Shown here in pieces: positions 1-64,000 of a DNA stretch of 64,000 nucleotides. The stretch spans positions 1-64,000 of the forward strand of contig NZ_QBKR01000001.1 in NCBI RefSeq assembly GCF_003054245.1, in the 5' to 3' direction. A model generated the notes under the pieces. The model did no database searches. It worked only from the letters and a program-made list of their open reading frames with translations, and was not told the origin of the DNA. The translations under genes were made by a program, and so were the position numbers. The stretch is from Melghirimyces profundicolus. Lineage in GTDB: Bacteria; Bacillota; Bacilli; Thermoactinomycetales; DSM-45169. The stretch's first letter is position 1, and each line of letters starts with the position of its first letter.

Positions 1-633
1 GAGGAGTCGATTGCTCGAAAACATGATTCTCCTTGGGCCGAAAAGATCCTTCCATCAAAAGGGATTACTGTATATGATCGGGGTTATCTGGATCTTGGGC
101 GACTGGATGGATGGGAAGATCAGGGACACTTGTTTGTGGTTCGCCTTCGAGACAACACCGTGGTTTCCAAGCAAAAAGGGCTGAAACGGCTGCCGGTGGA
201 GGGTTCCAATGTTATGGGAGATATGAGTGCGCAACTGGGTCGGGTAAAGAAAACGGATCATCGATTTCGAGTGGTTACTTTTCGCGACGGACGCGGCAAG
301 CCGATTCGGGTGGTCACGAACCTGTGGAATGTACCTGCGGAAACCATCGCTGCGCTTTACAAAGAGCGTTGGCAGGTGGAGCTCTTTTTTCGTTGGATCA
401 AACAGCATTTACATGTGAAAAAACTCTTCGGAACCAGCCCAAATGCAGTCTACAACCAGCTTTACGGTGCATTCATTGCTTATCTGCTGTTGAACTGGCT
501 TTACCAACAAACCCAGCCTGAATGGCGTACCGTCAAACTTTCATTTGTTCGCTTTGTTCGAAAGCTTTGTTGGCGGCAATTACCGACAGAAGTTGAACTA
601 TCCGTTTATGAGTTATTAGACAGATACCGATGA
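1..633 (+). CDS. IS4-family transposase, 5' truncated by window edge
   Basis: The frame is open from base 1 to a TGA at 631-633, so the start lies left of the window. The visible part carries the DDE strand YDRGYLDL near the left edge. The C-terminal IS4 signature Y-(2)-R-(3)-E-(6)-K is complete, reading YKERWQVELFFRWIK around 358-402, with the Glu as the third catalytic acid. The enzyme would cut and paste its own insertion sequence. A small inverted repeat (GTTGATT/AATCAAC, 639-658) follows the stop. No left end or inverted terminal repeat can be checked here. It sits in the AT-richer region that ends at the split sigK gene. Confidence 0.9.
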   Translation, partial: EESIARKHDSPWAEKILPSKGITVYDRGYLDLGRLDGWEDQGHLFVVRLRDNTVVSKQKGLKRLPVEGSNVMGDMSAQLGRVKKTDHRFRVVTFRDGRGKPIRVVTNLWNVPAETIAALYKERWQVELFFRWIKQHLHVKKLFGTSPNAVYNQLYGAFIAYLLLNWLYQQTQPEWRTVKLSFVRFVRKLCWRQLPTEVELSVYELLDRYR

Positions 634-638
634 TTTTG

Positions 639-658
639 GTTGATTTTCCCTAATCAAC
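639..658. repeat. Short inverted repeat after the IS4 transposase
   Basis: GTTGATT (639-645) and AATCAAC (652-658) are perfect 7-bp arms around a 6-nt loop, just after the transposase stop. There is no T-run, so it is a weak terminator candidate or part of the element end. Confidence 0.4.
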
Positions 659-669
659 AGGCCTGATAA

Positions 670-831
670 ATGACGTATATAGTGAAACACCTTATCAACG
701 GAGAGGCGAGGTGCATCGGTTTTGTGTTGGAGAATCACGATGGAACATGGGAAGCTTTTAACAATTCCGGCGAGCTTCAAAGATGGGTTTTGGAAAAAGC
801 ACCGTTTTTTACGCTGAAGATGGATGTGTGA
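670..831 (+). CDS. Small hypothetical protein, 53 aa
   Basis: An ATG frame of 53 codons follows the transposase by 36 nt. Composition looks protein-like: NGEARCIGFVLENHDGTWEA, then a segment ending LKMDV. I do not recognise a family. There is no convincing Shine-Dalgarno sequence before the ATG (GGCCTGATAA), so it could be the tail of a gene truncated by the insertion sequence. There are no membrane segments. Confidence 0.4.
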   Translation: MTYIVKHLINGEARCIGFVLENHDGTWEAFNNSGELQRWVLEKAPFFTLKMDV

Positions 832-1206
832 TGTGTCTTTTTGACGGGTAGTACTTAAACTGGTTGAAAAGTGTGGAAAGCCGGAAAGCGGAGTGGAAAG
901 ATGAAAATAAGACAAGTATTAACGATACAAAAAACTTTGTAACCGGGGATAAGCATGGATGCTGAGAAAATCACGTTGAAATGTTTGAGAGTAGAACGTG
1001 GAGGGAGATTGGGAAAGGGGGTGATGCGTCTCAGACGCTTGGCCTCCTACTTCACCTGGTATTACCCCTTCAAGCCCACCGGACCCGATGAGGGTCCTTT
1101 TTCTTGTATAAACATTAAAAATTTAGAATGGAGTGAGGGAAATCACCTTCAACACACATCCACTGTGGTGGGTGAACTGCAGATGACTTATGAAAATATT
1201 TGTATA
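832..1206. other. Non-coding stretch with a structured segment
   Basis: No gene is supported. The stretch contains pairable segments: ACGTT/AACGT near 973-1002, GCGTC/GACGC at 1026-1038, and an AAGGGG..CCCCTT pair around 1014-1072. It ends in an intrinsic terminator at 1081-1103. It looks like an RNA leader without its gene. Confidence 0.35.
1081..1103 (+). terminator. Intrinsic terminator of an orphan leader-like segment
   Basis: GGACCC (1081-1086), a GATGA loop and GGGTCC (1092-1097) form a 6-bp stem followed by TTTTTCTT. No intact gene precedes it closely. Confidence 0.6.
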
Positions 1207-1235
1207 TTGACAGTTATCATATTATTTGATAATTT
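1207..1235 (+). promoter_or_regulatory. Candidate sigma-A promoter for the sarcosine-oxidase-like gene
   Basis: TTGACA at 1207-1212 is a perfect -35. TAATTT (1230-1235, 17-nt spacer) or GATAAT (1228-1233, 15 nt) is the -10. It would start transcription just before two GAAC-type palindromes. Confidence 0.45.
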
Positions 1236-1243
1236 GAACGAAA

Positions 1244-1272
1244 TGAACGTGTTCATAGAAAGAACATGTTCT
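1244..1272. promoter_or_regulatory. Tandem palindromic operator candidate
   Basis: TGAACGTGTTCA (1244-1255, perfect 5-bp arms) and AGAACATGTTCT (1261-1272, perfect 12-bp palindrome) have centres 17 bp apart, immediately downstream of the 1207 promoter. The layout suits a dimeric repressor. The regulator is unknown. Confidence 0.5.
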
Positions 1273-1418
1273 TGATTTGAAATTGATTAAAGGCCTTACT
1301 CATGTCGATAGAAGAAGGTTTACATGATGGAATATGCATGACTGACTCCCCATCAAATGAATGCTGGAGACTTCTGGATTAACGGCTTGTTAACCATTCA
1401 GGGAGGGTTAAATGATCA

Positions 1419-2549
1419 ATGGATGCAGACATCGCAGTGATTGGCGTTGGGTCGATGGGCAGTTTTGCCCTGTGCGAGCTGGCTTCAATGGGAGTGAATG
1501 TGATCGGTTTTGAACGATATGCGCCCGGGCACGATAGAGGTGCAGGACACGGGGAATCTCGCATCTTTCGCACTGCATACGGGGAAGGGACTGACTATGT
1601 CCCGTTTCTACAGCAGGCACGAGATCTATGGAAGCATCTTGAATCTATGACAGGTATTGATATTTACACTGAAACGGGAGGCATGATGATTGGCAGGCCC
1701 AATGATGGCTTTCTTGAAGAGGTGTTGATGAGTGCAGAGGCGTACAATCTACCGCATCAAGTGTTAGATGCTGAAGAAGCGCGGGGCCGATTCCCACAAC
1801 ATCGGTTTGATAACGAAGACATTGTGTTCCTGGATCCGTTGGCAGGTGTGTTGCGGCCTGAGCTTGCAATTCAAGCTGCATCAACCCTCGCAACGGAAAA
1901 GGGAGCACGGCTTTATTGCGGGTGCCCAATTACGGCCCTTGAACCGCATAGTGCCGGTGTGACGATCCATTGTGAAGGGGAAAAGTTTCACGTTGGCCAT
2001 GTGGTGATCTCTGCTGGTGCTTGGACGTCTCGACTGCTACCGCAACTCAGCCTACCGGTTTGGGTTGAACGTCAAATCATGTTCTGGTATCCCGCAGGAA
2101 ACCCGCGGGAATTTGTACCGGATCGGTTTCCAATCAGCATTCGAATCACCGACGGAGATGCATGGTATGCCCTTCCTACCCTTGATGGGAAGACGGTCAA
2201 GGTTGCCCTTCATACCGAAGGAGAGCGGGTCGACCCAGATACCATAGACCGTGCAATCCATACAAAGGACAGCGAGCTCTTATCCCAATTTGCCCAGAAA
2301 TATATTCCGGATCTCGATTCTGAGCCCGAAAAGGGGAAAGTCTGTATGTACACGAACACACCAGACAACGACTTTGTTCTCGGTTCGGTATCGGGGGTTC
2401 CTCATGTCACATTACTCGGCCCCATGGGTGGACATGGATTCAAATTTGCGCCAATCATGGGCAAATTGGCTGCCGAGGTTGCCACTGGAATTTCTCCATC
2501 GCTCGCCATCGACCTATTCAGTCCTGATCGGCTGATTGGAGTGAAATAA
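1419..2549 (+). CDS. Sarcosine oxidase / N-methyl-amino-acid oxidase family flavoprotein
   Basis: 376 aa, close to the ~390 aa of monomeric sarcosine oxidase. The N-terminal Rossmann motif is VIGVGSMGS (residues 7-15). The motif around Cys309 (VCMYTNTPDNDF) matches the segment that carries the covalent flavin in monomeric sarcosine oxidase. The late GPMGGHGFKFAP segment is also family-typical. The reaction is oxidative demethylation or deamination of a small N-methyl amino acid with release of H2O2. The exact substrate cannot be read from sequence; SolA-like N-methyltryptophan oxidase is an alternative. GGGAGGG at 1401-1407 lies 11 nt upstream of the ATG. A permease-like pseudogene follows 94 nt downstream, so uptake and oxidation may once have been linked. 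Confidence 0.85.
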   Translation: MDADIAVIGVGSMGSFALCELASMGVNVIGFERYAPGHDRGAGHGESRIFRTAYGEGTDYVPFLQQARDLWKHLESMTGIDIYTETGGMMIGRPNDGFLEEVLMSAEAYNLPHQVLDAEEARGRFPQHRFDNEDIVFLDPLAGVLRPELAIQAASTLATEKGARLYCGCPITALEPHSAGVTIHCEGEKFHVGHVVISAGAWTSRLLPQLSLPVWVERQIMFWYPAGNPREFVPDRFPISIRITDGDAWYALPTLDGKTVKVALHTEGERVDPDTIDRAIHTKDSELLSQFAQKYIPDLDSEPEKGKVCMYTNTPDNDFVLGSVSGVPHVTLLGPMGGHGFKFAPIMGKLAAEVATGISPSLAIDLFSPDRLIGVK

Positions 2550-2643
2550 ACTCTAGTCTATATGGTTCAGTAACATGTTGTTGGTTACCTGGCACGAATG
2601 TTACTGAACCAAACCATTTAATGATACGAAGGAGGCTCCCACG

Positions 2644-3882
2644 ATGTCCAAGATCTTGACGATGGATGATGTTCCATTAAACAAGTTTCATAAACGGGTC
2701 GCGGTATTTACAAGCGGCGGATTTTTTTGTGACGGATATATATTGGGCTTAACCGGAATTGCGCTTGCACTTCTGGTTCCAGATTTAAATGTCAATCCAT
2801 TTTGGGAGGGGATGATCGCAAGTTCCGCTTTAATCGGATTATTCATTGGAGGTTTAATCTTCGGTTGGGTTACGGATCGTATCGGTAGACAGGTTGCGTT
2901 TGTGATCGATCTTGCAGCATTCATTGTCGTTTCCATTCTACAATTTTTTGTGACCGACGCGATACAACTCTTCATTCTCCGATTAATCATGGGTATAGCC
3001 ATCGGGGCAGATTATGCTATTGCACCAGCATTACTTTCGGAATTTTCGCCAAGAAGGGTTCGGGGAATGTTTCTCGCTTGGTTAAATGCGAGTTGGACAA
3101 TCGGATTTGTGGTAGCTGTTTTTGTTAGTTTTTTAATGCAGCATTATGGCGGTGCGGATGCATGGCGTTGGATTCTTGCAAGTAGTGCGGTTCCTGCATT
3201 GATCGTGCTTGGTTTGCGATTAGGAGCACCGGAATCACCACGATGGTTAGTGAAGCAAGGAAGGGTGGAGGAGGCCAAACGCATCATCCATGATTATCTG
3301 GGTCCCAATGTCGCCATAGATGATCTCTTTGTAGAAAAAGATACGAAAACACATTACCGGGAGTTATTTACAAAGAAATGGCGAAAACGGATTGCTGTAG
3401 GAGGAGGCTTTTGGTTTTGTCAGGTGACTCCGTATTTTGCGATTCTCACATTTGGTCCGTTGGTTTTGAGTCAAGTGGGTATTCAAAATGAATTTGCCGG
3501 GACGTTAGCAATGAACCTTGTCTTGCTCATCGGAGCGATGGTCGGTTTATGGATCGTCGATCGAGTACCTCGAAACAATTCCTGATGTCTACCTTTTTAA
3601 TCATGGCACTACCGCTATTGATATTAGGTAAGGGCATCGGGTGTCGGTGTATGCACAGCGATTAGCCGAGTGGGTGCTGCACTAGGTACGTTTCTACTTC
3701 CAATATCGATCGACTCCATTGGAATCGGTAGTACACTGATGATCGCTTGTGGAATTTGTATAATAGGCTTTTTGATGACAAAAGCGTGGGCCCCAGAGAC
3801 AAAGGGGTTAAATCTCATTGATGCATCGACGATTCATACAACCACTGAGATTACTGGCTCCGGCATAAAATTGCCCAAATGA
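2644..3882 (+). pseudogene. MFS transporter (sugar/metabolite-proton symporter type), frameshifted and internally deleted
   Basis: Residues 1-310 give the N-terminal two thirds of an MFS carrier with the loop motif GWVTDRIGRQ and PESPRWLV in the central loop. The frame then stops at 3583. The expected protein continues in another frame at 3586 (MSTFLIMALPLLILG), as if one A were lost from an AAAA run near 3574. After about 3626 the frame jumps again, to SGVGVCTAISRVGAALGT. That segment normally follows about 50-60 residues that are missing here. The end, APETKGL, is typical of the family. A small frameshift plus a deletion makes it a clear pseudogene. The start has the spacer GGAGGCTCCCACG before ATG 2644. 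Confidence 0.85.
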
Positions 3883-4100
3883 ATCGTTCCAGAAATACCT
3901 GCCCAATGTTCGCGCGATGTTGTGTCCCATATGCCGTAAGAATTTGGGTAGAGGTCTCATCCCTTCTGATCATAATACCAGACGCTGAACTCAGTCATGC
4001 ACTTTTACCACCCTTTCTCCCCAGAAGGGGAGATTGTCTTTTTTACCGAATTATATTCAGCAACTAGCGATAGAGAGAGCAAAAATGAAGGGTGATCAGT

Positions 4101-4751
4101 TTGAGTCGAAAAGAGATACAAACGAAACGGATGTGGATGTATTTTGTAAATGCAACCGTTGAGATTATTGAAAAAGAAGGCATTGAAGGCGTTACGGCAA
4201 GAAAAATTGCTGATCGAGCAGGTTATACAAGTTCTACCATTTATAATTACTTTGGAGAGCTTTCCCATCTTATTTTCTTTGCCTCTATGCGATTTGTTAA
4301 TGACTATATACAAGAAGTCCCTACATACATGAGTAAAGGAGTGAACTATTTAGAAAAATACTTGTTAAGCTGGGAATGTCTTTGTAAACATTCTTTCACT
4401 CGACCAGAAATTTATCATGCGGTTTTTATAGCTAATTTAGGTGGAAAACCCCAAGAACTACTGGATCACTACTATTCTGTCTATCAAAGTGATTTGATCG
4501 GTTTTCCGGACGATCTAAAACCATTAATTCTTGAGCACAACCTAATCAAGAGAAATCAAGCATTGTTGGAAATGGCGTCAAAAGAAAACATCGTAAGACC
4601 CGAAAACATAGAGGAAGTGAATGATATCATCATTCTCATTTGGGAGGGAATGATAACGACATTACTGAATCAAAGACGTGATTATGAACTGGAAGAAGCG
4701 ATAGAAAAAACGATGAGGTATATTAATAAAATCGCTTCCAAATTACTTTAG
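4101..4751 (+). CDS. TetR/AcrR family transcriptional regulator
   Basis: The N-terminal helix-turn-helix reads GVTARKIADRAGYTSSTIYN at about residues 28-47, followed by FGEL. The rest is an all-helical ligand domain ending MRYINKIASKLL. The protein is 216 aa from TTG 4101, which has GAAGG at a 9-nt spacing; GTG 4092 is the alternative start. The gene is AT-rich compared with the genes beyond 9.3 kb. It lies just upstream of the permease-ureohydrolase pair, in the same direction, so it may control them or itself. Ligand unknown. Confidence 0.8.
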   Translation: MSRKEIQTKRMWMYFVNATVEIIEKEGIEGVTARKIADRAGYTSSTIYNYFGELSHLIFFASMRFVNDYIQEVPTYMSKGVNYLEKYLLSWECLCKHSFTRPEIYHAVFIANLGGKPQELLDHYYSVYQSDLIGFPDDLKPLILEHNLIKRNQALLEMASKENIVRPENIEEVNDIIILIWEGMITTLLNQRRDYELEEAIEKTMRYINKIASKLL

Positions 4752-4871
4752 ATTTATTCATAGGGACGCATTTCCCGCGATAGGGAGGAAATGATGCACT
4801 CCCTGATCACAGTGCAGACTTTTCCACGCTCCAATGGACTGCATCGAATAATTCGAATGGAGGGTGACCGC
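4752..4871 (+). promoter_or_regulatory. Structured 5' leader of the permease gene
   Basis: AGGGAG (4782-4787) can pair with CTCCCT around 4797-4803, hiding a good ribosome site (GGGAGGAA) that precedes an in-frame ATG at 4791. TGCAG..CTGCA and CGAA..TTCG can form two more hairpins before the main ribosome site at 4859. I could not match it to a known riboswitch class. Confidence 0.35.
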
Positions 4872-6251
4872 ATGTTCGGCAAAGATTATTTTTATCTCGC
4901 TTTTGGCAGCATGATCGGCATCGGGTGGCTGGTATCCGTCCCTTTTTGGATCGATCTGGCAGGAAGTGTCGGGGCAATCATTGCAGTTCTCCTGACAACC
5001 GCCATCGCCATTCCCATCGGCTTTGCTTACGGTGAGCTGACCGCCTCCCTGTCCGTTTCCGGGGGAGAATTCGCTTATACCTTGAAAACATGGGGGCGAT
5101 TGCCGGGGTTTATTTGTGGATGGTTTTTGTGTTTGATGTATATCATGATTCTTCCCTGGGTCGCCATTGCAGTGGCTGTGCTCATCAGTTATTTGTTTCC
5201 TCAATTAGATGCTTTTCCTTTGTATACGATATTGGATTATCCGATTTATCTGCCCCACCTTCTGATCAGCTTGCTCATGGTTTTTCTCATCGTCTATATG
5301 AATATGAAAGGTGTAAAGTACACAAAGATATTTCAAAATGTAGTTACCATTCTCATGATTACGATCTTTGTTGTTTTTATCGTAAGCGGATGGTTGTTCG
5401 GTTCCGTGGAAAATACCCATCCGCTGTTTTCGCCCAAAGGTGAAGTGAATGGAATTCTCCTCGGCATCGCTTCTATTTTGTTTTTTATGAATGGCTTCGA
5501 CACGATTCCGAAAATGATGGAAGAAGCGAATCAAAAAATTAAACGATCCCGCTTGGGATGGGCTATCGTGGGTACGATCCTGGCCGGGGCTCTGCTCTAT
5601 ATATTAATCATCTTAGCTTCGAGCATGATGATGTCTCCCGGGCAGATGGACAAGCTCGGAGACCTGCCGCTGGCTGCCGCTTTTCAAAAAGCGACCGGTT
5701 CTTCAGTATTATCCGGTATTGTCATCTTTGGGGCATTGGCTGGTGTTGTTACCACGTTTAACGGTTTTCTAATGGCGGGAAGCCGCTTGATTTCCTCTTT
5801 TTCCACGGCTGGGTTTTTACACCCCGCATTTGGAACTCAGCACCCAGAATATCGGACACCTCACGTTGCGCTATGGGTGATGGCGGTTTTCTCTATGTTC
5901 GGAATCCTGTTGGGAAGAGGGGTACTTCTTCCTTTTATCATCTTGGGCGGGGTTTCGCTTCTGATCGCTTGGTTTAGCGTCTCCTTGAGTGTCATTCGAC
6001 TGCGTATGACCCATCCGGAGATGGTTCGCCCTTACAAGATGCCGGGTGGAATCTACATGGGTTACTTGGCATTCGTTCTTTCCGGTTCCTTTTTGATCAT
6101 GATGTTGATCCCGGGCACTCCGGTTTCCCTCGGCAAGGTGGAATATTCCCTGTTCCTCGCTTGGGTGGTATTTGGAGGGATGATCTATTTCTTTCAGTCA
6201 AAAAAGAGACTGTTTTCTCCAGAGAAAAAATCGGATGAAGGCATGAGTTGA
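4872..6251 (+). CDS. Amino acid permease, APC superfamily
   Basis: A 459-aa polytopic membrane protein with about 12 hydrophobic segments. The APC signature is in TM1 (GSMIGIGWL), and GFDTIPKMMEE follows the TM6 region as in the APC family. I chose ATG 4872 because GGAGGG (4859-4864) sits 7 nt upstream. An in-frame ATG at 4791 also has a ribosome site and would add 27 hydrophilic residues. The gene ends 15 nt before a ureohydrolase start, so the two form an operon. A shared role is likely: import of a guanidino or amidino compound, then hydrolysis. The substrate is inferred only from that context. Confidence 0.85.
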   Translation: MFGKDYFYLAFGSMIGIGWLVSVPFWIDLAGSVGAIIAVLLTTAIAIPIGFAYGELTASLSVSGGEFAYTLKTWGRLPGFICGWFLCLMYIMILPWVAIAVAVLISYLFPQLDAFPLYTILDYPIYLPHLLISLLMVFLIVYMNMKGVKYTKIFQNVVTILMITIFVVFIVSGWLFGSVENTHPLFSPKGEVNGILLGIASILFFMNGFDTIPKMMEEANQKIKRSRLGWAIVGTILAGALLYILIILASSMMMSPGQMDKLGDLPLAAAFQKATGSSVLSGIVIFGALAGVVTTFNGFLMAGSRLISSFSTAGFLHPAFGTQHPEYRTPHVALWVMAVFSMFGILLGRGVLLPFIILGGVSLLIAWFSVSLSVIRLRMTHPEMVRPYKMPGGIYMGYLAFVLSGSFLIMMLIPGTPVSLGKVEYSLFLAWVVFGGMIYFFQSKKRLFSPEKKSDEGMS

Positions 6252-6266
6252 TTGGAGGAGATCATT

Positions 6267-7151
6267 ATGAAAAAAAGCACATTAGGTATCCTGGGATTCC
6301 CTTGGGACGGAGGCGCCACATTGGGGAGGCCCGGTTCCCGTTTTGCACCTCAAGCGATTCGTGAGGCGCTCCAATGGTTCACCAACCGGATTGGTGATCA
6401 AAAAGTGTATGATGTAGAGAAAAAGAGGCTGGTCGACCTGACCAAAATGGAATTGAGTGATTACGACGATATCGATATCGCCGCGTACAGCACGGAAAAG
6501 ACGTTTCAAAACGCCGAAGACTCAGTGCGGGAATTGTTGAATTCCGGTGTGTTTCCATTAATCCTCGGCGGTGATCATTCCATCTCGTATCCCATGATCA
6601 AAGCCCTGCACGATCAGACCGAAGGAAAAGTCGGTATTATCCAGTTGGACGCCCACTTGGACTTGGTCGACGACTCCCCTGTACAAGGGCGGTTTTCCCA
6701 GAGCAGTCAGATGCGCCGGGCTTTGGAGCTCTCACGGATCGAACCGGAAAATATCGTCCAGATCGGGGTTAGAGGCTACAATTACCCTTGGTATGAGACC
6801 TATTTGAAAGAGACGGGTATCGTTCAAATCACGGCCGCCGAAGTACATCAAACGAAACCTAATCAGGTGATCGAGCGTACCTTAGCCGCCTGTGAGGGCG
6901 TGGAAAAAATCTATCTCACCTTTGATATCGACGTGTTGGATCCGGCCTTTGCACCAGGGACAGGCGCCAATGAACCTGGTGGCTTAACGCCTGTACAATG
7001 CTTGTCAATCCTGGAAGGGCTCTATCCCCACATCAATGCGATGGACATTGCGGAAGTCAATCCGCTCTATGACCATCATGGAATCACCAGCAGCCTCGCC
7101 GCTCGAATTGTTTTCGATTGTTATACGGCATTGGCTTGTAGGGGTAACTAA
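6267..7151 (+). CDS. Ureohydrolase (agmatinase/arginase family)
   Basis: 294 aa. The binuclear manganese site is visible: GGDHS (first His), LDAHLD (Asp, His, Asp) and FDIDVLDP (two Asp). RPGSRFAPQAIR near the N-terminus is typical of agmatinase-like members. The enzyme would hydrolyse a guanidino (or formimino) group to urea (or formamide). Agmatine, guanidinobutyrate, guanidine and formiminoglutamate are all possible. The start is ATG 6267, since GGAGGAG lies 6 nt upstream; TTG 6252 is in frame but has no ribosome site. It is translationally close to the upstream permease. Confidence 0.85.
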   Translation: MKKSTLGILGFPWDGGATLGRPGSRFAPQAIREALQWFTNRIGDQKVYDVEKKRLVDLTKMELSDYDDIDIAAYSTEKTFQNAEDSVRELLNSGVFPLILGGDHSISYPMIKALHDQTEGKVGIIQLDAHLDLVDDSPVQGRFSQSSQMRRALELSRIEPENIVQIGVRGYNYPWYETYLKETGIVQITAAEVHQTKPNQVIERTLAACEGVEKIYLTFDIDVLDPAFAPGTGANEPGGLTPVQCLSILEGLYPHINAMDIAEVNPLYDHHGITSSLAARIVFDCYTALACRGN

Positions 7152-7404
7152 TGTCATAAGGTAAATATGCTCAATAAATGTGAATTTGTTTATACCGGGA
7201 ACTCTCTCGGTCATATTTCTCTTGTTGGATCCATCATTAAAACTAGATTTTGACAAGTTGCTCTAAAAAAAGATGGTTAAATGAGATACCATGCTTCCAT
7301 TTTCTCTCATCGTGAATAACCGAAAATACTCAAAAAATAAATCCGGGGGGTACACTTCCCCTCGAAAGAATAAAGAACGCTTAGAAACCAAATTTCGAGG
7401 CCTG
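7152..7404. other. AT-rich intergenic stretch
   Basis: No supported gene. It contains a loose ATGAGA/TCTCAT inverted repeat near 7280-7310 and a GGGG/CCCC hairpin near 7346-7361. No clear terminator is seen for the ureohydrolase. Confidence 0.3.
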
Positions 7405-7611
7405 TTAGGGGTGATATGACCACTTCAGTTTCACACTCTGACTGGTCAGCTCGTTCAACAGGCTCAATTGATGCCGCTGCTTGGCAAAGTCAATATCAAT
7501 CTCCCGGGCATAGTCTTCATGGCAGACCTCAATAATTTTTTCGTTCGCCTAGCGCAGTTGTCACTTGGGACAAATCGTTGGCTTCTTTTTTGGCAACCTG
7601 GTCCAGCAGCT
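7405..7611 (-). pseudogene. Decayed reading frame of unknown family
   Basis: On the minus strand two protein-like segments sit in different frames. Starting near 7611 is LLDQVAKKEANDLSQ, which stops soon after. Nearer 7405 is EVCHEDYAREIDIDFAKQRH, continuing to a TAA at 7405-7407. Their juxtaposition suggests a frameshifted gene relic. I do not recognise the family. Confidence 0.35.
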
Positions 7612-7668
7612 ATCCAAATACACCCCGATGGACGGCGACAAACATAAAAGCATCTTCCACCCGACTGA

Positions 7669-7864
7669 GGTGGAGTACAATTGAAAGCCAGACAAAACGC
7701 ACCAAATGTAAGGGAGAGATTAGAATCGTATTATAAGTCAGAGGTTACGATACCTGCGAATAGGTGAACTTTGAACGGATCTGAGCCGAATGAGAAGCCA
7801 ACCTTGTGTATGTATGGAGGGGAAAGTCACAGTGGTATTTGATAAGGAGGGCGATGTAGTTTGA
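7669..7864 (+). pseudogene. Possible relic of a toxin C-terminal region
   Basis: Two short protein-like stretches lie in different frames: NAPNVRERLESYYKSEV (7669-7764) and MEGKVTVVFDKEGDVV (7814-7864). The latter ends in a VVFDKEGDVV strand of the kind often seen at the end of polymorphic toxin domains. The intact gene that follows resembles an immunity protein, which fits a broken toxin gene. The evidence is thin. Confidence 0.3.
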
Positions 7865-7908
7865 AAATGGCTTAAGCCCGAAGGTAAGGGGTGCGAAAGG
7901 ATGGATTG

Positions 7909-8397
7909 ATGCTTCATATGATGGTATCGAAAAGTGCGAATGAAATAAGCAGAGGTCAAGGAAAATGGACGCTTTCTTTTTACGAACCGGAGAACAGGGA
8001 AATCATCCTTCAGCCCACATGGCCAATGGTATACGCTTATCTGTACCAGGTTGATGGAATTCATTTAAGCCAACTTTCCCTGGATTTAGAGGGAACAGGG
8101 TCTTTATGTTTGGGTGGAGGAAACGTTACCGATGAATTTGATGATCCACGGCTTGACAGGGATGTCCGGCATTTCTGCCTGATTTATTTTGATGATCCAC
8201 CCGATGGGGTGGGAGTAACCCTAATCCGAAGAGACCATCTTTTCGATCCCGATGAAGAAGGTTACATGTGCTTAAATATCACTTGCGGGACCGATATCCC
8301 ACTATATATGTGTGTTCCCTTGCCAGAAGTATTGGAGGCTTTTCGATACTTTTTTCATACCGGAAGACGATCACCGCATTTGTCATGGGAAGATTAA
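7909..8397 (+). CDS. Putative immunity protein, Imm1-like
   Basis: A soluble 162-aa protein. Its plan (WTLSFYEPENREIILQPTW, a central LCLGGGN, and a C-terminal EAFRYFFHTGRRSPHLSWE) resembles the Imm1 family. Imm1 proteins neutralise deaminase-type and other toxins of polymorphic or contact-dependent systems. I place the start at ATG 7909 because AAAGGA is about 8 nt upstream; GTG 7891 is in frame and would add six residues. No intact toxin gene is next to it, only the decayed frames on both sides. The family assignment rests on motif resemblance alone. Confidence 0.45.
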   Translation: MLHMMVSKSANEISRGQGKWTLSFYEPENREIILQPTWPMVYAYLYQVDGIHLSQLSLDLEGTGSLCLGGGNVTDEFDDPRLDRDVRHFCLIYFDDPPDGVGVTLIRRDHLFDPDEEGYMCLNITCGTDIPLYMCVPLPEVLEAFRYFFHTGRRSPHLSWED

Positions 8398-8504
8398 ATC
8401 ACGTGCCGCGCCCCAAATACCGATATGCCTACTTTTGTATGAGGTACACCCCCTTCCCATGAAAATAAATTTCAAGCCTGTACAAGGCCAAATAGAAGCC
8501 CTGA

Positions 8505-8677
8505 GGGGCACTCTTGGAGTTGTTCACCAACCTCCCCGAGGACGGCCAGCTGTTACTACCTGGTGGTAAAGTGTCCGCGGCGAGTTACCAGTGGGTGTCG
8601 GGGTGATCGCCGGTGTCGCCCCGGGTGTCATAGGGTACGGGCCGATTCGGAAAGTTATTGACAAGTATACGCTTTGA
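8505..8677 (+). pseudogene. Frameshifted reading-frame relic
   Basis: Frame one reads LFTNLPEDGQLLLPGGKV and stops near 8605. An overlapping frame then reads VGVGVIAGVAPGVIGYGPIR and stops at 8675-8677. The glycine-rich second part could be a membrane or pretoxin-type segment. The family is not recognised. It lies just after the Imm1-like gene. Confidence 0.35.
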
Positions 8678-8679
8678 AT

Positions 8680-8717
8680 CGAAACGTACCGTCCTTGATG
8701 CAGACTCGTACGTTTCG
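8680..8717. repeat. Inverted repeat, 10-bp arms
   Basis: CGAAACGTAC (8680-8689) and GTACGTTTCG (8708-8717) are perfect complements with an 18-nt loop. No T-run follows. It may be an operator or an end-binding site of the element. Confidence 0.5.
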
Positions 8718-9052
8718 GGAAAAAGCTGGTTGACGCGGCGAGCAGTCCAAAAGACCATGCAAAGATGTCTAGAGAGTCGTGTAGTATTGAAAAATCTACT
8801 TTGTTTCGGGAAGGGGGAATGGGTACGACATTGATACCTTGATCTTTACTGAAAAAGTCCTTGAAAAATCACACCTTTTTCCTTTTACTCTTGAGGCTGG
8901 TCCCAGGAGTAAGTAGACCACTTTCGTACCATCTTACATTCCCGGCGCTTCTAGTGGCGACATGACGACCAGGCCGGAGACAAGCTGGCACAGTTGGTCG
9001 CTGCCAGCCACCAGTAGATCATCCTTATTAAAACAGATAAAGAATAGAGGTT

Positions 9053-9331
9053 AATGAAATCACCTTGATCGATGTGTTGGGGACAGACCGGGACGAGATC
9101 GTGGAGACTGTCCAATTGATGATCGAGAAAAGGAAGATATACGGCCATCTGCACATTTTGGACGAAAGAGAGCAGGAAGTGATCAAAAGCCGGTTCGGCC
9201 TCTCCGGCGGCAAAGAAAAAACCCAGCGGGAAATCGCCAGGGAGCTGGGAATCTCCCGGTCCTACGTTTCCCGGATTGAAAAAAGGGCCCTGATCAAGCT
9301 GTACCACGAGTTTTACCGGGTGGGTTCCTGA
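9053..9331 (+). CDS. sigK: Sigma-K C-terminal part (SpoIIIC-like), separated from its 5' part
   Basis: From N-E-I at 9053 the frame gives 92 residues that match the last third of sporulation sigma-K, including region 4 ([20 protein letters not shown]) and the ending HEFYR. No region 2 or 3 precedes it; an in-frame TAA lies at 9038-9040. In B. subtilis sigK is split at exactly this point into spoIVCB and spoIIIC by the skin element, with recombination in a 5-bp AATGA core. AATGA is present here at 9053-9057. The fragment alone cannot bind core polymerase normally. It would become functional only after excision joins it to the 5' part, which is not in the window. It could otherwise be a remnant if an intact sigK exists elsewhere. 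Confidence 0.85.
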
Positions 9332-9348
9332 GATACGGGGGAGATCCG

Positions 9349-9396
9349 GCGATTGTCCCTGCTCTTCGCAGCGGCAATCGCTGTTTTTACGTTTTA
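9349..9396 (+). terminator. Intrinsic terminator after sigK
   Basis: GCGATTG (9349-9355) pairs with CAATCGC (9375-9381), with an inner CTGC/GCAG helix, followed by TGTTTTTACGTTTT. Confidence 0.8.
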
Positions 9397-9464
9397 AAAA
9401 AAGAGAGATCCCGTTATTCCGGCTGTTTTAACAAAAAAGTCGGTTTTATTTTCTTCATAAAAGT

Positions 9465-9494
9465 TTGACAGGAAGGGGTAAACCGATTTAGAAT
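9465..9494 (+). promoter_or_regulatory. Sigma-A promoter of the decayed TetR gene
   Basis: TTGACA (9465-9470) and TAGAAT (9489-9494) with an 18-nt spacer. The following palindrome starts at the last base of the -10, so a bound repressor would block the polymerase. Confidence 0.6.
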
Positions 9495-9511
9495 ACCAGT
9501 ACGTACTGGTA
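9494..9511. promoter_or_regulatory. 18-bp perfect palindromic operator
   Basis: TACCAGTACGTACTGGTA reads the same on both strands and overlaps the promoter start region. Its first 12 bases recur at 10042 before the acyl-CoA dehydrogenase operon. This is typical of a TetR-family (FadR-like) operator. Confidence 0.7.
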
Positions 9512-9605
9512 CAGACGATCTTACTCTTTGGAACGGATCAGCGTAGAAACTGGTGAGAAGATGTTTTTTTCCGCACTCCGTAAGGCCCATTGACGATGGG
9601 CGGGC

Positions 9606-9756
9606 CGGATCTTCCGGATCCTTCGTGCGGAATTGTCGAAACTGGGTTTGCGGACCCGGAGGTTCAACTTGTATCACAGGCGATGATGGGGGCGATGAAG
9701 GGGCGGGAAGATTGATCCTGAAAACGCTTGGCCTGTTTTTGCCGGACAGAGAATAG
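9606..9756 (+). pseudogene. Relic of a TetR-family regulator (C-terminal domain only)
   Basis: Protein-like pieces fall in successive frames: RIFRILRAELSKLGLR from 9606, DPEVQLVSQAMMGAMKG after loss of one G near 9652, then GRLILKTLGLFLPDRE to a TAG near 9756. Together they read as the ligand-domain end of a TetR regulator. The helix-turn-helix half is absent between the promoter at 9465 and 9606. The gene is therefore inactivated by deletion and at least two frameshifts. Its promoter and operator survive, and the operator recurs before the fatty-acid genes. I infer it was an autoregulated local repressor of that operon. Confidence 0.55.
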
Positions 9757-9757
9757 A

Positions 9758-9966
9758 AGCTTGTGATTGATGGTCAGGCTCAGAAGAGGGGAAGCGCTTA
9801 CCCGAGACAGGGACTTTGCTGTCCTGCCCGGTGGAGAATCAGCCGGCAAGGGCGTTCAGGGGCAAAAGCTTCTCTGTGTTGCATCCGCAGGCGTTGGCCC
9901 CTGCCCGCAGCAGGAAGATTCGGAGCGGCTTCGGGTCGATGCTGCCGCTCACTTTTTCACCATACT
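9758..9966. repeat. Dispersed non-coding repeat, copy A (~209 bp)
   Basis: It starts AGCTTGTGATTGA and ends GCCGCTCACTTTTTCAC. The first module (from GGGGAAGCG through the CCGCAGCAGGA stretch) matches copy B at 43412 nearly base for base. It lacks the second module of B. That loss is explained by deletion between two GGAGCGG repeats that flank the module in B. The internal pair ACCCGA/TCGGGT replaces ACCCAAA/TTTGGGT of the other copies, so pairing is kept. Confidence 0.8.
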
Positions 9967-10041
9967 TCCGGTGGTGAGGAGTTTTGTTGATTTAAGGCTG
10001 AAGGGAACGGCAGGTCCATCGACGCTTTCGGTTCCGGTTAA

Positions 10042-10059
10042 TACCAGTACGTATCCGTA
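10042..10059. promoter_or_regulatory. Operator half-match before the acyl-CoA dehydrogenase operon
   Basis: TACCAGTACGTATCCGTA shares its first 12 bases with the perfect palindrome at 9494 and lies about 80 nt upstream of the first dehydrogenase start. It is probably a second site for the same TetR-type repressor. Confidence 0.5.
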
Positions 10060-10139
10060 TTTATTTCTGAATTGAATTGTTGGAATGTTGGTTATAGAGT
10101 GAAGATGCCCGCGAAAAAGAGACGGGGGAGGGTTTTGTC

Positions 10140-11282
10140 TTGATTTCCTTTCAACCCACGGAAGAGGAAAGGGCGTTTGTGGATCTGGCCAAGGATTTTG
10201 CCGAAGAACGGATCCGGCCGATGGCAAGGGAGTGTGAAGAGAAACGGCAAGTGAGCCCCGAGCTCGTTGAAAAGATCAACGAACTGGGGTTTCTCGCACT
10301 GGAGCTTCCCGAGAGTTGGGGTGGACTGGAAATGCCCTTGATCTCTCAAGTGCAGATCCTGGAAGCTCTCAGTTTCGGGGATCTGGGTGTGGTGCAGGGG
10401 TTGCCCGGCGCCGGCGAAGCGGCTTCGTTGATCCGCCTGATTCCGGAACATTCCGTTCTGAATGTTTACAGGGAGGCCGGCCGGGAGGGCTCCCGGCCGA
10501 CCGTCGCCTTTCTTCACGCTGTCGATAACGGGACTCCGCAAGGTTTGAAGGTCGAGGCGGAGGGAGGCGGCTATGTTTTAAACGGCACCTCCCAGCCCGT
10601 CAGGCTGGCGGCATTCGCGGATTATTTGGCCGTGTCGGCTGAAGACTCCCGGGGCGAACCCCTGCTCCTGTGGTTGGACAAAGCCGACGGTCGATGGCAC
10701 GCGGAGGAAGGGGACTATCGTCTTGGATTGCTGGCTTCGGGTTGTGCCCGGATCCGCTTCGACAACGAACGTGTCTCTCAGAATCAGGTGCTCGCCAAAG
10801 GCGATGAGGCACAGGGGATGCTGTCAAAAGCGCTCTCCCGCATTCGGGTGTTGGAAGCAGCCAAAGAAGTGGGATTGATGGAAGCCGCGTTGTCTTACAC
10901 CACCGGATACACCGCGCAGCGCAAAGCCTTCGGCCAGGAAATCGCCAAGTTCCAAGGGGTCTCCTTCGCTCTCGCCGATATGGCCATCGAAACCCAGGCT
11001 GCCCGTCATCTCGTCTGGCGATCGGCGACGAAAACAGACCGAGGCGAATCCGACGCCCGTGATTCTTCCTTCAGCCTGCTGTCCCGGGTGCACCGATCCC
11101 TTCGCTTTGTGACCGATTCCGCTGTCCAGCTGCTCGGTGGACACGGATACGTTCAGGAATTCCCCGTGGAGAAGTGGATGCGGGATGCACAGGCGCAAAC
11201 GGTCCTTTACGGCCGGGAGGGTGATCTTTTGGTCCGCTGCGGCGAACAGTTGCTTAATGAACGAATTCCGACTGAAGTTTAA
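10140..11282 (+). CDS. Acyl-CoA dehydrogenase homologue lacking the catalytic glutamate
   Basis: 380 aa with the usual plan: helical N-terminus, a beta middle domain, and a helical end with LLGGHGYVQEFPVEKWMRDA. Where active members read IYEGT after MRDAKIFT, this one reads LYGRE after MRDAQAQT. The catalytic Glu position is thus Tyr357. Start TTG 10140 has GGGGGAGGG 7 nt upstream. A second dehydrogenase that keeps the Glu starts 12 nt downstream. By analogy with two-gene heteromeric acyl-CoA dehydrogenases, this may be the non-catalytic partner of a mixed complex. FAD binding and the substrate chain cannot be judged. Probably repressed through the 10042 site. Confidence 0.8.
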   Translation: MISFQPTEEERAFVDLAKDFAEERIRPMARECEEKRQVSPELVEKINELGFLALELPESWGGLEMPLISQVQILEALSFGDLGVVQGLPGAGEAASLIRLIPEHSVLNVYREAGREGSRPTVAFLHAVDNGTPQGLKVEAEGGGYVLNGTSQPVRLAAFADYLAVSAEDSRGEPLLLWLDKADGRWHAEEGDYRLGLLASGCARIRFDNERVSQNQVLAKGDEAQGMLSKALSRIRVLEAAKEVGLMEAALSYTTGYTAQRKAFGQEIAKFQGVSFALADMAIETQAARHLVWRSATKTDRGESDARDSSFSLLSRVHRSLRFVTDSAVQLLGGHGYVQEFPVEKWMRDAQAQTVLYGREGDLLVRCGEQLLNERIPTEV

Positions 11283-11294
11283 GGAGGACAACCG

Positions 11295-12512
11295 ATGATC
11301 TCGTTTGAAATGTCATCGCACCAACAACAGGTGAAGGACGTGGTTCATTGGTTTGCCGAAAACGAAATGCGGCCGATTTCCATGGAAGCGGACAAAATGG
11401 GAAGGGTCCCGGATGACTGGCTCGAAAAGATCAATCAGCTGGGCATTCAATTGAGCACGTCCTCCTTCGACGGGGGGGAACAAAAATCAGAAAAAAAGGA
11501 AAAGAAACGGAAATCCGAGCGTCAGGGCAACCGGCTGGCGGTGATCGCCTCCGAAGAACTGGGTTGGGGAGATCCGGCGATTGCCCTGACCCTCCCGGGC
11601 CCGGGACTCGGGGGGCCGCCGGTGCAGTCAAGCGGAACGCCGGAACAGAAGGAACGTTTTCTCTCCATCTTTTCAAAAGATGAGCCGCCCCGTTGGGGTG
11701 CTTACGCTTTAACCGAGCCGGATGCCGGATCCGATGTCTCCGGGATCCGGACCACCGCCAAAAAAGTGGAGGGTGGATACGTTCTTAACGGACAAAAGAT
11801 TTTCATCACCAACGGCGCACGCGCTTCCTGGGTGGTCGTGTTCGCCACTGTCGACCGCAGCTTGGGACGCGCCGGGCATCGGGCATTCGTCGTCGAAAAA
11901 GGAACGCCGGGATTCCGCTGCACCCGCCTGGCCCGCAAAATGGGCATTCGTGCTTCTGAGACGGCGGAGTTGTTGTTCGAGGATTGCTTCGTGCCGGAGG
12001 AAAACCTCCTGGGCGGCGAGGCGTACTACGAATCCCGGGGTTCCGGTCCGTCGGGTTTTCAGGTTGCGATGAAGACCTTTGACAATACCCGTCCCATTGT
12101 GGCGTCCATGGCGATCGGGATCGCCCGCGCCGCCTATGAGTATACATTGGATTGGGTCCGTCGCGAGTACCCCAGGCACGGACGCTTTTACCATCGGGCT
12201 TCGGAAGTGTTGGCGAACGCGGAATTGGACATCGAGGCGGCCCGCCTTCTGACATGGGAAGCGGCTTGGAAGGCCGACATTGGTCAGCCCAACGCCAAGG
12301 AAGCTGCCATGTGCAAGGCCTACTCGGGAAAAATCGCCCTCGATGTGTGTGCCAAATGCCTGGAACTCCTCGGCCCCGCCGGGTTGGAGAATCACATCCT
12401 CGAGAAGCTCTACCGCGATGCCAAGATCTTCGACATCTTCGAAGGCACCAATCAAATCCAACACCTGGTGACGGCCCGTCAACTGTATGAACCCCACGGG
12501 GTCCGTGTGTGA
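11295..12512 (+). CDS. Acyl-CoA dehydrogenase
   Basis: 405 aa. The FAD/substrate segment ALTEPDAGSDVSGI and the C-terminal YRDAKIFDIFEGTNQIQ are complete, with catalytic Glu383 in FEGT. The enzyme introduces the alpha-beta double bond in acyl-CoA and passes electrons to electron-transfer flavoprotein. A lysine-rich insertion (QKSEKKEKKRKSERQ) replaces a surface loop near residues 57-75, which is unusual. The ribosome site AAGGAGG lies 7 nt upstream of the ATG. It is the second gene of the operon with the Glu-less homologue and is followed by an SCP2 protein, so the operon handles lipids. Confidence 0.9.
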   Translation: MISFEMSSHQQQVKDVVHWFAENEMRPISMEADKMGRVPDDWLEKINQLGIQLSTSSFDGGEQKSEKKEKKRKSERQGNRLAVIASEELGWGDPAIALTLPGPGLGGPPVQSSGTPEQKERFLSIFSKDEPPRWGAYALTEPDAGSDVSGIRTTAKKVEGGYVLNGQKIFITNGARASWVVVFATVDRSLGRAGHRAFVVEKGTPGFRCTRLARKMGIRASETAELLFEDCFVPEENLLGGEAYYESRGSGPSGFQVAMKTFDNTRPIVASMAIGIARAAYEYTLDWVRREYPRHGRFYHRASEVLANAELDIEAARLLTWEAAWKADIGQPNAKEAAMCKAYSGKIALDVCAKCLELLGPAGLENHILEKLYRDAKIFDIFEGTNQIQHLVTARQLYEPHGVRV

Positions 12513-12589
12513 AGAAGGGGGAAAAGCGAGCCGGGAACGGTGGAGGATCCAGTAACCAGGTGTAGGAGCCGTGTTTTGCCGTAGCGAGA

Positions 12590-12612
12590 CCGGCAAACAA
12601 CTCGTTTGCCGG
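12590..12612. repeat. Hairpin between the dehydrogenase and the SCP2 gene
   Basis: CCGGCAAAC (12590-12598) and GTTTGCCGG (12604-12612) form a perfect 9-bp stem with a 5-nt loop and no T-run. It may be an mRNA processing or stability element. Confidence 0.5.
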
Positions 12613-12645
12613 GAAGGATCACAATTTTGGAAAGGGGAATGGAAA

Positions 12646-13011
12646 ATGGCGAAGAACATTCAGGATTACACCGTGGAGGAAGCCTGGGAGGAGATCGAAA
12701 AGAATTTGAATGAAAATCCCGAACCGATCAAAGGGATGAACGTTGTTTATCAGTACGACATTTCCGGAGACGAAGAAGGAGCCTATCAGCTCCACTTGTC
12801 CGGTGACAAGGCGAAGGTGGAGAAAGGAACCCCCGCCGAACCCGATTGTACGTTGCAGATGTCAGCCGAGGACTTCAAAGACTTGCTGGTGGGAAACCTG
12901 AACGGAACCGCCGCCTTCATGTCCGGGAGGCTGAAGATCAAAGGGAACATCGGGCTGGCGATGAAATTGGAAAGCCTGCTCCGGAGATATGACACCAGTC
13001 AATATCAATAA
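12646..13011 (+). CDS. SCP2 sterol-binding domain protein
   Basis: A 121-aa single SCP2-fold domain: an alpha-beta plan with YQLHLSGDKAKVEKGTPAEP, then the DCTLQMSAEDFKDLLVG core and SGRLKIKGN, where family members bind lipid in a tunnel. No signal peptide, so cytosolic. ATG 12646 follows AAAGGGGAATGG; an in-frame ATG at 12571 lacks a ribosome site. The gene is co-directional with the two acyl-CoA dehydrogenases, 133 nt away, which suggests lipid or acyl-CoA carriage, though no ligand is proven. Confidence 0.8.
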   Translation: MAKNIQDYTVEEAWEEIEKNLNENPEPIKGMNVVYQYDISGDEEGAYQLHLSGDKAKVEKGTPAEPDCTLQMSAEDFKDLLVGNLNGTAAFMSGRLKIKGNIGLAMKLESLLRRYDTSQYQ

Positions 13012-13018
13012 TGGATGG

Positions 13019-13053
13019 ACCCGGTTCGGCTCCCCCGGACCGGGTTGCTTTTT
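13019..13053 (+). terminator. Intrinsic terminator after the SCP2 gene
   Basis: ACCCGGT (13019-13025) pairs with ACCGGGT (13039-13045), followed by TGCTTTTT. Confidence 0.8.
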
Positions 13054-13417
13054 GATCGAAAGCCCTCTCAACCTGCGGCTCAAAATTCGCAGATAACAGG
13101 GAGAAGGATTGGCTGAGGAGGGGTATCTGCCACCAGCTGTCTCTGAACATGGGGGAAGGGGGAAAACAGGGGTCGACAAAAAATCAATGTTATGTCAAGA
13201 TGCTTTTGGTGTGTGATGAGCATGGATGGATGCGTTACCATCCTGAAGATCAGTTGGGGGAGGGTCGAAGGAAAAGAGATTCGGACATGATATTCAGCGA
13301 AGAATGATTTCCCTCTATTTCCAAATAAAGTCCATTCCCGCAGACAAGAAGATCCGGGCGTTCGGGGTTTCCCTCTTCCCAAAGCGGGTAAAGGGATCGC
13401 AAGAATCCGAAACAAAT
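13054..13417. other. Intergenic stretch upstream of odhA
   Basis: No convincing gene. A 35-codon ATG frame at 13200 has no ribosome site. The odhA promoter candidate follows at 13418. Confidence 0.35.
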
Positions 13418-13446
13418 TTTACCGAGTGGGCTCAGCGAGATATAAT
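13418..13446 (+). promoter_or_regulatory. Candidate promoter of odhAB
   Basis: TATAAT at 13441-13446 with TTTACC at 13418-13423, spacer 17 nt. It would give a leader of about 130 nt before odhA. Confidence 0.45.
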
Positions 13447-13581
13447 AGAGGGCGAGGATCCCCATGGTGCGGAAATGGTGGGTCCTTGCCTTTTGGGTGT
13501 TTACGGATTCATTTTTTAAATGGATGCTAAACGGGACACCGCCAGTGAATTTTAAATAAAAAGCAGTTGGAGGTTCTTTGG

Positions 13582-16470
13582 ATGTCAACAGGGAAAACCG
13601 GAATGGGAACTCCATGGAAGGGCGTCCACAGCCACAACCTGGCGTATCTTCTGGACCAGTATGACCGATACAGCCAGGATCCGGAAGCCGTGGATCCCGA
13701 ATTGAAAAAGCTGTTTGAAGAGTGGGGACCACCGCCGGCAACCATCGGGGATGCCGCCGATTTAAGGGGGGTCGCTCCCGTTCAACCTTCCGACGCCCCG
13801 GCTACCGTCCCCGATTTGAGAAAAGTCGTTTTGGCCGAGAAACTGTCCCACAAGATCCGGACGTACGGTCACCTTGACGCAAAGATCGATCCCCTCGGGG
13901 TCCACGGAAGCAAACCCAACCCCCTCCTCGACCCGGCCGAGTACGGGTTGACGGAAGACGATCTGAAAGCGATTCCCGCTCATGTGATGTGGGAAGAGGA
14001 AGATGAAGAAATTCAGACGGGACTGGACGTCTACAAACGTCTCCGTCAAATTTACACCCAGTCCCTCGCTTTTGAATTCACCCATGTGCACAACCGGGAG
14101 GAACGAAGATGGTTGCGCCACATGGTCGAATCCAAAGAATTTCTTCCCTCCCTTTCCAAGGAGAAGCGGGTGAATGTGCTGAACCGCCTGGTGGAAGTGG
14201 ACGGTTTTGAAAAATTCCTCCATAAAACCTTTGTGGGTCAAAAGCGTTTCTCCATTGAAGGCGTTGACATGCTGGTGCCGATGCTGGACGAAATCATCCA
14301 TCGCAGTGTGCATGGCGGAATGAACAACGTCATGATCGGCATGGCGCACCGCGGCCGTCTCAATGTGTTGGCCCATGTGCTGGGGAAACCCTATGAAACC
14401 ATTTTCTCCGAGTTCCACCATGCGCCCAACAAGGAGTTGGTCCCCTCTGAGGGTTCCATGGGGCTCAACTACGGCTGGACCGGAGACGTGAAATACCATC
14501 TGGGCATGGATCGGGAAGTCGACGAAAGCGACACTCACCATACCCGCCTGACCTTGGCCAACAACCCGAGCCACTTGGAGTTTGTCAATCCCGTGGTGGA
14601 GGGTTACACCCGGGCGGCCCAGGAAGACCGCAGCAAAGCCGGCTATCCCGAGCATGACGTGGAGAAAGCGTTGGCCGTACTCATCCACGGGGACGCCGCC
14701 TTCCCGGGGGAAGGCATTGTGGCCGAAACCCTCAACATGAGCCGTCTGAGGGGTTACCACACCGGGGGAACGATCCACATCATCGCCAACAACCAATTGG
14801 GCTTCACCACGGAGCATCTGGATTCCCGCTCCACCACCTATTCCAGTGATCTGGCCAAAGGCTTCGAAATCCCGGTGGTCCATGTCAACGCAGACGATCC
14901 GGAAGCCTGTCTGGCGGCGATCCACCTCGCTTATGAGTACCGCAGGCAATTTCACAAAGATTTCCTGATTGACTTGATCGGTTACCGCCGTTTCGGTCAT
15001 AACGAGATGGACGATCCCAAGGCCACCCAGCCGCAAATGTATGCCAAGATCGAGAAGCATCCTCCGGTAAGGGACCTGTATGCCGGGAAACTGAAATCGG
15101 AAGGTCTGATCACCGACGAGGAATTGAAGAAGCTGAACAAAAAGGTTCAGGATCGGTTGCAAAAGGCGTATCAAAAGGTGAAGGAAAGCCGGGAAAAGGG
15201 TGCGGAAGATGAACGGAGCTCTGAAAAAGTTCCGGGTCCCCTGCCGGAAGTGGATACGGGTGTACCGGTCGACACCCTTCGGGAAATCAATGAAGGGCTG
15301 TTGAAACGGCCGGAAGGATTCAAAGTCTATCCCAAGCTGGAGAAAGTGTTGAAGCGGCGCGCGGGCGCCCTGGACGGGGATGGCAAGGTGGACTGGGCTC
15401 TGGCGGAAACCCTTGCTTTCGCCACGATTCTGGCGGATGGAAAGGGAATCCGACTGACCGGACAGGATTCGGAGCGGGGAACGTTTGCTCACCGTCACCT
15501 GGTCCTGCACGATCCGGAGACCGGGAAAACCTACTGCCCTCTGCACGGTCTGCCGCAGGCCAAGGCCTCATTCGCCATCCACAACAGTCCGCTGTCCGAG
15601 GCGTCGGTGCTGGGTTTTGAGTACGGGTACAACGTACAGGAACCGGAAGCGCTGGTTCTGTGGGAGGCGCAGTTCGGCGACTTTGTCAATGCCGCCCAAG
15701 TGATCATCGACCAGTTTCTGGCTGCCGGACGCGCCAAGTGGGCCCAGCGCTCCAGCCTGGTGATGCTGTTACCCCACGGTTATGAAGGACAGGGGCCCGA
15801 GCATTCCAGCGCTCGTCTGGAACGCTTCCTGCAGTTGGCGGCGGAAAACAACTGCGTGATCGGCAATCTGACCACCGCTGCGCAATATTTCCATATCCTG
15901 CGCCGTCAGGCCGCGTTGGCCGGAAAGGAAGAAGCCCGGCCCTTGATCCTGATGACACCGAAGAGCTTGATCCGGAACAAACGCTCCGCTTCGAGCGGCG
16001 TGGAATTTGAGTCCGGCCGATTCCAACCGGTGATCGAAGAGCCCCTCCTGGGATCCCGTCCGGACCGGGTGGAACGGCTCATCCTGGCCAGCGGGAAAGT
16101 GGCCGTCGATCTGGAAACGGAATTGGAGGACATGGAAGAAATACCGGATTGGTTACACATTTTGAGGGTGGAACAGCTGTATCCGTTCCCGAAGAAAGAA
16201 ATCCAGGCGGTGATCCACCGGCTGAAAAACCTGAAGGAAATCGTGTGGGTACAGGAGGAACCCAAAAACATGGGCTCCTGGTTCTACATGGAACCCCGGC
16301 TTCGGGAAGCCGTCCCTTCCCGTTTGAACATCCGCTACGTCGGACGTCCGGAACGGTCCAGCACCGCCGAGGGACAACCCGATGACCATGATCGGGAGCA
16401 AAGCCGTATCCTGACCGAAGCCCTCAACCCGGAAACGATCAAAACCGAAACCATCGCGGGAGGTAAATGA
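13582..16470 (+). CDS. odhA: 2-oxoglutarate dehydrogenase E1 component
   Basis: 962 aa. The N-terminal signature [13 protein letters not shown], the thiamine-diphosphate domain ([30 protein letters not shown]) and the C-terminal transketolase-like domain ([20 protein letters not shown]) are those of OdhA/SucA. It decarboxylates 2-oxoglutarate and transfers succinyl to the lipoyl arm of E2 in the TCA cycle. The length fits Bacillales OdhA, without the fused acyltransferase domain of mycobacteria. Start ATG 13582 has GGAGG about 8 nt upstream; a TTG at 13567 is inside that ribosome site. odhB starts 1 nt after the stop, so translation is coupled. The E3 subunit gene is not in the window. Confidence 0.97.
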
Positions 16471-16471
16471 A

Positions 16472-17734
16472 ATGCATGAAGTCAAAGTGCCGGAGTTGGC
16501 CGAATCCATCACGGAAGGAACCATATCCGACTGGATGGTCAACGAGGGAGACTCCGTCAACGAGGGGGACGTCCTCCTTGAGCTGGAGACGGACAAAGTG
16601 AATGTGGAAATTCACGCCGAGCACAGCGGCACCCTCCAAAACATTCAAAAACAAGCCGGCGAAACCGTGGAAGTGGGCGAAGTGATCGCCTACATCGGAG
16701 AAGGTACGGAAGAAAAACCCGCTTCCGGGGCTGAAGAAACCGCGGATGACCCGAAAGGGGAAAACCGGAAGGAGGAAGCGGCTGATTCCCAACCTGAGGA
16801 GAAGACGGAGCCGGAAACCCCGGGAGACGATATCACGGCTTCCCCTGCCGCCCGCAAACTGGCCCGTGAAAAGGGAATTGACCTCCGCCGTGTGCGTCCG
16901 GCCGATCCGATGGGTCGGATCACCGTGGACGACGTGAAAGGTCATACGGAAGAACCCCCCGCGAAGAAGGAAACACCCCGGCAAACCCAACCGGCCGCAC
17001 CCGCCTCCCCGGCTCAGGAAGCGGATCCGGCCAAACCGGTGGAACGCGTTCGCATGTCCCGACGCCGGCAGACCATCGCCAACCACCTGGTTCAGGCTCA
17101 ACAGAACGCGGCGATGCTGACCACGTTCAACGAAGTGGACATGAGCGCCATCATGGAAGTGCGCAAGCGGCGGAAGGAAGCGTTCAAGGAAGAGCATGAA
17201 GTCAGCCTCGGTTTCATGTCTTTCTTCACCAAGGCCGTGGTGGCGGCCCTGAAGAAGTTCCCGATGCTCAACGCCGAAATTGACGGTCAGGATATTCTGT
17301 ACAAGAAATATTACGATATCGGTGTGGCCGTGGCGACCGACGAGGGACTGGTGGTTCCCGTGGTGCGCAATGCCGACAGCCGTTCCTTCGCCGAAATCGA
17401 ACGGGATATTGCCCAACTGGCCAAAAAAGCCCGGGAAAACAAGTTGTCCCTGTCCGACCTCCAGGGTGGTACCTTTACCATCACCAACGGCGGTGTTTTC
17501 GGATCGCTGATGTCCACCCCGATCCTGAACGCGCCTCAAGTGGGGATTTTGGGCATGCACACCATCCAGAAGCGGCCTGTGACCGTGGACGGCGACAAGC
17601 TGGAACACCGTCCGATGATGTACATCGCCCTTTCCTACGACCACCGGATCGTGGACGGAAAAGAAGCGGTCAGCTTCCTCGTCACCGTCAAGAAACTTCT
17701 GGAAGATCCGGAGCTGCTTCTGCTGGAAGGATGA
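16472..17734 (+). CDS. odhB: Dihydrolipoyllysine succinyltransferase (E2 of 2-oxoglutarate dehydrogenase)
   Basis: 420 aa. The N-terminal lipoyl domain has the lipoylated Lys in [10 protein letters not shown] (about residue 43). An acidic linker follows, then the peripheral E1/E3-binding domain ([14 protein letters not shown], about 120-155) after a Pro/Ala linker, and the catalytic domain ending with the active-site [13 protein letters not shown]. It forms the core of the complex and makes succinyl-CoA. GGGAGG inside the end of odhA is its ribosome site. A terminator follows 16 nt after the stop. Confidence 0.97.
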
Positions 17735-17750
17735 CAACCGAACAAAGAGA

Positions 17751-17779
17751 AAAGCCGCCGTCTCGGCCGGCTTTTTTTA
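17751..17779 (+). terminator. Intrinsic terminator after odhB
   Basis: AAAGCCG (17751-17757) pairs with CGGCTTT (17768-17774), followed by a run of seven T. Confidence 0.85.
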
Positions 17780-17852
17780 CAGAGGGACGCGGAGTCCGAG
17801 TCCGTCGTCGCGGTGTCGGGACGCCGGATCAAAGAGACAGGGGGGGACATCG

Positions 17853-17885
17853 AAAAAAAACCCCGCGGGGGGAATCCCGGCGGGG
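17853..17885 (-). terminator. Intrinsic terminator after clpE
   Basis: On the minus strand CCCCGC pairs with GCGGGG (plus positions 17880-17885 and 17861-17866), followed by eight T (plus 17853-17860). Confidence 0.75.
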
Positions 17886-17892
17886 GAGGGGA

Positions 17893-20052
<2,160 letters not shown>

Positions 20053-20122
20053 CCTGCTTACCTCCTTCTGTCGTTGTTTATGGAATTCCAATTCAGATTC
20101 GTTATCCAAGGGCGATTTGACT

Positions 20123-20139
20123 TTGACTATCCTTGACCT
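20123..20139 (-). promoter_or_regulatory. CtsR operator 1
   Basis: Minus strand AGGTCAA-GGA-TAGTCAA. This is the direct heptad pair with 3-nt spacing typical of CtsR boxes, lying between the -10 and the start codon of clpE. A third AGTCAAA heptad abuts it. Confidence 0.75.
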
Positions 20140-20149
20140 TTCGGTTTTT

Positions 20150-20178
20150 ATTATACATTGACCTTTCCTGACTTTCAA
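20150..20178 (-). promoter_or_regulatory. Sigma-A promoter of clpE
   Basis: On the minus strand TTGAAA (plus 20173-20178), a 17-nt spacer and TATAAT (plus 20150-20155). Confidence 0.8.
20158..20174 (-). promoter_or_regulatory. CtsR operator 2
   Basis: Minus strand AAGTCAG-GAA-AGGTCAA fills the spacer between -35 and -10 of the clpE promoter, so CtsR binding would exclude the polymerase. Confidence 0.7.
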
Positions 20179-20293
20179 GGGGGGGGCTTCATGGCCGTTC
20201 CCCCCTGTTTCATCTTTCCGCCTCTTTCCCTGATGAAGGGAAATGGAGAGTGATGTCGCAATATGTCGGATTCAAGCCTTTTGGTCTATTGTT

Positions 20294-20322
20294 TTGACAG
20301 GGGGGATCGGATAAACTGTACA
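20294..20322 (+). promoter_or_regulatory. Weak promoter candidate for the 66-aa gene
   Basis: TTGACA (20294-20299) with TGTACA (20317-20322) at a 17-nt spacing. The -10 is poor. Confidence 0.35.
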
Positions 20323-20397
20323 TAGAATAGAAATGATATTCAAAAAACTCTTTCTTAATATGCAAAACGGAAACTGATCAAGGAGTGAGTCAACAGC

Positions 20398-20598
20398 ATG
20401 AGGATTATCGGGGGCAACTACCGCGACTGGAAATGTCTCACCTGGAAAGAACAGGTGGAGCGGTTCAACCGGGCCAAGGCGGACTATTACGGCAAAATGG
20501 CGGGAGAGGCGTGCGAAAACCAACCCTTTGCGTCAAAACTCGTCGATTTCAGCGGACTCCACCATTGTTATCCCATGCAAAAACCGATTCTGCACTGA
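20398..20598 (+). CDS. Small hypothetical protein, 66 aa
   Basis: The ATG has AAGGAG 12 nt upstream. The sequence is mixed alpha-like and rich in Trp, Tyr and Lys (YRDWKCLTWKEQVERFNRAK), with two Cys that do not form a CxxC. No family is recognised. A terminator at 20657 ends the transcript, so it looks like a one-gene unit. No signal peptide or membrane segment. Confidence 0.55.
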   Translation: MRIIGGNYRDWKCLTWKEQVERFNRAKADYYGKMAGEACENQPFASKLVDFSGLHHCYPMQKPILH

Positions 20599-20656
20599 TT
20601 CGATTCTTCATTTTATTTTTTTTCTGTATGGCTTCGTTCCAAATATCCGCTGTAAG

Positions 20657-20687
20657 AAAAGCCGTCCTTCCTTCGGGCGGCTTTTTC
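20657..20687 (+). terminator. Intrinsic terminator after the 66-aa gene
   Basis: AAAAGCCG (20657-20664) pairs with CGGCTTTT (20678-20685), with a T-run to 20686. Confidence 0.8.
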
Positions 20688-20801
20688 ATATGATGAGGTC
20701 AGCCGGTGGGTGAAGGAACGTCTGCGGAATAACAGAAAACGGACTGATCCGCCTTCCGGTCGCATATCCTTTAACGGACGATCATGGACCGGAGGGGTTG
20801 G

Positions 20802-21620
20802 ATGGTTGTGAGAAGCGAGTTCAAACGGGCGCTGGAGAAAGCCCACATGTACGGATTGTTGGCTGAGTATTACAAGTTCAGGGATCCGGATCTTTATATG
20901 TATTACTATCAAAAGCATTACAAGTATACGAAAAAAGTGGCTGCCCTGGCCCGCGGTGCCGACACCCGCATGACGGGTGAAGGAAGGAACGAATCCGTCC
21001 CTGTCAGCCGGAGGGAGCTGGAAGAGGGGGATCGGAGACAGGATCCGGCCCGGATCCGGGTGCTGCATGCTTCACCGGATGCTCCCGCGGTGGATGTGGT
21101 GATCAACGGCCGCACCCTGGCCCCCAATCTCTCCTTCGGCCAGGTTTCCCCGACCCTGGCTCTCCCGGCGGGAAGTTACCGGGTCGATCTCTTCCGGGCG
21201 GGAAGGAGGGGGACCCCCCTTTACTCCGAAGGGATCACGCTCCAACCGGGTCGGACCTACACGGTGGCGGCGGTGAATCCGCTGGACAATCTGGATCTGC
21301 AGGTGATCGAAAGTGAGCCGGAAGTGCGGGAAGGGATGTCCAAGTTCCGTCTCATCCACTTGTCCCCCGATGCTCCGCCGGTGGATCTGGCCACAAGGGA
21401 GGGGGATGTGCTCCTTTTCAACCTGAGGTATCGGGATGAATCGGAATACTACGTTTCGCCGCCGGCCACACAGGATCTGGAATTGAGGGCGGCAGGATCC
21501 GAACGGGTCCTTGTGGAGATTCCCAATGTCCGACTGGAACCCAACCGGGCGTACAGCATCTACGTTCTCGGGCGGGAAAGGCGGGCCCCCCGGTTGCGGG
21601 CTGTGGTGTTGCAGGATTGA
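20802..21620 (+). CDS. DUF4397 domain protein
   Basis: 272 aa. Residues 80-272 contain two copies of the DUF4397 beta-domain motif, IRVLHASPDAPAVDVVINGR and FRLIHLSPDAPPVDLA. The N-terminal 75 residues are helical and charged, with a Tyr-rich stretch (YYKFRDPDLYMYYYQKHYK). Many DUF4397 proteins are exported, but no signal peptide is visible here, which is odd. Function is unknown. ATG 20802 has GGAGGGG 5-6 nt upstream; ATG 20784 lies before that site. It is a single-gene unit closed by a terminator. Confidence 0.75.
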   Translation: MVVRSEFKRALEKAHMYGLLAEYYKFRDPDLYMYYYQKHYKYTKKVAALARGADTRMTGEGRNESVPVSRRELEEGDRRQDPARIRVLHASPDAPAVDVVINGRTLAPNLSFGQVSPTLALPAGSYRVDLFRAGRRGTPLYSEGITLQPGRTYTVAAVNPLDNLDLQVIESEPEVREGMSKFRLIHLSPDAPPVDLATREGDVLLFNLRYRDESEYYVSPPATQDLELRAAGSERVLVEIPNVRLEPNRAYSIYVLGRERRAPRLRAVVLQD

Positions 21621-21625
21621 ATGGG

Positions 21626-21654
21626 AAGACCCGTTGTTTGCGGGTCTTTTTTTC
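21626..21654 (+). terminator. Intrinsic terminator after the DUF4397 gene
   Basis: AAGACCCG (21626-21633) pairs with CGGGTCTT (21641-21648), followed by T-rich sequence. Confidence 0.85.
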
Positions 21655-21741
21655 TTGCGAAAAAAACGGGTAAAACTTATAATGGCTTATATTTGCTTAA
21701 ATCATTGCTTATAAAAACTTAAAAACCCCGGAGGGATGGAT

Positions 21742-22506
21742 GTGTACCAGGAAGAGCGGCTGCTGGCCATCCTGAAGTTGCTGAAAGAACAGGGACGGGT
21801 CAGTGTCCGGGAACTGTGCGACCGGTTCGGGATCTCCCGGGATACGGCGCGGCGGGATCTCGTCCGGTTGGATGAACAGGGAGTCATTCTCCGGACGCGG
21901 GGCGGGGCCATCCTGCGGAAACTGTCCGGGGAAGTGAAAAGTTACAAGGAACGCCTCGAGGCGGAACCGGCCGGGAAACGGGAAATCGGACGGATAGCCG
22001 CCGCGCTGGTCCGGCCCGGGGAACACCTGATCATGGATGCGTCCACCACGGTCCAAGCCGCTGCCTCCTTTCTCGAAGGTGAAGGGATCACGGTGGTAAC
22101 CAACTCCATTGATATCGCCGATATCCTGGTGGACCGGGAAGGGGTGACCGTTCATTTGTTGGGCGGACGGTTGCACCCCCGGCACCGTTATGTCTTTGGG
22201 AGCACCACAGTGGACCAATTGCGGAACTACCGGGTGGATCGAGTGTTCCTCGGTGCCGGCGGGGTGACCGGGGAGGGATTGTTTTATCCGTCGGAGGAAG
22301 ACGGGTCCGTGATCCGGGAAACGATCCGATGTGCTTCGGAAGTGGTCGTGTTGGCCGACGCCACCAAATTCGACAAACGGTTCTTTTTCCGCGTCTGCGG
22401 CTGGGAGGACGTCGATCTCCTGGTGACGGACCGGAAGCCGGATCAGGCACTGCTGGAATCCATCTGTCAGGCCGGAGTGGAAGTGAAAGGGTGGGAGAAG
22501 GAATGA
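21742..22506 (+). CDS. DeoR-family transcriptional regulator
   Basis: 254 aa. The N-terminal winged helix-turn-helix (GRVSVRELCDRFGISRDTAR) is followed by the DeoR sugar-phosphate-sensing domain, with GEHLIMDASTTVQAAASFL, VVTNSIDIADIL and LGGRLHPRHRYVFG. It probably binds a phosphorylated sugar. GTG 21742 has GGAGGG at a 6-nt spacing; the in-frame ATG at 21736 directly touches that site. The stop overlaps the start of a HAD phosphatase, so both are co-translated and may act on the same sugar phosphate. Confidence 0.85.
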   Translation: MYQEERLLAILKLLKEQGRVSVRELCDRFGISRDTARRDLVRLDEQGVILRTRGGAILRKLSGEVKSYKERLEAEPAGKREIGRIAAALVRPGEHLIMDASTTVQAAASFLEGEGITVVTNSIDIADILVDREGVTVHLLGGRLHPRHRYVFGSTTVDQLRNYRVDRVFLGAGGVTGEGLFYPSEEDGSVIRETIRCASEVVVLADATKFDKRFFFRVCGWEDVDLLVTDRKPDQALLESICQAGVEVKGWEKE

Positions 22507-23288
22507 TTCGTCTGATTGTCTGCGATCTGGATGGCACTTTGCTGGATGAGGAAAAGCGGGTGAGCAAAGAAGACCGGGAAGCTTTGGAGAAAGCCGTCGA
22601 CCGGGGGGTGGAGATCTGCCTTGCATCGGGGAGGATGCAGGCGGAACTGGACCAGGTGGCCCGGGAAATGGGGATTCCCGCTCACGGGGTGAGTCAGAAC
22701 GGCTCCTTTGTAAGGACGAAAGAAGGGGAATCCCTTCACCACACCGTTTTCCCACTGGAACTGGCCCTGGAGATCTTCGATCGCACCCGGGGGGTCGATC
22801 TGTTTTCGATCGTCTGTTTTGAGCACCACTTGTGGTCTCCCGAAGATCACGCTTACGCCGGGGTGGTTCGGGAGCGTTTGTTTGCTCCTGTCGAGGTGGT
22901 GGAGAATCTGCGGGATCAACTCAACGGGGGGCTCCTTCCCTGCAAGTTCAGCTACTTCGGTGACCTGGAAGCATGCAAAAAGCTGAAAGAAGAGCTGGAC
23001 CGGCGCTTTCCCGGAGAGATCGACACCTTTATTTCGGATCGGGATTGCCTGGACGTGATGCCGGTGGGTGTCTCCAAGGGTAACGGACTGAAGGCTCTGA
23101 TCCGTCATCTGGGGATCGGTTCCGATGAGGTGATGTGTATGGGGGACGCTTTCAATGACGTTTCCATGTTCCGTTGCTTTCCCCGGCACAGTTACGCCAT
23201 GGATCACGCTCCGGAGGGCGTGCGCCGGGAAGCGGCCCACACGGTCCCCTCGGTCGCCGCGGCCCTCGACCGGGCCTTCGGGGACTGA
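22503..23288 (+). CDS. Cof-type HAD-IIB sugar phosphatase
   Basis: 261 aa. Motif I is VCDLDGTLLDEE with the nucleophilic Asp; motif II is LASGR; the conserved Lys lies in VSKGNGLKALIRHLG; motif IV is MGDAFNDVSMF. The cap is of type IIB. It would dephosphorylate a small phosphorylated metabolite. ATG overlaps the DeoR stop (ATGA), which indicates translational coupling. Substrate unknown. Confidence 0.88.
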   Translation: MIRLIVCDLDGTLLDEEKRVSKEDREALEKAVDRGVEICLASGRMQAELDQVAREMGIPAHGVSQNGSFVRTKEGESLHHTVFPLELALEIFDRTRGVDLFSIVCFEHHLWSPEDHAYAGVVRERLFAPVEVVENLRDQLNGGLLPCKFSYFGDLEACKKLKEELDRRFPGEIDTFISDRDCLDVMPVGVSKGNGLKALIRHLGIGSDEVMCMGDAFNDVSMFRCFPRHSYAMDHAPEGVRREAAHTVPSVAAALDRAFGD

Positions 23289-23457
23289 GGGGAAAAGTGG
23301 ACGGACAGGGAAAACCGGAGTAAGGTCCGCTCCCGGGTTCATCCGCAAATAACATGCCCGAACCGGGTTTATCCTCCCGCCGATGAGGGAAAAAGGATAC
23401 TGAAAAACCGAAAGAGTTCAGGTTTCGCGATATTCTCCCTCGAAAGGGGTTGGTCCT

Positions 23458-23640
23458 GTGATTCGTTCCGTATGGAAGAACCTGACGGGGAAACGCCGGG
23501 TCCAAATTCATTCCCGGGTGATCAAGCCCTTGAACCACCGGGGGATCTACGAATACCGCGAATACCTGATGCACCATGTGAAAGAGGGTCAAAGGAGTCT
23601 TCCTCCCGTTGTCTGGACCGAAAAAGAACGGGGGGCATAG
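23458..23640 (+). CDS. Small hypothetical protein, 60 aa
   Basis: GTG start with AAAGGGG about 8-10 nt upstream. Basic N-terminal half (WKNLTGKRRVQIHSRVIKP), then YEYREYLMHHVKEGQR and a Pro-rich end. No known family. A strong terminator follows the stop by 16 nt, which supports a real transcript. Confidence 0.5.
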   Translation: MIRSVWKNLTGKRRVQIHSRVIKPLNHRGIYEYREYLMHHVKEGQRSLPPVVWTEKERGA

Positions 23641-23656
23641 ATTAAACAGCAGAAGA

Positions 23657-23691
23657 AAAGCCGGGCCGGGATGGGTCCCGGCTTTCTTTTG
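23657..23691 (+). terminator. Intrinsic terminator
   Basis: AAAGCCGGG (23657-23665) pairs with CCCGGCTTT (23677-23685), followed by CTTTTGTGTT. Confidence 0.85.
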
Positions 23692-23794
23692 TGTTGAAAA
23701 AATGGCGAAAGGAATTGATTAAAATTTAACTGATTTCTGATAATATAAAGAGAGACCAATCATGTCACAATATATAGGGACAGGAGGGGTCCGA

Positions 23795-25543
23795 ATGGCC
23801 AGATGTTTTGCCGGGCAAAAAGCCGTTGCCGTCGCCCTGACATGGACGCTGTTGACGCCGGCGACGGCCCTGGGGAGCGAAGCGCCGCCGGAGCCGACGA
23901 TCGAACCGAAAGCCGCGGTCAAGAAAGAGGTGAACCCGATGGAGAAGGGTCAGCCGGCCTACGGGGATCCATTTCCCTGGGACGAACCCGCCCCGATCAG
24001 CCCCCGGTTGCATCCGGGACACCCTGCCTCCGCCGGGATGAAGGAGAAACCCTTGAAGGCGATCGATCCGTTCATGGAGCAATCGGTTGAGAGCGGGGTG
24101 ATGCCGGGATCCGTGGTTCTGGTGGCCCGCCGGGGAACAATCGTGAAACAGGAAGCTTACGGGCATGCGGCCCGGTACAAAGATGATCGGGGGAACCCCT
24201 TGGAACACCCGGTACCGATGAAGGAGGACACCATTTTCGATCTGGCTTCGATCAGCAAGGTGTTCACGACGGTGGCCGCCATGAAATTGTACGAGCAGGG
24301 CAAGTTCAAACTGGACGACCCGGTTGCCAAGTACATCCCGGAATTCGCGGTGAACGGGAAGGAAAAGGTCACCATCCGACAGCTGATGACCCACACCTCC
24401 GGGTTTGAGCCGTGGATTCCGCTGTATACCATGGGGGAAAACCGGGAAGAGCGGTTGCAGATCGTATTTTCCCACCCGCTGGCCAACGAACCCGGCACCA
24501 CCTACACATACAGCGACCTGAATCTGATCACCTTGGGAGCGTTGGTGGAACGGATCTCCGGTCAGCGGCTGGATCGCTTCGTCCGGGAACAGCTGACGAA
24601 GCCTCTGGGGATGAAGGACACCCTGTACAACCCTCCTGCCTCGCTCAAGCACCGGATCGCCGCGACGGAGTACCAACCTTGGACCGACAGAGGAATGGTG
24701 TGGGGCAGCGTCCACGATGAGAATGCCTGGTCCCTGGACGGAGTGGCGGGTCACGCCGGCGTGTTTTCCACGGCGAAGGATTTGGCTGTCTTCGCCCATA
24801 TGCTGCTCAACGACGGGAAGTACGGCGATGTCCGGATCCTGAAACCGGAGACGGTGGCACTGATGGAAGAAAACCGGAACGCCGCGTTCCCCGGGGAAGA
24901 TCACGGCTTGGGATGGGAACTGAACCAGGGCTGGTACATGGACGCCCTTGCCGATATCCACACCATGGGACACACCGGTTACACCGGAACGTCCTTGGTG
25001 GTGAGCCGGGATAACGGAGTGATCGCGATCACGCTCACCAACCGCGTGCACCCCACCCGGAACACCGTTTCCACCAATCCGGTCCGTCGCCAGGCAGCCC
25101 GGCTGACGGCGGATGCGATCCCCGTGAGCATCCCCGGGAACGGGACCGCATGGTTCTCCGGCTACGGAGACCATCTGGATCGGTCACTTGCCAGCGGGAA
25201 GCTGACGGACCCCGCCGGAAAACGGACCCTCACTTTCGAGACCTGGTACCGGGTCGAAGCGGAACCCGACTCCGGACCTCCGGATTTCGGCGTGGTGGAA
25301 GTCTCCTCCGACGGGGAAAACTGGTCGGCGATCGGAGACCCCCTGAAGGGGAACAGTAAAGGCTGGAAAGCGATGAAACTCACCGTCCCCGCCGACACCC
25401 GATACCTCCGGTTCCGCTATCACACCGACGGCTACGCCAACGGCCGGGGCTGGTACGTAAAAGATCCCGCTCTCAAAGATGCCTTCGGCCGCACCCTGGA
25501 CGTACATTGGTCCGGGGACGGATGGGAAAAGAGAAACTGGTGA
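23795..25543 (+). CDS. Exported serine hydrolase, beta-lactamase/class C PBP family
   Basis: 582 aa. An N-terminal signal peptide (MARCFAGQKAVAVALTWTLL, then TPATALG) has likely cleavage before SEAPP. The catalytic domain has S152-x-x-K (SISK), a YSD motif in TYTYSDLNLI and GHTGYTG near the end. This is the esterase/peptidase plan of AmpC-like enzymes. Residues about 450-582 form an added beta-rich module (WFSGYGDHLDRSLASGK to the end) like the jelly-roll tails of secreted enzymes. The substrate may be a D-Ala peptide or an ester. ATG 23795 has AGGAGGGG about 6 nt upstream; ATG 23762 has none. Confidence 0.88.
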   Translation: MARCFAGQKAVAVALTWTLLTPATALGSEAPPEPTIEPKAAVKKEVNPMEKGQPAYGDPFPWDEPAPISPRLHPGHPASAGMKEKPLKAIDPFMEQSVESGVMPGSVVLVARRGTIVKQEAYGHAARYKDDRGNPLEHPVPMKEDTIFDLASISKVFTTVAAMKLYEQGKFKLDDPVAKYIPEFAVNGKEKVTIRQLMTHTSGFEPWIPLYTMGENREERLQIVFSHPLANEPGTTYTYSDLNLITLGALVERISGQRLDRFVREQLTKPLGMKDTLYNPPASLKHRIAATEYQPWTDRGMVWGSVHDENAWSLDGVAGHAGVFSTAKDLAVFAHMLLNDGKYGDVRILKPETVALMEENRNAAFPGEDHGLGWELNQGWYMDALADIHTMGHTGYTGTSLVVSRDNGVIAITLTNRVHPTRNTVSTNPVRRQAARLTADAIPVSIPGNGTAWFSGYGDHLDRSLASGKLTDPAGKRTLTFETWYRVEAEPDSGPPDFGVVEVSSDGENWSAIGDPLKGNSKGWKAMKLTVPADTRYLRFRYHTDGYANGRGWYVKDPALKDAFGRTLDVHWSGDGWEKRNW

Positions 25544-25557
25544 GTGGAACAGACGAC

Positions 25558-25587
25558 AAACCCCGCCCGGGCGGGGTTTTAACTTTA
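25558..25587 (+). terminator. Intrinsic terminator after the serine hydrolase
   Basis: AAACCCCGCC and GGCGGGGTTT form a 10-bp stem with a CG turn (25558-25579), then TTTTAACTTT. Confidence 0.85.
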
Positions 25588-25700
25588 ACATGGTTCTGAC
25601 TCCGGTTAGACCCTTTCCCCGAAGGTGTGAAGCCGTGTCAATCGGCCGCTTCCCGTTGACGGAGGACTCGGGGGGCGGATGGGCGCAGAGGGACGGATAA

Positions 25701-25880
25701 AATCTGATCGACGCCTGCTGCGGAGTCGGCACCATCGGCTCCCACCTGGCGAAAGACGCCGCAGGATCCTCGGTGTCGAGTCTCCCCAGGTCGTCGAAGA
25801 CGCCCGGCTGTGCGAAGGAAGGCATCCGGCCCGACGACATCGTCGTCGACCCGTCCTGCTCAGCTGAAGATCTCAATCTG
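25701..25880 (+). pseudogene. Relic of a 23S rRNA (uracil-5-)-methyltransferase (RumA/TrmA family)
   Basis: Frame one reads NLIDACCGVGTIGSHLAK, then GIRPDDIVVDPS further on. A second frame between them reads ILGVESPQVVEDARLCE. Joined, these are the AdoMet-binding core (DxYCGVGTIGL), the GVE..AVEDAR segment and the VVDPPR motif of RumA-type methyltransferases. Frameshifts have occurred, and the catalytic Cys/Glu segment and the N-terminal part are gone. Confidence 0.65.
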
Positions 25881-25984
25881 ACGGCTGTCCCGAAGGGTCC
25901 GGAGGGTTAGGGTTGAGCAGGGACCGTGCCGTAATACCATCCCCGGCCGTTGGATCAAACAGTCCGGGTAACACCGCCGTTGCT

Positions 25985-26013
25985 TTGCCCGGGCTTCGGG
26001 GGTGTGGTATAGT
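25985..26013 (+). promoter_or_regulatory. Candidate promoter of the yqeG operon
   Basis: TTGCCC (25985-25990), a 17-nt spacer, TATAGT (26008-26013), 35 nt before the GTG of yqeG. Confidence 0.5.
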
Positions 26014-26047
26014 TAGTGCCGATGAATCATGTTGACGAGGTGGAGCC

Positions 26048-26572
26048 GTGTTAAAACGGATAGTGCCGGACGAATTCGTCCAGTCGGTTTATGAAATCGA
26101 TTTTAACGCCCTTCAGCGGCGGGGGGTCAAGGCGGCCATCGTCGATCTGGACAACACCCTGGTGGAATCGAACCGGCCGGAGGCCACCCCGGAACTGATC
26201 CGTTGGCTGGATCGGCTGCAGGGGATGGGGTTCAAGGTGATGATCGTCTCCAACAACAACCGCACCCGGGTGTCCCGTTTCGCGACACCGCTCAGGGTTC
26301 CGTACATTCACCGGGCGCGCAAGCCCCTGTCCGCCGCTTTCAAAAAAGCGATGCGCCGGTTGGAAGTGGGTCCGGGTGAGACGGTGATGGTCGGAGACCA
26401 GCTGTTCACCGATGTGCTGGGAGGAAACGCTCTCGGCCTGCATACGATTCTGGTGGTGCCGGTCTCGGAAGCGGAAGGATTTTTTACCAAGTTGAACCGG
26501 CTGTTGGAACGGGTGGTCTTTCGTTGGATGAAACAGCGGGGGTTACTGGGTTGGGAGGAGCAGCAAAAGTGA
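26048..26572 (+). CDS. yqeG: YqeG family HAD IIIA-type phosphatase
   Basis: 174 aa. The HAD nucleophile motif is VDLDNTLVES, motif II is IVSNNNRTR, and motif III/IV is KKAMRRLEV..MVGDQLFTDVLGGN. The family member PTPMT1 dephosphorylates phosphatidylglycerol phosphate, but the bacterial role is not settled. It starts GTG after GAGGTGGAG. It is the first gene of the block yqeG-yqeH-aroE-nadD-yqeK-rsfS, and its stop overlaps the yqeH start by one base. Confidence 0.9.
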   Translation: MLKRIVPDEFVQSVYEIDFNALQRRGVKAAIVDLDNTLVESNRPEATPELIRWLDRLQGMGFKVMIVSNNNRTRVSRFATPLRVPYIHRARKPLSAAFKKAMRRLEVGPGETVMVGDQLFTDVLGGNALGLHTILVVPVSEAEGFFTKLNRLLERVVFRWMKQRGLLGWEEQQK

Positions 26573-27672
26573 TGGAACGGGAAGTTTGGTGTGAGGGTTG
26601 CGGCGTCGAGCTGCAGACGGAGGATCCCAAGCGGCCGGGATATGTACCCCCGGCTGCTCTGGAAAGGGAGAACGCGATCTGCCGGCGCTGTTTCCGGATC
26701 CGCCATTACAACGAGGTGGCGAAAGTGGAGCACGACCCGGACGAATACCTCTCCATGCTCCGGGAGATCGGAGATCGGGAAGCCTTGGTCGTCCAGGTGG
26801 TGGATCTTTTTGACTTCGCCGGGAGTTGGATCCCCGGCATCCAGCGGCATATCGGGGGAAACCCGATCCTGATCCTGGGGAACAAGCTGGATTTGTTTCC
26901 CAAATCGGCCAAAGTGGGGCGGTTGAAAGAGTGGGTGTACCGCACAGCGAAAGAGCTGGGCGTCAAGCCCGCCGACGTGGTGCTGACCAGTGCCGTCAAG
27001 GGGCACCGCATGGACGAAGTGGCGGAAGCGATTGAGAGATGTCGCCGGGGACGGGATGTGTATGTGGTCGGTACAGCCAATGCGGGCAAGTCCACCCTGA
27101 TCAACCGCCTGTTGAAAGAGTTTGGCGGAGGAGAAGAAATGATCACCACCTCCCCCTACCCGGGGACGACCCTGGACACCATCCACATTCCCTTGGAGGA
27201 CGGCCGGGAGATCATCGATATGCCGGGAATCGTCCGGAAGGACCGGATCAGTGAGTGGGTGGAGCCCGATGAACTGGCCGATGTTACGCCGAAAGACGAA
27301 ATCAAGCCGAAGGTCTACCAATTGAACGATGGGCAGACCCTCTTTTTCGGCGGGCTGGTCCGGATGGACCATGTGGAGGGTGAACGGCAACCCTTTGTCT
27401 GTTATATGGCCAATTCCCTTTACATTCACCGAACCAAGCTGGAAAAGGCGGAGGAAATCTGGCAAAAACACCGGGGTGAGCTTCTGTCTCCGCCGAAGGA
27501 CCCTTCTTCCCTTCCACCGCTTACGCGTCACTCCTTTCATTTGAAAGGGAAGCAAAAAGAGGACCTGGTCATCTCCGGGCTGGGCTGGATTGCAGCGGGA
27601 AAGGAACGGAGCCGTGTGGATCTGTGGGTGCCGGAAGGAATCACAGTGGAAATCCGTCCTTCGATTCTTTAA
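26572..27672 (+). CDS. yqeH: Ribosome biogenesis GTPase YqeH
   Basis: 366 aa. The N-terminal zinc finger is CEGCGVELQ..CRRC. The GTPase motifs are circularly permuted: G4 NKLD first, then G5 (TSAVKG), G1 VGTANAGKSTLIN and G3 DMPG. That order is the hallmark of YqeH, which helps assemble the 30S subunit. ATG 26572 shares its A with the yqeG stop; an upstream ATG at 26524 lies within yqeG. Confidence 0.95.
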   Translation: MEREVWCEGCGVELQTEDPKRPGYVPPAALERENAICRRCFRIRHYNEVAKVEHDPDEYLSMLREIGDREALVVQVVDLFDFAGSWIPGIQRHIGGNPILILGNKLDLFPKSAKVGRLKEWVYRTAKELGVKPADVVLTSAVKGHRMDEVAEAIERCRRGRDVYVVGTANAGKSTLINRLLKEFGGGEEMITTSPYPGTTLDTIHIPLEDGREIIDMPGIVRKDRISEWVEPDELADVTPKDEIKPKVYQLNDGQTLFFGGLVRMDHVEGERQPFVCYMANSLYIHRTKLEKAEEIWQKHRGELLSPPKDPSSLPPLTRHSFHLKGKQKEDLVISGLGWIAAGKERSRVDLWVPEGITVEIRPSIL

Positions 27673-27704
27673 TGTCCGATTAAGAGGAAAAGGGAGGGAG
27701 AGGC

Positions 27705-28562
27705 TTGCAGATCGATGCCAACACGATGAAAACGGGCCTCCTCGGTCATCCCGTCGGCCATTCCAAGTCACCGGAGATGTTGAACGCGGCCTACCGCAGG
27801 GAAGGACTTCCTTTCGTCTATCTGGCCTTCGACGTCGCCCCCGGCGATCTGGAAAGTGCCGTCACCGGGTTGCGTGTTCTGGGATTTAAGGGTTGGAATG
27901 TCACCATCCCCCACAAAGTGGCCATCATGGATCATCTGGACGACATCGAGGAAAGCGCACGTGCCATCGGAGCGGTCAACACCGTCATCTCCGAGGGGGG
28001 ACGGCTGATCGGAACCAACACCGACGGGGCGGGTTATCTTCGGTCCCTTGTGTCGGAAACAGGGATGGACCCCGTGGGACAGCGAGTGGTCCTGCTCGGG
28101 GCCGGAGGAGCCGCCCGGGCGGTGGGGTATGCCCTGGCCCGGGCGGGGGTGGAGAGAATCACCGTCGCTAACCGGACGGAGTCTCGTGCGGAAGCCCTCG
28201 CCTCCCATCTCGGCCGATGGACGAAAACGTCCGGGATCGGACTGTCACGGGTGGAGGATGCGATCCGTGAAGCCTCCCTGCTGATCCAGACCACTTCCGT
28301 CGGCATGCATCCGGACTCCTCGGCCTGCCCGGTTGATCCCGGTTGCCTCCACGGGGAGTTGCTCGTGAGTGACCTGGTGTACCATCCCAGAGAGACCCGT
28401 CTTCTGAAAGAGGCCCATCGCCGGGGGGCCCGCGTTCACGGGGGGATGGGAATGCTCGTCCACCAGGGGGCCCTCGCCTTCCAGCGGTGGACCGGACAGA
28501 CTCCCCCCGTGGCGACCATGTGGGACGCCCTCGAAGAATCCCTGAAGGAGACGGAATCTTGA
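27705..28562 (+). CDS. aroE: Shikimate dehydrogenase
   Basis: 285 aa. The shikimate-binding GHPVGHSKSP and NVTIPHK (with the catalytic Lys) are present, as is the NADP-binding GAGGAARAVGYAL with NRTESRAEA. TTSVGMHP follows further on. It reduces 3-dehydroshikimate. Start TTG 27705 has GGGAGGGAG upstream; ATG 27726 is an alternative that would lose seven residues. The stop overlaps the nadD start. In B. subtilis yqeI lies between these two genes and it is absent here. Confidence 0.95.
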   Translation: MQIDANTMKTGLLGHPVGHSKSPEMLNAAYRREGLPFVYLAFDVAPGDLESAVTGLRVLGFKGWNVTIPHKVAIMDHLDDIEESARAIGAVNTVISEGGRLIGTNTDGAGYLRSLVSETGMDPVGQRVVLLGAGGAARAVGYALARAGVERITVANRTESRAEALASHLGRWTKTSGIGLSRVEDAIREASLLIQTTSVGMHPDSSACPVDPGCLHGELLVSDLVYHPRETRLLKEAHRRGARVHGGMGMLVHQGALAFQRWTGQTPPVATMWDALEESLKETES

Positions 28563-29164
28563 AGAAACGAATCGGTATTTACGGGGGTACCTTTGATCCG
28601 GTTCACATCGGCCATCTGATCGTGGCGGAGCAGGCCCGGGCCGAAGCGGGATTGGATGAAATCTGGTTTGTCCCCGCTGCCAGCCCTCCCCATAAAAGCG
28701 GAACCGTCGCTTCTGCCGAAGACCGTTTCACCATGGTGGAGCTCGCCGTGGCGGATCATCCGGCTTTTCGGGTTTCCCGGGTGGAGATGGACCGCGGAGG
28801 GCCGTCCTATACCATCGATACGGTGAAGCATTTCGCCGACCGTCATCCGGGTGCCCAATTTCATCTGATCGTGGGCGCCGATATGGTGCTGGATCTTCCC
28901 CATTGGTATAAAATAAAAGAAATCACGTCCGCCGTGGATATCATAGGGTGGGTCCGGCCGGGCTACACGATGGATACCGATCGGCTTCCCGAACATATTA
29001 AAAACAGGCTGACCCTGATTACGGAAGGGGTTCGGATCGACCTTTCCTCCACATGGATCAGGGAACGGGCAACCAACGGGGAATCGGTGCGGTATCTCGT
29101 CCCCGAGCCGGTCCGCCGATACATGGAGGAGCATCAGCTGTATGAACCGAAAGGACTTGGCTGA
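28559..29164 (+). CDS. nadD: Nicotinate-nucleotide adenylyltransferase
   Basis: 201 aa. The nucleotidyltransferase signature GGTFDPVHIGHL starts at residue 9, and SSTWIRERA near the C-terminus is the ISSTxIR motif. It adenylates nicotinate mononucleotide in NAD synthesis. Start TTG 28559 overlaps the aroE stop. It overlaps yqeK by 23 nt. Confidence 0.95.
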   Translation: MKKRIGIYGGTFDPVHIGHLIVAEQARAEAGLDEIWFVPAASPPHKSGTVASAEDRFTMVELAVADHPAFRVSRVEMDRGGPSYTIDTVKHFADRHPGAQFHLIVGADMVLDLPHWYKIKEITSAVDIIGWVRPGYTMDTDRLPEHIKNRLTLITEGVRIDLSSTWIRERATNGESVRYLVPEPVRRYMEEHQLYEPKGLG

Positions 29165-29732
29165 AGCAGTCAGACAGGAATTGCCGAAAACCCGTTGGGA
29201 ACACACCCTGCGGGTGGTGGATACGGCACTGGAACTGGCGGACCGCTTCGGCGCGGATCGCGAAAAAGTCGATCTGGCGGCGTTGTTGCACGACTTTTGC
29301 AAGTTCTGGCCCGAAAAGCGGATGGAAAAGGTCATCCGGGACCGGGATTTGCCCCGGGATCTGTTGGAACACAACGTGGAACTCTGGCATGCTTTTGTGG
29401 GGGCGGAAGCGGTTCGTGACCGGTTTGGGATCGAAGACGGGGAAATTCTGGACGCGATCCGTTATCATACCTCGGGTCGGCCGCATATGTCTTTATTAGA
29501 CAAAATCATTTTACTCGCGGATTACATCGAACCGGGAAGAAAGTTTCCGGGGGTGGAGGAAGTCCGCCAACTGGCCCGGGAGGATTTGGACAAGGCGGTA
29601 TTGAAATCCTTGGACAACACTTTGGTGTTTCTGATTCATAGAGGTCAAAAAGTGTATCCCCTGACACTGGCTGCACGGAACGACATGGTGGATCGGGTCC
29701 GCCAACCAAGATCGAAGGAGGAATCTCTTTGA
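29142..29732 (+). CDS. yqeK: HD-domain hydrolase YqeK
   Basis: 196 aa. The HD motif reads AALLHDFCK, with upstream His in WEHTLRV and further metal ligands in HAFVGAE and YHTSGRPHMS. The family cleaves diadenosine tetraphosphate symmetrically (known for YqeK homologues). It overlaps nadD and, by 4 nt, rsfS. Confidence 0.92.
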   Translation: MNRKDLAEAVRQELPKTRWEHTLRVVDTALELADRFGADREKVDLAALLHDFCKFWPEKRMEKVIRDRDLPRDLLEHNVELWHAFVGAEAVRDRFGIEDGEILDAIRYHTSGRPHMSLLDKIILLADYIEPGRKFPGVEEVRQLAREDLDKAVLKSLDNTLVFLIHRGQKVYPLTLAARNDMVDRVRQPRSKEESL

Positions 29733-30070
29733 ACCTGGTGGAAATCGCAAGGCTGGCGGCCACAGCCGCCGAGGAAAAGAAAGCCCAACGTGTCAACATC
29801 CTCGATATCCGGGGGCTGTCCATCATCGCCGATTATTTTGTCGTCTGTCACGGCAATTCCCAGACCCAGGTACAGGCGATTGTGGATGCGGTCCGGAAAC
29901 GGATGGAGAAAGCGGGCGTTCAACCCCGGTCGGTCGAAGGAATGTCGGATGCACGGTGGGTGTTGATGGATCTCGGCGATGTGGTTGTTCACGTGTTCCA
30001 CAAGGATGAGCGGGATTTCTACGACTTGGAACGTTTGTGGGGAGATGCGGCTCAGGTGGAAGCGCAGTAA
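29729..30070 (+). CDS. rsfS: Ribosome silencing factor RsfS
   Basis: A 113-aa single RsfS/Iojap domain, with DIRGLSIIADYFVVCHGNS, VEGMSDARWVLMDLGDVVVH and a final ERDFYDLERLWGDA. It binds ribosomal protein uL14 and blocks subunit joining in starvation. Start TTG 29729 overlaps the yqeK stop. The methyltransferase gene yqeM that follows in B. subtilis is absent; the leuS promoter begins 42 nt later. Confidence 0.95.
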   Translation: MNLVEIARLAATAAEEKKAQRVNILDIRGLSIIADYFVVCHGNSQTQVQAIVDAVRKRMEKAGVQPRSVEGMSDARWVLMDLGDVVVHVFHKDERDFYDLERLWGDAAQVEAQ

Positions 30071-30111
30071 AAAAAGGGCAAACGGATGAAACAAAAAATC
30101 GACAAGAAACG

Positions 30112-30141
30112 TTGACACATGCCCAAGCGGTTGCATATAAT
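30112..30141 (+). promoter_or_regulatory. Sigma-A promoter of leuS
   Basis: Perfect TTGACA (30112-30117) and TATAAT (30136-30141) with an 18-nt spacer. Confidence 0.85.
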
Positions 30142-30199
30142 GTAAACTAAATTATTTCAAGAGCAACATGCAGTGTGGAAACACCGACATGATCAGGCT

Positions 30200-30460
30200 A
30201 TGATGGGGAGCAGTAATCCGTGACAGTCCTGCCCAGAGAGTCGGCGGAGGGTGAGAAGCCGATCAGGACCGGCGGGTGAACTCGCCCCATCGCCTCGGAG
30301 GGGAACCCTTTCAGTACCCTTCGACGGTTGATCCCCGTTAACGGATGATGGAAGAGGGCATCGCAGGCCGGTGCCAATCAGGGTGGTACCGCGGGAGATT
30401 GTGAACCAACCTCTCGTCCCTAGCAACAGGCTGGGGGCGGGAGGTTTTATTATTTTTCGC
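30200..30460 (+). promoter_or_regulatory. T-box leader of leuS
   Basis: The T-box core AGGGTGGTACCGCGG is at 30380-30394. The specifier loop has GAA-CTC-GCC, with the Leu codon CTC at 30281-30283. Stem I carries AGAGAGTCGG..AGAAGCCGAT. A terminator made of ACCTCTCGTCCC and GGGGGCGGGAGGT with a T-run (about 30408-30460) ends it. Uncharged leucyl-tRNA would favour antitermination. Confidence 0.93.
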
Positions 30461-30479
30461 AGGGTTGGAGGAGTTGCCG

Positions 30480-32945
30480 ATGGAAAAATACGTGCCTTCC
30501 GATCTCGAGCCCAAGTGGCAAAAAATCTGGAACGACCGGAATGCATACCGGACACCGGAAAACGAAAAAGAGAAACCCAAGTTTTACGCTTTGGAAATGT
30601 TCCCGTACCCTTCGGGGGAAGGGCTTCACATGGGTCACGTCCGCAACTATTCCATGGGGGATCTCGTTGCCCGCTTCAAACGGATGAACGGGTATAAAGT
30701 GATCCATCCGATGGGGGCCGACGCCTTCGGCCTTCCGGCGGAGAACGCCGCCATTCAGCGGGGGGTCAATCCGCGGAAGTGGACCCTTTCCAACATGGAG
30801 AAAATTCGGGAAGAACAGGCCCGTCTCGGGCTGTCCTATGACTGGGACCGGTACGTGGGAACCTGCACCCCCGAGTATTACCGGTTCACCCAGTGGTTGT
30901 TCCTGCTCTTTTACGAACGGGGGCTTGCCTACCGGGAAAAAGGAGCCGTCAACTGGTGCCCGGATTGTCAGACCGTGCTGGCCAACGAACAGGTGGAAGA
31001 CGGTCGCTGCTGGCGTTGTGATTCCACCGTGGAAAAGAAGGACCTGGAACAGTGGTTCCTCCGCATCACCGAGTATGCGGACCGCCTGGTGGAGGACCTG
31101 GATCGTCTTCCGAAGTGGCCCGAACAGGTGAAGACGATGCAGCGGAACTGGATCGGCCGGAGCGAAGGGGCGGAGGTCCGATTCACCATCCCCGAACTGG
31201 ACGATGAAGAGGTGGCTGTCTTTACCACCCGGCCCGACACCCTCTTCGGAGTGAGTTACCTGGTGTTGGCCCCCGAGCATCCCCTGGTGGAAAAATTGAT
31301 CCAGGGCAAGCCCAACGAGGCAGCCATCCGCTCCTTCATCCGGGAGACGAAAAACCAGTCCGAGCGTTCCCGGACCGGTGCCGATGTGGAAAAGACAGGG
31401 TTCGACACCGGAGCGAAAGCCAAACACCCTTTGACCGGCGGGGAAGTGCCGATCTGGGTTGCCAACTACGTGCTGATGGATTACGGCACCGGGGCCGTGA
31501 TGGGCGTTCCGGCCCATGACGAACGGGACTTCCAGTTTGCGGATCAATATGGCTTGCCGATCCGGACGGTGATCCGGCCCAGGGATGGGGAAGCGACCGA
31601 GGGAGAGCTCCGGGAAGCCTACACCGGTGAGGGTGTCCTGATCAACTCCGGACCCTTTGATGGGATGGACAGCCGGGAAGCGATCGGGGCCATCGCCGAC
31701 CGGTTGGCTGAGGAGGGGAAAGGAAAGAAAACCGTCTCCTACCGACTCCGGGACTGGCTGATCTCCCGGCAACGGTACTGGGGTTGCCCGATTCCGATCG
31801 TGTATTGTGATTCATGCGGCACCGTGCCCGTCCCCAAAGAGGAATTGCCGGTGAAGTTGCCGGAGGATGTGGTCTTTGACGGAAAGCGGAACCCGCTCAC
31901 CACCTCAGAGAGCTTTGTGAAGACCCGCTGTCCTTCCTGCGGAGGTCCGGCACGCCGGGAGACCGACACGATGGACACCTTCATCGATTCTTCCTGGTAC
32001 TTCCTGCGCTATACGGACCCGCACAACACCGAGAAACCCTTCGACGCGGTCAAAGCCAATGAGTGGATGCCGGTGGACCACTATATCGGGGGGATCGAAC
32101 ACGCCGTGCTCCACCTCTTGTATTCCCGTTTTTTCACCAAAGTGCTCCATGACGCCGGTATGGTGGATGCGGTGGAACCCTTCGAGCATTACTTTCCGCT
32201 GGGCATGGTCTTAAAAGACGGTGCCAAGATGTCCAAGTCGAAAGGCAACGTGGTTTCCCCGATGGAGATCATCGACCGGTACGGGGCGGATACCGCCCGC
32301 CTGTTCATTCTCTTCGCGGCTCCGCCGGACGGAGAGCTCGACTGGAGCGATTCCGGGGTGGAAGGGAGTTTCCGTTTCTTAAACCGTGTCTGGCGCCTCG
32401 TTCACCGGCACAAAGATCTCTTCCGCGACCGCCCCCCGGCACGGCCCGAGAAGGGAGCGGCCAAGGACCTGTATCGGCTCCTGCATCAAACGATCAAAAA
32501 GGTGACCGCCGATGTGGGGGATCGCCTCCAGTTCAACACCGCTGTCAGCGCCATCATGGAGCTGGTGAACGGGATCCATTCCTATCCAAAAGAAGCCGAC
32601 CGGGGAACCCTGGCCGAGGCCATTGAGAAAACCGTGATTCTTCTCGCTCCCTTTGTCCCCCATATCACGGAAGAGCTCTGGCACCGGCTGGGACGGGAGG
32701 GCAGCATTCACGAACAACCCTGGCCCCGGCACGATGAGAAGGCGCTGGTCCAAAGCGAAGTGGAAATCGCCGTCCAGATCAACGGCAAGGTCCGTCACAA
32801 ATCGGTGGTCCCGGCCCGTGCCGACAAAGAGGAAGTGGAAGAACGGGTGATGGCCGAGGACAAGGTGAAGAACCTCCTCGAAGGCAAAACCGTCCGCAAA
32901 GTCATCGTGGTGCCCGGAAAACTGGTCAACATCGTGGCCAAATAA
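30480..32945 (+). CDS. leuS: Leucyl-tRNA synthetase
   Basis: 821 aa. The class I HIGH-type motif is PYPSGEGLHMGHVRNY (about residue 39) and KMSKS is in KDGAKMSKSKGNVVSP. The editing domain TTRPDTLFG..HDERDF and the CP1 zinc-ribbon Cys (CPDCQ..CWRCDS) are present. It charges tRNA-Leu. ATG 30480 has GGAGGAG upstream. It is controlled by the T-box leader. Confidence 0.98.
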   Translation: MEKYVPSDLEPKWQKIWNDRNAYRTPENEKEKPKFYALEMFPYPSGEGLHMGHVRNYSMGDLVARFKRMNGYKVIHPMGADAFGLPAENAAIQRGVNPRKWTLSNMEKIREEQARLGLSYDWDRYVGTCTPEYYRFTQWLFLLFYERGLAYREKGAVNWCPDCQTVLANEQVEDGRCWRCDSTVEKKDLEQWFLRITEYADRLVEDLDRLPKWPEQVKTMQRNWIGRSEGAEVRFTIPELDDEEVAVFTTRPDTLFGVSYLVLAPEHPLVEKLIQGKPNEAAIRSFIRETKNQSERSRTGADVEKTGFDTGAKAKHPLTGGEVPIWVANYVLMDYGTGAVMGVPAHDERDFQFADQYGLPIRTVIRPRDGEATEGELREAYTGEGVLINSGPFDGMDSREAIGAIADRLAEEGKGKKTVSYRLRDWLISRQRYWGCPIPIVYCDSCGTVPVPKEELPVKLPEDVVFDGKRNPLTTSESFVKTRCPSCGGPARRETDTMDTFIDSSWYFLRYTDPHNTEKPFDAVKANEWMPVDHYIGGIEHAVLHLLYSRFFTKVLHDAGMVDAVEPFEHYFPLGMVLKDGAKMSKSKGNVVSPMEIIDRYGADTARLFILFAAPPDGELDWSDSGVEGSFRFLNRVWRLVHRHKDLFRDRPPARPEKGAAKDLYRLLHQTIKKVTADVGDRLQFNTAVSAIMELVNGIHSYPKEADRGTLAEAIEKTVILLAPFVPHITEELWHRLGREGSIHEQPWPRHDEKALVQSEVEIAVQINGKVRHKSVVPARADKEEVEERVMAEDKVKNLLEGKTVRKVIVVPGKLVNIVAK

Positions 32946-32960
32946 TCCACAGAGGATTCA

Positions 32961-32992
32961 CCACCTGAAAGGATATTCAGGTGGTCTTTTTT
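32961..32992 (+). terminator. Intrinsic terminator after leuS
   Basis: CCACCTGAA (32961-32969) pairs with TTCAGGTGG (32976-32984), followed by TCTTTTTTT. Confidence 0.9.
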
Positions 32993-33120
32993 TATGTCTG
33001 CCCGGAAAAGGCATGAGTGAAGGATATCCTTCATATTTTAAAAAACCGGAGGGAAAAAGAGGTGGTTCGGCACGAAGGGGACTTATGCAAACTTTCCCCT
33101 TGATAATAGGGGTTTAGGAG

Positions 33121-33150
33121 TTGAACAAATGGATTTAACAAGTGTATAAT
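33121..33150 (+). promoter_or_regulatory. Sigma-A promoter of the aminotransferase-rpiR operon
   Basis: TTGAAC (33121-33126), an 18-nt spacer, TATAAT (33145-33150). Confidence 0.7.
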
Positions 33151-33194
33151 GAAATATATATTTCTTTTACAGGAATATATGAATGAAATATTTC
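33151..33194. promoter_or_regulatory. Two palindromic operators, RpiR-type
   Basis: GAAATATATATTTC (33151-33164) and GAAATATTTC (33185-33194) are perfect palindromes with the same GAAAT/ATTTC arms. They lie directly after the -10 and before the ribosome site. The downstream rpiR-family gene is the likely regulator. Confidence 0.65.
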
Positions 33195-33213
33195 TTTCAG
33201 GAGGATGAGACAG

Positions 33214-34587
33214 ATGGCAACACCGGCCAAGCCGGTTCATCCGTTGCTGGATCGTACGCGGCGTTCCGCGGAATTGTATGAGGAAGCAGCCCGATACATG
33301 CCGGGTGGGGTCACGGCCAATATCAAGCACTTCGATCCGTATCCCCTGTTCATGGAGTCGGCTTCGGGGGCGCGTCTGTACGACGTGGACAGCAACGACT
33401 ACATCGACTATAACCTTTGTTACGGTGCGTTGATGCTGGGGCACGGGCACCCGCAGGTCCTGGAAGCCGTCCGGGAACAACTGTCCCGGATGGGGACGCC
33501 TGTTTTCGGTACCCCCCATGAGATGGAAGTGGAGATGGCAAAAAAACTGGCAGCCTTGGTCCCCGGGGTGGAGACCGTCCGTTTCACCAACTCCGGGATG
33601 GAAGCCACCCTCTTTGCCCTCCGGTTGGCCCGGGCATGGACTGGAAAACGGAAAGTGGCCAAATTTGAAGGCCATTACCACGGGGGTTATGATCAGGTAT
33701 TGGTCAGTGTCAGCACCCGGGAACGGAAGCGGGGAGCGCCGCCGGAAGCCCGCGCGGATTCCATGGGAGTGCCGGAGGAAATCCGGGAGCAGACGGTGGT
33801 CCTCCCTTTCAACGACTGGGAAACGACGGAATCGGTGCTGGACCGTCAAGCGGAGGAACTGGGAGCGGTCATTCTGGAACCGGTTCAGGCAGGGTTTATC
33901 CCCCCGGATCCCGAATTCCTGAGTAAGTTGCGGGAATACACCCATCGGCACGGCATTCCGCTGATCTTCGACGAAGTGAAAACCGGTTTCCGGATGGGGC
34001 TTTCCGGTGCCCAGGGAAGGTTCGGGGTCATTCCCGATCTGACGGCTCTCGGCAAAGTGTTGGGCGGTGGTTTTCCGATCGGTGCCGTCGGCGGCAGGAG
34101 GGAGATCATGGAGCTGGCCTCGCCGGTCCGCTCCGGTGATATCCTGGGGGGGGATAAGGGAGCGCAAGGCAGTGAGGTCCTCTTCCACAGCGGCACCTAC
34201 AACGGCCATCCCACGGTTCTTTCCGCCGGACTGGCCACCATCCGGGTGTTGGAGAAGGCGGGCGCTTTTGAGGCGGTTGAAAAAGCGACGACGAAACTCA
34301 GGCAGGGGATGGAGGAGATCCTTCTCCGAAGGGGGTTTATCGCTCAGTCGGTGGGTACGGGAACGATTTTCAACCTCGTCTTCGGAGATCATCCGGTAAG
34401 AGAGGCGCAGGATGTCCTTCGTTCGGATCTGACCATGCGCCGCCGCCTGGATCACCTGCTTTTGGAACAGGGGATCTACATCAAACCGTTGAACCGCTTC
34501 TCTCTTTCGACGGCTCACGTGGATGCTGAAGTGAACGAGACACTGACCCGATTCGAAGCGGGGGTGAAACAACTGAGGAGAGGATGA
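33214..34587 (+). CDS. Class III aminotransferase, glutamate-1-semialdehyde aminomutase-like
   Basis: 457 aa. PLP fold type I: FTNSGMEATLFALRLARA, GHYHGGYDQ, LIFDEVKTGFR, and the PLP Lys in LGKVLGGGFPIGAVGG. It is closest in plan to HemL/GSAM proteins, but it lies with an RpiR regulator and no heme genes, so a different substrate (a catabolic or stress function) is more likely. ATG 33214 has GGAGG at an 8-nt spacing; ATG 33205 overlaps that site. It is followed 6 nt later by the regulator. Confidence 0.82.
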   Translation: MATPAKPVHPLLDRTRRSAELYEEAARYMPGGVTANIKHFDPYPLFMESASGARLYDVDSNDYIDYNLCYGALMLGHGHPQVLEAVREQLSRMGTPVFGTPHEMEVEMAKKLAALVPGVETVRFTNSGMEATLFALRLARAWTGKRKVAKFEGHYHGGYDQVLVSVSTRERKRGAPPEARADSMGVPEEIREQTVVLPFNDWETTESVLDRQAEELGAVILEPVQAGFIPPDPEFLSKLREYTHRHGIPLIFDEVKTGFRMGLSGAQGRFGVIPDLTALGKVLGGGFPIGAVGGRREIMELASPVRSGDILGGDKGAQGSEVLFHSGTYNGHPTVLSAGLATIRVLEKAGAFEAVEKATTKLRQGMEEILLRRGFIAQSVGTGTIFNLVFGDHPVREAQDVLRSDLTMRRRLDHLLLEQGIYIKPLNRFSLSTAHVDAEVNETLTRFEAGVKQLRRG

Positions 34588-34593
34588 TGGCCG

Positions 34594-35454
34594 GTGAAGG
34601 AAGATGTGTACCGGAGGATCCGGGAGCGGTCCGGCGAGTTGAGCCGGGCCCAGAAGAAGGTGGCCGCTTATATTGAAAAGCACCCGGATGTGGCCCCGTT
34701 CCTTACAGCCGCCCGGATGGCGGAGAAGTCCGGGGTGGCGGAAGCCACCGTGGTCCGTTTTGCCGTGGCGCTGGGTTATTCGGGGTATACGGAGATGCAG
34801 CGGAGCCTGCAGGACGGGATACGGGAGCGCATCACCACGGTGGAAAGGCTGGATCTCGCCGATAATCTGTACCCGGAAGAGTCCAGAGTGGCTTTTGAAG
34901 TGCTGAGCGACGATATCAACAACCTGCACCAGACCATGAGCCGTCTTCACGGTGAAACCTTTGCGGAAGCGGTGAGGCGGATTTCCACGGCGGGAAAGAT
35001 CCGGGTGATTGCCTTCCGGAGTTCCCACGCTTTGGGATATTTCCTTACTTTTTATCTTCAACTGATCCTGCAGAACACGGAGTTGATCGACAACTCCGAC
35101 ACGATGTTCGAACGGCTGTCGGTGTTGGGAAAAGAGGATCTCGTGATCGGCATCGGGTTCCCCCGGTACACGCACCGGACCGTTCAGGCTCTTCAGTTTG
35201 CCCGTTCCCGGGGGGTGCCTTCCATCTGCCTCACGGATACGGGCAGCTCTCCTTTGGCCCGGGAAACGGATGTTTGCCTCTTGGCTTCCAGCCGTCTCCC
35301 CTCCTACGTGGATTCCTTCACTGCTCCCCTGAGTCTGCTGAACGGTCTGTTGACGGCGGTCGGCCGGGACGTGAAAGAACACGCCTCCCGGCGCTTGTCT
35401 GAAATGGAGGGGTTGTGGGAGAGGGAAGGGATTTATTATCCGGAAGAAAATTGA
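34594..35454 (+). CDS. RpiR/MurR family transcriptional regulator
   Basis: 286 aa. The N-terminal HTH_6 domain (LSRAQKKVAAYIEKHPDVAP, then MAEKSGVAEATVVRFAVALG) is followed by a SIS sugar-phosphate-binding domain (IRVIAFRSSHALGYFLTFYL, GIGFPRYTHRTVQAL). The ligand is unknown and may be a phosphosugar or an amino-acid derivative. It starts GTG 34594 after GAGGAGAGG. It is the second gene of the operon and very probably acts on the two palindromes at 33151-33194. Confidence 0.88.
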   Translation: MKEDVYRRIRERSGELSRAQKKVAAYIEKHPDVAPFLTAARMAEKSGVAEATVVRFAVALGYSGYTEMQRSLQDGIRERITTVERLDLADNLYPEESRVAFEVLSDDINNLHQTMSRLHGETFAEAVRRISTAGKIRVIAFRSSHALGYFLTFYLQLILQNTELIDNSDTMFERLSVLGKEDLVIGIGFPRYTHRTVQALQFARSRGVPSICLTDTGSSPLARETDVCLLASSRLPSYVDSFTAPLSLLNGLLTAVGRDVKEHASRRLSEMEGLWEREGIYYPEEN

Positions 35455-35467
35455 TCCTCCAAAACAA

Positions 35468-35505
35468 AAAATCGGGAGAACCCATCCGGTTCTCCCGATT
35501 TTTTT
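35468..35505. terminator. Bidirectional terminator between rpiR and comER
   Basis: AATCGGGAGAACC and its complement GGTTCTCCCGATT make a 13-bp stem with a 5-nt loop. It is flanked by A-rich sequence on the left and TTTTTTT on the right, so it can serve both converging genes. Confidence 0.9.
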
Positions 35506-35558
35506 CGGTTGTGGTATACTAAATTTATCCATCAAGGAATGAAATAATGAAACCCGGG

Positions 35559-36392
35559 TTACTTTTTCATTTTCGGAAACAGAGAATTCTGCACTTTTTC
35601 GATGTCGTCTTCATATTTGGCGTGCGTCAGGCGGATCAGTTCGTTAAAAACGGGCCCCACATCCTTCTGAAGGAGGTTGAGCCCCTCCCGGGTGATCCCG
35701 CCGGGCACCGCCACCCGTTCCTGCAGGGTCTCCAGCGTGAATCCGCCTTCCGTCAGCAGGCGTCCCAAGCCCTCGGCCATACGGGTGACCAAAGACAGTG
35801 CCGTTTCCCGGGGAAGGCCGGTTTCTTCCACCGCGGCGTCGGCCAGCTTCTCCATCAGATGGGCCATGAATGCCGGGGCACAACAGGCCAGATCCGAAGC
35901 GACACGGGTGTGGACTTCCTCGACCATCAGGGGCTGGCTGATAGCACCGAACAGGTCCCGGAGGTGATCCCGGTTTTCCCGGGTGAGCCGGGATCCGGGG
36001 ATAAACAGTGAATTCCCGGCACAGGCTGCGTTGGCGATACTGGGAATGATTTTGGCGATCCGGGCGGAAAGCCATGCCTCCAAATCCGCGACCATCACCG
36101 GACTGGTGATGGAAACGGCGATTTGATCCTCCCGGACCGCATCCCGGATTTCATCGAGCACATTCCGGAATTCTCCGGGCTTGATGCAGAGAAAAAAGAC
36201 GTCCGAGTTTCGGACCGTTTCCCGGTTGTCGGAGGCCAACCGGAGACCGGGGTAAGACTTTGCCAAGGCTTCCGCTTTGGATTTCGTTCGGTTGCTGATG
36301 ATCAATTCGGACGGCTTCAGCTTGCCGGACCGGATGAAGGCTTCGATCAGAGTTCGGCCCATGTTGCCGGTGCCGATAAAACCGTATATCAT
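35559..36392 (-). CDS. comER: ComER, pyrroline-5-carboxylate-reductase-like protein
   Basis: 277 aa. The N-terminal NAD(P) motif is FIGTGNMGRTL. ISNRTKSKAEALA and LCIKPGEF follow, and the C-terminal helical dimer domain has VRTRMAEGLG-type helices ending FPKMKK. It lies divergent from comEA as in B. subtilis, which favours ComER over the biosynthetic ProC. Its role in competence or sporulation is poorly defined. The start ATG is at 36392. Confidence 0.85.
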   Translation of the reverse strand: MIYGFIGTGNMGRTLIEAFIRSGKLKPSELIISNRTKSKAEALAKSYPGLRLASDNRETVRNSDVFFLCIKPGEFRNVLDEIRDAVREDQIAVSITSPVMVADLEAWLSARIAKIIPSIANAACAGNSLFIPGSRLTRENRDHLRDLFGAISQPLMVEEVHTRVASDLACCAPAFMAHLMEKLADAAVEETGLPRETALSLVTRMAEGLGRLLTEGGFTLETLQERVAVPGGITREGLNLLQKDVGPVFNELIRLTHAKYEDDIEKVQNSLFPKMKK

Positions 36393-36519
36393 GGATTTTC
36401 CTCCCCGAAACGAGAGTCTATGGAACCGTGCCCGCCGAGCGGGATCTTCTTTTTATCCATACGCCCGGGGATGTAATTATATGAGGAGACGAAAACCAAA
36501 TCGAAAGGGGGTGAGTCAA

Positions 36520-37143
36520 GTGTGGGAAGATGGATGGACCCTGCGGGAAAAGATTCTGGTCGGGGTGGCGGGAGTGATGACCCTGGGGCTTCTGGGGACG
36601 CTGGCCTTCCTGTGGACGGGGGAGGAAGAGCCGGAGGACGAGCCCGGGCTGGCCGCTTACGAACCCCGGGCCGAAGCCGCCCCCGAAAAAGATCAGAAGA
36701 AAGAACCCCCCGCCGAGATCGTGGTCGATGTGAAGGGCGAAGTAAAGAAGCCCGGGGTCTACCGCTTCGCTCCCGGAGCCCGGGCGGAAGAGGCGGTCCG
36801 GAAGGCGGGCGGGCCCGGAAAAAAGGCGGACATGGACCGGGTCAATCTGGCGCAACCCCTCTCCGACGGGATGGCCCTCTACATCCCGGCCGAAGGGGAG
36901 GAGGCGCCGGCCGCCGGGGTGTCGCCGGAGAACGGGGGACCGGCGGGGGTGAAGATCAACGTGAACACGGCATCAGGGGAAGAACTGCAGGAGTTGAACG
37001 GCGTCGGTCCGTCCAAGGCGGAGGCCATCATCCGTTACCGGGAGGAAAACGGCCCCTTCACCTCCGTCGACCAGCTGACCGAGGTGCCGGGCATCGGGGA
37101 GAAGACCCTGGAACAATGGGGGGATCAAGTAACGGTGAATTGA
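36520..37143 (+). CDS. comEA: ComEA, competence DNA receptor
   Basis: 207 aa. A short cytoplasmic N-terminus, one membrane segment (ILVGVAGVMTLGLLGTLAFL, about residues 10-29), then an acidic/proline linker. The SLBB domain follows (VVDVKGEVKKPGVYRF), then a C-terminal pair of helix-hairpin-helix motifs (INVNTASGEELQELNGVGPS and FTSVDQLTEVPGIGEKTL) that bind double-stranded DNA outside the membrane. I chose GTG 36520, with AAAGGGGG about 6 nt upstream. comEB is missing and comEC is 15 kb away. Confidence 0.92.
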   Translation: MWEDGWTLREKILVGVAGVMTLGLLGTLAFLWTGEEEPEDEPGLAAYEPRAEAAPEKDQKKEPPAEIVVDVKGEVKKPGVYRFAPGARAEEAVRKAGGPGKKADMDRVNLAQPLSDGMALYIPAEGEEAPAAGVSPENGGPAGVKINVNTASGEELQELNGVGPSKAEAIIRYREENGPFTSVDQLTEVPGIGEKTLEQWGDQVTVN

Positions 37144-37181
37144 GTCGGCTGCAACTTGTCTTTATCTCCTTTCCTAACCTT

Positions 37182-37199
37182 GTACGGTATGTACCGTAC
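37182..37199. repeat. Palindrome GTACGGTA-TG-TACCGTAC between comEA and rocD
   Basis: Perfect 8-bp arms around a 2-nt centre lie in the short gap between two converging genes. It resembles a repressor site but has no promoter beside it. Confidence 0.55.
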
Positions 37200-37238
37200 C
37201 ATCACCATCATGGTATCTTACATCCTCTCCTTGACCGC

Positions 37239-37268
37239 AAAAAAAAAGAACCCGATGGCGGGTCCCTT
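37239..37268 (-). terminator. Intrinsic terminator after rocD
   Basis: On the minus strand GGACCCG-CCAT-CGGGTT followed by nine T. Confidence 0.85.
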
Positions 37269-37280
37269 TTTGTTGATCCT

Positions 37281-38471
37281 TTATTTCAACACGGAACGGA
37301 TTTTGTCCAGTGCCCAGTCCAGTTCTTCCCGGGTGATGATCAGCGGCGGGGCGAACCGGATCGTGTTTTCATGGGTTTCCTTGCAGAGGAGTCCCGCGTC
37401 GGACAGAGCTTCGCAATAAGAGCGTGCCGGTTCAAAAAGCTCCATGCCGATGAAGAGGCCTTTCCCGCGGACTTCTTTGATCACCGGGTTTTGAATTTTT
37501 TTCAGTTCATCCATGAAGTATGTTCCCAACTCCCGGGAACGTTCCACCAGGTTTTCTTCTTGGAGGACGTCCAGCGCGGCAACGGAAACCGCACAGGCCA
37601 GCGGGTTGCCCCCGAAAGTGGAACCGTGGGAGCCCGGATCGAAAACGCCCAGAATTTCTTCGTCCGCGGCCACGGCGGAAATGGGCATCACGCCGCCGCC
37701 CAAGGCTTTCCCCATGATGTACATATCGGGCTTGACGCCTTCCCAGTCGCAGGCGAAGGTCTGGCCGGTCCGGCCGAACCCGGTCTGAATTTCGTCGGCG
37801 ATGAAGAGGACTTGGTGTTCCTTGCAGATGGCGGCGGCTTCTTTGAGGTAGCCTTCCGGCGGGACGATCACTCCCGCTTCCCCCTGAATCGGTTCCGCCA
37901 GAAACGCGGCGGTGTTGGGGGTAATCGCTTTCCTGAGGGCTTCGGCGTCGCCGTAAGGGACGATTTTGATCCCCGGAAGCATCGGTCCGAATCCCCGTTT
38001 GTATGCGTCCTCGGAGGAAAGGGAGACAGCCGTCATGGTCCGGCCGTGGAAGTTGTTTTCACAGGCGATGATTTCAGCCCGGTCTTCCGGAACGTTTTTC
38101 ACGTCATAGGCCCAGCGCCGAACGGCTTTGACGGCGGTTTCCACCGCTTCGGCCCCGGTATTCATGGGAAGGACCCTCTCTTTGCCCGTGATGTTCGCCA
38201 CTTTTTCATAAAAGAAACCGAGTTGGTCGTTGTGGAAGGCGCGGGAGGTCAGGGTCACCTTGTCGGCCTGCTCTTTCAGCGCCCGGATCAGTTTCGGGTG
38301 ACGGTGCCCGTGATTCAGCGCGGAATAGGCACTCAACATATCCATGTAACGTTTGCCGTCGGCATCTTCCACCCAAACCCCCTCGGCTTTGGAAATCACA
38401 ATGGGGAGCGGGTGATAGTTCCGGGCTCCGTATTTGTCGGTGATCTCGATCAATTCTTTGTTTCGCGACAT
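37281..38471 (-). CDS. rocD: Ornithine aminotransferase
   Basis: 396 aa. The family segments [32 protein letters not shown] and [12 protein letters not shown] are present, with the PLP Lys in [14 protein letters not shown]. It converts ornithine and 2-oxoglutarate to glutamate semialdehyde and glutamate in arginine/proline metabolism. ATG 38471 has GGAGG about 8 nt upstream. A single-gene unit; no other roc genes are near. Confidence 0.95.
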
Positions 38472-38637
38472 ACGCTTCCTCCTTTTCCAGCGCTTTTCAT
38501 GCCTCGGCGCGGCGGTTTCACCTCCATTAGTTTATCACCCAGGTCTCTCTTGTAGAAGGTTTCGAAGCAAAACGGATAACATTGAACCCGCTTACATAAA
38601 TATTCCGGCAGGAAGCGGATTTCAGATCAATTGGTGG

Positions 38638-38667
38638 TTGACGGGGGAGGCAGACCCCCGTTATAAT
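38638..38667 (+). promoter_or_regulatory. Sigma-A promoter of the met operon
   Basis: TTGACG (38638-38643), an 18-nt spacer, TATAAT (38662-38667). The spacer holds a 7-bp inverted repeat ACGGGGG/CCCCCGT (38641-38661). Confidence 0.7.
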
Positions 38668-38716
38668 GAAACACAAGTTTTCAGACTGGAAGCACGAAAA
38701 CATCTTCATAAGGACG

Positions 38717-40214
<1,498 letters not shown>

Positions 40215-40268
40215 GCGGGACCTTCCCCCCGCCGGTGAAAACCGCCCGAAAGCAACGGAGGGTGAATC

Positions 40269-41417
40269 ATGCACAAGGAGACACAGCTGGTGCAGATCGG
40301 AAAAAATAAAGATCGAGGAACCGGGGCGATCAGCTATCCGGTTTACCACTCGACGGCATACCAACATCCGGGTCTCGGGGAGAGCACCGGTTTCGACTAT
40401 AGCCGGACCGCCAACCCGACCCGGACGGTCCTGGAAGAGGCGATCGCCCGCCTGGAAGAAGGCGATGCGGGGTTTGCCTGCTGTTCGGGGATGGCGGCCA
40501 TCCAAACGGTGATGGGACTTTTTTCCCGGGGAGACCATCTGATTGTCTCCCTTGATCTTTACGGCGGCACGTACCGTTTGTTTGAAGAAGTGCTGACACG
40601 TTACGGCCTTTCCTTCAGTTATGCGGACCTCCGGGATCCGGAAGCGGTGGAACGGGCAGCCACTTCCCGCACCCGCGGAATCTTCATCGAATCGCCGACC
40701 AATCCCTTGATGCGCGTGACGGATCTTGCGGTGATCTGTGGAATGGCCCGGAAACACGGTTGGCTTTCCATCGTGGACAACACGTTCATGACGCCTTTCT
40801 TCCAGCAACCTCTCGCCCTCGGCGCCGATGTGGTCGTGCACAGCGCCACCAAATACTTGGGCGGGCACAACGATGTCCTTGCCGGACTGATCGTGACCGG
40901 CACCCGGGATCTGTCGGAACGGGTGGCCGATCTGCACAACGCTGTCGGAACGGTTCTGGGGCCGCAGGATTCCTGGTTGTTGATGAGGGGGATGAAAACC
41001 CTGGCTCTCCGGATGGAGAAGCATCAGAAAAACGCACTGGCCCTGGCCCGCTTCCTGGACGATCATCCGGGGGTGGAAGCGGTTTTCTACCCGACGCTCT
41101 CCCCGAAGGATCGGGAGGTGCAGGACCGGCAGGCGTACGGTTACGGCGGGATGCTTTCCTTCCGGGTGAAAGATGCGGAAATGGTGGCTCCGTTCCTGTC
41201 GTCCCTCCGGTTGATCTCTTTCGCGGAGAGCCTCGGTGGAGTGGAGACACTGGTCACCTACCCGGTGACCCAGACCCACGCCGATATTCCGGAGTCGATC
41301 CGGAAGCGGGTGGGGGTCTGTGACCGGCTCCTTCGGGTGTCCGTCGGAATTGAGCATGCAGACGATCTGATCGAAGACCTGTCCCGGGCGTTGGACCGGG
41401 CCCGGGTCACGGTCTGA
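40269..41417 (+). CDS. metI: Cystathionine gamma-synthase / O-acetylhomoserine thiolyase
   Basis: 382 aa. Trans-sulfuration PLP enzyme: SRTANPTRTVLEEAIARLEE, CCSGMAAIQTVM, and the PLP Lys in VVHSATKYLGGHNDVLAG. Gene order (riboswitch, then metI followed by a beta-lyase) matches metI-metC of B. subtilis, where MetI has both activities. Sequence alone cannot exclude a gamma-lyase. It starts 55 nt after metY with ACGGAGGGTG upstream. Confidence 0.85.
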   Translation: MHKETQLVQIGKNKDRGTGAISYPVYHSTAYQHPGLGESTGFDYSRTANPTRTVLEEAIARLEEGDAGFACCSGMAAIQTVMGLFSRGDHLIVSLDLYGGTYRLFEEVLTRYGLSFSYADLRDPEAVERAATSRTRGIFIESPTNPLMRVTDLAVICGMARKHGWLSIVDNTFMTPFFQQPLALGADVVVHSATKYLGGHNDVLAGLIVTGTRDLSERVADLHNAVGTVLGPQDSWLLMRGMKTLALRMEKHQKNALALARFLDDHPGVEAVFYPTLSPKDREVQDRQAYGYGGMLSFRVKDAEMVAPFLSSLRLISFAESLGGVETLVTYPVTQTHADIPESIRKRVGVCDRLLRVSVGIEHADDLIEDLSRALDRARVTV

Positions 41418-41440
41418 TTTACCGGAAAGGAGTGGAGAGG

Positions 41441-42622
41441 ATGAATTTCGGAACCCGGCTGCTTCACAACGGAAACGAAATCGATCCCTATACCGGCGCG
41501 GCCAGCATCCCCCTGTATCAGGCGTCCACCTACCACCAGCCGGACATTGACCATCCGGGAGCTTATGACTACGCGCGCTCGGGTAATCCCACCCGGCAGG
41601 CTCTGGAGCGGACCATTGCCGAGTTGGAGGGGGGCAGCCGGGGATTTGCTTTCGCATCGGGGATGGCGGCCATCTCCACGGTATTTTTCCTCTTCTCCCA
41701 GGGGGATCATCTGGTGGTGTCCAACGATTTGTACGGAGGGACGTTCCGGGTCCTGAGCGATGTGCTTCCCCGCTTGGGGATCCGCGCCTCCTTCGTGGAC
41801 ACGACCGATCCGGATCAAGTGGAAGCGGCGATTCGGCCGGAAACCCGGGCGATCTACATCGAAACCCCCTCCAATCCGACCCTGAAGGTGACGGATCTGA
41901 AGAGGGCGGCCCAACTGGCGAAGGAACGGGAAATTCTCACCATTGTGGACAACACCTTCATGACTCCCTGTCTTCAGCGGCCGCTGGAATTGGGAGCCGA
42001 TATTGTCGTCCACAGTGCGACCAAGTTCATCGCCGGTCACAGCGACGTGGTGTCGGGGCTGGTGGCGGTGAAAGATCCGGAGGTGGGGGAACGGCTGTTT
42101 CACCTGCAAAACGCCCTGGGTTCGATCTTGGGAGTGCAGGATTCCTGGCTGACCATGCGGGGGCTGAAAACCCTGAAGACCCGGATGGAAGTCTCCACCG
42201 CCTCCGCTCACCGCATCGCCCGGGAGTTGCGCCGCCTTCCCGAAGTCCGGCGCGTTTTCTACACGGGTCTCGAAGATCACCCGGGACACCGTTTGCAAGC
42301 GTCCCAATCCGACGGTCACGGGGCGGTCCTCTCCTTTGATCTGGGAGATAAGGAACGGGTCAGGGAAGTCCTCTCCGCCGTAAAGATTCCCATCGTGGCT
42401 GTCAGCTTGGGAGCCGTGGAGAGCATACTCTCCTATCCGGCCCGGATGTCACACGCCGCGATGCCTCCGGAAGAACGCACCCGAAGAGGGGTGACCGACG
42501 GGCTTCTGCGCCTGTCGGTCGGCCTGGAGGACCCCGACGATCTGCTCGAGGATCTGGACCGGGCCATCCGAGGCCGCCGGATCGCCGCGGCCGGGGTGGA
42601 ATGGCGGGCCTCCATCGTGTGA
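41441..42622 (+). CDS. metC: Cystathionine beta-lyase
   Basis: 393 aa. Same PLP fold (SGNPTRQALERTIAELEGG, FASGMAAISTVFF, Lys in [18 protein letters not shown]). I name it MetC by operon position after metI; gamma-lyase/synthase activities are possible in this family. It would cleave cystathionine to homocysteine. ATG 41441 fits AAAGGAGTGGAGAGG; GTG 41432 is too close to that site. A terminator follows. Confidence 0.82.
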   Translation: MNFGTRLLHNGNEIDPYTGAASIPLYQASTYHQPDIDHPGAYDYARSGNPTRQALERTIAELEGGSRGFAFASGMAAISTVFFLFSQGDHLVVSNDLYGGTFRVLSDVLPRLGIRASFVDTTDPDQVEAAIRPETRAIYIETPSNPTLKVTDLKRAAQLAKEREILTIVDNTFMTPCLQRPLELGADIVVHSATKFIAGHSDVVSGLVAVKDPEVGERLFHLQNALGSILGVQDSWLTMRGLKTLKTRMEVSTASAHRIARELRRLPEVRRVFYTGLEDHPGHRLQASQSDGHGAVLSFDLGDKERVREVLSAVKIPIVAVSLGAVESILSYPARMSHAAMPPEERTRRGVTDGLLRLSVGLEDPDDLLEDLDRAIRGRRIAAAGVEWRASIV

Positions 42623-42640
42623 AACTCTTCTTTTCCGGTA

Positions 42641-42676
42641 AAAACCGTTGGACCTGATCGGGTCCGGCGGTTTTTG
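42641..42676 (+). terminator. Intrinsic terminator of the met operon
   Basis: AAAACCG..GGACC and GGTCC..CGGTTTT (42641-42674) form a long interrupted stem ending in TTTTT. Confidence 0.85.
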
Positions 42677-42734
42677 CTTGTCCCGTTATGTTATAAAATA
42701 GATGGGAGCAAATCATAAAGGGGAATTCGCTATC

Positions 42735-43292
42735 ATGACGATCAAGTCCGATAAATGGATCCGCAGAAAAGCAAAAGAAGAAGGCATGATCGAACCCTTC
42801 GTGGACAGCAATGTCGGGAAAGGGGAAGCTGTCAGCTTCGGACTTTCCAGTTACGGATACGATCTTCGGGTGGGGGACGAATTTAAGATCTTTCACAACG
42901 CACTGATGCCCGTCATCGACCCCAAAGAAATCAGTGCCGATTCGTTCCTCGACTACAAGGGGGATGTTTGCATCATCCCTCCCAACTCCTTTGCTCTCGC
43001 CACGTCCGTTGAGTATTTCCGCATCCCGGAAAACGTGCTGGCGGTCTGTGTCGGGAAATCCACCTATGCCCGATGCGGGATCATCACCAACGTGACGCCT
43101 TTTGAGCCCGGATGGGAAGGCCACGTCACTTTGGAAATCTCCAACACGACGCCATTGCCGGCGAAAATTTACGCCAACGAGGGGTTGTGTCAGGTGTTGT
43201 TCTTTGAAAGCGATGAGGCCTGCGAAGTTTCTTATAAGGCCAAACAGGGGAAATATCAGCACCAGCGGGGTATCACTCTCCCCCGAATTTGA
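42735..43292 (+). CDS. dcd: dCTP deaminase
   Basis: 185 aa. [27 protein letters not shown], the active-site VGKSTYAR and the [15 protein letters not shown] segment with the catalytic Glu are all present. It deaminates dCTP to dUTP (or to dUMP in bifunctional forms; not distinguished here). ATG 42735 matches the conserved family start; an in-frame ATG at 42702 would add eleven residues. Confidence 0.95.
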
Positions 43293-43314
43293 GAATCCGA
43301 CCGCAGCAAGCAGT

Positions 43315-43341
43315 CACCCGCCCGTGCGCGGGTGTTTTTTG
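43315..43341 (+). terminator. Intrinsic terminator after dcd
   Basis: CACCCGC (43315-43321) pairs with GCGGGTG (43328-43334), followed by TTTTTT. Confidence 0.85.
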
Positions 43342-43411
43342 TGCCTTCCAAATGACTTTTTGTCAGAGGTCGTTTGGACTGAGGGCGAAGGGGGGAGAAG
43401 TTGAAACCGAG

Positions 43412-43716
43412 AGCGTTGTGATTGAATGTTCGTTTCGAGAAAAGGGGAAGCGTTTATCCAAAATCGCGACTTTGCTGTCCTGCCCAGCGGAGAATCAGCC
43501 TGCAAGGGCATTCAGGGGCAAAAGCTTCTCTGTGTTGCATCCGCAGGCGTTTGCCCCTGCCCGCAGCAGGATGATTCGGAGCGGACCGTGCAACCATCTC
43601 TGCAGGACAGCATAGCGAGACCGGGGAGCGCAAGCGACCCAGGCGAGACTTGTGCTCTGTGAGTGCAGCCGGAGCGGCTTTGGGTAAATGCTGCCGCTCA
43701 CTGGTTTCACAACGCT
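43412..43716. repeat. Dispersed non-coding repeat, copy B (full, 305 bp)
   Basis: Terminal inverted repeats AGCGTTGTGA (43412-43421) and TCACAACGCT (43707-43716) are perfect. A subterminal pair GCGTTTATCCAAA/TTTGGGTAAATGC lies inside them. An internal pair GCTGTCCTGC (43474-43483)/GCAGGACAGC (43602-43611) is also perfect. Both modules are present: the first is shared with copy A and the second with copy C. Short open frames inside have no ribosome sites. Confidence 0.9.
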
Positions 43717-43882
43717 TCAAGTCTTTCTTTTAAAACGAAATAATTCAAAAATTGGTCAAACAAGTCACGCTTCAAGCGGGTAACGGCATATTAAAATAAA
43801 GGTGTAAACCGTAAAACAAAGCCGGACAATTGCAAACTTCAATATTCCGAATATTAAACCTTAATGTAAAGGAGGATTCTCC
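43717..43882. promoter_or_regulatory. AT-rich upstream region of the 87-aa gene
   Basis: Contains AATATT-CCG-AATATT (43841-43855), a palindrome just upstream of AAAGGAGG. No clear -35/-10 pair could be fixed. Confidence 0.35.
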
Positions 43883-44146
43883 ATGGCTAAATATAGAGGC
43901 AAATACGTGTTCGGAGGTGTCGCGTCGGGAGAAGGGATGGATCATCTCCGGGCCGGGGACGAGCTTGCCCTGATCGGGGCTTTCGGCAAGGTGAACAACG
44001 TCAAGATCCTCGAAACCTACCGCTATAAGGGTCGTCGCGTGTATGTGACCGACGGCCTGGGGCTCATCTACGCAGACGAAGTGGTGGCCGTCAGCATGCC
44101 TGCCTGGAAAAAAGGATCCGCGGGCCGTCGAGCCAAGGTGGTCTGA
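43883..44146 (+). CDS. Small hypothetical protein, 87 aa
   Basis: A strong ribosome site (AAAGGAGG) lies 8 nt before the ATG. The protein is basic and beta-rich (MAKYRGKYVFGGVASGEGMD, RYKGRRVYVTDGLGLIYADE) with a charged C-terminus ending GRRAKVV. It may be a small beta-barrel; no family is recognised. There is no signal peptide. It is a single-gene unit with a terminator-like hairpin downstream. Confidence 0.65.
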   Translation: MAKYRGKYVFGGVASGEGMDHLRAGDELALIGAFGKVNNVKILETYRYKGRRVYVTDGLGLIYADEVVAVSMPAWKKGSAGRRAKVV

Positions 44147-44170
44147 GAGAGGTCCCGGCCAAATGAAAAG

Positions 44171-44207
44171 AGTCCGCTCGATGGAGAACCCGTCGGCGGA
44201 CTTTTAT
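44171..44207. terminator. Terminator between the 87-aa gene and yitT-like gene
   Basis: AGTCCGC (44171-44177) pairs with GCGGACT (44196-44202), followed by TTTATATT on the plus strand; the left side has AAAAG for the converging gene. Confidence 0.6.
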
Positions 44208-44218
44208 ATTGGGGGAGT

Positions 44219-45040
44219 TCAGTCCCTCCGGAAATAACCGAGGACGTCCACTGTCTGTGTGATGTTGACAAAAGCGTGGGGATCGGCTTCCCGGATCATC
44301 CGCTTCACATGGGCGAGTTCGTACCGGGAGATGACCGTGATCAGGACATTGCGCCGTTCCGAGGTGTAGGCGCCTTCCCCGTCCAACACCGTGATCCCCC
44401 GGACCAGATTGGAAAGCAGCTTCTTTTTGACTTTCTCTCCCTGTTTGCTGATGATCATCAGCGTCAGTTTGATATGCCGGGTGTGGACCGTATCCACCAC
44501 TTTACCCGTCGCATAGATGGAGATCATGGTATACAGGGCGAGGTCCCAGTCGAAGACAAATCCCGAAATAAAGACCACAATCGCGTTCATGGCAAAGATG
44601 AGAATGCCGAGGGGCAGTTCTCTTTTCCGGGTTAACACCATTCCGATGATATCGAAACCGCCGGTGGAAGCGCCGGACCGAAAGATCAGCCCGGTGGCGG
44701 CCCCCACGATGACCCCTCCGAAGACGGCCGAGAGGATGGGGTCGTCGGAGATCCCCCTGAGAGGGATGACCTGCAAGCTGAGAGAAGTGACCACCACAGA
44801 AAAAAGACTGTACAGGATGAACTGTTTGCCCAGGCGCAAGTAACCGATAATAATGATCGGGATATTGAGCAGGAAAATAATCGAGCCGGTGTTAAAGGGA
44901 GTAACCAAACCGAAAATCATCGCGATTCCGGTGATCCCGCCGCTCAGAATTTTCTGTGGAAGCAGGAACATATTGAATGCAAAAGCGATCAGGACGGACA
45001 TCATGAAGATGATGAACAGGTTCAACAGCCGATAAACCAC
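44219..45040 (-). CDS. YitT family membrane protein (DUF161/DUF2179)
   Basis: 273 aa. Five to six hydrophobic segments fill residues 1-190 (LLPQKILSGGITGIAMIFGL, then GASTGGFDIIGMVLTRK). A soluble C-terminal DUF2179 domain (MIISKQGEKVKKKL..ISRYELAHVKRMIREADPHA) follows. Function is unknown; family members may bind small ligands at the membrane. Start GTG 45040 has AAAGGAGGG upstream. A second minus-strand gene lies 27 nt upstream, so the pair may be co-transcribed. Confidence 0.88.
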   Translation of the reverse strand: MVYRLLNLFIIFMMSVLIAFAFNMFLLPQKILSGGITGIAMIFGLVTPFNTGSIIFLLNIPIIIIGYLRLGKQFILYSLFSVVVTSLSLQVIPLRGISDDPILSAVFGGVIVGAATGLIFRSGASTGGFDIIGMVLTRKRELPLGILIFAMNAIVVFISGFVFDWDLALYTMISIYATGKVVDTVHTRHIKLTLMIISKQGEKVKKKLLSNLVRGITVLDGEGAYTSERRNVLITVISRYELAHVKRMIREADPHAFVNITQTVDVLGYFRRD

Positions 45041-45067
45041 GTGATCCCTCCTTTCTTCTGATATCTT

Positions 45068-45814
45068 TTACAAGATCCTCCCACTCAGCCAGAAAGCGCC
45101 CTGCAAAATCCCGCCCGCTTCGGGTTGTTGATCGGGAAGAGCCGGATCGGCGACCATGTCCACCGTTCCCCCACGGGTGCGGACCAGACAGTGAAGAAAA
45201 GCCACTTCACCCGGACCGGTGAGCGTTTCCGCCGAAAGCACCCTGCCCGTGATTACCGCGGTGGATTCCGTTTCCTCTTCTTTTTTGTTTTCTGCCAAAA
45301 CCAAACCGGAGGAAACAAAGGATTCCGGCTCAAACTGGATCCCGTGTTCCTCGCGGAAGTTGTGGTAGGACGCTTCGTCCCGGAAAGAGTGGAGTTCATG
45401 AGCGAAAGCGGTGAGCTGGACGACCGCCGTTTCGGGGAAACGAATCCGGCTTTTCACCCGTTCGTAATCCGGCACGTCGAAAAGGAATGGGTAAAGCCCC
45501 GGTCGGTCCGGATCCTCTTCCGGCGCGGCCCAGGCGTAAAAGCTCCCTTCCAGGGGGATTCCGGAGGGCTCCGTTCCCCTGTACAGGGAAACGTTGAGAC
45601 GACCGTCGCCGGCAAAATGGGGGTTGACACCGGTGACCTCGCCGGCGGGATTACACTGGACCCAAAGTTCGCTCCGTCCGTCGGCCGACCAGTGGACATA
45701 GCGTCCCGACGGCGTCGGATACGGTTTTCCTTCCCGGAGAGCCCGGGCGATCCAGGGGGAAAGGTCCGCTTCCGAGGCTACGCGGAAACCGACATCGGTG
45801 AAGTGGTTGGACAT
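45068..45814 (-). CDS. Hypothetical protein, 248 aa
   Basis: A soluble acidic protein without signal peptide or membrane segments. The N-terminus FTDVGFRVASEADLSPWIAR is followed by a beta-rich middle (GRYVHWSADGRSELWVQCNP) and a C-terminal part with VITGRVLSAETLTGPGEVAF. I cannot assign a family. ATG 45814 has AAGGAG about 10 nt upstream. It is probably in one unit with the YitT-like gene. Confidence 0.65.
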   Translation of the reverse strand: MSNHFTDVGFRVASEADLSPWIARALREGKPYPTPSGRYVHWSADGRSELWVQCNPAGEVTGVNPHFAGDGRLNVSLYRGTEPSGIPLEGSFYAWAAPEEDPDRPGLYPFLFDVPDYERVKSRIRFPETAVVQLTAFAHELHSFRDEASYHNFREEHGIQFEPESFVSSGLVLAENKKEEETESTAVITGRVLSAETLTGPGEVAFLHCLVRTRGGTVDMVADPALPDQQPEAGGILQGAFWLSGRIL

Positions 45815-45936
45815 GACCGGCTTCTCCTTTCTCCAAAGGCGGTAACATTCTGTCTTATGCTACCACCGGGTTCCGGATTTCTGCAATCATTTTATACCCG
45901 GGAGGGACCGCGGTTGAACATCAGAGTGGAACCATA

Positions 45937-45965
45937 TAAAAACGCCGGCCAAAGGCCGGCGTTTG
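45937..45965 (-). terminator. Intrinsic terminator after the GH65 fusion gene
   Basis: On the minus strand AACGCCGGCC-TTT-GGCCGGCGTT followed by TTTAT (plus 45937-45963). Confidence 0.85.
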
Positions 45966-45969
45966 GCGG

Positions 45970-48954
45970 TTATCGGAAGCGCCGTTTCAATTCTTGCAGG
46001 GTCAGTTTTGAGGTGTCGGAAACGATCCAGTCCGCTCCCTTCATGGCCGTTTCGGTTCCCACTCCCACGGCAAACATGTCGGCCTCCCGGATGGCCCGGA
46101 TGCCGGCTTCGGCATCTTCAACCGCGGCACAGTTGGTACGGGGAACGCCCAGCTGTTCCGCCGCCGTCAGAAAGATTTCGGGATCGGGCTTTCCTTTGCT
46201 CACATGGGCGGCATCCACGATGGTGTCAAAGAAAGATTCGATCTTCAACTGTCGGATCACGGTGCGGGCGTTTTTGCTGGCGGAGGCCAGGGCGATCCGG
46301 ATGCCGTTTTCCTTCAACTCCCGGAGCAGCCGGCCCATGCCCGGGAGAAGGTCCTCGGGCGAGATCCTTTGGATCCGCTTCCTGTAGTGCCCGTTTTTCC
46401 GGTCGGCCAGCCGGCGTTTTTCCTCTTCGCTGAAGCTCTTTCCGCCCTTCTCCAGGATCCGGTCCAAAGAGTCCATCCGCCCCAGCCCTTTCAACTCTTC
46501 GTTGAAGTCCCGGTCAAAGGGAATCCCGAGCTCATCGGCCAGTTGTTTCCAGGCTTGATAATGGTATTCCGCGGTGTCGGTCAGAACCCCGTCCAGGTCA
46601 AACACGACCGCTTCCAGTTCCCGGGTGATCCCGGCGGAAACGGGTTGACTCCCTGTGAGCCGGAGGGGGCGTCCCCGGTGGTGAAGGGTCAACGGTTCCC
46701 CTTCCAACAGCGTGTAGACCGCCTCCCGGGGACGGACCTGAACCTCGATCAGACGGTTACGATACTGGAGGCGGAAGCGGTACTCCTTCCACCGGGAAGG
46801 GATGGTGGGGGAGAAGAAAAGCTCTCCCCCGTTTTCGCGGAAGCCGCCGAAGCCGTGGACGATGGAAAGCCAGGTTCCCGCCATGGAAGCGGTATGGATC
46901 CCGTCTTTCACGTTTTTGTTGTAGTCATCCAGGTCCATCCGGGCCGTTTGCATGAAATAGCGGTATGCTTTCTCCCCGTAACCCAGTTCCGCGGCCAGGA
47001 TGCTGTGGATGCAAGGGGAGAGGGAAGAGTCATGGGTGGTCAGGGGTTCGTAGAAATCATAGTTCCGCTTCTTTTCGGCCAAGGTGAACCGGGAGGACTG
47101 CAGGAACAGCGCCAGCACGAGATCGGCCTGCTTCAACACCTGGTGCCGGTAGATATTGAGAGGGTGGTAGTGAAGCAGGAGCGGATATCGATCTTTCGGT
47201 GTGTTTTCGAAATCCCAGGGAGCCTTTTCCAGGAAGGAATCATCCTGGGGAATGATTCCCCGTCCCCGGTCACGGGGGATGTACATCCCCTCCGCTGCTT
47301 TTTTCCAGCTTTGCCGTTCTTCCTCGGCCAGGCCGATCCGTTCGGCCAATGCCCGGTATTGTTCGGGGTGTTCCCGTTCCATTCTCCGGGCCGACTCTGC
47401 GGCGTATTCCAGATGATCTTGAACCATCAGGTTGGTGTAGGCGTTGTTGTTGACGATGGCGGTGTACTCATCGGGCCCGGTCACGCCGTTGATGCAGAAG
47501 CCTTTGTCCGGGATCCACTCCCCGAGGTCGACCCAAAAGCGGGCGGTTTCAAAGAGCATCTCCGCGCCGGCTTCGAGGAAAAACGCCTTGTCCTCCGTCG
47601 CGTTCATGTATTTTTTCAGGGCGTACAGGATGTCGGCGTTGATATGAACCTGTGCCGTTCCGGCGGGGTAATACGGGGAGGTTTCCTCCCCGCCGATGGT
47701 TCGCCAGGCATAGAGGGCTCCTTTGTGGGAAAGTTCCCGCGCCCGCTCTCTGGCCTTGTCCAGGATGTGAAAGCGGTATTGGAGCAGGCTTTTGGCGATC
47801 GATGGATGCGTGTAGAGGAAGAAAGGCAGGATGTAGGTTTCGGTGTCCCAAAAATAATGGCCTTCATACCCTTCGCCGGTCAGCCCCTTGGCTCCGATAT
47901 TCGTCTTCCCGTCGCGGCCCGCCGACTGAAGCAACTGAAAAGCGTTGTACCGGATTCCCTGTTGCAGGGCGGGGTCGCCCTGAATTTCCACGTCGCTTCG
48001 GTACCAAAAACCGTTCAAAAATTGTTTCTGCTCTTCCGCCAGTTTTGAAAATCCGAGATTTTTGCCTTCGGTCACTTCCCTTAAAGCCCGCGGCAGAAGT
48101 TCGTCTTCCGGGTAGTCCCGGGAGGTGAAGTAGGCAATCGTCTTGGTCAGCGTGACCGGAACTTCCCGTTTCGCTTCCAGATTCCAGCGGACACTCACGG
48201 TCTGGTCCCCGGTTTCCGTTTCCGGTTCTGTCGGTGACTGGCATTCCAGCAAGTTTTCCATGGCGCAGACCAAAGAGAAGCGGGTTTGCCGGGTCCTTTG
48301 ACGGATGGCGCCCAATGTCGCTTCCGCTTGAAGTTCTTCCGTCATCAACACCTGTCCGGAGAAGGAGGAGCCCGCACGGGGGTCCCCGGTACTCACTTGG
48401 TTGCGGACGGCTCCGTTCAGACAGGACTCCAGCTGGATGGAGCCGTCGAAATTGAGCGGCGTCACTTCAAACCGGATGATCGCGAGGTGTTTGCGGGAGA
48501 GGGAAACCAAGCGCCGGATCCGGACACGGACCCGCTTTCCCGATGATGTTTCCCAGGTCACCTCCCGGGTCAATATCCCCTCCCTCATATCCAGGGTCCG
48601 CCGGTAGTCCCGGACCGCACCCTCAAACAGAGTGAAGGGTTCCCCGTCCACCCGGAGGCGGATGATTTTGGCATCGGTCACATTGAGCATGGTCTGGCTC
48701 TTTTTGGCGTAACCGTATGCTTCCTCCCCGTAGATGATCGGTTCCGAATCATAGAACCCGTTGAGGTAGGTTCCGTTTACCGAAGTTCCCTCCGGTCCGC
48801 CGTATCCTTCTTCGAAGTTGCCCCGCATGCCGATATAGCCGTTTCCGGTGGAAAATATCGTTTCGTTCCGCAAGTTGTTTTCGGGGTTCCACTCCGTCTC
48901 CGTGATCCTCCAATCCTCATAGGGGTAAATGGGTTGGATATTTGTTTCGCTCAT
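45970..48954 (-). CDS. GH65 disaccharide phosphorylase fused to beta-phosphoglucomutase
   Basis: 994 aa. Residues 1-770 are a GH65 phosphorylase: N-terminal super-sandwich (NETIFSTGNGYIGMRGNFEE), an (alpha/alpha)6 barrel with GYEGHYFWDTETY, and the general-acid Glu496 in GVTGPDEYTAIVNN. Residues about 780-994 are a HAD beta-phosphoglucomutase with nucleophile Asp786 and acid/base Asp788 (VFDLDGVLTDT), ASASKNARTV, KGKPDPEIF and VEDAEAGI. The first half splits maltose, trehalose or kojibiose with phosphate to beta-glucose 1-phosphate and the second converts that to glucose 6-phosphate, so the fusion channels the product. The disaccharide cannot be read from sequence. ATG 48954 has GGGGGAAGG upstream; ATG 48993 has no ribosome site. 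Confidence 0.93.
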   Translation of the reverse strand: MSETNIQPIYPYEDWRITETEWNPENNLRNETIFSTGNGYIGMRGNFEEGYGGPEGTSVNGTYLNGFYDSEPIIYGEEAYGYAKKSQTMLNVTDAKIIRLRVDGEPFTLFEGAVRDYRRTLDMREGILTREVTWETSSGKRVRVRIRRLVSLSRKHLAIIRFEVTPLNFDGSIQLESCLNGAVRNQVSTGDPRAGSSFSGQVLMTEELQAEATLGAIRQRTRQTRFSLVCAMENLLECQSPTEPETETGDQTVSVRWNLEAKREVPVTLTKTIAYFTSRDYPEDELLPRALREVTEGKNLGFSKLAEEQKQFLNGFWYRSDVEIQGDPALQQGIRYNAFQLLQSAGRDGKTNIGAKGLTGEGYEGHYFWDTETYILPFFLYTHPSIAKSLLQYRFHILDKARERARELSHKGALYAWRTIGGEETSPYYPAGTAQVHINADILYALKKYMNATEDKAFFLEAGAEMLFETARFWVDLGEWIPDKGFCINGVTGPDEYTAIVNNNAYTNLMVQDHLEYAAESARRMEREHPEQYRALAERIGLAEEERQSWKKAAEGMYIPRDRGRGIIPQDDSFLEKAPWDFENTPKDRYPLLLHYHPLNIYRHQVLKQADLVLALFLQSSRFTLAEKKRNYDFYEPLTTHDSSLSPCIHSILAAELGYGEKAYRYFMQTARMDLDDYNKNVKDGIHTASMAGTWLSIVHGFGGFRENGGELFFSPTIPSRWKEYRFRLQYRNRLIEVQVRPREAVYTLLEGEPLTLHHRGRPLRLTGSQPVSAGITRELEAVVFDLDGVLTDTAEYHYQAWKQLADELGIPFDRDFNEELKGLGRMDSLDRILEKGGKSFSEEEKRRLADRKNGHYRKRIQRISPEDLLPGMGRLLRELKENGIRIALASASKNARTVIRQLKIESFFDTIVDAAHVSKGKPDPEIFLTAAEQLGVPRTNCAAVEDAEAGIRAIREADMFAVGVGTETAMKGADWIVSDTSKLTLQELKRRFR

Positions 48955-49013
48955 CAGCCTTCCCCCGTTCGTCTGATCCATCTGTGTCTTCAATTGGGTC
49001 GGTTTTCATATTC

Positions 49014-49027
49014 GGAAAACGTTTTCC
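49014..49027. promoter_or_regulatory. LacI-type palindromic operator upstream of the GH65 fusion
   Basis: GGAAAACGTTTTCC is a perfect palindrome with a central CG, about 60 bp before the start. It fits LacI/GalR-family sites and resembles a cre (CcpA) site, though the outer TG/CA bases of cre are not kept. Confidence 0.55.
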
Positions 49028-49123
49028 CGGAAAGTCAAAAGAAAAACGGCTCAAAGGCGGGGGAAACCCACGCCCTCCGTTGCAGTCATTATATCGAAAA
49101 CAAGGAGTAGTCTGAACCCTGAA

Positions 49124-49323
49124 AGCGTTGTGATTTCATGTTCGTTTCCAGAAAAGGGGAAGCGTTTACCCAAAATAGCGGACTTTACTGTCCCGGTGCA
49201 ACCATCTCTGCAGGACAGCATAGCGAGACCGGGGAGCGCAAGCGACCCAGGCGAGACTTGTGCTCTGTGAGCGCGGCCGAAGCGGCTTTGGGTAAATGCT
49301 GCCGCTCACTTTTTCACACGTTT
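49124..49323. repeat. Dispersed non-coding repeat, copy C (~200 bp)
   Basis: It starts AGCGTTGTGA and ends TCACACGTTT (a decayed terminal repeat). GCGTTTACCCAAA pairs with TTTGGGTAAATGC. It carries the second module of copy B (GTGCAACCATCTCTGCAGG to CTTGTGCTCTGTGAG) and lacks the first, the reverse of copy A. Confidence 0.88.
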
Positions 49324-49471
49324 CTAAGGGGAAATTCAGAGGATCAGAGGCGGCGGTGCCGGCAATGGGCGTTCACATTTTTGACACATCATTTTTGTGC
49401 CGTTTCCATCTCTCCGGATTTTCCAACATATGATACAATGTTTACGGGAAAGAAGGAGGGTTGAGGCGGCC

Positions 49472-51787
49472 ATGAACAAAGGATCGCGCCTGGGTCTCAG
49501 ATGGGATTCGTGGTGGACCCCGGAGCGGAGACGGCGCATCTTAAAAGGTTTTCTTTTTACTTTTTTGGTAATATTTGTTCTGTTTGTATTCGGGAGCATG
49601 GCCACGGTGGGGGCCACGGCGGGGTATGTGGCGTCCCTGGTCAATGAAGAACCGATTCGTCCCCAGGAGAAGTTGCAAGCCAAGATCACCGGTTGGACAC
49701 AGACCAGTTATGCCTACTTCCGGGACGGAACTTCCATCGGGAAGCTGAGTGCCGATGCCGACCGGAAAGTGGTGACCATGGACGAGGTGAGCCCTCACCT
49801 GATTGATGCCCTGATTTCCACCGAAGACCGGGAATTTTATTCCCACAACGGAATCAACCCCAAAGCGATGATCCGGGCCGCCTATCAGATGGTGAGCGGC
49901 GCCGAGGATCAGACCGGGGGGAGCACCATCACTCAGCAACTGGTCAAAAACCTCTTCCTCGATTACCGTCAACGGACGGTGGAACGCAAAGCCAAGGAGA
50001 TCTTCCTGGCCATGCGGATGGAACGTTTCTTCAGCAAAGAAGAAATCATGAACGCGTACATCAACAGTCTCTACTTCGGGAAGAATGCCAGCGGACGCAA
50101 TATGCTGGGCGTGCAGGCGGCAGCCAAGGGTTTGTTCGGTGTGGATGCCAAGGACCTGAACCTTTCCCAGGCAGCCTACATAGCGGGGATGGTCCAGCGA
50201 CCCAACGCCTATAACCCCTTCCGCGGAGAGGAGAACCTGAAAAACGGGAAGAAGCGGATGCGGGAAGTGCTCTGGAATATGGTGGTCAACAAGAAGATCA
50301 CCGAGAAGGAGTATCAAAAAGCACGCAAGTTTGACATCAAGGGCTCTCTTCGAACCGCGGAGGACAACTCCATCGCCTACCAGAAGTACCCTTATGTCAC
50401 GATCGCGGTGGAAGACGAAGCAGCCAAGGTTCTCATGAGAGCGGATGGGAAGGACCCCAAAGAACTGAGCAAAAAGGGAATCTACCGCGACACCTTGGAC
50501 GAATACAAGCAAAAGATCCTGACCGGTGGATATAAAGTAACCACCACCCTGGACAAAAAGCTGTACGAAGCGATGAACAAGGCGGCGAAAAACACCGCTT
50601 TCAGCGATCAGAAGATCCAGGTGGGAGCGGCTCTTCTCGACGTGAAGAGCGGGGCCACCCTGGCCTTTGTCGGCGGTCGGGACTACCGGAAAAATCAGCA
50701 CAACCACGCCCTGGACGTGCGCCGGCAGCCCGGCTCCACCATCAAGCCTCTTCTGGATTACGGACCGGGACTGGACAGAGGCGTCATTTCCCCGGATTCG
50801 ATCATCATCGATGAAAAACTGGCCGCCCGGGGGACAACGGGACACGTGTACCGGAACTACAACGATAAGTACTCGGGTCCCATGACCGCCCGGGAAGCGC
50901 TGATGAAATCGATGAACATCCCGGCAATCAAGGTGCTGCGGGCCGTCGGCGTCCAAACCGGGTTGAAGTACCTGGAAAAGATGAACTTCCCCCTTTCCGA
51001 AGGCATGGGGGAATCCGTCGCCATCGGCGGTTTCACCTACGGCTTCGATGTGCAGCGGATGACCGCGGGTTATGCCATGTTGGCAAACCAGGGCAAATTC
51101 AACGAGCCCTACCTCATCAGCAAGATCGAAGATCCCTCCGGCAAGGTGGTCTACGAACACAAAAAAGAACCGGTTCGGGTGATGTCCGCCAAAGCCGCTT
51201 ACTGGACCACGGACATGCTGAAGGACGTGGTGCGGAAAGGGACCGGGGTCCGGATCGGCAACAGTTTCCCCGGATACAATCTGGCGGGGAAGACCGGCAC
51301 CACCAACGATACCAAGGATGTCTGGTTTGTGGGTTATACGCCGGAAGTGGCCCTCGGGACCTGGGTCGGCTACGACCGGCCCAAGACCATCTGGAACGAC
51401 CAGCAGGCCAAGATCGCTTGGATCAACATGTTCCGCGCCGTCAACCAGGCGGATCCCAAACTCGTTTCCGGAGCCGATTTCCCCCGGCAGCCGGGCTATG
51501 ATTTCAAGTGCTTCGAATGCAAAAAAGCGGAAAAAATGAAGAAGGAAGAAGAAGAAAAGAAAAAAAAAGAACAACAGGAGAATCGACCTCCGGAACCGAG
51601 CCAGCCTCCCGCCCCGGAGCCGGGCACCCCTCCCGGGGGCGGGGATTCGGGGACCAACGGCGGTGACACGAACGGCGACCAGGGCGGAACGGTCTTCCCT
51701 CCCCCTGACGATGGCCGCGGAAACGGCGGCGACAACGGCGGCGACGGTGATCAACAGGGCGACGATGCCCCCCGGCCGGAGGATTAA
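49472..51787 (+). CDS. Class A penicillin-binding protein (transglycosylase/transpeptidase)
   Basis: 771 aa. A membrane anchor (about residues 23-50) is followed by GT51 with catalytic Glu118 in STEDREFYSHNG and GGSTITQQLVKN. The transpeptidase domain follows, with Ser422 in GSTIKP, SMN in KSMNIPAIKV and Lys607 in KTGTTND. The last 90 residues are a charged KEEEEKKKKEQQ stretch, then a Pro/Gly/Asp/Asn-rich tail with repeated GDNGG units. It polymerises and cross-links peptidoglycan; similar to PonA-type PBP1. ATG 49472 has GGAGGG upstream. Confidence 0.95.
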   Translation: MNKGSRLGLRWDSWWTPERRRRILKGFLFTFLVIFVLFVFGSMATVGATAGYVASLVNEEPIRPQEKLQAKITGWTQTSYAYFRDGTSIGKLSADADRKVVTMDEVSPHLIDALISTEDREFYSHNGINPKAMIRAAYQMVSGAEDQTGGSTITQQLVKNLFLDYRQRTVERKAKEIFLAMRMERFFSKEEIMNAYINSLYFGKNASGRNMLGVQAAAKGLFGVDAKDLNLSQAAYIAGMVQRPNAYNPFRGEENLKNGKKRMREVLWNMVVNKKITEKEYQKARKFDIKGSLRTAEDNSIAYQKYPYVTIAVEDEAAKVLMRADGKDPKELSKKGIYRDTLDEYKQKILTGGYKVTTTLDKKLYEAMNKAAKNTAFSDQKIQVGAALLDVKSGATLAFVGGRDYRKNQHNHALDVRRQPGSTIKPLLDYGPGLDRGVISPDSIIIDEKLAARGTTGHVYRNYNDKYSGPMTAREALMKSMNIPAIKVLRAVGVQTGLKYLEKMNFPLSEGMGESVAIGGFTYGFDVQRMTAGYAMLANQGKFNEPYLISKIEDPSGKVVYEHKKEPVRVMSAKAAYWTTDMLKDVVRKGTGVRIGNSFPGYNLAGKTGTTNDTKDVWFVGYTPEVALGTWVGYDRPKTIWNDQQAKIAWINMFRAVNQADPKLVSGADFPRQPGYDFKCFECKKAEKMKKEEEEKKKKEQQENRPPEPSQPPAPEPGTPPGGGDSGTNGGDTNGDQGGTVFPPPDDGRGNGGDNGGDGDQQGDDAPRPED

Positions 51788-51800
51788 ACAGGATGAATCC

Positions 51801-51830
51801 AAAGCTCCCGCTTGGCGGGGGCTTTTCTTT
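51801..51830 (+). terminator. Intrinsic terminator after the PBP gene
   Basis: AAAGCTCCCGC (51801-51811) pairs with GCGGGGGCTTT (51815-51825), followed by TCTTTT. Confidence 0.8.
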
Positions 51831-52126
51831 TGAGGTAAAATACGCCCGATGATTCCGTATCCTCATTTTGGGCACCGGCCACGCGGATGGCAGTTTTCAA
51901 AATTGCGGCGTATCCATCCCGATTTCCTTTTGTATCGACCCGAACGGACCCATATTCAACCAATAGCGTGGAAATCTTGCATCCGTAACCTGTGGTAAAA
52001 GGCTTTCTTCCCCGGAGGGTCTTTTTTTATGTTCCAAAAACATTCTTTCAAGGATTCTTTTGGAAAGGGATTGGTTTTCTTTCCGTCGAAAAAGAAACCA
52101 TCCATATGTCGGGGGAGGAGGGGTGA
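51831..52126. other. Intergenic stretch upstream of comEC
   Basis: No gene is supported. A TGGTTT..CTTT/AAAG..AAACCA hairpin lies near 52072-52100, shortly before the comEC ribosome site. Confidence 0.35.
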
Positions 52127-54541
52127 ATGAAACGACCCTTTTTCATATTGGCCGTGGGGTGGGCGGCGGGAATCGGATTGGGCCGAACTTGGGGAGGATC
52201 CTGGGCCGCCTGGGCCGCTGCCGGGGGGATGGTGCTCCTGATCGGGGGGGCCGTCTACGTCGGTCGGATGCGGGGAGCGGCGGTGACGCTCCTCTTGACC
52301 GGAATCTTTTTCGGGGCCGCCCATTTCAGCGGGGTGGAAGAATCGAACCGTTCCAGGCTTCCCTTTTCCGAATCCCCCGTCCGGGCGGAGGTGGGAGGGT
52401 TCGTGGCTTCCCGGGCGAAGGTGGACGGAGACCGGCTCACCCTGGAGGTGGATGTTCGGCGCCTCCGTTTTCACGGAAAGGAATACCGGGTGAATGAACG
52501 GGTCCGGCTCCGTTTTCGGCTCCGTTCTCCCGGGGAACAGAAGGAGGCCGCCCGTCTGTGGCAGGGGATGTCCCTTTCCGCTCCGGTGGAGTTAGCCCGC
52601 CCCGATCCGGCACGCAACCCCGGGGGATTTGACTATCGTGCTTATCTCCACCGGCGATCCATCCACTGGATCGGGGAAGGCGAGTGGCGATCAGCGGTCC
52701 TCGGTTCCCGGACCCCCTCCATTTCGGGAAGGATGGACGGGGTGCGCTTATGGCTGGAGGAACGGTTGGATCGGCTGTATCCGCCGGAAACCGCCGGTTT
52801 GATGAAGGGGATGCTGCTCGGAGGCCGGGATGAGGTACCCGTGGAGACGGTGGAATCTTTCACCGCACTGGGGCTGGTACACCTGTTGGCCATTTCGGGC
52901 CTTCATGTGGCCGTGTTCACAGGATGTCTCTACGGGGCAGCCACTTGGGCCGGGGTCACCCGGGAAAAGTCGGCGCTCCTGTCCATTCTGATCCTTCCCT
53001 TCTACGTTCTGCTGACCGGAGCGGGGGCTCCCGTGATTCGTGCCGCGGTGATGGCGGGGCTGGGGTTGTTGGCGATCCTGTTGGGAAAGTGGAGGGACAG
53101 CCTCTCCTTTCTGGGGTTGGCGGCGCTTTTGATGCTGTGGTGGAATCCGTATCAACTCTTGGAGGCGGGATTCCAACTTTCGTTTCTGGTCACCCTGGGT
53201 CTGTTGGTCGGCACGGGACCGTTGAGCCGGCGGATTCCCACCCCCTGGCGCCGAGTCAACCAGTTCACCGCGGTCACCCTCATGGCTCAAGCCGCTTCTT
53301 TCCCCCTCTTGATCACCCACTTCCATGAATTCTCCCTCCTGTCCTGGGGGGTCAACTTCCTGGTTGTTCCCGTCATCACGGGGCTGGTGATTCCACTGGG
53401 TTATCTTTCGCTTGCTTTGGGAACGTTCTCTGAGGGGATCGGGGGGGTGCCGGCTGCGCTCGTCTCCGGTTTGCACACCGGTATCCATGCCCTTCTGTCT
53501 CCGTTGGCGGCGTGGGGGAGCGCCCGGATTTCCCGGGTTCCTCCGCCGGAATGGTGGTTGGCGGGCTACGGGGTCGCTTCCTTTTACCTTTTGTGGAGTT
53601 GGAGCGGCGGGAAACTGCGACAGGCCCGCCACGGCCGGACGGCATGGATGGCTGTCCTTTTTCTGGTCGGGTTCTCCGTCTTTCAGGGGACATCCGGCGG
53701 AGGTGACGGGTTGCGGATTACGTTTTTGGACGTGGGGCAGGGAGATGCGGCAGTGATCGAGACCCCGGGCGGTCGGGTGATCCTGGTGGACGGGGGCGGC
53801 CACCTTCCGCGGGAGAAGGAAGACTGGCAACGGAAAGGTCGGGAATATGACGTCGGAAGAGAAGTGCTGGTTCCTTATCTGAAGTATCGGGGGATCCAAC
53901 AGGTGGACTGGATGATCCTGACCCACGGTGACGCGGATCATATCGGGGGTCTGCGGGCGGTGGCGGAGCGGTTTTCCGTGAGCCGGGTGCTCAGGAACCC
54001 TCTGCCCCCGAAGGGGCCCATGGAAGCGGAGCTGATGGCGCTCTTGAAGAGTGAAGAGGTTCCCGTTTCCGTGATCGAACCGGGATGGAACGGGGAGGTG
54101 GAACCGGGGATCCGGTGGCAATTCCTGCACCCCCCGACGGATCCGGGGGATATACCCGGGGGCGGAAACGATGATTCCGTCGTCTTTCTGCTGACGGCAT
54201 ACGGCAAAACCGTCCTGATGACCGGCGACGTGGAACGGGAAGGGGAGCGTCGGATCCTGAATCGCTGGAACCTTCCCGACATCGATCTTTTGAAGGTGGC
54301 ACACCACGGCAGCCGCACTTCCACAGGGGAGGAGTGGCTGGATACCGTGCGGCCGCGGGAAGCGGTCATTTCCGCCGGCAGGGACAACCGGTTCGGCCAC
54401 CCTTCGCCGGAAGTGATGAGACGTCTGGAAGAACGGGGGATCCGGGTTTGGAGAACCGACCGACACGGGGCGGTGACGGTCCGGATCACTCCCGCATCCT
54501 GGAAATGGACGTCCATGCTGGACGGACCGAAGGGACCTTAA
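52127..54541 (+). CDS. comEC: ComEC/Rec2 competence DNA channel
   Basis: 804 aa. N-terminal membrane helices flank a DUF4131 OB-fold (about 60-190). The Competence domain of many helices (LLAISGLHVAVFTGCLYGAA) follows, then a C-terminal metallo-beta-lactamase-like domain (FLDVGQGDAAVIETP, LTHGDADHIGG, VAHHGSRTS) that may degrade the non-transported strand. It forms the channel for single-stranded DNA uptake. Start ATG 52127 follows GGAGGAGGGG. It is separated from comEA by 15 kb, and no comEB is seen. Confidence 0.95.
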   Translation: MKRPFFILAVGWAAGIGLGRTWGGSWAAWAAAGGMVLLIGGAVYVGRMRGAAVTLLLTGIFFGAAHFSGVEESNRSRLPFSESPVRAEVGGFVASRAKVDGDRLTLEVDVRRLRFHGKEYRVNERVRLRFRLRSPGEQKEAARLWQGMSLSAPVELARPDPARNPGGFDYRAYLHRRSIHWIGEGEWRSAVLGSRTPSISGRMDGVRLWLEERLDRLYPPETAGLMKGMLLGGRDEVPVETVESFTALGLVHLLAISGLHVAVFTGCLYGAATWAGVTREKSALLSILILPFYVLLTGAGAPVIRAAVMAGLGLLAILLGKWRDSLSFLGLAALLMLWWNPYQLLEAGFQLSFLVTLGLLVGTGPLSRRIPTPWRRVNQFTAVTLMAQAASFPLLITHFHEFSLLSWGVNFLVVPVITGLVIPLGYLSLALGTFSEGIGGVPAALVSGLHTGIHALLSPLAAWGSARISRVPPPEWWLAGYGVASFYLLWSWSGGKLRQARHGRTAWMAVLFLVGFSVFQGTSGGGDGLRITFLDVGQGDAAVIETPGGRVILVDGGGHLPREKEDWQRKGREYDVGREVLVPYLKYRGIQQVDWMILTHGDADHIGGLRAVAERFSVSRVLRNPLPPKGPMEAELMALLKSEEVPVSVIEPGWNGEVEPGIRWQFLHPPTDPGDIPGGGNDDSVVFLLTAYGKTVLMTGDVEREGERRILNRWNLPDIDLLKVAHHGSRTSTGEEWLDTVRPREAVISAGRDNRFGHPSPEVMRRLEERGIRVWRTDRHGAVTVRITPASWKWTSMLDGPKGP

Positions 54542-54621
54542 GCTCGGTCGGTGTTTTTTCATGGACAACCTGTTTTCCGATTCGGGAAGAATCCGGCTGA
54601 GAATCATCCGGCCATTTTTGT

Positions 54622-54650
54622 TTGTAGTCCGTCAAACTTTTGTTTAAAAT
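54622..54650 (+). promoter_or_regulatory. Candidate promoter of psuKG
   Basis: TTGTAG (54622-54627), 17-nt spacer, TAAAAT (54645-54650). Confidence 0.5.
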
Positions 54651-54683
54651 AAAGACACTTGTTACATGAAGGGGGTGCCCCCC

Positions 54684-55790
54684 ATGAACGAACCGCTGTC
54701 ACCGAAAGAGAAACGGATTCTGGATCTGATCCGAAAGGACCCTTTTGTGACCCAGCAACAACTGTCCCGGCAACTGGGATTGTCCCGTTCGGCCGTGGCC
54801 GGATACATATCCGCCCTGATGCGGAAGGGCCGGATCCTCGGCCGCGCCTATGTGCTGCCGGAACGACGGGGGATCACCTGTATCGGAGGGGCGAATCTGG
54901 ATCGAAAGGCACGTCTGTCCGGGCCGCTTCAAAGGGGGACTTCCAATCCCGTCGATGTCTCCCATTCCTTCGGGGGCGTGGCCCGGAACATCGCGGAAAA
55001 TTTGGCCCGCTCCGGCTTGGATGTCTCGCTGCTCACCTTGGTCGGGGAAGACCGGGACGGCGAAGCGTTATTGGAATCCTGTGTGGAATCCGGCGTGGAT
55101 GTGAGTCTGGCGGAGACGGTTCCCGGAGCCCGCACCGGAACCTATACGGCCGTGTTGCAACCGGGAGGGGAGATGGCGTTGGCCCTGGCGGACATGGAGA
55201 TTTTTGACCGGATGGACACCCGGATTCTGAACCGCTCTTGGCCCCGCATCCGGGCGGGAGGCATCGTGGTGGCGGATACCAACCTGCCGGCGGACACCCT
55301 TGGGGACCTGGTTCGCCGATGCCGGGAGGCATCCCTTTTCCTGTGCGTCGTCCCCGTTTCGGTGCCCAAGGCGGGACGCTTGCCGAGGGAGGCGACGGGG
55401 GTCGATCTGTGGATCGGAAACGCCGCTGAACTGGAGGCCGTGACGGGAGTGGAGACAGACACCTCCGCCGGCTGTGAGCGGGCCTGCCTGATTCTCCGTA
55501 AGCGGGGGGTGCGCCGGGTGGTGCTGACCTGTGGGGCTGACGGCGTCTTCCACACCGGGGAAGAGGGAGAGGGGTGGCTGGAGTCCCCTTCTTCCGCGAA
55601 GGTGGTCGATGTGACGGGGGCAGGAGATGCCTTTGCCGCAGGTGTGGTGGGCAGTCTCCACCGGGGAGCTTCCCTTGAAGAAGCCTGCCGGATCGGAACC
55701 GTTTTTGCGGCTCTCACCCTGAAAACGGAAGCGAGCGTTTCCCCCGAATTGAGCCCTGGAGTCTGGCACCGGGAAAAAGGAGGAGCATAA
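54684..55790 (+). CDS. psuK: Pseudouridine kinase with N-terminal winged helix (PfkB family)
   Basis: 368 aa. Residues 1-60 form a winged helix-turn-helix ([20 protein letters not shown], then [20 protein letters not shown]). The PfkB kinase follows: [29 protein letters not shown], and the ATP/anion-hole signature [14 protein letters not shown]. Pairing with psuG identifies the substrate as pseudouridine, phosphorylated at 5'. The fused DNA-binding domain suggests it also regulates its own operon. ATG 54684 has AAGGGGGTG upstream. The stop overlaps the psuG start by one base. Confidence 0.88.
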
Positions 55791-56707
55791 TGAAACTGGA
55801 AGAGATCATGGAGTACTCGGAGGAAGTCCGGCAAGCGAAGGAAGAAAAGCGGCCCATCGTTGCTCTGGAGTCCACCATCATCTCCCACGGAATGCCTTAT
55901 CCGGAGAACGTGGAAACGGCGCGGGAAACGGAAGCGATCATTCGAAAACGGGGCGCGGTGCCGGCGACGATGGCCATTCTGGACGGGAAACTGAAGATCG
56001 GCCTGACGGGGGAGGAACTGGACGGCCTCGCAAACAGCAAGAACGTGCTCAAAGTGAGCCGGCGGGATCTTCCCTATGTGGTCGCGGCAAAAAAGAACGG
56101 CGCGACCACGGTTGCCGCTACCATGATCCTGGCCGATCGCGCCGGTATCGAGGTGTTTGTGACGGGAGGGATCGGAGGGGTCCACCGGGAAGGCCACAAG
56201 ACCTTGGACATCTCCGCGGATCTGAACGAGCTGTCCCGGACCGATGTGGCGGTGGTATGCGCCGGGGCCAAGTCCATTCTGGATATCGGGTTGACCCTGG
56301 AATATCTGGAAACCCGGGGCGTCCCCGTCATCGGCATGGGCACCGATGAGTTCCCGGCCTTCTATTCCCGCCGTTCGGGTTACGGGGTGGACTGTGCTCT
56401 GGACACATCCGGAGAGATCGCCCGTTTGATCCGTGCCAAAAGGGCCCTGGGGCTTTCCGGCGGGGTGGTGGTTGCCAACCCGATTCCCGAGGCGGATGCG
56501 TTGGATCCCGATGAGATGGACCGCATGATCCGCCAAGCCGTCGAAAAAGCGGATCAAAACGGGATCAAGGGAAAAGAAGTCACTCCATTCCTGCTGAACG
56601 AAGTGAAGAGGATGACGGGCGGGAAGAGCCTGAAGGCCAATATCGCCTTAGTGAAACACAATGCCGAGGTGGGGAGCGATCTGGCGGTGGAACTGGCCCG
56701 GGAATAA
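55790..56707 (+). CDS. psuG: Pseudouridine-5'-phosphate glycosidase
   Basis: 305 aa. The conserved segments [31 protein letters not shown] and [20 protein letters not shown] are present, as are the catalytic-region [12 protein letters not shown] and [15 protein letters not shown]. It splits pseudouridine 5'-phosphate into uracil and ribose 5-phosphate. It is translationally coupled to psuK. Confidence 0.97.
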
Positions 56708-56715
56708 ATCCAACC

Positions 56716-56748
56716 AAAAGCGGCCGACGGCTCCCGGTCGCTTTTTTG
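56716..56748 (+). terminator. Intrinsic terminator after psuG
   Basis: AAAAGCG-GCCG pairs with CGG-TCGCTTTT, ending in TTTTTT (56716-56747). Confidence 0.8.
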
Positions 56749-56757
56749 ATATCCTAC

Positions 56758-57423
56758 TTATGGTTTCGCCATATCGGCGATCCGGTCCGATTCATACACA
56801 TGGGTCCCCGGTTCTTCCCGGCGGGCGGCTTCCACCATCGCCCGGGCCACGGTTTTACCCGGGATGGCCCGGTATTTTTTCAACCGCCCCCGGAGCGCAA
56901 AGGAGAGGGCGGGCATCATCCGGGCGGCGACGGACTCGCCGAACCGGAACTCCTCCCGATTGCCCAAGAGAAGCGATGGCCGGAAAAGGTGAAGGGAGGG
57001 AAGATCCAGTTCCTTCAGAGCTTCTTCCAGCTCTCCTTTGACCCGGTTGTAAAAAATTCCTGATCCGGGGTCGGCACCGAGAGCGGTGATCACCAGAAAC
57101 TGGCGGGTACCGGGTTGCCGGGCATGTCGGGCAAGGGAGAGGGGATATCCGTAATCCACCCGCCGGAAGGCTTCTTTTCCCCCCGCTTTTTTCATCGTCG
57201 TACCCAGGCAGCAGAAGACATCCTCCGCATGGACCCCTTCCGCTTCCCGGTCGAGGCGGTCGAAATCAATCACCCTCTGTTCCAATTTCGCCTCTTCGAG
57301 GGGGAGTCTCCGCCGGACCAGCAAGGTCACCTGGCGGTACCGGGGATCCTCAAGGAGCCGTTTCGTCAGATGGTGTCCCACGAGGCCGCTGGCCCCGGCG
57401 ACCAGCGCGGTTTTTTCTCTCAT
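56758..57423 (-). CDS. NAD(P)-binding atypical short-chain dehydrogenase (TIP30/NmrA-like)
   Basis: 221 aa. The N-terminal Rossmann motif is LVAGASGLVGHHL, and VTLLVRRRLPLEEAK follows. FCCLGTTMKKAGGKEAF, then YNRVKGELEEAL and LFRPSLLLGNREE, are typical of HTATIP2/YraR-like proteins. Substrate and reaction are unknown; some members are redox-sensing regulators. A single-gene unit on the minus strand. Confidence 0.82.
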   Translation of the reverse strand: MREKTALVAGASGLVGHHLTKRLLEDPRYRQVTLLVRRRLPLEEAKLEQRVIDFDRLDREAEGVHAEDVFCCLGTTMKKAGGKEAFRRVDYGYPLSLARHARQPGTRQFLVITALGADPGSGIFYNRVKGELEEALKELDLPSLHLFRPSLLLGNREEFRFGESVAARMMPALSFALRGRLKKYRAIPGKTVARAMVEAARREEPGTHVYESDRIADMAKP

Positions 57424-57551
57424 CTGCGGGGTTCCTCCTTCACTGACATCTTACCTTATGATCCGGTCGTGGATTCCTCTATGATACAATGAATAAAAAC
57501 GAAACAGAAGCGGGAAGAACGGTGGACGCGGAAGTTTCCCGGATAAAAAGG

Positions 57552-57578
57552 TGCAACTTATTCCGGGCTGCTGCCGTC
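57552..57578 (+). promoter_or_regulatory. ECF-type autoregulatory promoter
   Basis: TGCAAC (57552-57557) and CGTC (57575-57578) with a 17-nt spacer match the AAC/CGTC pattern of extracytoplasmic-function sigma promoters. It lies 22 nt before the sigma start codon. A second, extended -10 (TATGATACAAT) lies near 57479-57489. Confidence 0.5.
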
Positions 57579-57600
57579 CGTTCAGGCAGGAGGGATGGGA

Positions 57601-58143
57601 TTGATCGACGGGGATGAGGTCCGGCGGGCCCGGGAAGGGGACCGTGAGGCGCTGGTCCGCCTCTTGAGAAAGCTGGAAGGTCCGGTTTACCGTACCGCCC
57701 GTTACATGCTCGGGGATGAGCAGGATGCGATGGATGCCGCTCAGGAGGCCCTGGTCCGGATCTACCGGAATTTGTCGGGGTACCGCATGGAAGCAAAGGT
57801 GGAGACCTGGGCTCAACGGATCGCCCTTCGGACTTCCATCGATTTTCTGAGAAAAAGAAAACCCACCCTTCCGTTGGAGGAAGGGTGGGAGCCCCACCGG
57901 GTCGGAAAAGGCAGTCCGGTGGAGTGGTCGGGGGTCGCCTTCGATGTGCAGGAGGCGATCCTCCGGTTGCCCGAACCCCAACGAACCGCCGTTATCCTTC
58001 GGTACCAGCAGGATTTTACATATGAAGAGGTCGCGGAAACGATGGAAATGCCCCTCAATACAGTGAAATCCCATCTGTTCCGCGGCCGGAAAAAATTGCA
58101 GTCGTGGTTGGCCGATTACCAGGAAGGCGGGGTGCTCCCATGA
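57601..58143 (+). CDS. ECF RNA polymerase sigma factor
   Basis: 180 aa. Region 2 is YRTARYMLGDEQDAMDAAQE followed by ALVRIYRN. Region 4 is LRLPEPQRTAVILRYQQDFT and YEEVAETMEMPLNTVKSHLF. No region 3 is present, as expected for an ECF factor. The start is TTG 57601 with GGAGGG at a 6-nt spacing; ATG 57595 touches that site. Its stop overlaps the anti-sigma start, so the pair is co-translated. It is close in type to SigW/SigM-like envelope-stress factors. Confidence 0.92.
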   Translation: MIDGDEVRRAREGDREALVRLLRKLEGPVYRTARYMLGDEQDAMDAAQEALVRIYRNLSGYRMEAKVETWAQRIALRTSIDFLRKRKPTLPLEEGWEPHRVGKGSPVEWSGVAFDVQEAILRLPEPQRTAVILRYQQDFTYEEVAETMEMPLNTVKSHLFRGRKKLQSWLADYQEGGVLP

Positions 58144-58799
58144 GTTGCGGCAAATGGCTGGAATGGATCCAACGGGATCTGGATGGGGATTTGTCTCCGG
58201 AGGAAAGAGGAGAGTTGCGGCGCCATCTGGCCGGCTGTCCCGCCTGCGCCGAATTCGCCGGGCGGCTTCGGAAGATCGATGAGACCCTGTCGGAGCTGCC
58301 GCGGCCGGCCCCGCCCGTCTCCCCTGCGGAGCGTGCGCTCCGGGAGATCGAAGGGGCGGGACCGGCGGAACGGAAGTCCCGGAGGAAGAAGACGCCGGGA
58401 CGGAAAACATGGCGGGTCCTCTCCCTGGCGACCGCGGCGGCGGCGATCCTGGCGGCGATCGGCTTGGCGGTGGACCGCAGGGACCCCGCTCCCGGAATCG
58501 GCTCCGCCGGTTCCAACCCATCCCTTCAGTCCTCGGAGTCGGTTTCTCCCCAAAAAGAAAAAGCCATGACGGACCGGTTTCCTTCCGGCGAGGAGGTGCC
58601 TTCCCCGGACGGCCGTCTGATCGCCCGGATTACGGAAAACCGCGTGGTGGTCCGGGACCGGAAGGGTGAGGTGCGCTATCGGTCCCCGTCCCGGGAACCG
58701 GACACAAAGATCCGAATTCGCTGGAAGGACAAAGAGACCCTCTGGCTTCGGTACGATAACGGAACCGAACGGACCGTGATGATCCCGGTCCGGAAGTGA
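58140..58799 (+). CDS. Anti-sigma factor with zinc-binding ZAS domain
   Basis: 219 aa. The HxxxCxxC motif (HLAGCPAC) of zf-HC2/ZAS domains is at about residues 29-36. A membrane segment (VLSLATAAAAILAAIGLAVD) is at about 97-116, then an extracytoplasmic part. It holds the adjacent ECF sigma factor inactive at the membrane. ATG overlaps the sigma stop (ATGA). Confidence 0.9.
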   Translation: MSCGKWLEWIQRDLDGDLSPEERGELRRHLAGCPACAEFAGRLRKIDETLSELPRPAPPVSPAERALREIEGAGPAERKSRRKKTPGRKTWRVLSLATAAAAILAAIGLAVDRRDPAPGIGSAGSNPSLQSSESVSPQKEKAMTDRFPSGEEVPSPDGRLIARITENRVVVRDRKGEVRYRSPSREPDTKIRIRWKDKETLWLRYDNGTERTVMIPVRK

Positions 58800-58829
58800 T
58801 CCCAACAAGCATTTGACGGAGGATGTGCC

Positions 58830-59846
58830 ATGGACCGAAAACTGTTGCAGGAACTCTCATCCGGCCGGATTTCATCCGCCTATCTCTTTTACGGGAGCGA
58901 GACTTTCCTGATGGAAGAAGCGATGAAGCGATTGGAAGATCAGGTCTTGGCTTCCGGGGAAAACCGGGACTGGAACCATACCGTGATGGATCTGGAGGAA
59001 GTGCCCGTGCAAGACCTGGTCCGGGAAGCCGAAACACCTTCTTTTTTCGGGGAACGGCGGCTGGTGGTGGGGAAAAACGCCTGGTTTCTCACCGCAAGCC
59101 GGGGAAAGGACAAACAGGAGCACCGTCCCGAGGAATTGCTCCGGTACGCACGGGAGCCCCTGAGTGAGAATGTACTGGTCATCACGGTTCCCGCCGAGAA
59201 ACTGGATGCTCGGAAAAAAGTGGTGAAAGAGCTGAAAAAACACGTCCGGGAAGCTGTGTTCCAGCCTCCCGATGCCCGGGGCCTCACCCGTTGGGTGAAC
59301 GACCGCCTGAAGCGGACCGGGGCCCGCATCCATCCCCAGACGACGGAAACCCTGATCCGTCAAACGGGAGGGGATCTGCGGCTCTTGGACATGGAAATCC
59401 GGAAGTTGGCCATCTATGTGGGACCCTCGGGCACCATTACTCCGGATACCGTCGCCGCGTTGGTGCCCCGGACCCTGGAACAGGACGTGTTCAAACTGGT
59501 GGACCGGGTGGCCCGCCGAAAGACGGGGGAAGCGATGGCCGTATTCCACGATCTTCTGGAAAACCGGGAGGAGCCGATCCGGGTGCTGGCCTTGCTCATC
59601 CGCCAGTTCCGCCTCATGCTCCAAATCAAAGTTCTTGCCGGCAAAGGGCTGTCGGAGCGGGAAATCGCTTCACAGCTGAAGGTCCACCCCTACCCGGTGA
59701 AACTGGCTCTCCGACAGGGAAAGTCCTTTCCGGAGAAGACTCTTCGGACGTTGTTGCACCGGGCCATCGAGACGGACCAGGCCATCAAGTCCGGACAGAT
59801 GGACAAAACCCTGGCCTTGGAACGGCTGATTTTGACGGTGAGGTAA
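58830..59846 (+). CDS. holA: DNA polymerase III delta subunit
   Basis: 338 aa. The N-terminal AAA-like domain starts SAYLFYGSETFLMEEAMKRL, and TPSFFGERRLVVGKN follows. Domain II/III has FKLVDRVARRKTGEAMAVFH and a final LALERLILTVR. It loads the beta clamp as part of the clamp-loader complex. GGAGG lies 8 nt before the ATG. It follows comEC at some distance, as in B. subtilis, with four extra units between. Confidence 0.93.
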   Translation: MDRKLLQELSSGRISSAYLFYGSETFLMEEAMKRLEDQVLASGENRDWNHTVMDLEEVPVQDLVREAETPSFFGERRLVVGKNAWFLTASRGKDKQEHRPEELLRYAREPLSENVLVITVPAEKLDARKKVVKELKKHVREAVFQPPDARGLTRWVNDRLKRTGARIHPQTTETLIRQTGGDLRLLDMEIRKLAIYVGPSGTITPDTVAALVPRTLEQDVFKLVDRVARRKTGEAMAVFHDLLENREEPIRVLALLIRQFRLMLQIKVLAGKGLSEREIASQLKVHPYPVKLALRQGKSFPEKTLRTLLHRAIETDQAIKSGQMDKTLALERLILTVR

Positions 59847-60444
59847 GGAGGATGGGGTGGAGTGAAAATCGTCAGCCCCTGCGTTGCCGGAACCGTCGGA
59901 AGCCCAAACTTCCGGAAGCGGGTCCGGGAAAGAAAGGCGGTCTGGGCCCATACCACCACAACCCGCCGCCCGGACATTCAGGCGGGTTCATCTTTCAGGA
60001 GCGGTTGTCGAAGTCTGAGGCATTTTTCAGATCTCCGTAAAACCGAAGGACGGTGCTGAATGGATCGAAGGCCCTGATCGGCTGTGTTCGCAAGCATGAA
60101 TTCGGGTTTTTCCGGTTGGAACTTGGAGGGTTTTCATGTTCCCCCCTGCTTTCCTTGAGCAGATCCGTGACAAAAAGAAACGTTGCGGGAACGGTCCCGG
60201 TCCGGTCCCTTCGACCCAGGGGTTTCTTAGGCGGGCCCTGCATTTCCCTCGCTGTTGCTCCATTTTTCTCCTTTCCATTCGATCTTTTCATGGAACCGTC
60301 GCTCCCGGCGGCCCCGCTTTGATTTCGGTGTAACTCCGGTCTCTCCGCGACGAGAGTTCCTTTTTTGAAAAAAAGTTCTTTTATATAATGAGGTGAAAGA
60401 AATTATTTTTCAATTATCATGATGCGAAATAAAAGGACAGGGGT
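59847..60444. other. Intergenic stretch between holA and the acyl-CoA synthetase
   Basis: No convincing gene. rpsT, which follows holA in B. subtilis, is absent. AACCCGCC/GGCGGGTT (59960-59988) is a terminator-like hairpin for holA. CTCTC/GAGAG (60341-60356) followed by TTCCTTTTTT may end an unannotated transcript. An ATG frame at 60136 has a ribosome site but a low-complexity product. Confidence 0.4.
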
Positions 60445-60453
60445 GTGCGGATC

Positions 60454-61986
60454 ATGTTTACAGTCGGGGAGATTTTAAAAAACCGGGCGGATTATTCACC
60501 GGATTTGGAAGCGGTGGTCGCTCCCGATACCCGTTATACATACGGCGAATACAATCGCTGGGTCAACCGCCTGGCCCATTTTCTGCTGGAGCTGGATGTG
60601 CGGAAAGGGGACCGGGTTGCCATCCTGTGCTCCACCAACCACCCTTTCGCCATGGTTTTTTTGGCGGCGGCCAAGGTGGGTGCGGTGGCCGTGCCCCTCA
60701 ACTGGCGCCTCACCCCGCGGGAACTGAAGCGGTTGATGGAGAAATCCGGGCCGAAGGTCTTGTTTTACGAAGAAGAATTCACTGCGCTGGCGGATGTATT
60801 GGAACCCCTCGATTTCCTGGAACGGATGGTCCGGGTGGGGGTGGACCAGAAAATGAACCCGGCCTTTGAAGAAGCTCTGCTGGAGCGTCCCGATCAGGAA
60901 CCCGGGGTGGATGTCGGCCCGGGGGAGCCCGTGGTGCTGACTTACACCTCCGGCACCACGGGGGAACCGAAAGGAGTGGTCGCCACCCACGCCAATCTTT
61001 TCGCCTCGGGTACGTCTGTCGGAATGTCCCTCGATCTCAGAAAGGGAGACCGTTTCCTGGCGACAACTCCCCTCTTTCACATCAGCGGAGCCGCTTTCAT
61101 TCCCCATGCTCCGCTGATGGGCCTTACCACCGTCTATATGCCGAAGTTCCATCCTGTCCAAATTTGGGAGCTGGTGGAGCGGGAGAGGATCACCCACCTG
61201 CTGGCTCTGCCCCCCATGTTGCCTTATATGCTGACTCCGCTGATGGAGGGAGATTGGGATACCGGTTCCCTTCGGGAGATCTTTTGCGGCGGGGCGGAAG
61301 TGCCGGAAGACCTGATCCGGCAGTATCATTCCCTTGGGTTTCCCATTGTTCAAATTTACGGAGCGAGCGAGTTCTGCGGTCCCATCACTTTCTGGACGCC
61401 GGAGATGGGAATGGACCGGTGCCGTTCCGTCGGCAAAAAAGTGCTGGGGGAGCTCAAACTGGTCGACCCGGAGACCGGGGAGGAACCTTCTCCCGGAGAG
61501 ATGGGAGAAATCTTTTGCAGAGGGCCCCAGGTGTCTCCCGGGTATTGGAGAGATTCCGAGGCCACGACACGCAATCTGAAGGGCGGATGGTTTCGAACGG
61601 GGGACGCGGGGTGGCTGGATGAGGACGGTTTTTTGCACATCGCAGGGCGGTACGGGGACATCATCCACCACCAAAACGAAAAGATTTTCCCCGCTCAGGT
61701 GGAAGCCGTGCTTCTGGAACTGGAGGACATCGAGGAAGTGGCGGTGGTTGGAGTCCGCGACGGGGATCGGGGGGAGGTCCCGAGGGCTTATGCGGTGACA
61801 AAGGAAGGTTCCGGCCTGACGGAGGAATCGATTCTCGGTTACGCCCGGGAACGGTTAGCGGAACATAAGCTCCAGGAGGTGGTTCTCAAGGATGCCCTTC
61901 CCAAAAACGGGCTCGGAAAAATCCTGAAATATGTATTGAAGGAAGAGGCCAACCAGCCGGCATCCGCGGGGGAAGTGACGGGGTAA
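60454..61986 (+). CDS. Acyl-CoA synthetase / AMP-dependent ligase
   Basis: 510 aa. The adenylation motifs are YTSGTTGEPKGVV (A3), YGASEF, GYWRDSEATTRNLKGGWFRT, GDAGWLDEDGFLHIAGR (A8) and the C-terminal catalytic Lys in LPKNGLGKIL. It activates a carboxylic acid, probably a medium or long fatty acid, as acyl-AMP and then acyl-CoA. ATG 60454 follows AGGGG by 10 nt; GTG 60445 is an equally placed alternative. It stands alone, so the acid is not indicated by neighbours. Confidence 0.9.
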   Translation: MFTVGEILKNRADYSPDLEAVVAPDTRYTYGEYNRWVNRLAHFLLELDVRKGDRVAILCSTNHPFAMVFLAAAKVGAVAVPLNWRLTPRELKRLMEKSGPKVLFYEEEFTALADVLEPLDFLERMVRVGVDQKMNPAFEEALLERPDQEPGVDVGPGEPVVLTYTSGTTGEPKGVVATHANLFASGTSVGMSLDLRKGDRFLATTPLFHISGAAFIPHAPLMGLTTVYMPKFHPVQIWELVERERITHLLALPPMLPYMLTPLMEGDWDTGSLREIFCGGAEVPEDLIRQYHSLGFPIVQIYGASEFCGPITFWTPEMGMDRCRSVGKKVLGELKLVDPETGEEPSPGEMGEIFCRGPQVSPGYWRDSEATTRNLKGGWFRTGDAGWLDEDGFLHIAGRYGDIIHHQNEKIFPAQVEAVLLELEDIEEVAVVGVRDGDRGEVPRAYAVTKEGSGLTEESILGYARERLAEHKLQEVVLKDALPKNGLGKILKYVLKEEANQPASAGEVTG

Positions 61987-62003
61987 GACCTTGCCCTTGA
62001 TTT

Positions 62004-62032
62004 AAAAATGGCGGCCGTTCTATTCGGCCGCC
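62004..62032 (-). terminator. Terminator at the end of ccdC
   Basis: On the minus strand GGCGGCCG pairs with CGGCCGCC (plus 62025-62032 and 62010-62017), followed by ATTTTT. The stem overlaps the ccdC stop codon. Confidence 0.7.
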
Positions 62033-62520
62033 GAGGTGGAGCTTTGTTCCTTCAGTTTACGGTACTTGAGATACATGGCCACCCGCCAAGGGAGAAGCAT
62101 GCCGAAGGCCAAAATGAAGAAGAGGCCGGCGGTTTGCTCCAGGGTGATGAAGTGTTCCACATATTCATGAGCCAGCATCCGGACGGCAAGCAGGATAAAA
62201 AGAATCGAAACAAATGCCTTGGAACGTTTCAGGTAAATGTCTCCCCCCCTCACCCGGAAGCGGGAGGTCCGGATCAGGGGCCAGGCAAAAAGGAGCGCCC
62301 CTGTCGCAAACGCCGCCAATCCCCAAGTCAGGGGAATACGAAACGGCGGGAAGATGAACATCAAAAACCCGGTGCTCATCCCTGCGGGCGGCATGAGAAT
62401 CTTTTTCGCATTGGTAGGCTTTTTCGCCGACCGGATCCGGATCACGACGAACATCAGAGCCATCAAGAGGGTTCCCAGAGTCACCGTTACATGAAGGTAC
62501 GGCGGAATCCCATTCCCCAT
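62020..62520 (-). CDS. ccdC: CcdC family membrane protein
   Basis: 166 aa with about five hydrophobic segments. KKPTNAKKILMPPAGMSTGF, SRFRVRGGDIYLKRSKAFVS and GLFFILAFGMLLPWR are characteristic of CcdC. In B. subtilis its gene lies in the cytochrome c maturation region and its function is not defined. ATG 62520 has AAGGAG at an 8-nt spacing; ATG 62526 is only 2 nt from that site. ccdA and other maturation genes are not nearby. Confidence 0.85.
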   Translation of the reverse strand: MGNGIPPYLHVTVTLGTLLMALMFVVIRIRSAKKPTNAKKILMPPAGMSTGFLMFIFPPFRIPLTWGLAAFATGALLFAWPLIRTSRFRVRGGDIYLKRSKAFVSILFILLAVRMLAHEYVEHFITLEQTAGLFFILAFGMLLPWRVAMYLKYRKLKEQSSTSAAE

Positions 62521-62526
62521 GGTCAT

Positions 62527-62760
62527 GTCTCCTTACAGTAAATTGCTTTCCATGATGGGATGAAAGTCGGCGCTGCCCGAAATCCCCCCTTATGGAGATC
62601 GCAAGAGCAACCAGATGATCGTATAATCGAAACATACGAGCGGTGTTCATCCCACGGGCAGTGGGTTCGTTCCTTGAAAACGTCATGGTAGGGGGTTTCA
62701 GTGCTGAACCTCCCGCTGGGTAAAACCATGAGCGTGAGAAAAAGGAACCGGGGCACTGGC
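62527..62760. other. Gap between ccdC and the IS-like remnant
   Basis: No gene is supported. The minus strand must hold the ccdC promoter; a plus-strand TATAAT at about 62621 has no good -35. The right part may belong to the IS200/IS605-like remnant. Confidence 0.3.
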
Positions 62761-62880
62761 AGTCCCACGCCTTCAGGCGGGTGGAGTCTCAACATGGTCA
62801 GTTACTGGTGGGAGCGAGAAAATCCGGCCTTGGAAGCGTTACGCTTTCAGGGGTGGGATGTATCAATATGGGGCAGGAAA
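62761..62880 (+). mobile_element. Possible right end of an IS200/IS605-type element
   Basis: GTCCCACGCCTTCAGGCGGG followed by TGGAGTCTCAAC has the form of the hairpin and tail found at the 3' end of tnpB elements, the omega-RNA scaffold. A second copy-like stretch, ACGCTTTCAGGGGTGGGATG then TATCAA, lies at about 62851-62876. No transposase is present, so this would be a stripped, non-autonomous remnant. Confidence 0.4.
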
Positions 62881-62976
62881 CCTGCCTCACCCGCAGGAAT
62901 GTTGCAGGTGTGTGTAAACCAAGCATATCCTCTATTATACCCCGGGTCCGTCCGGGGAAAAAGGTTGGGTCCCACG

Positions 62977-63005
62977 TTGCGTTTTGTTTCCCCAAGTTGT
63001 AGAAT
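62977..63005 (+). promoter_or_regulatory. Candidate promoter of trpS
   Basis: TTGCGT (62977-62982), 17-nt spacer, TAGAAT (63000-63005). Confidence 0.55.
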
Positions 63006-63059
63006 ACGGAGTGACTCCATCAGGATCCGATCTGAAACAAGCAACAGCGAGGAAGAAGA

Positions 63060-64000
<941 letters not shown>

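Follow-up and report, generated by a model that had tools for sequence, protein, structure and literature searches.

The right border of an interrupted sigK gene

The window analyzed here, a stretch of 64,000 nucleotides from Melghirimyces profundicolus, carries the 3' piece of the sporulation gene sigK, with a recombination core at the left end of the piece and host DNA to its right. Spore formers need sigK late in sporulation. The window begins with the very first base of contig C1 (307,950 bases), in an assembly of 67 contigs and 3.77 Mb. The features around the border are the following.

1..9052 (no strand): very probably the right-hand end of an element, cut by the contig edge at left (attR at its right, no match near the sigK of the congener G001, GC content)
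9032..9052 (+): element half of attR; its arm AACAGATAAAGA (9032-9043) recurs in inverted form within attL on contig C24
9038..9040 (+): in-frame TAA that closes the 3' piece at left, read from the sequence
9050..9331 (+): sigK 3' piece, VNEITLIDV...VGS, matching TIGR02846 and 81% identical in DNA to the intact sigK of G001
9053..9064 (+): recombination core AATGAAATCACC, with AATGA at 9053-9057, identical in the 5' piece at C24:15194-15205
10140..15951 (+): host flank right of sigK, three blocks in the same order as right of the intact G001 sigK, 75-78% DNA identity

The frame of the 3' piece reads V-N-E-I-T-L-I-D-V from 9050 and ends at a stop codon at 9329-9331, and from the coordinates AATGA corresponds to nucleotides 421-425 of sigK. 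Against the SigK profile TIGR02846 the piece aligns at positions ~138/140-227 and scores 118.2-121.1 bits, where the cutoff is 298.65. The first-pass annotation had described it as the last third of sigma-K, starting at the AATGA of 9053-9057 and preceded by a stop at 9038-9040. These positions are exact, but the piece makes up about 40% of the protein (92 of 232 residues). The same annotation had equated this AATGA with the site of the Bacillus subtilis skin element, and AATGA does mark the B. subtilis recombination site (PMC10745906). The 12-bp core AATGAAATCACC and the 12-bp arm AACAGATAAAGA each occur once in the window, where shuffled sequences give expectations of 0.03 and 0.01. Nothing to the left of 9046 matches the 20 kb that surround the intact sigK of G001. 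Dispersed repeats that are pairwise 88-96% identical are present in the window at 9761-9928, 43416-43584, 43588-43711, and 49196-49318, and the first of these copies sits just downstream of sigK.

The 5' piece and a large serine recombinase on a second contig

Since base 1 is a contig edge, the partners that had been predicted to the left of it can sit only on other contigs. A TIGR02846 search of the genome located the sigK 5' piece at C24:14774-15232. It reads ...GTDKEGNEIT and then diverges, and it covers profile positions 3-145 with 237.6 bits in the genome search and 239.5 bits when scored alone. Convergent with it lies a recombinase ORF (C24:15235-16911, minus strand), the two stop codons being 2 bp apart. 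The likely start of this ORF at 16779 gives a large serine recombinase of 514 amino acids. Its frame is open from end to end, the Resolvase and Recombinase domains score above cutoff, and it is the sole PF07508 match in the genome. The best match among solved structures is YokA of SPbeta (9dxh, E 6.9e-46).

The 5' part of sigK and the large serine recombinase expected by the first-pass annotation thus both exist and adjoin each other, and the 5' piece contains the same AATGAAATCACC core; their place is contig C24, beyond the contig edge, and not simply left of base 1. A second, intact sigK, which that annotation had suggested looking for, was not found by the TIGR02846 search of the genome. 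The one full-length match, on C32, is SigE, with 436.7 bits against a SigE cutoff of 348.6 and 264.4 bits against the SigK cutoff of 298.65. With both partners present and attR at the right edge, the assignment of 1-9052 to element DNA is very probably right.

Attachment sites and the predicted excision

The two borders contain the same 12-bp core, beginning at C24:15194 and at window position 9053, and the element-side arms are inverted outside it, AACAGATAAAGA in the window and its complement just inside attL. When the two element ends are joined, the resulting attP is a palindrome at 19 of 24 positions, a score that no shuffle out of 20,000 reached, and its best centre is the GA of AATGA. 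The same GA centre was best in all four relatives tried, with 20/24 in G005, 15/24 in G006, 20/24 in G007, and 14/24 in G009 (shuffle fractions 0, 0.00005, 0, and 0.00145, respectively).

These features suggest how sigK could be restored. The recombinase would bind the inverted arms on either side of the core, whose centre is the GA of AATGA, and recombine attL with attR. The element, with C24 and C1 as its presumed two ends, would leave as a circle carrying attP, and sigK would be rejoined in frame to encode a sigma factor of 232 amino acids. Excision would presumably be confined to the mother cell. The predicted junctions are given below; neither the rejoined nor the circular form is present in the assembly of M. 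profundicolus.

Rejoined sigK: 5' end of sigK, then AATGAAATCACC-TTGATCGATG
Circle: AACAGATAAAGAATAGAGGTT-AATGAAATCACC-CTTACTCTTTATCTGTT

It is therefore highly likely that the window holds the right border (attR and the sigK 3' piece) of a skin-class element, that the left border and the recombinase lie on C24, and that recombination between attL and attR rejoins sigK.

Selection on the two pieces

The two pieces of sigK are under strong purifying selection. Joined between the G and the A of AATGA, they give 232 codons and a stop. TIGR02846 gives the rejoined protein 363.5 bits, above the SigK cutoff of 298.65, which neither piece reaches alone. The intact protein of the congener G001 is 93% identical to the joined product. 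Comparison of the joined gene with that of G001 gave a dN of 0.038 and a dS of 1.24 (dN/dS 0.031), with dN/dS of 0.036 for the 5' piece and 0.022 for the 3' piece. Such constraint speaks for continued use of the gene, which would then have to be rejoined. If sigK were instead the dead remnant of an old prophage insertion in a strain that no longer makes sigma-K, its assembly in split form only would be expected, and one of the cargo genes, an MFS transporter, does look broken. However, the low dN relative to dS, the recombinase frame that is open throughout, and the intact core and arms make a dead gene very unlikely.

Extent of the element

The element is at least 49 kb long if C24 and C1 bound one element, with 40.2 kb on C24 and 9.05 kb on C1. 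The contig ends, C24:55380 and C1:1, lie in two different multi-copy sequences, each of which recurs in the genome; the one at the edge of C24 reads like the start of a transposase. As the ends are unlike and multi-copy, the order of C24 and C1 is not fixed, some DNA between them is missing, and the size is a minimum. GC content is 45.7% at 650-9050 and 57.7% right of sigK. The element parts range from 45.7 to 53.0%, and the C24 left flank is also at 49.0%, so that GC alone does not mark the border. The C24 left flank shares no DNA with G001-G008, which tells little because the left flanks of those eight genomes share only 92 bp among themselves.

The multi-copy contig ends also bear on the idea that the pieces are real but have been moved or inverted by insertion sequence rearrangements, so that simple excision would no longer rebuild sigK or would remove unrelated chromosome. 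Consistent with this are the lack of synteny between the C24 left flank and G001, a 333-bp, 91% identical copy of the sigK upstream region and first coding bases within the element (C24:29137-29469, beside a 1.4-kb repeat), and the 3' piece of Shimazuella soli, which is on the opposite strand. Against it, both pieces are under equally strong purifying selection, and a dead gene would not keep them so. Rearrangement of this kind is unlikely, and simple excision of a skin-class element is the preferred reading.

Cargo genes

The recognized cargo of the element is mostly metabolic, which was counted against the skin-class reading. The part of the element in the window contains the following genes.

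1..633 (+): IS4-family transposase, truncated on its 5' side by the contig edge (NF033592, E 1.5e-45); also on C48 and C13 and, in part, on C3
1419..2549 (+): N-methyl-L-tryptophan oxidase-like FAD oxidoreductase (NF008425, 371.5 bits, cutoff 257)
2644..3882 (+): MFS transporter, apparently broken (2644-3585, next ORF 3670-3882; PF00083 profile positions 47-316 of 452 only)
4092..4751 (+): TetR-like regulator (PF00440, E 3.1e-9)
4791..6251 (+): APC-type amino-acid permease (PF13520, E 1.5e-44)
6252..7151 (+): agmatinase-like ureohydrolase (TIGR01230, 175.5 bits, cutoff 174.3)
7891..8397 (+): Imm1 immunity protein, borderline match (PF14430, 22.5 bits, cutoff 22.4)

In the C24 part, 45 ORFs were picked, of which 32 were searched in at least one library and 18 against PHROGs. 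Genes for phage-like repressors and for DnaD- and DnaC-like proteins are found beside the recombinase. Further along C24 are a Mrr-type endonuclease, a sugar PTS, and a hexuronate cluster consisting of a TRAP transporter, tagaturonate reductase, glucuronate isomerase, KDPG aldolase, and a sugar kinase (C24:30973-42662). The hexuronate cluster lies within the DNA presumed to be excised, and its metabolic genes would thus be lost by the mother cell. The 1.4-kb repeat is present in two copies in the C24 part and reads like an insertion sequence.

The repressor-, DnaD-, and DnaC-like genes raise the possibility that the element is an active temperate phage merely using sigK as its attB, as is the case in the relative G007, whose element has major head, portal, and tape-measure genes. 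But no head, tail, or packaging family was found among the 18 of 45 C24 ORFs compared with PHROGs or among the element ORFs of the window searched in Pfam and NCBIfam, and an active phage is very unlikely here.

A candidate directionality factor

An ORF of 50 amino acids is divergent from the recombinase (C24:16848-17000), and a second copy is located at ~18194-18328. Its relatives were sought at 19 loci, each encoding a recombinase at least 55% identical and all distinct once L099 and L100, repeats of L044 and L045, were dropped. At 11 of the 19, two of which are the query loci, a relative with E<1e-3 lies within ~220 bp of the recombinase start; at the Kroppenstedtia guangzhouensis locus it occupies the following position.

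L044, 9775-9927: relative of the 50-aa protein

The remaining eight loci comprise three with a weak match at that place (L046, L047, L056), four with a relative 3.7-5.5 kb away (L049, L051, L052, L097), and one with none (L050). PHROGs and Pfam gave no informative family for the 50-aa protein. Its position prompts the guess that the ~50-aa divergent protein is a recombination directionality factor (RDF). In B. subtilis the RDF Skr has 64 amino acids and is encoded on the same strand as spoIVCA, which it overlaps (PMC6957869), so that a divergent ORF would be a different arrangement from that of skin. An skr-like RDF overlapping the recombinase start was also considered and was rejected, as there is no ORF of 28 or more amino acids there on the recombinase strand.

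Recombinase and sigK state in relatives

The distribution of the recombinase within the family follows the state of sigK. Of ten genomes, including that of M. profundicolus (G000), four have a full-length sigK (G001, G003, G004, and G008), and in the other six the gene is interrupted (G000, G002, G005 (K. guangzhouensis), G006, G007, and G009 (Paludifilum halophilum)). Alignments of 150 bp or less were dropped before counting. A recombinase at least 67% identical to that on C24 is found in all six interrupted genomes and in none of the four with a full-length gene. K. guangzhouensis was counted as interrupted only. Its sigK appeared to lack residues 113-140, but an ambiguous base lies exactly there (L044 ~11590, at the end of the 5' piece), and an assembly fault is the likelier explanation.

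A wider survey of named genomes gave 15 loci with a recombinase 55-76% identical. A sigK piece is present in the fetched stretch at 12 of the 15 loci, those with a recombinase at least 60% identical. At the other three (L053, L054, L055; 55-56% identical) there is no sigK piece within the fetched 10 kb, showing that the recombinase family is not tied to sigK everywhere. Four further loci are on viral contigs. The recombinase of Thermoanaerobacterium phage THSA-485A is 55.9% identical; a DUF955 gene comes before it, and the annotation lists no small divergent ORF there.

In G007 three junction forms are present in the assembly. A sigK whose two sides already meet across the core (residues 1-170) forms the end of contig C6; attR, adjoined by the 3' end of the recombinase, forms the end of C19; and C14 carries the joined attP as a palindrome (loci L123, L152, L153). 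C6 and C19 overlap by exactly 95 bp, as do C19 and C14, which is the kind of overlap that a branch met during assembly should produce. No attL form was found in G007. C14 encodes tape-measure, major head, and portal proteins, and the G007 element is therefore a phage; its orientation is reversed, with the recombinase at attR. The G007 forms are what a recombinase of the C24 family acting at exactly this core would leave, while control by the mother cell is outside their reach.

sigK in three or four pieces

A full-length sigK match is often lacking in the order. Of 42 genomes searched, 41 gave matches; 20 of these have a full-length SigK, defined as one match covering at least residues 16-229, and 21 have pieces only. 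G020 (67% complete, no match) was left out of the 41, and G007 was counted as lacking a full-length gene, its rejoined copy ending at a contig edge. Four of the genomes with pieces (G018, G027, G029, G048) have a single piece that passes the E-value limit, and for these a contig-edge artefact is possible.

Eight named genomes were chosen from 18 loci for closer comparison; the choice was not random, as seven hinted at further cuts and at L045 the partner piece was missing. None of the eight has a full-length SigK apart from matches of ~50% identity, which were taken for SigE. The gene is in four pieces in Lihuaxuella thermophila, Shimazuella alba, and S. soli, and in three in S. kribbensis, Brevibacillus thermoruber, B. 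laterosporus, and G006, a genome in a single contig. The metagenome-assembled genome RYN_352 has at least three pieces, its N-terminal piece not being found, and Paludifilum has two pieces and a duplicate of the 5' piece. The loci with several pieces include the following.

L097 (G006:C1:2422001-2442000): single-contig genome G006
L128-L130: Lihuaxuella
L131-L132: Shimazuella soli
L133-L134, L138: Brevibacillus

SigK pieces of 55% identity or less were dropped before the pieces were counted. The gene is cut at three places, namely near residue 67, at a first N-E-I (~113), and at a second N-E-I (~141), which is the site of the window, and a distinct recombinase family accompanies each of them. 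At the third site, identity to the M. profundicolus recombinase is 62.8-73.7% in the seven multi-piece genomes. At the second, the other five genomes with this cut have recombinases 60-64% identical to the one in G006. Within Lihuaxuella, S. kribbensis, and S. soli, the first-site enzyme shares 29-31% identity with its second-site counterpart; S. alba shows only a weak first-site fragment, at the edge of a contig. The representatives examined, one per family, have the same three domains, two of them above cutoff in every case. S. alba and S. soli have the second-site arms ATTGACATTAG and CTAATGTCAAT; those of the other genomes are degenerate.

Rejoining in silico gave an ungapped SigK in all seven genomes tried, two of which are Brevibacillus, with join points chosen by hand within the shared core and with the intact gene in view. 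Identity to the intact G004 protein is 91.7% for G006; the values are 85.8% for Lihuaxuella, 82.5% for S. alba, 82.1% for both S. kribbensis and S. soli, 80.3% for B. laterosporus, and 79.9% for B. thermoruber. The 3' piece of S. soli (L132, G012:C1:373661-373930) is on the strand opposite the other three pieces, so that inversion rather than excision would be needed there. The pieces are spread over three contigs in S. alba and two in Lihuaxuella, and their order in these genomes is not fixed by the assembly.

Overall, sigK in this order and in Brevibacillus is probably modular, with three integration sites (~67, 113, and 141) used by separate recombinase families; genes in three or four pieces would need two or three rearrangements, the last one in S. 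soli being an inversion. On this view the window represents the simplest state of such a gene. No account of sigK in more than two pieces was found among the open-licence papers listed, judged mostly from titles and the beginnings of abstracts. These results add a spore-forming order in which 21 of 41 examined genomes, about half, are without a full-length sigK match, and they point to genomes, one of them in a single contig, with one developmental gene in three to four pieces. Long-standing questions become testable: the reason for which such elements persist in sporulation genes, the sequence in which a single mother cell carries out several excisions, and the way in which different recombinase families can use the same 700-bp gene. 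Paired att sites and recombinases of three families are also supplied for genome engineering.

In Paludifilum, a stretch of 505 bp from the 5' region of sigK, reaching up to the second site, is present twice at 98.8% identity (G009:C132, locus L100, reverse-complement 812-1316 and 12312-12816). The second-site recombinase lies between the two copies and is in two broken parts, and the duplication may have rescued sigK once the second-site element could no longer leave. In M. profundicolus itself, a SigK-like fragment of 46 residues (C16:67156-67293; residues 23-68, 80% identity) stops near the first integration site and is perhaps the remnant of another insertion.

Comparison with known elements

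The element of M. profundicolus is a further skin-class case, at an AATGA site already known from Bacillus. With the B. subtilis skin element (SpoIVCA) it shares the sigK target, AATGA, and a recombinase beside the 5' piece on the opposite strand (PMC10745906, PMC6957869). The likeness covers target, site, and layout. Unlike skin, the recognized cargo here is largely devoted to sugar-acid and amino-acid metabolism. Bacillus cereus AH820, J7, and J62 have insertions at sigK position 423 with AATGA, and in AH820, where the recombinase adjoins the 5' part, PCR demonstrated excision (PMC10745906). The site in sigK is the same as in M. profundicolus, while the host order and the cargo differ.

Other elements in sigK use different sites. 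Island IV of Bacillus cereus biovar anthracis is excised developmentally from sigK and has an adjacent recombinase, but it is inserted at position 195 and without AATGA (PMC10745906); its position resembles the first site of Lihuaxuella and Shimazuella and not that of the window. In Clostridioides difficile the recombinase CD1231 and the RDF CD1234 excise the skin element from sigK, at a different site and with the orientation opposite to that of B. subtilis skin (PMC5025042). The Alicyclobacillus phage MMB025, reported in 2026, is also integrated in sigK and has a SpoIVCA-family integrase; in contrast to the element described here, its core is TCTC and it is an infectious phage (PMC13141910). 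Excision of SPbeta by SprA/YokA rebuilds spsM (PMC4191935). Although the SPbeta enzyme is the best solved match of the C24 recombinase, the two are only ~30% identical, and the target of SPbeta is spsM.
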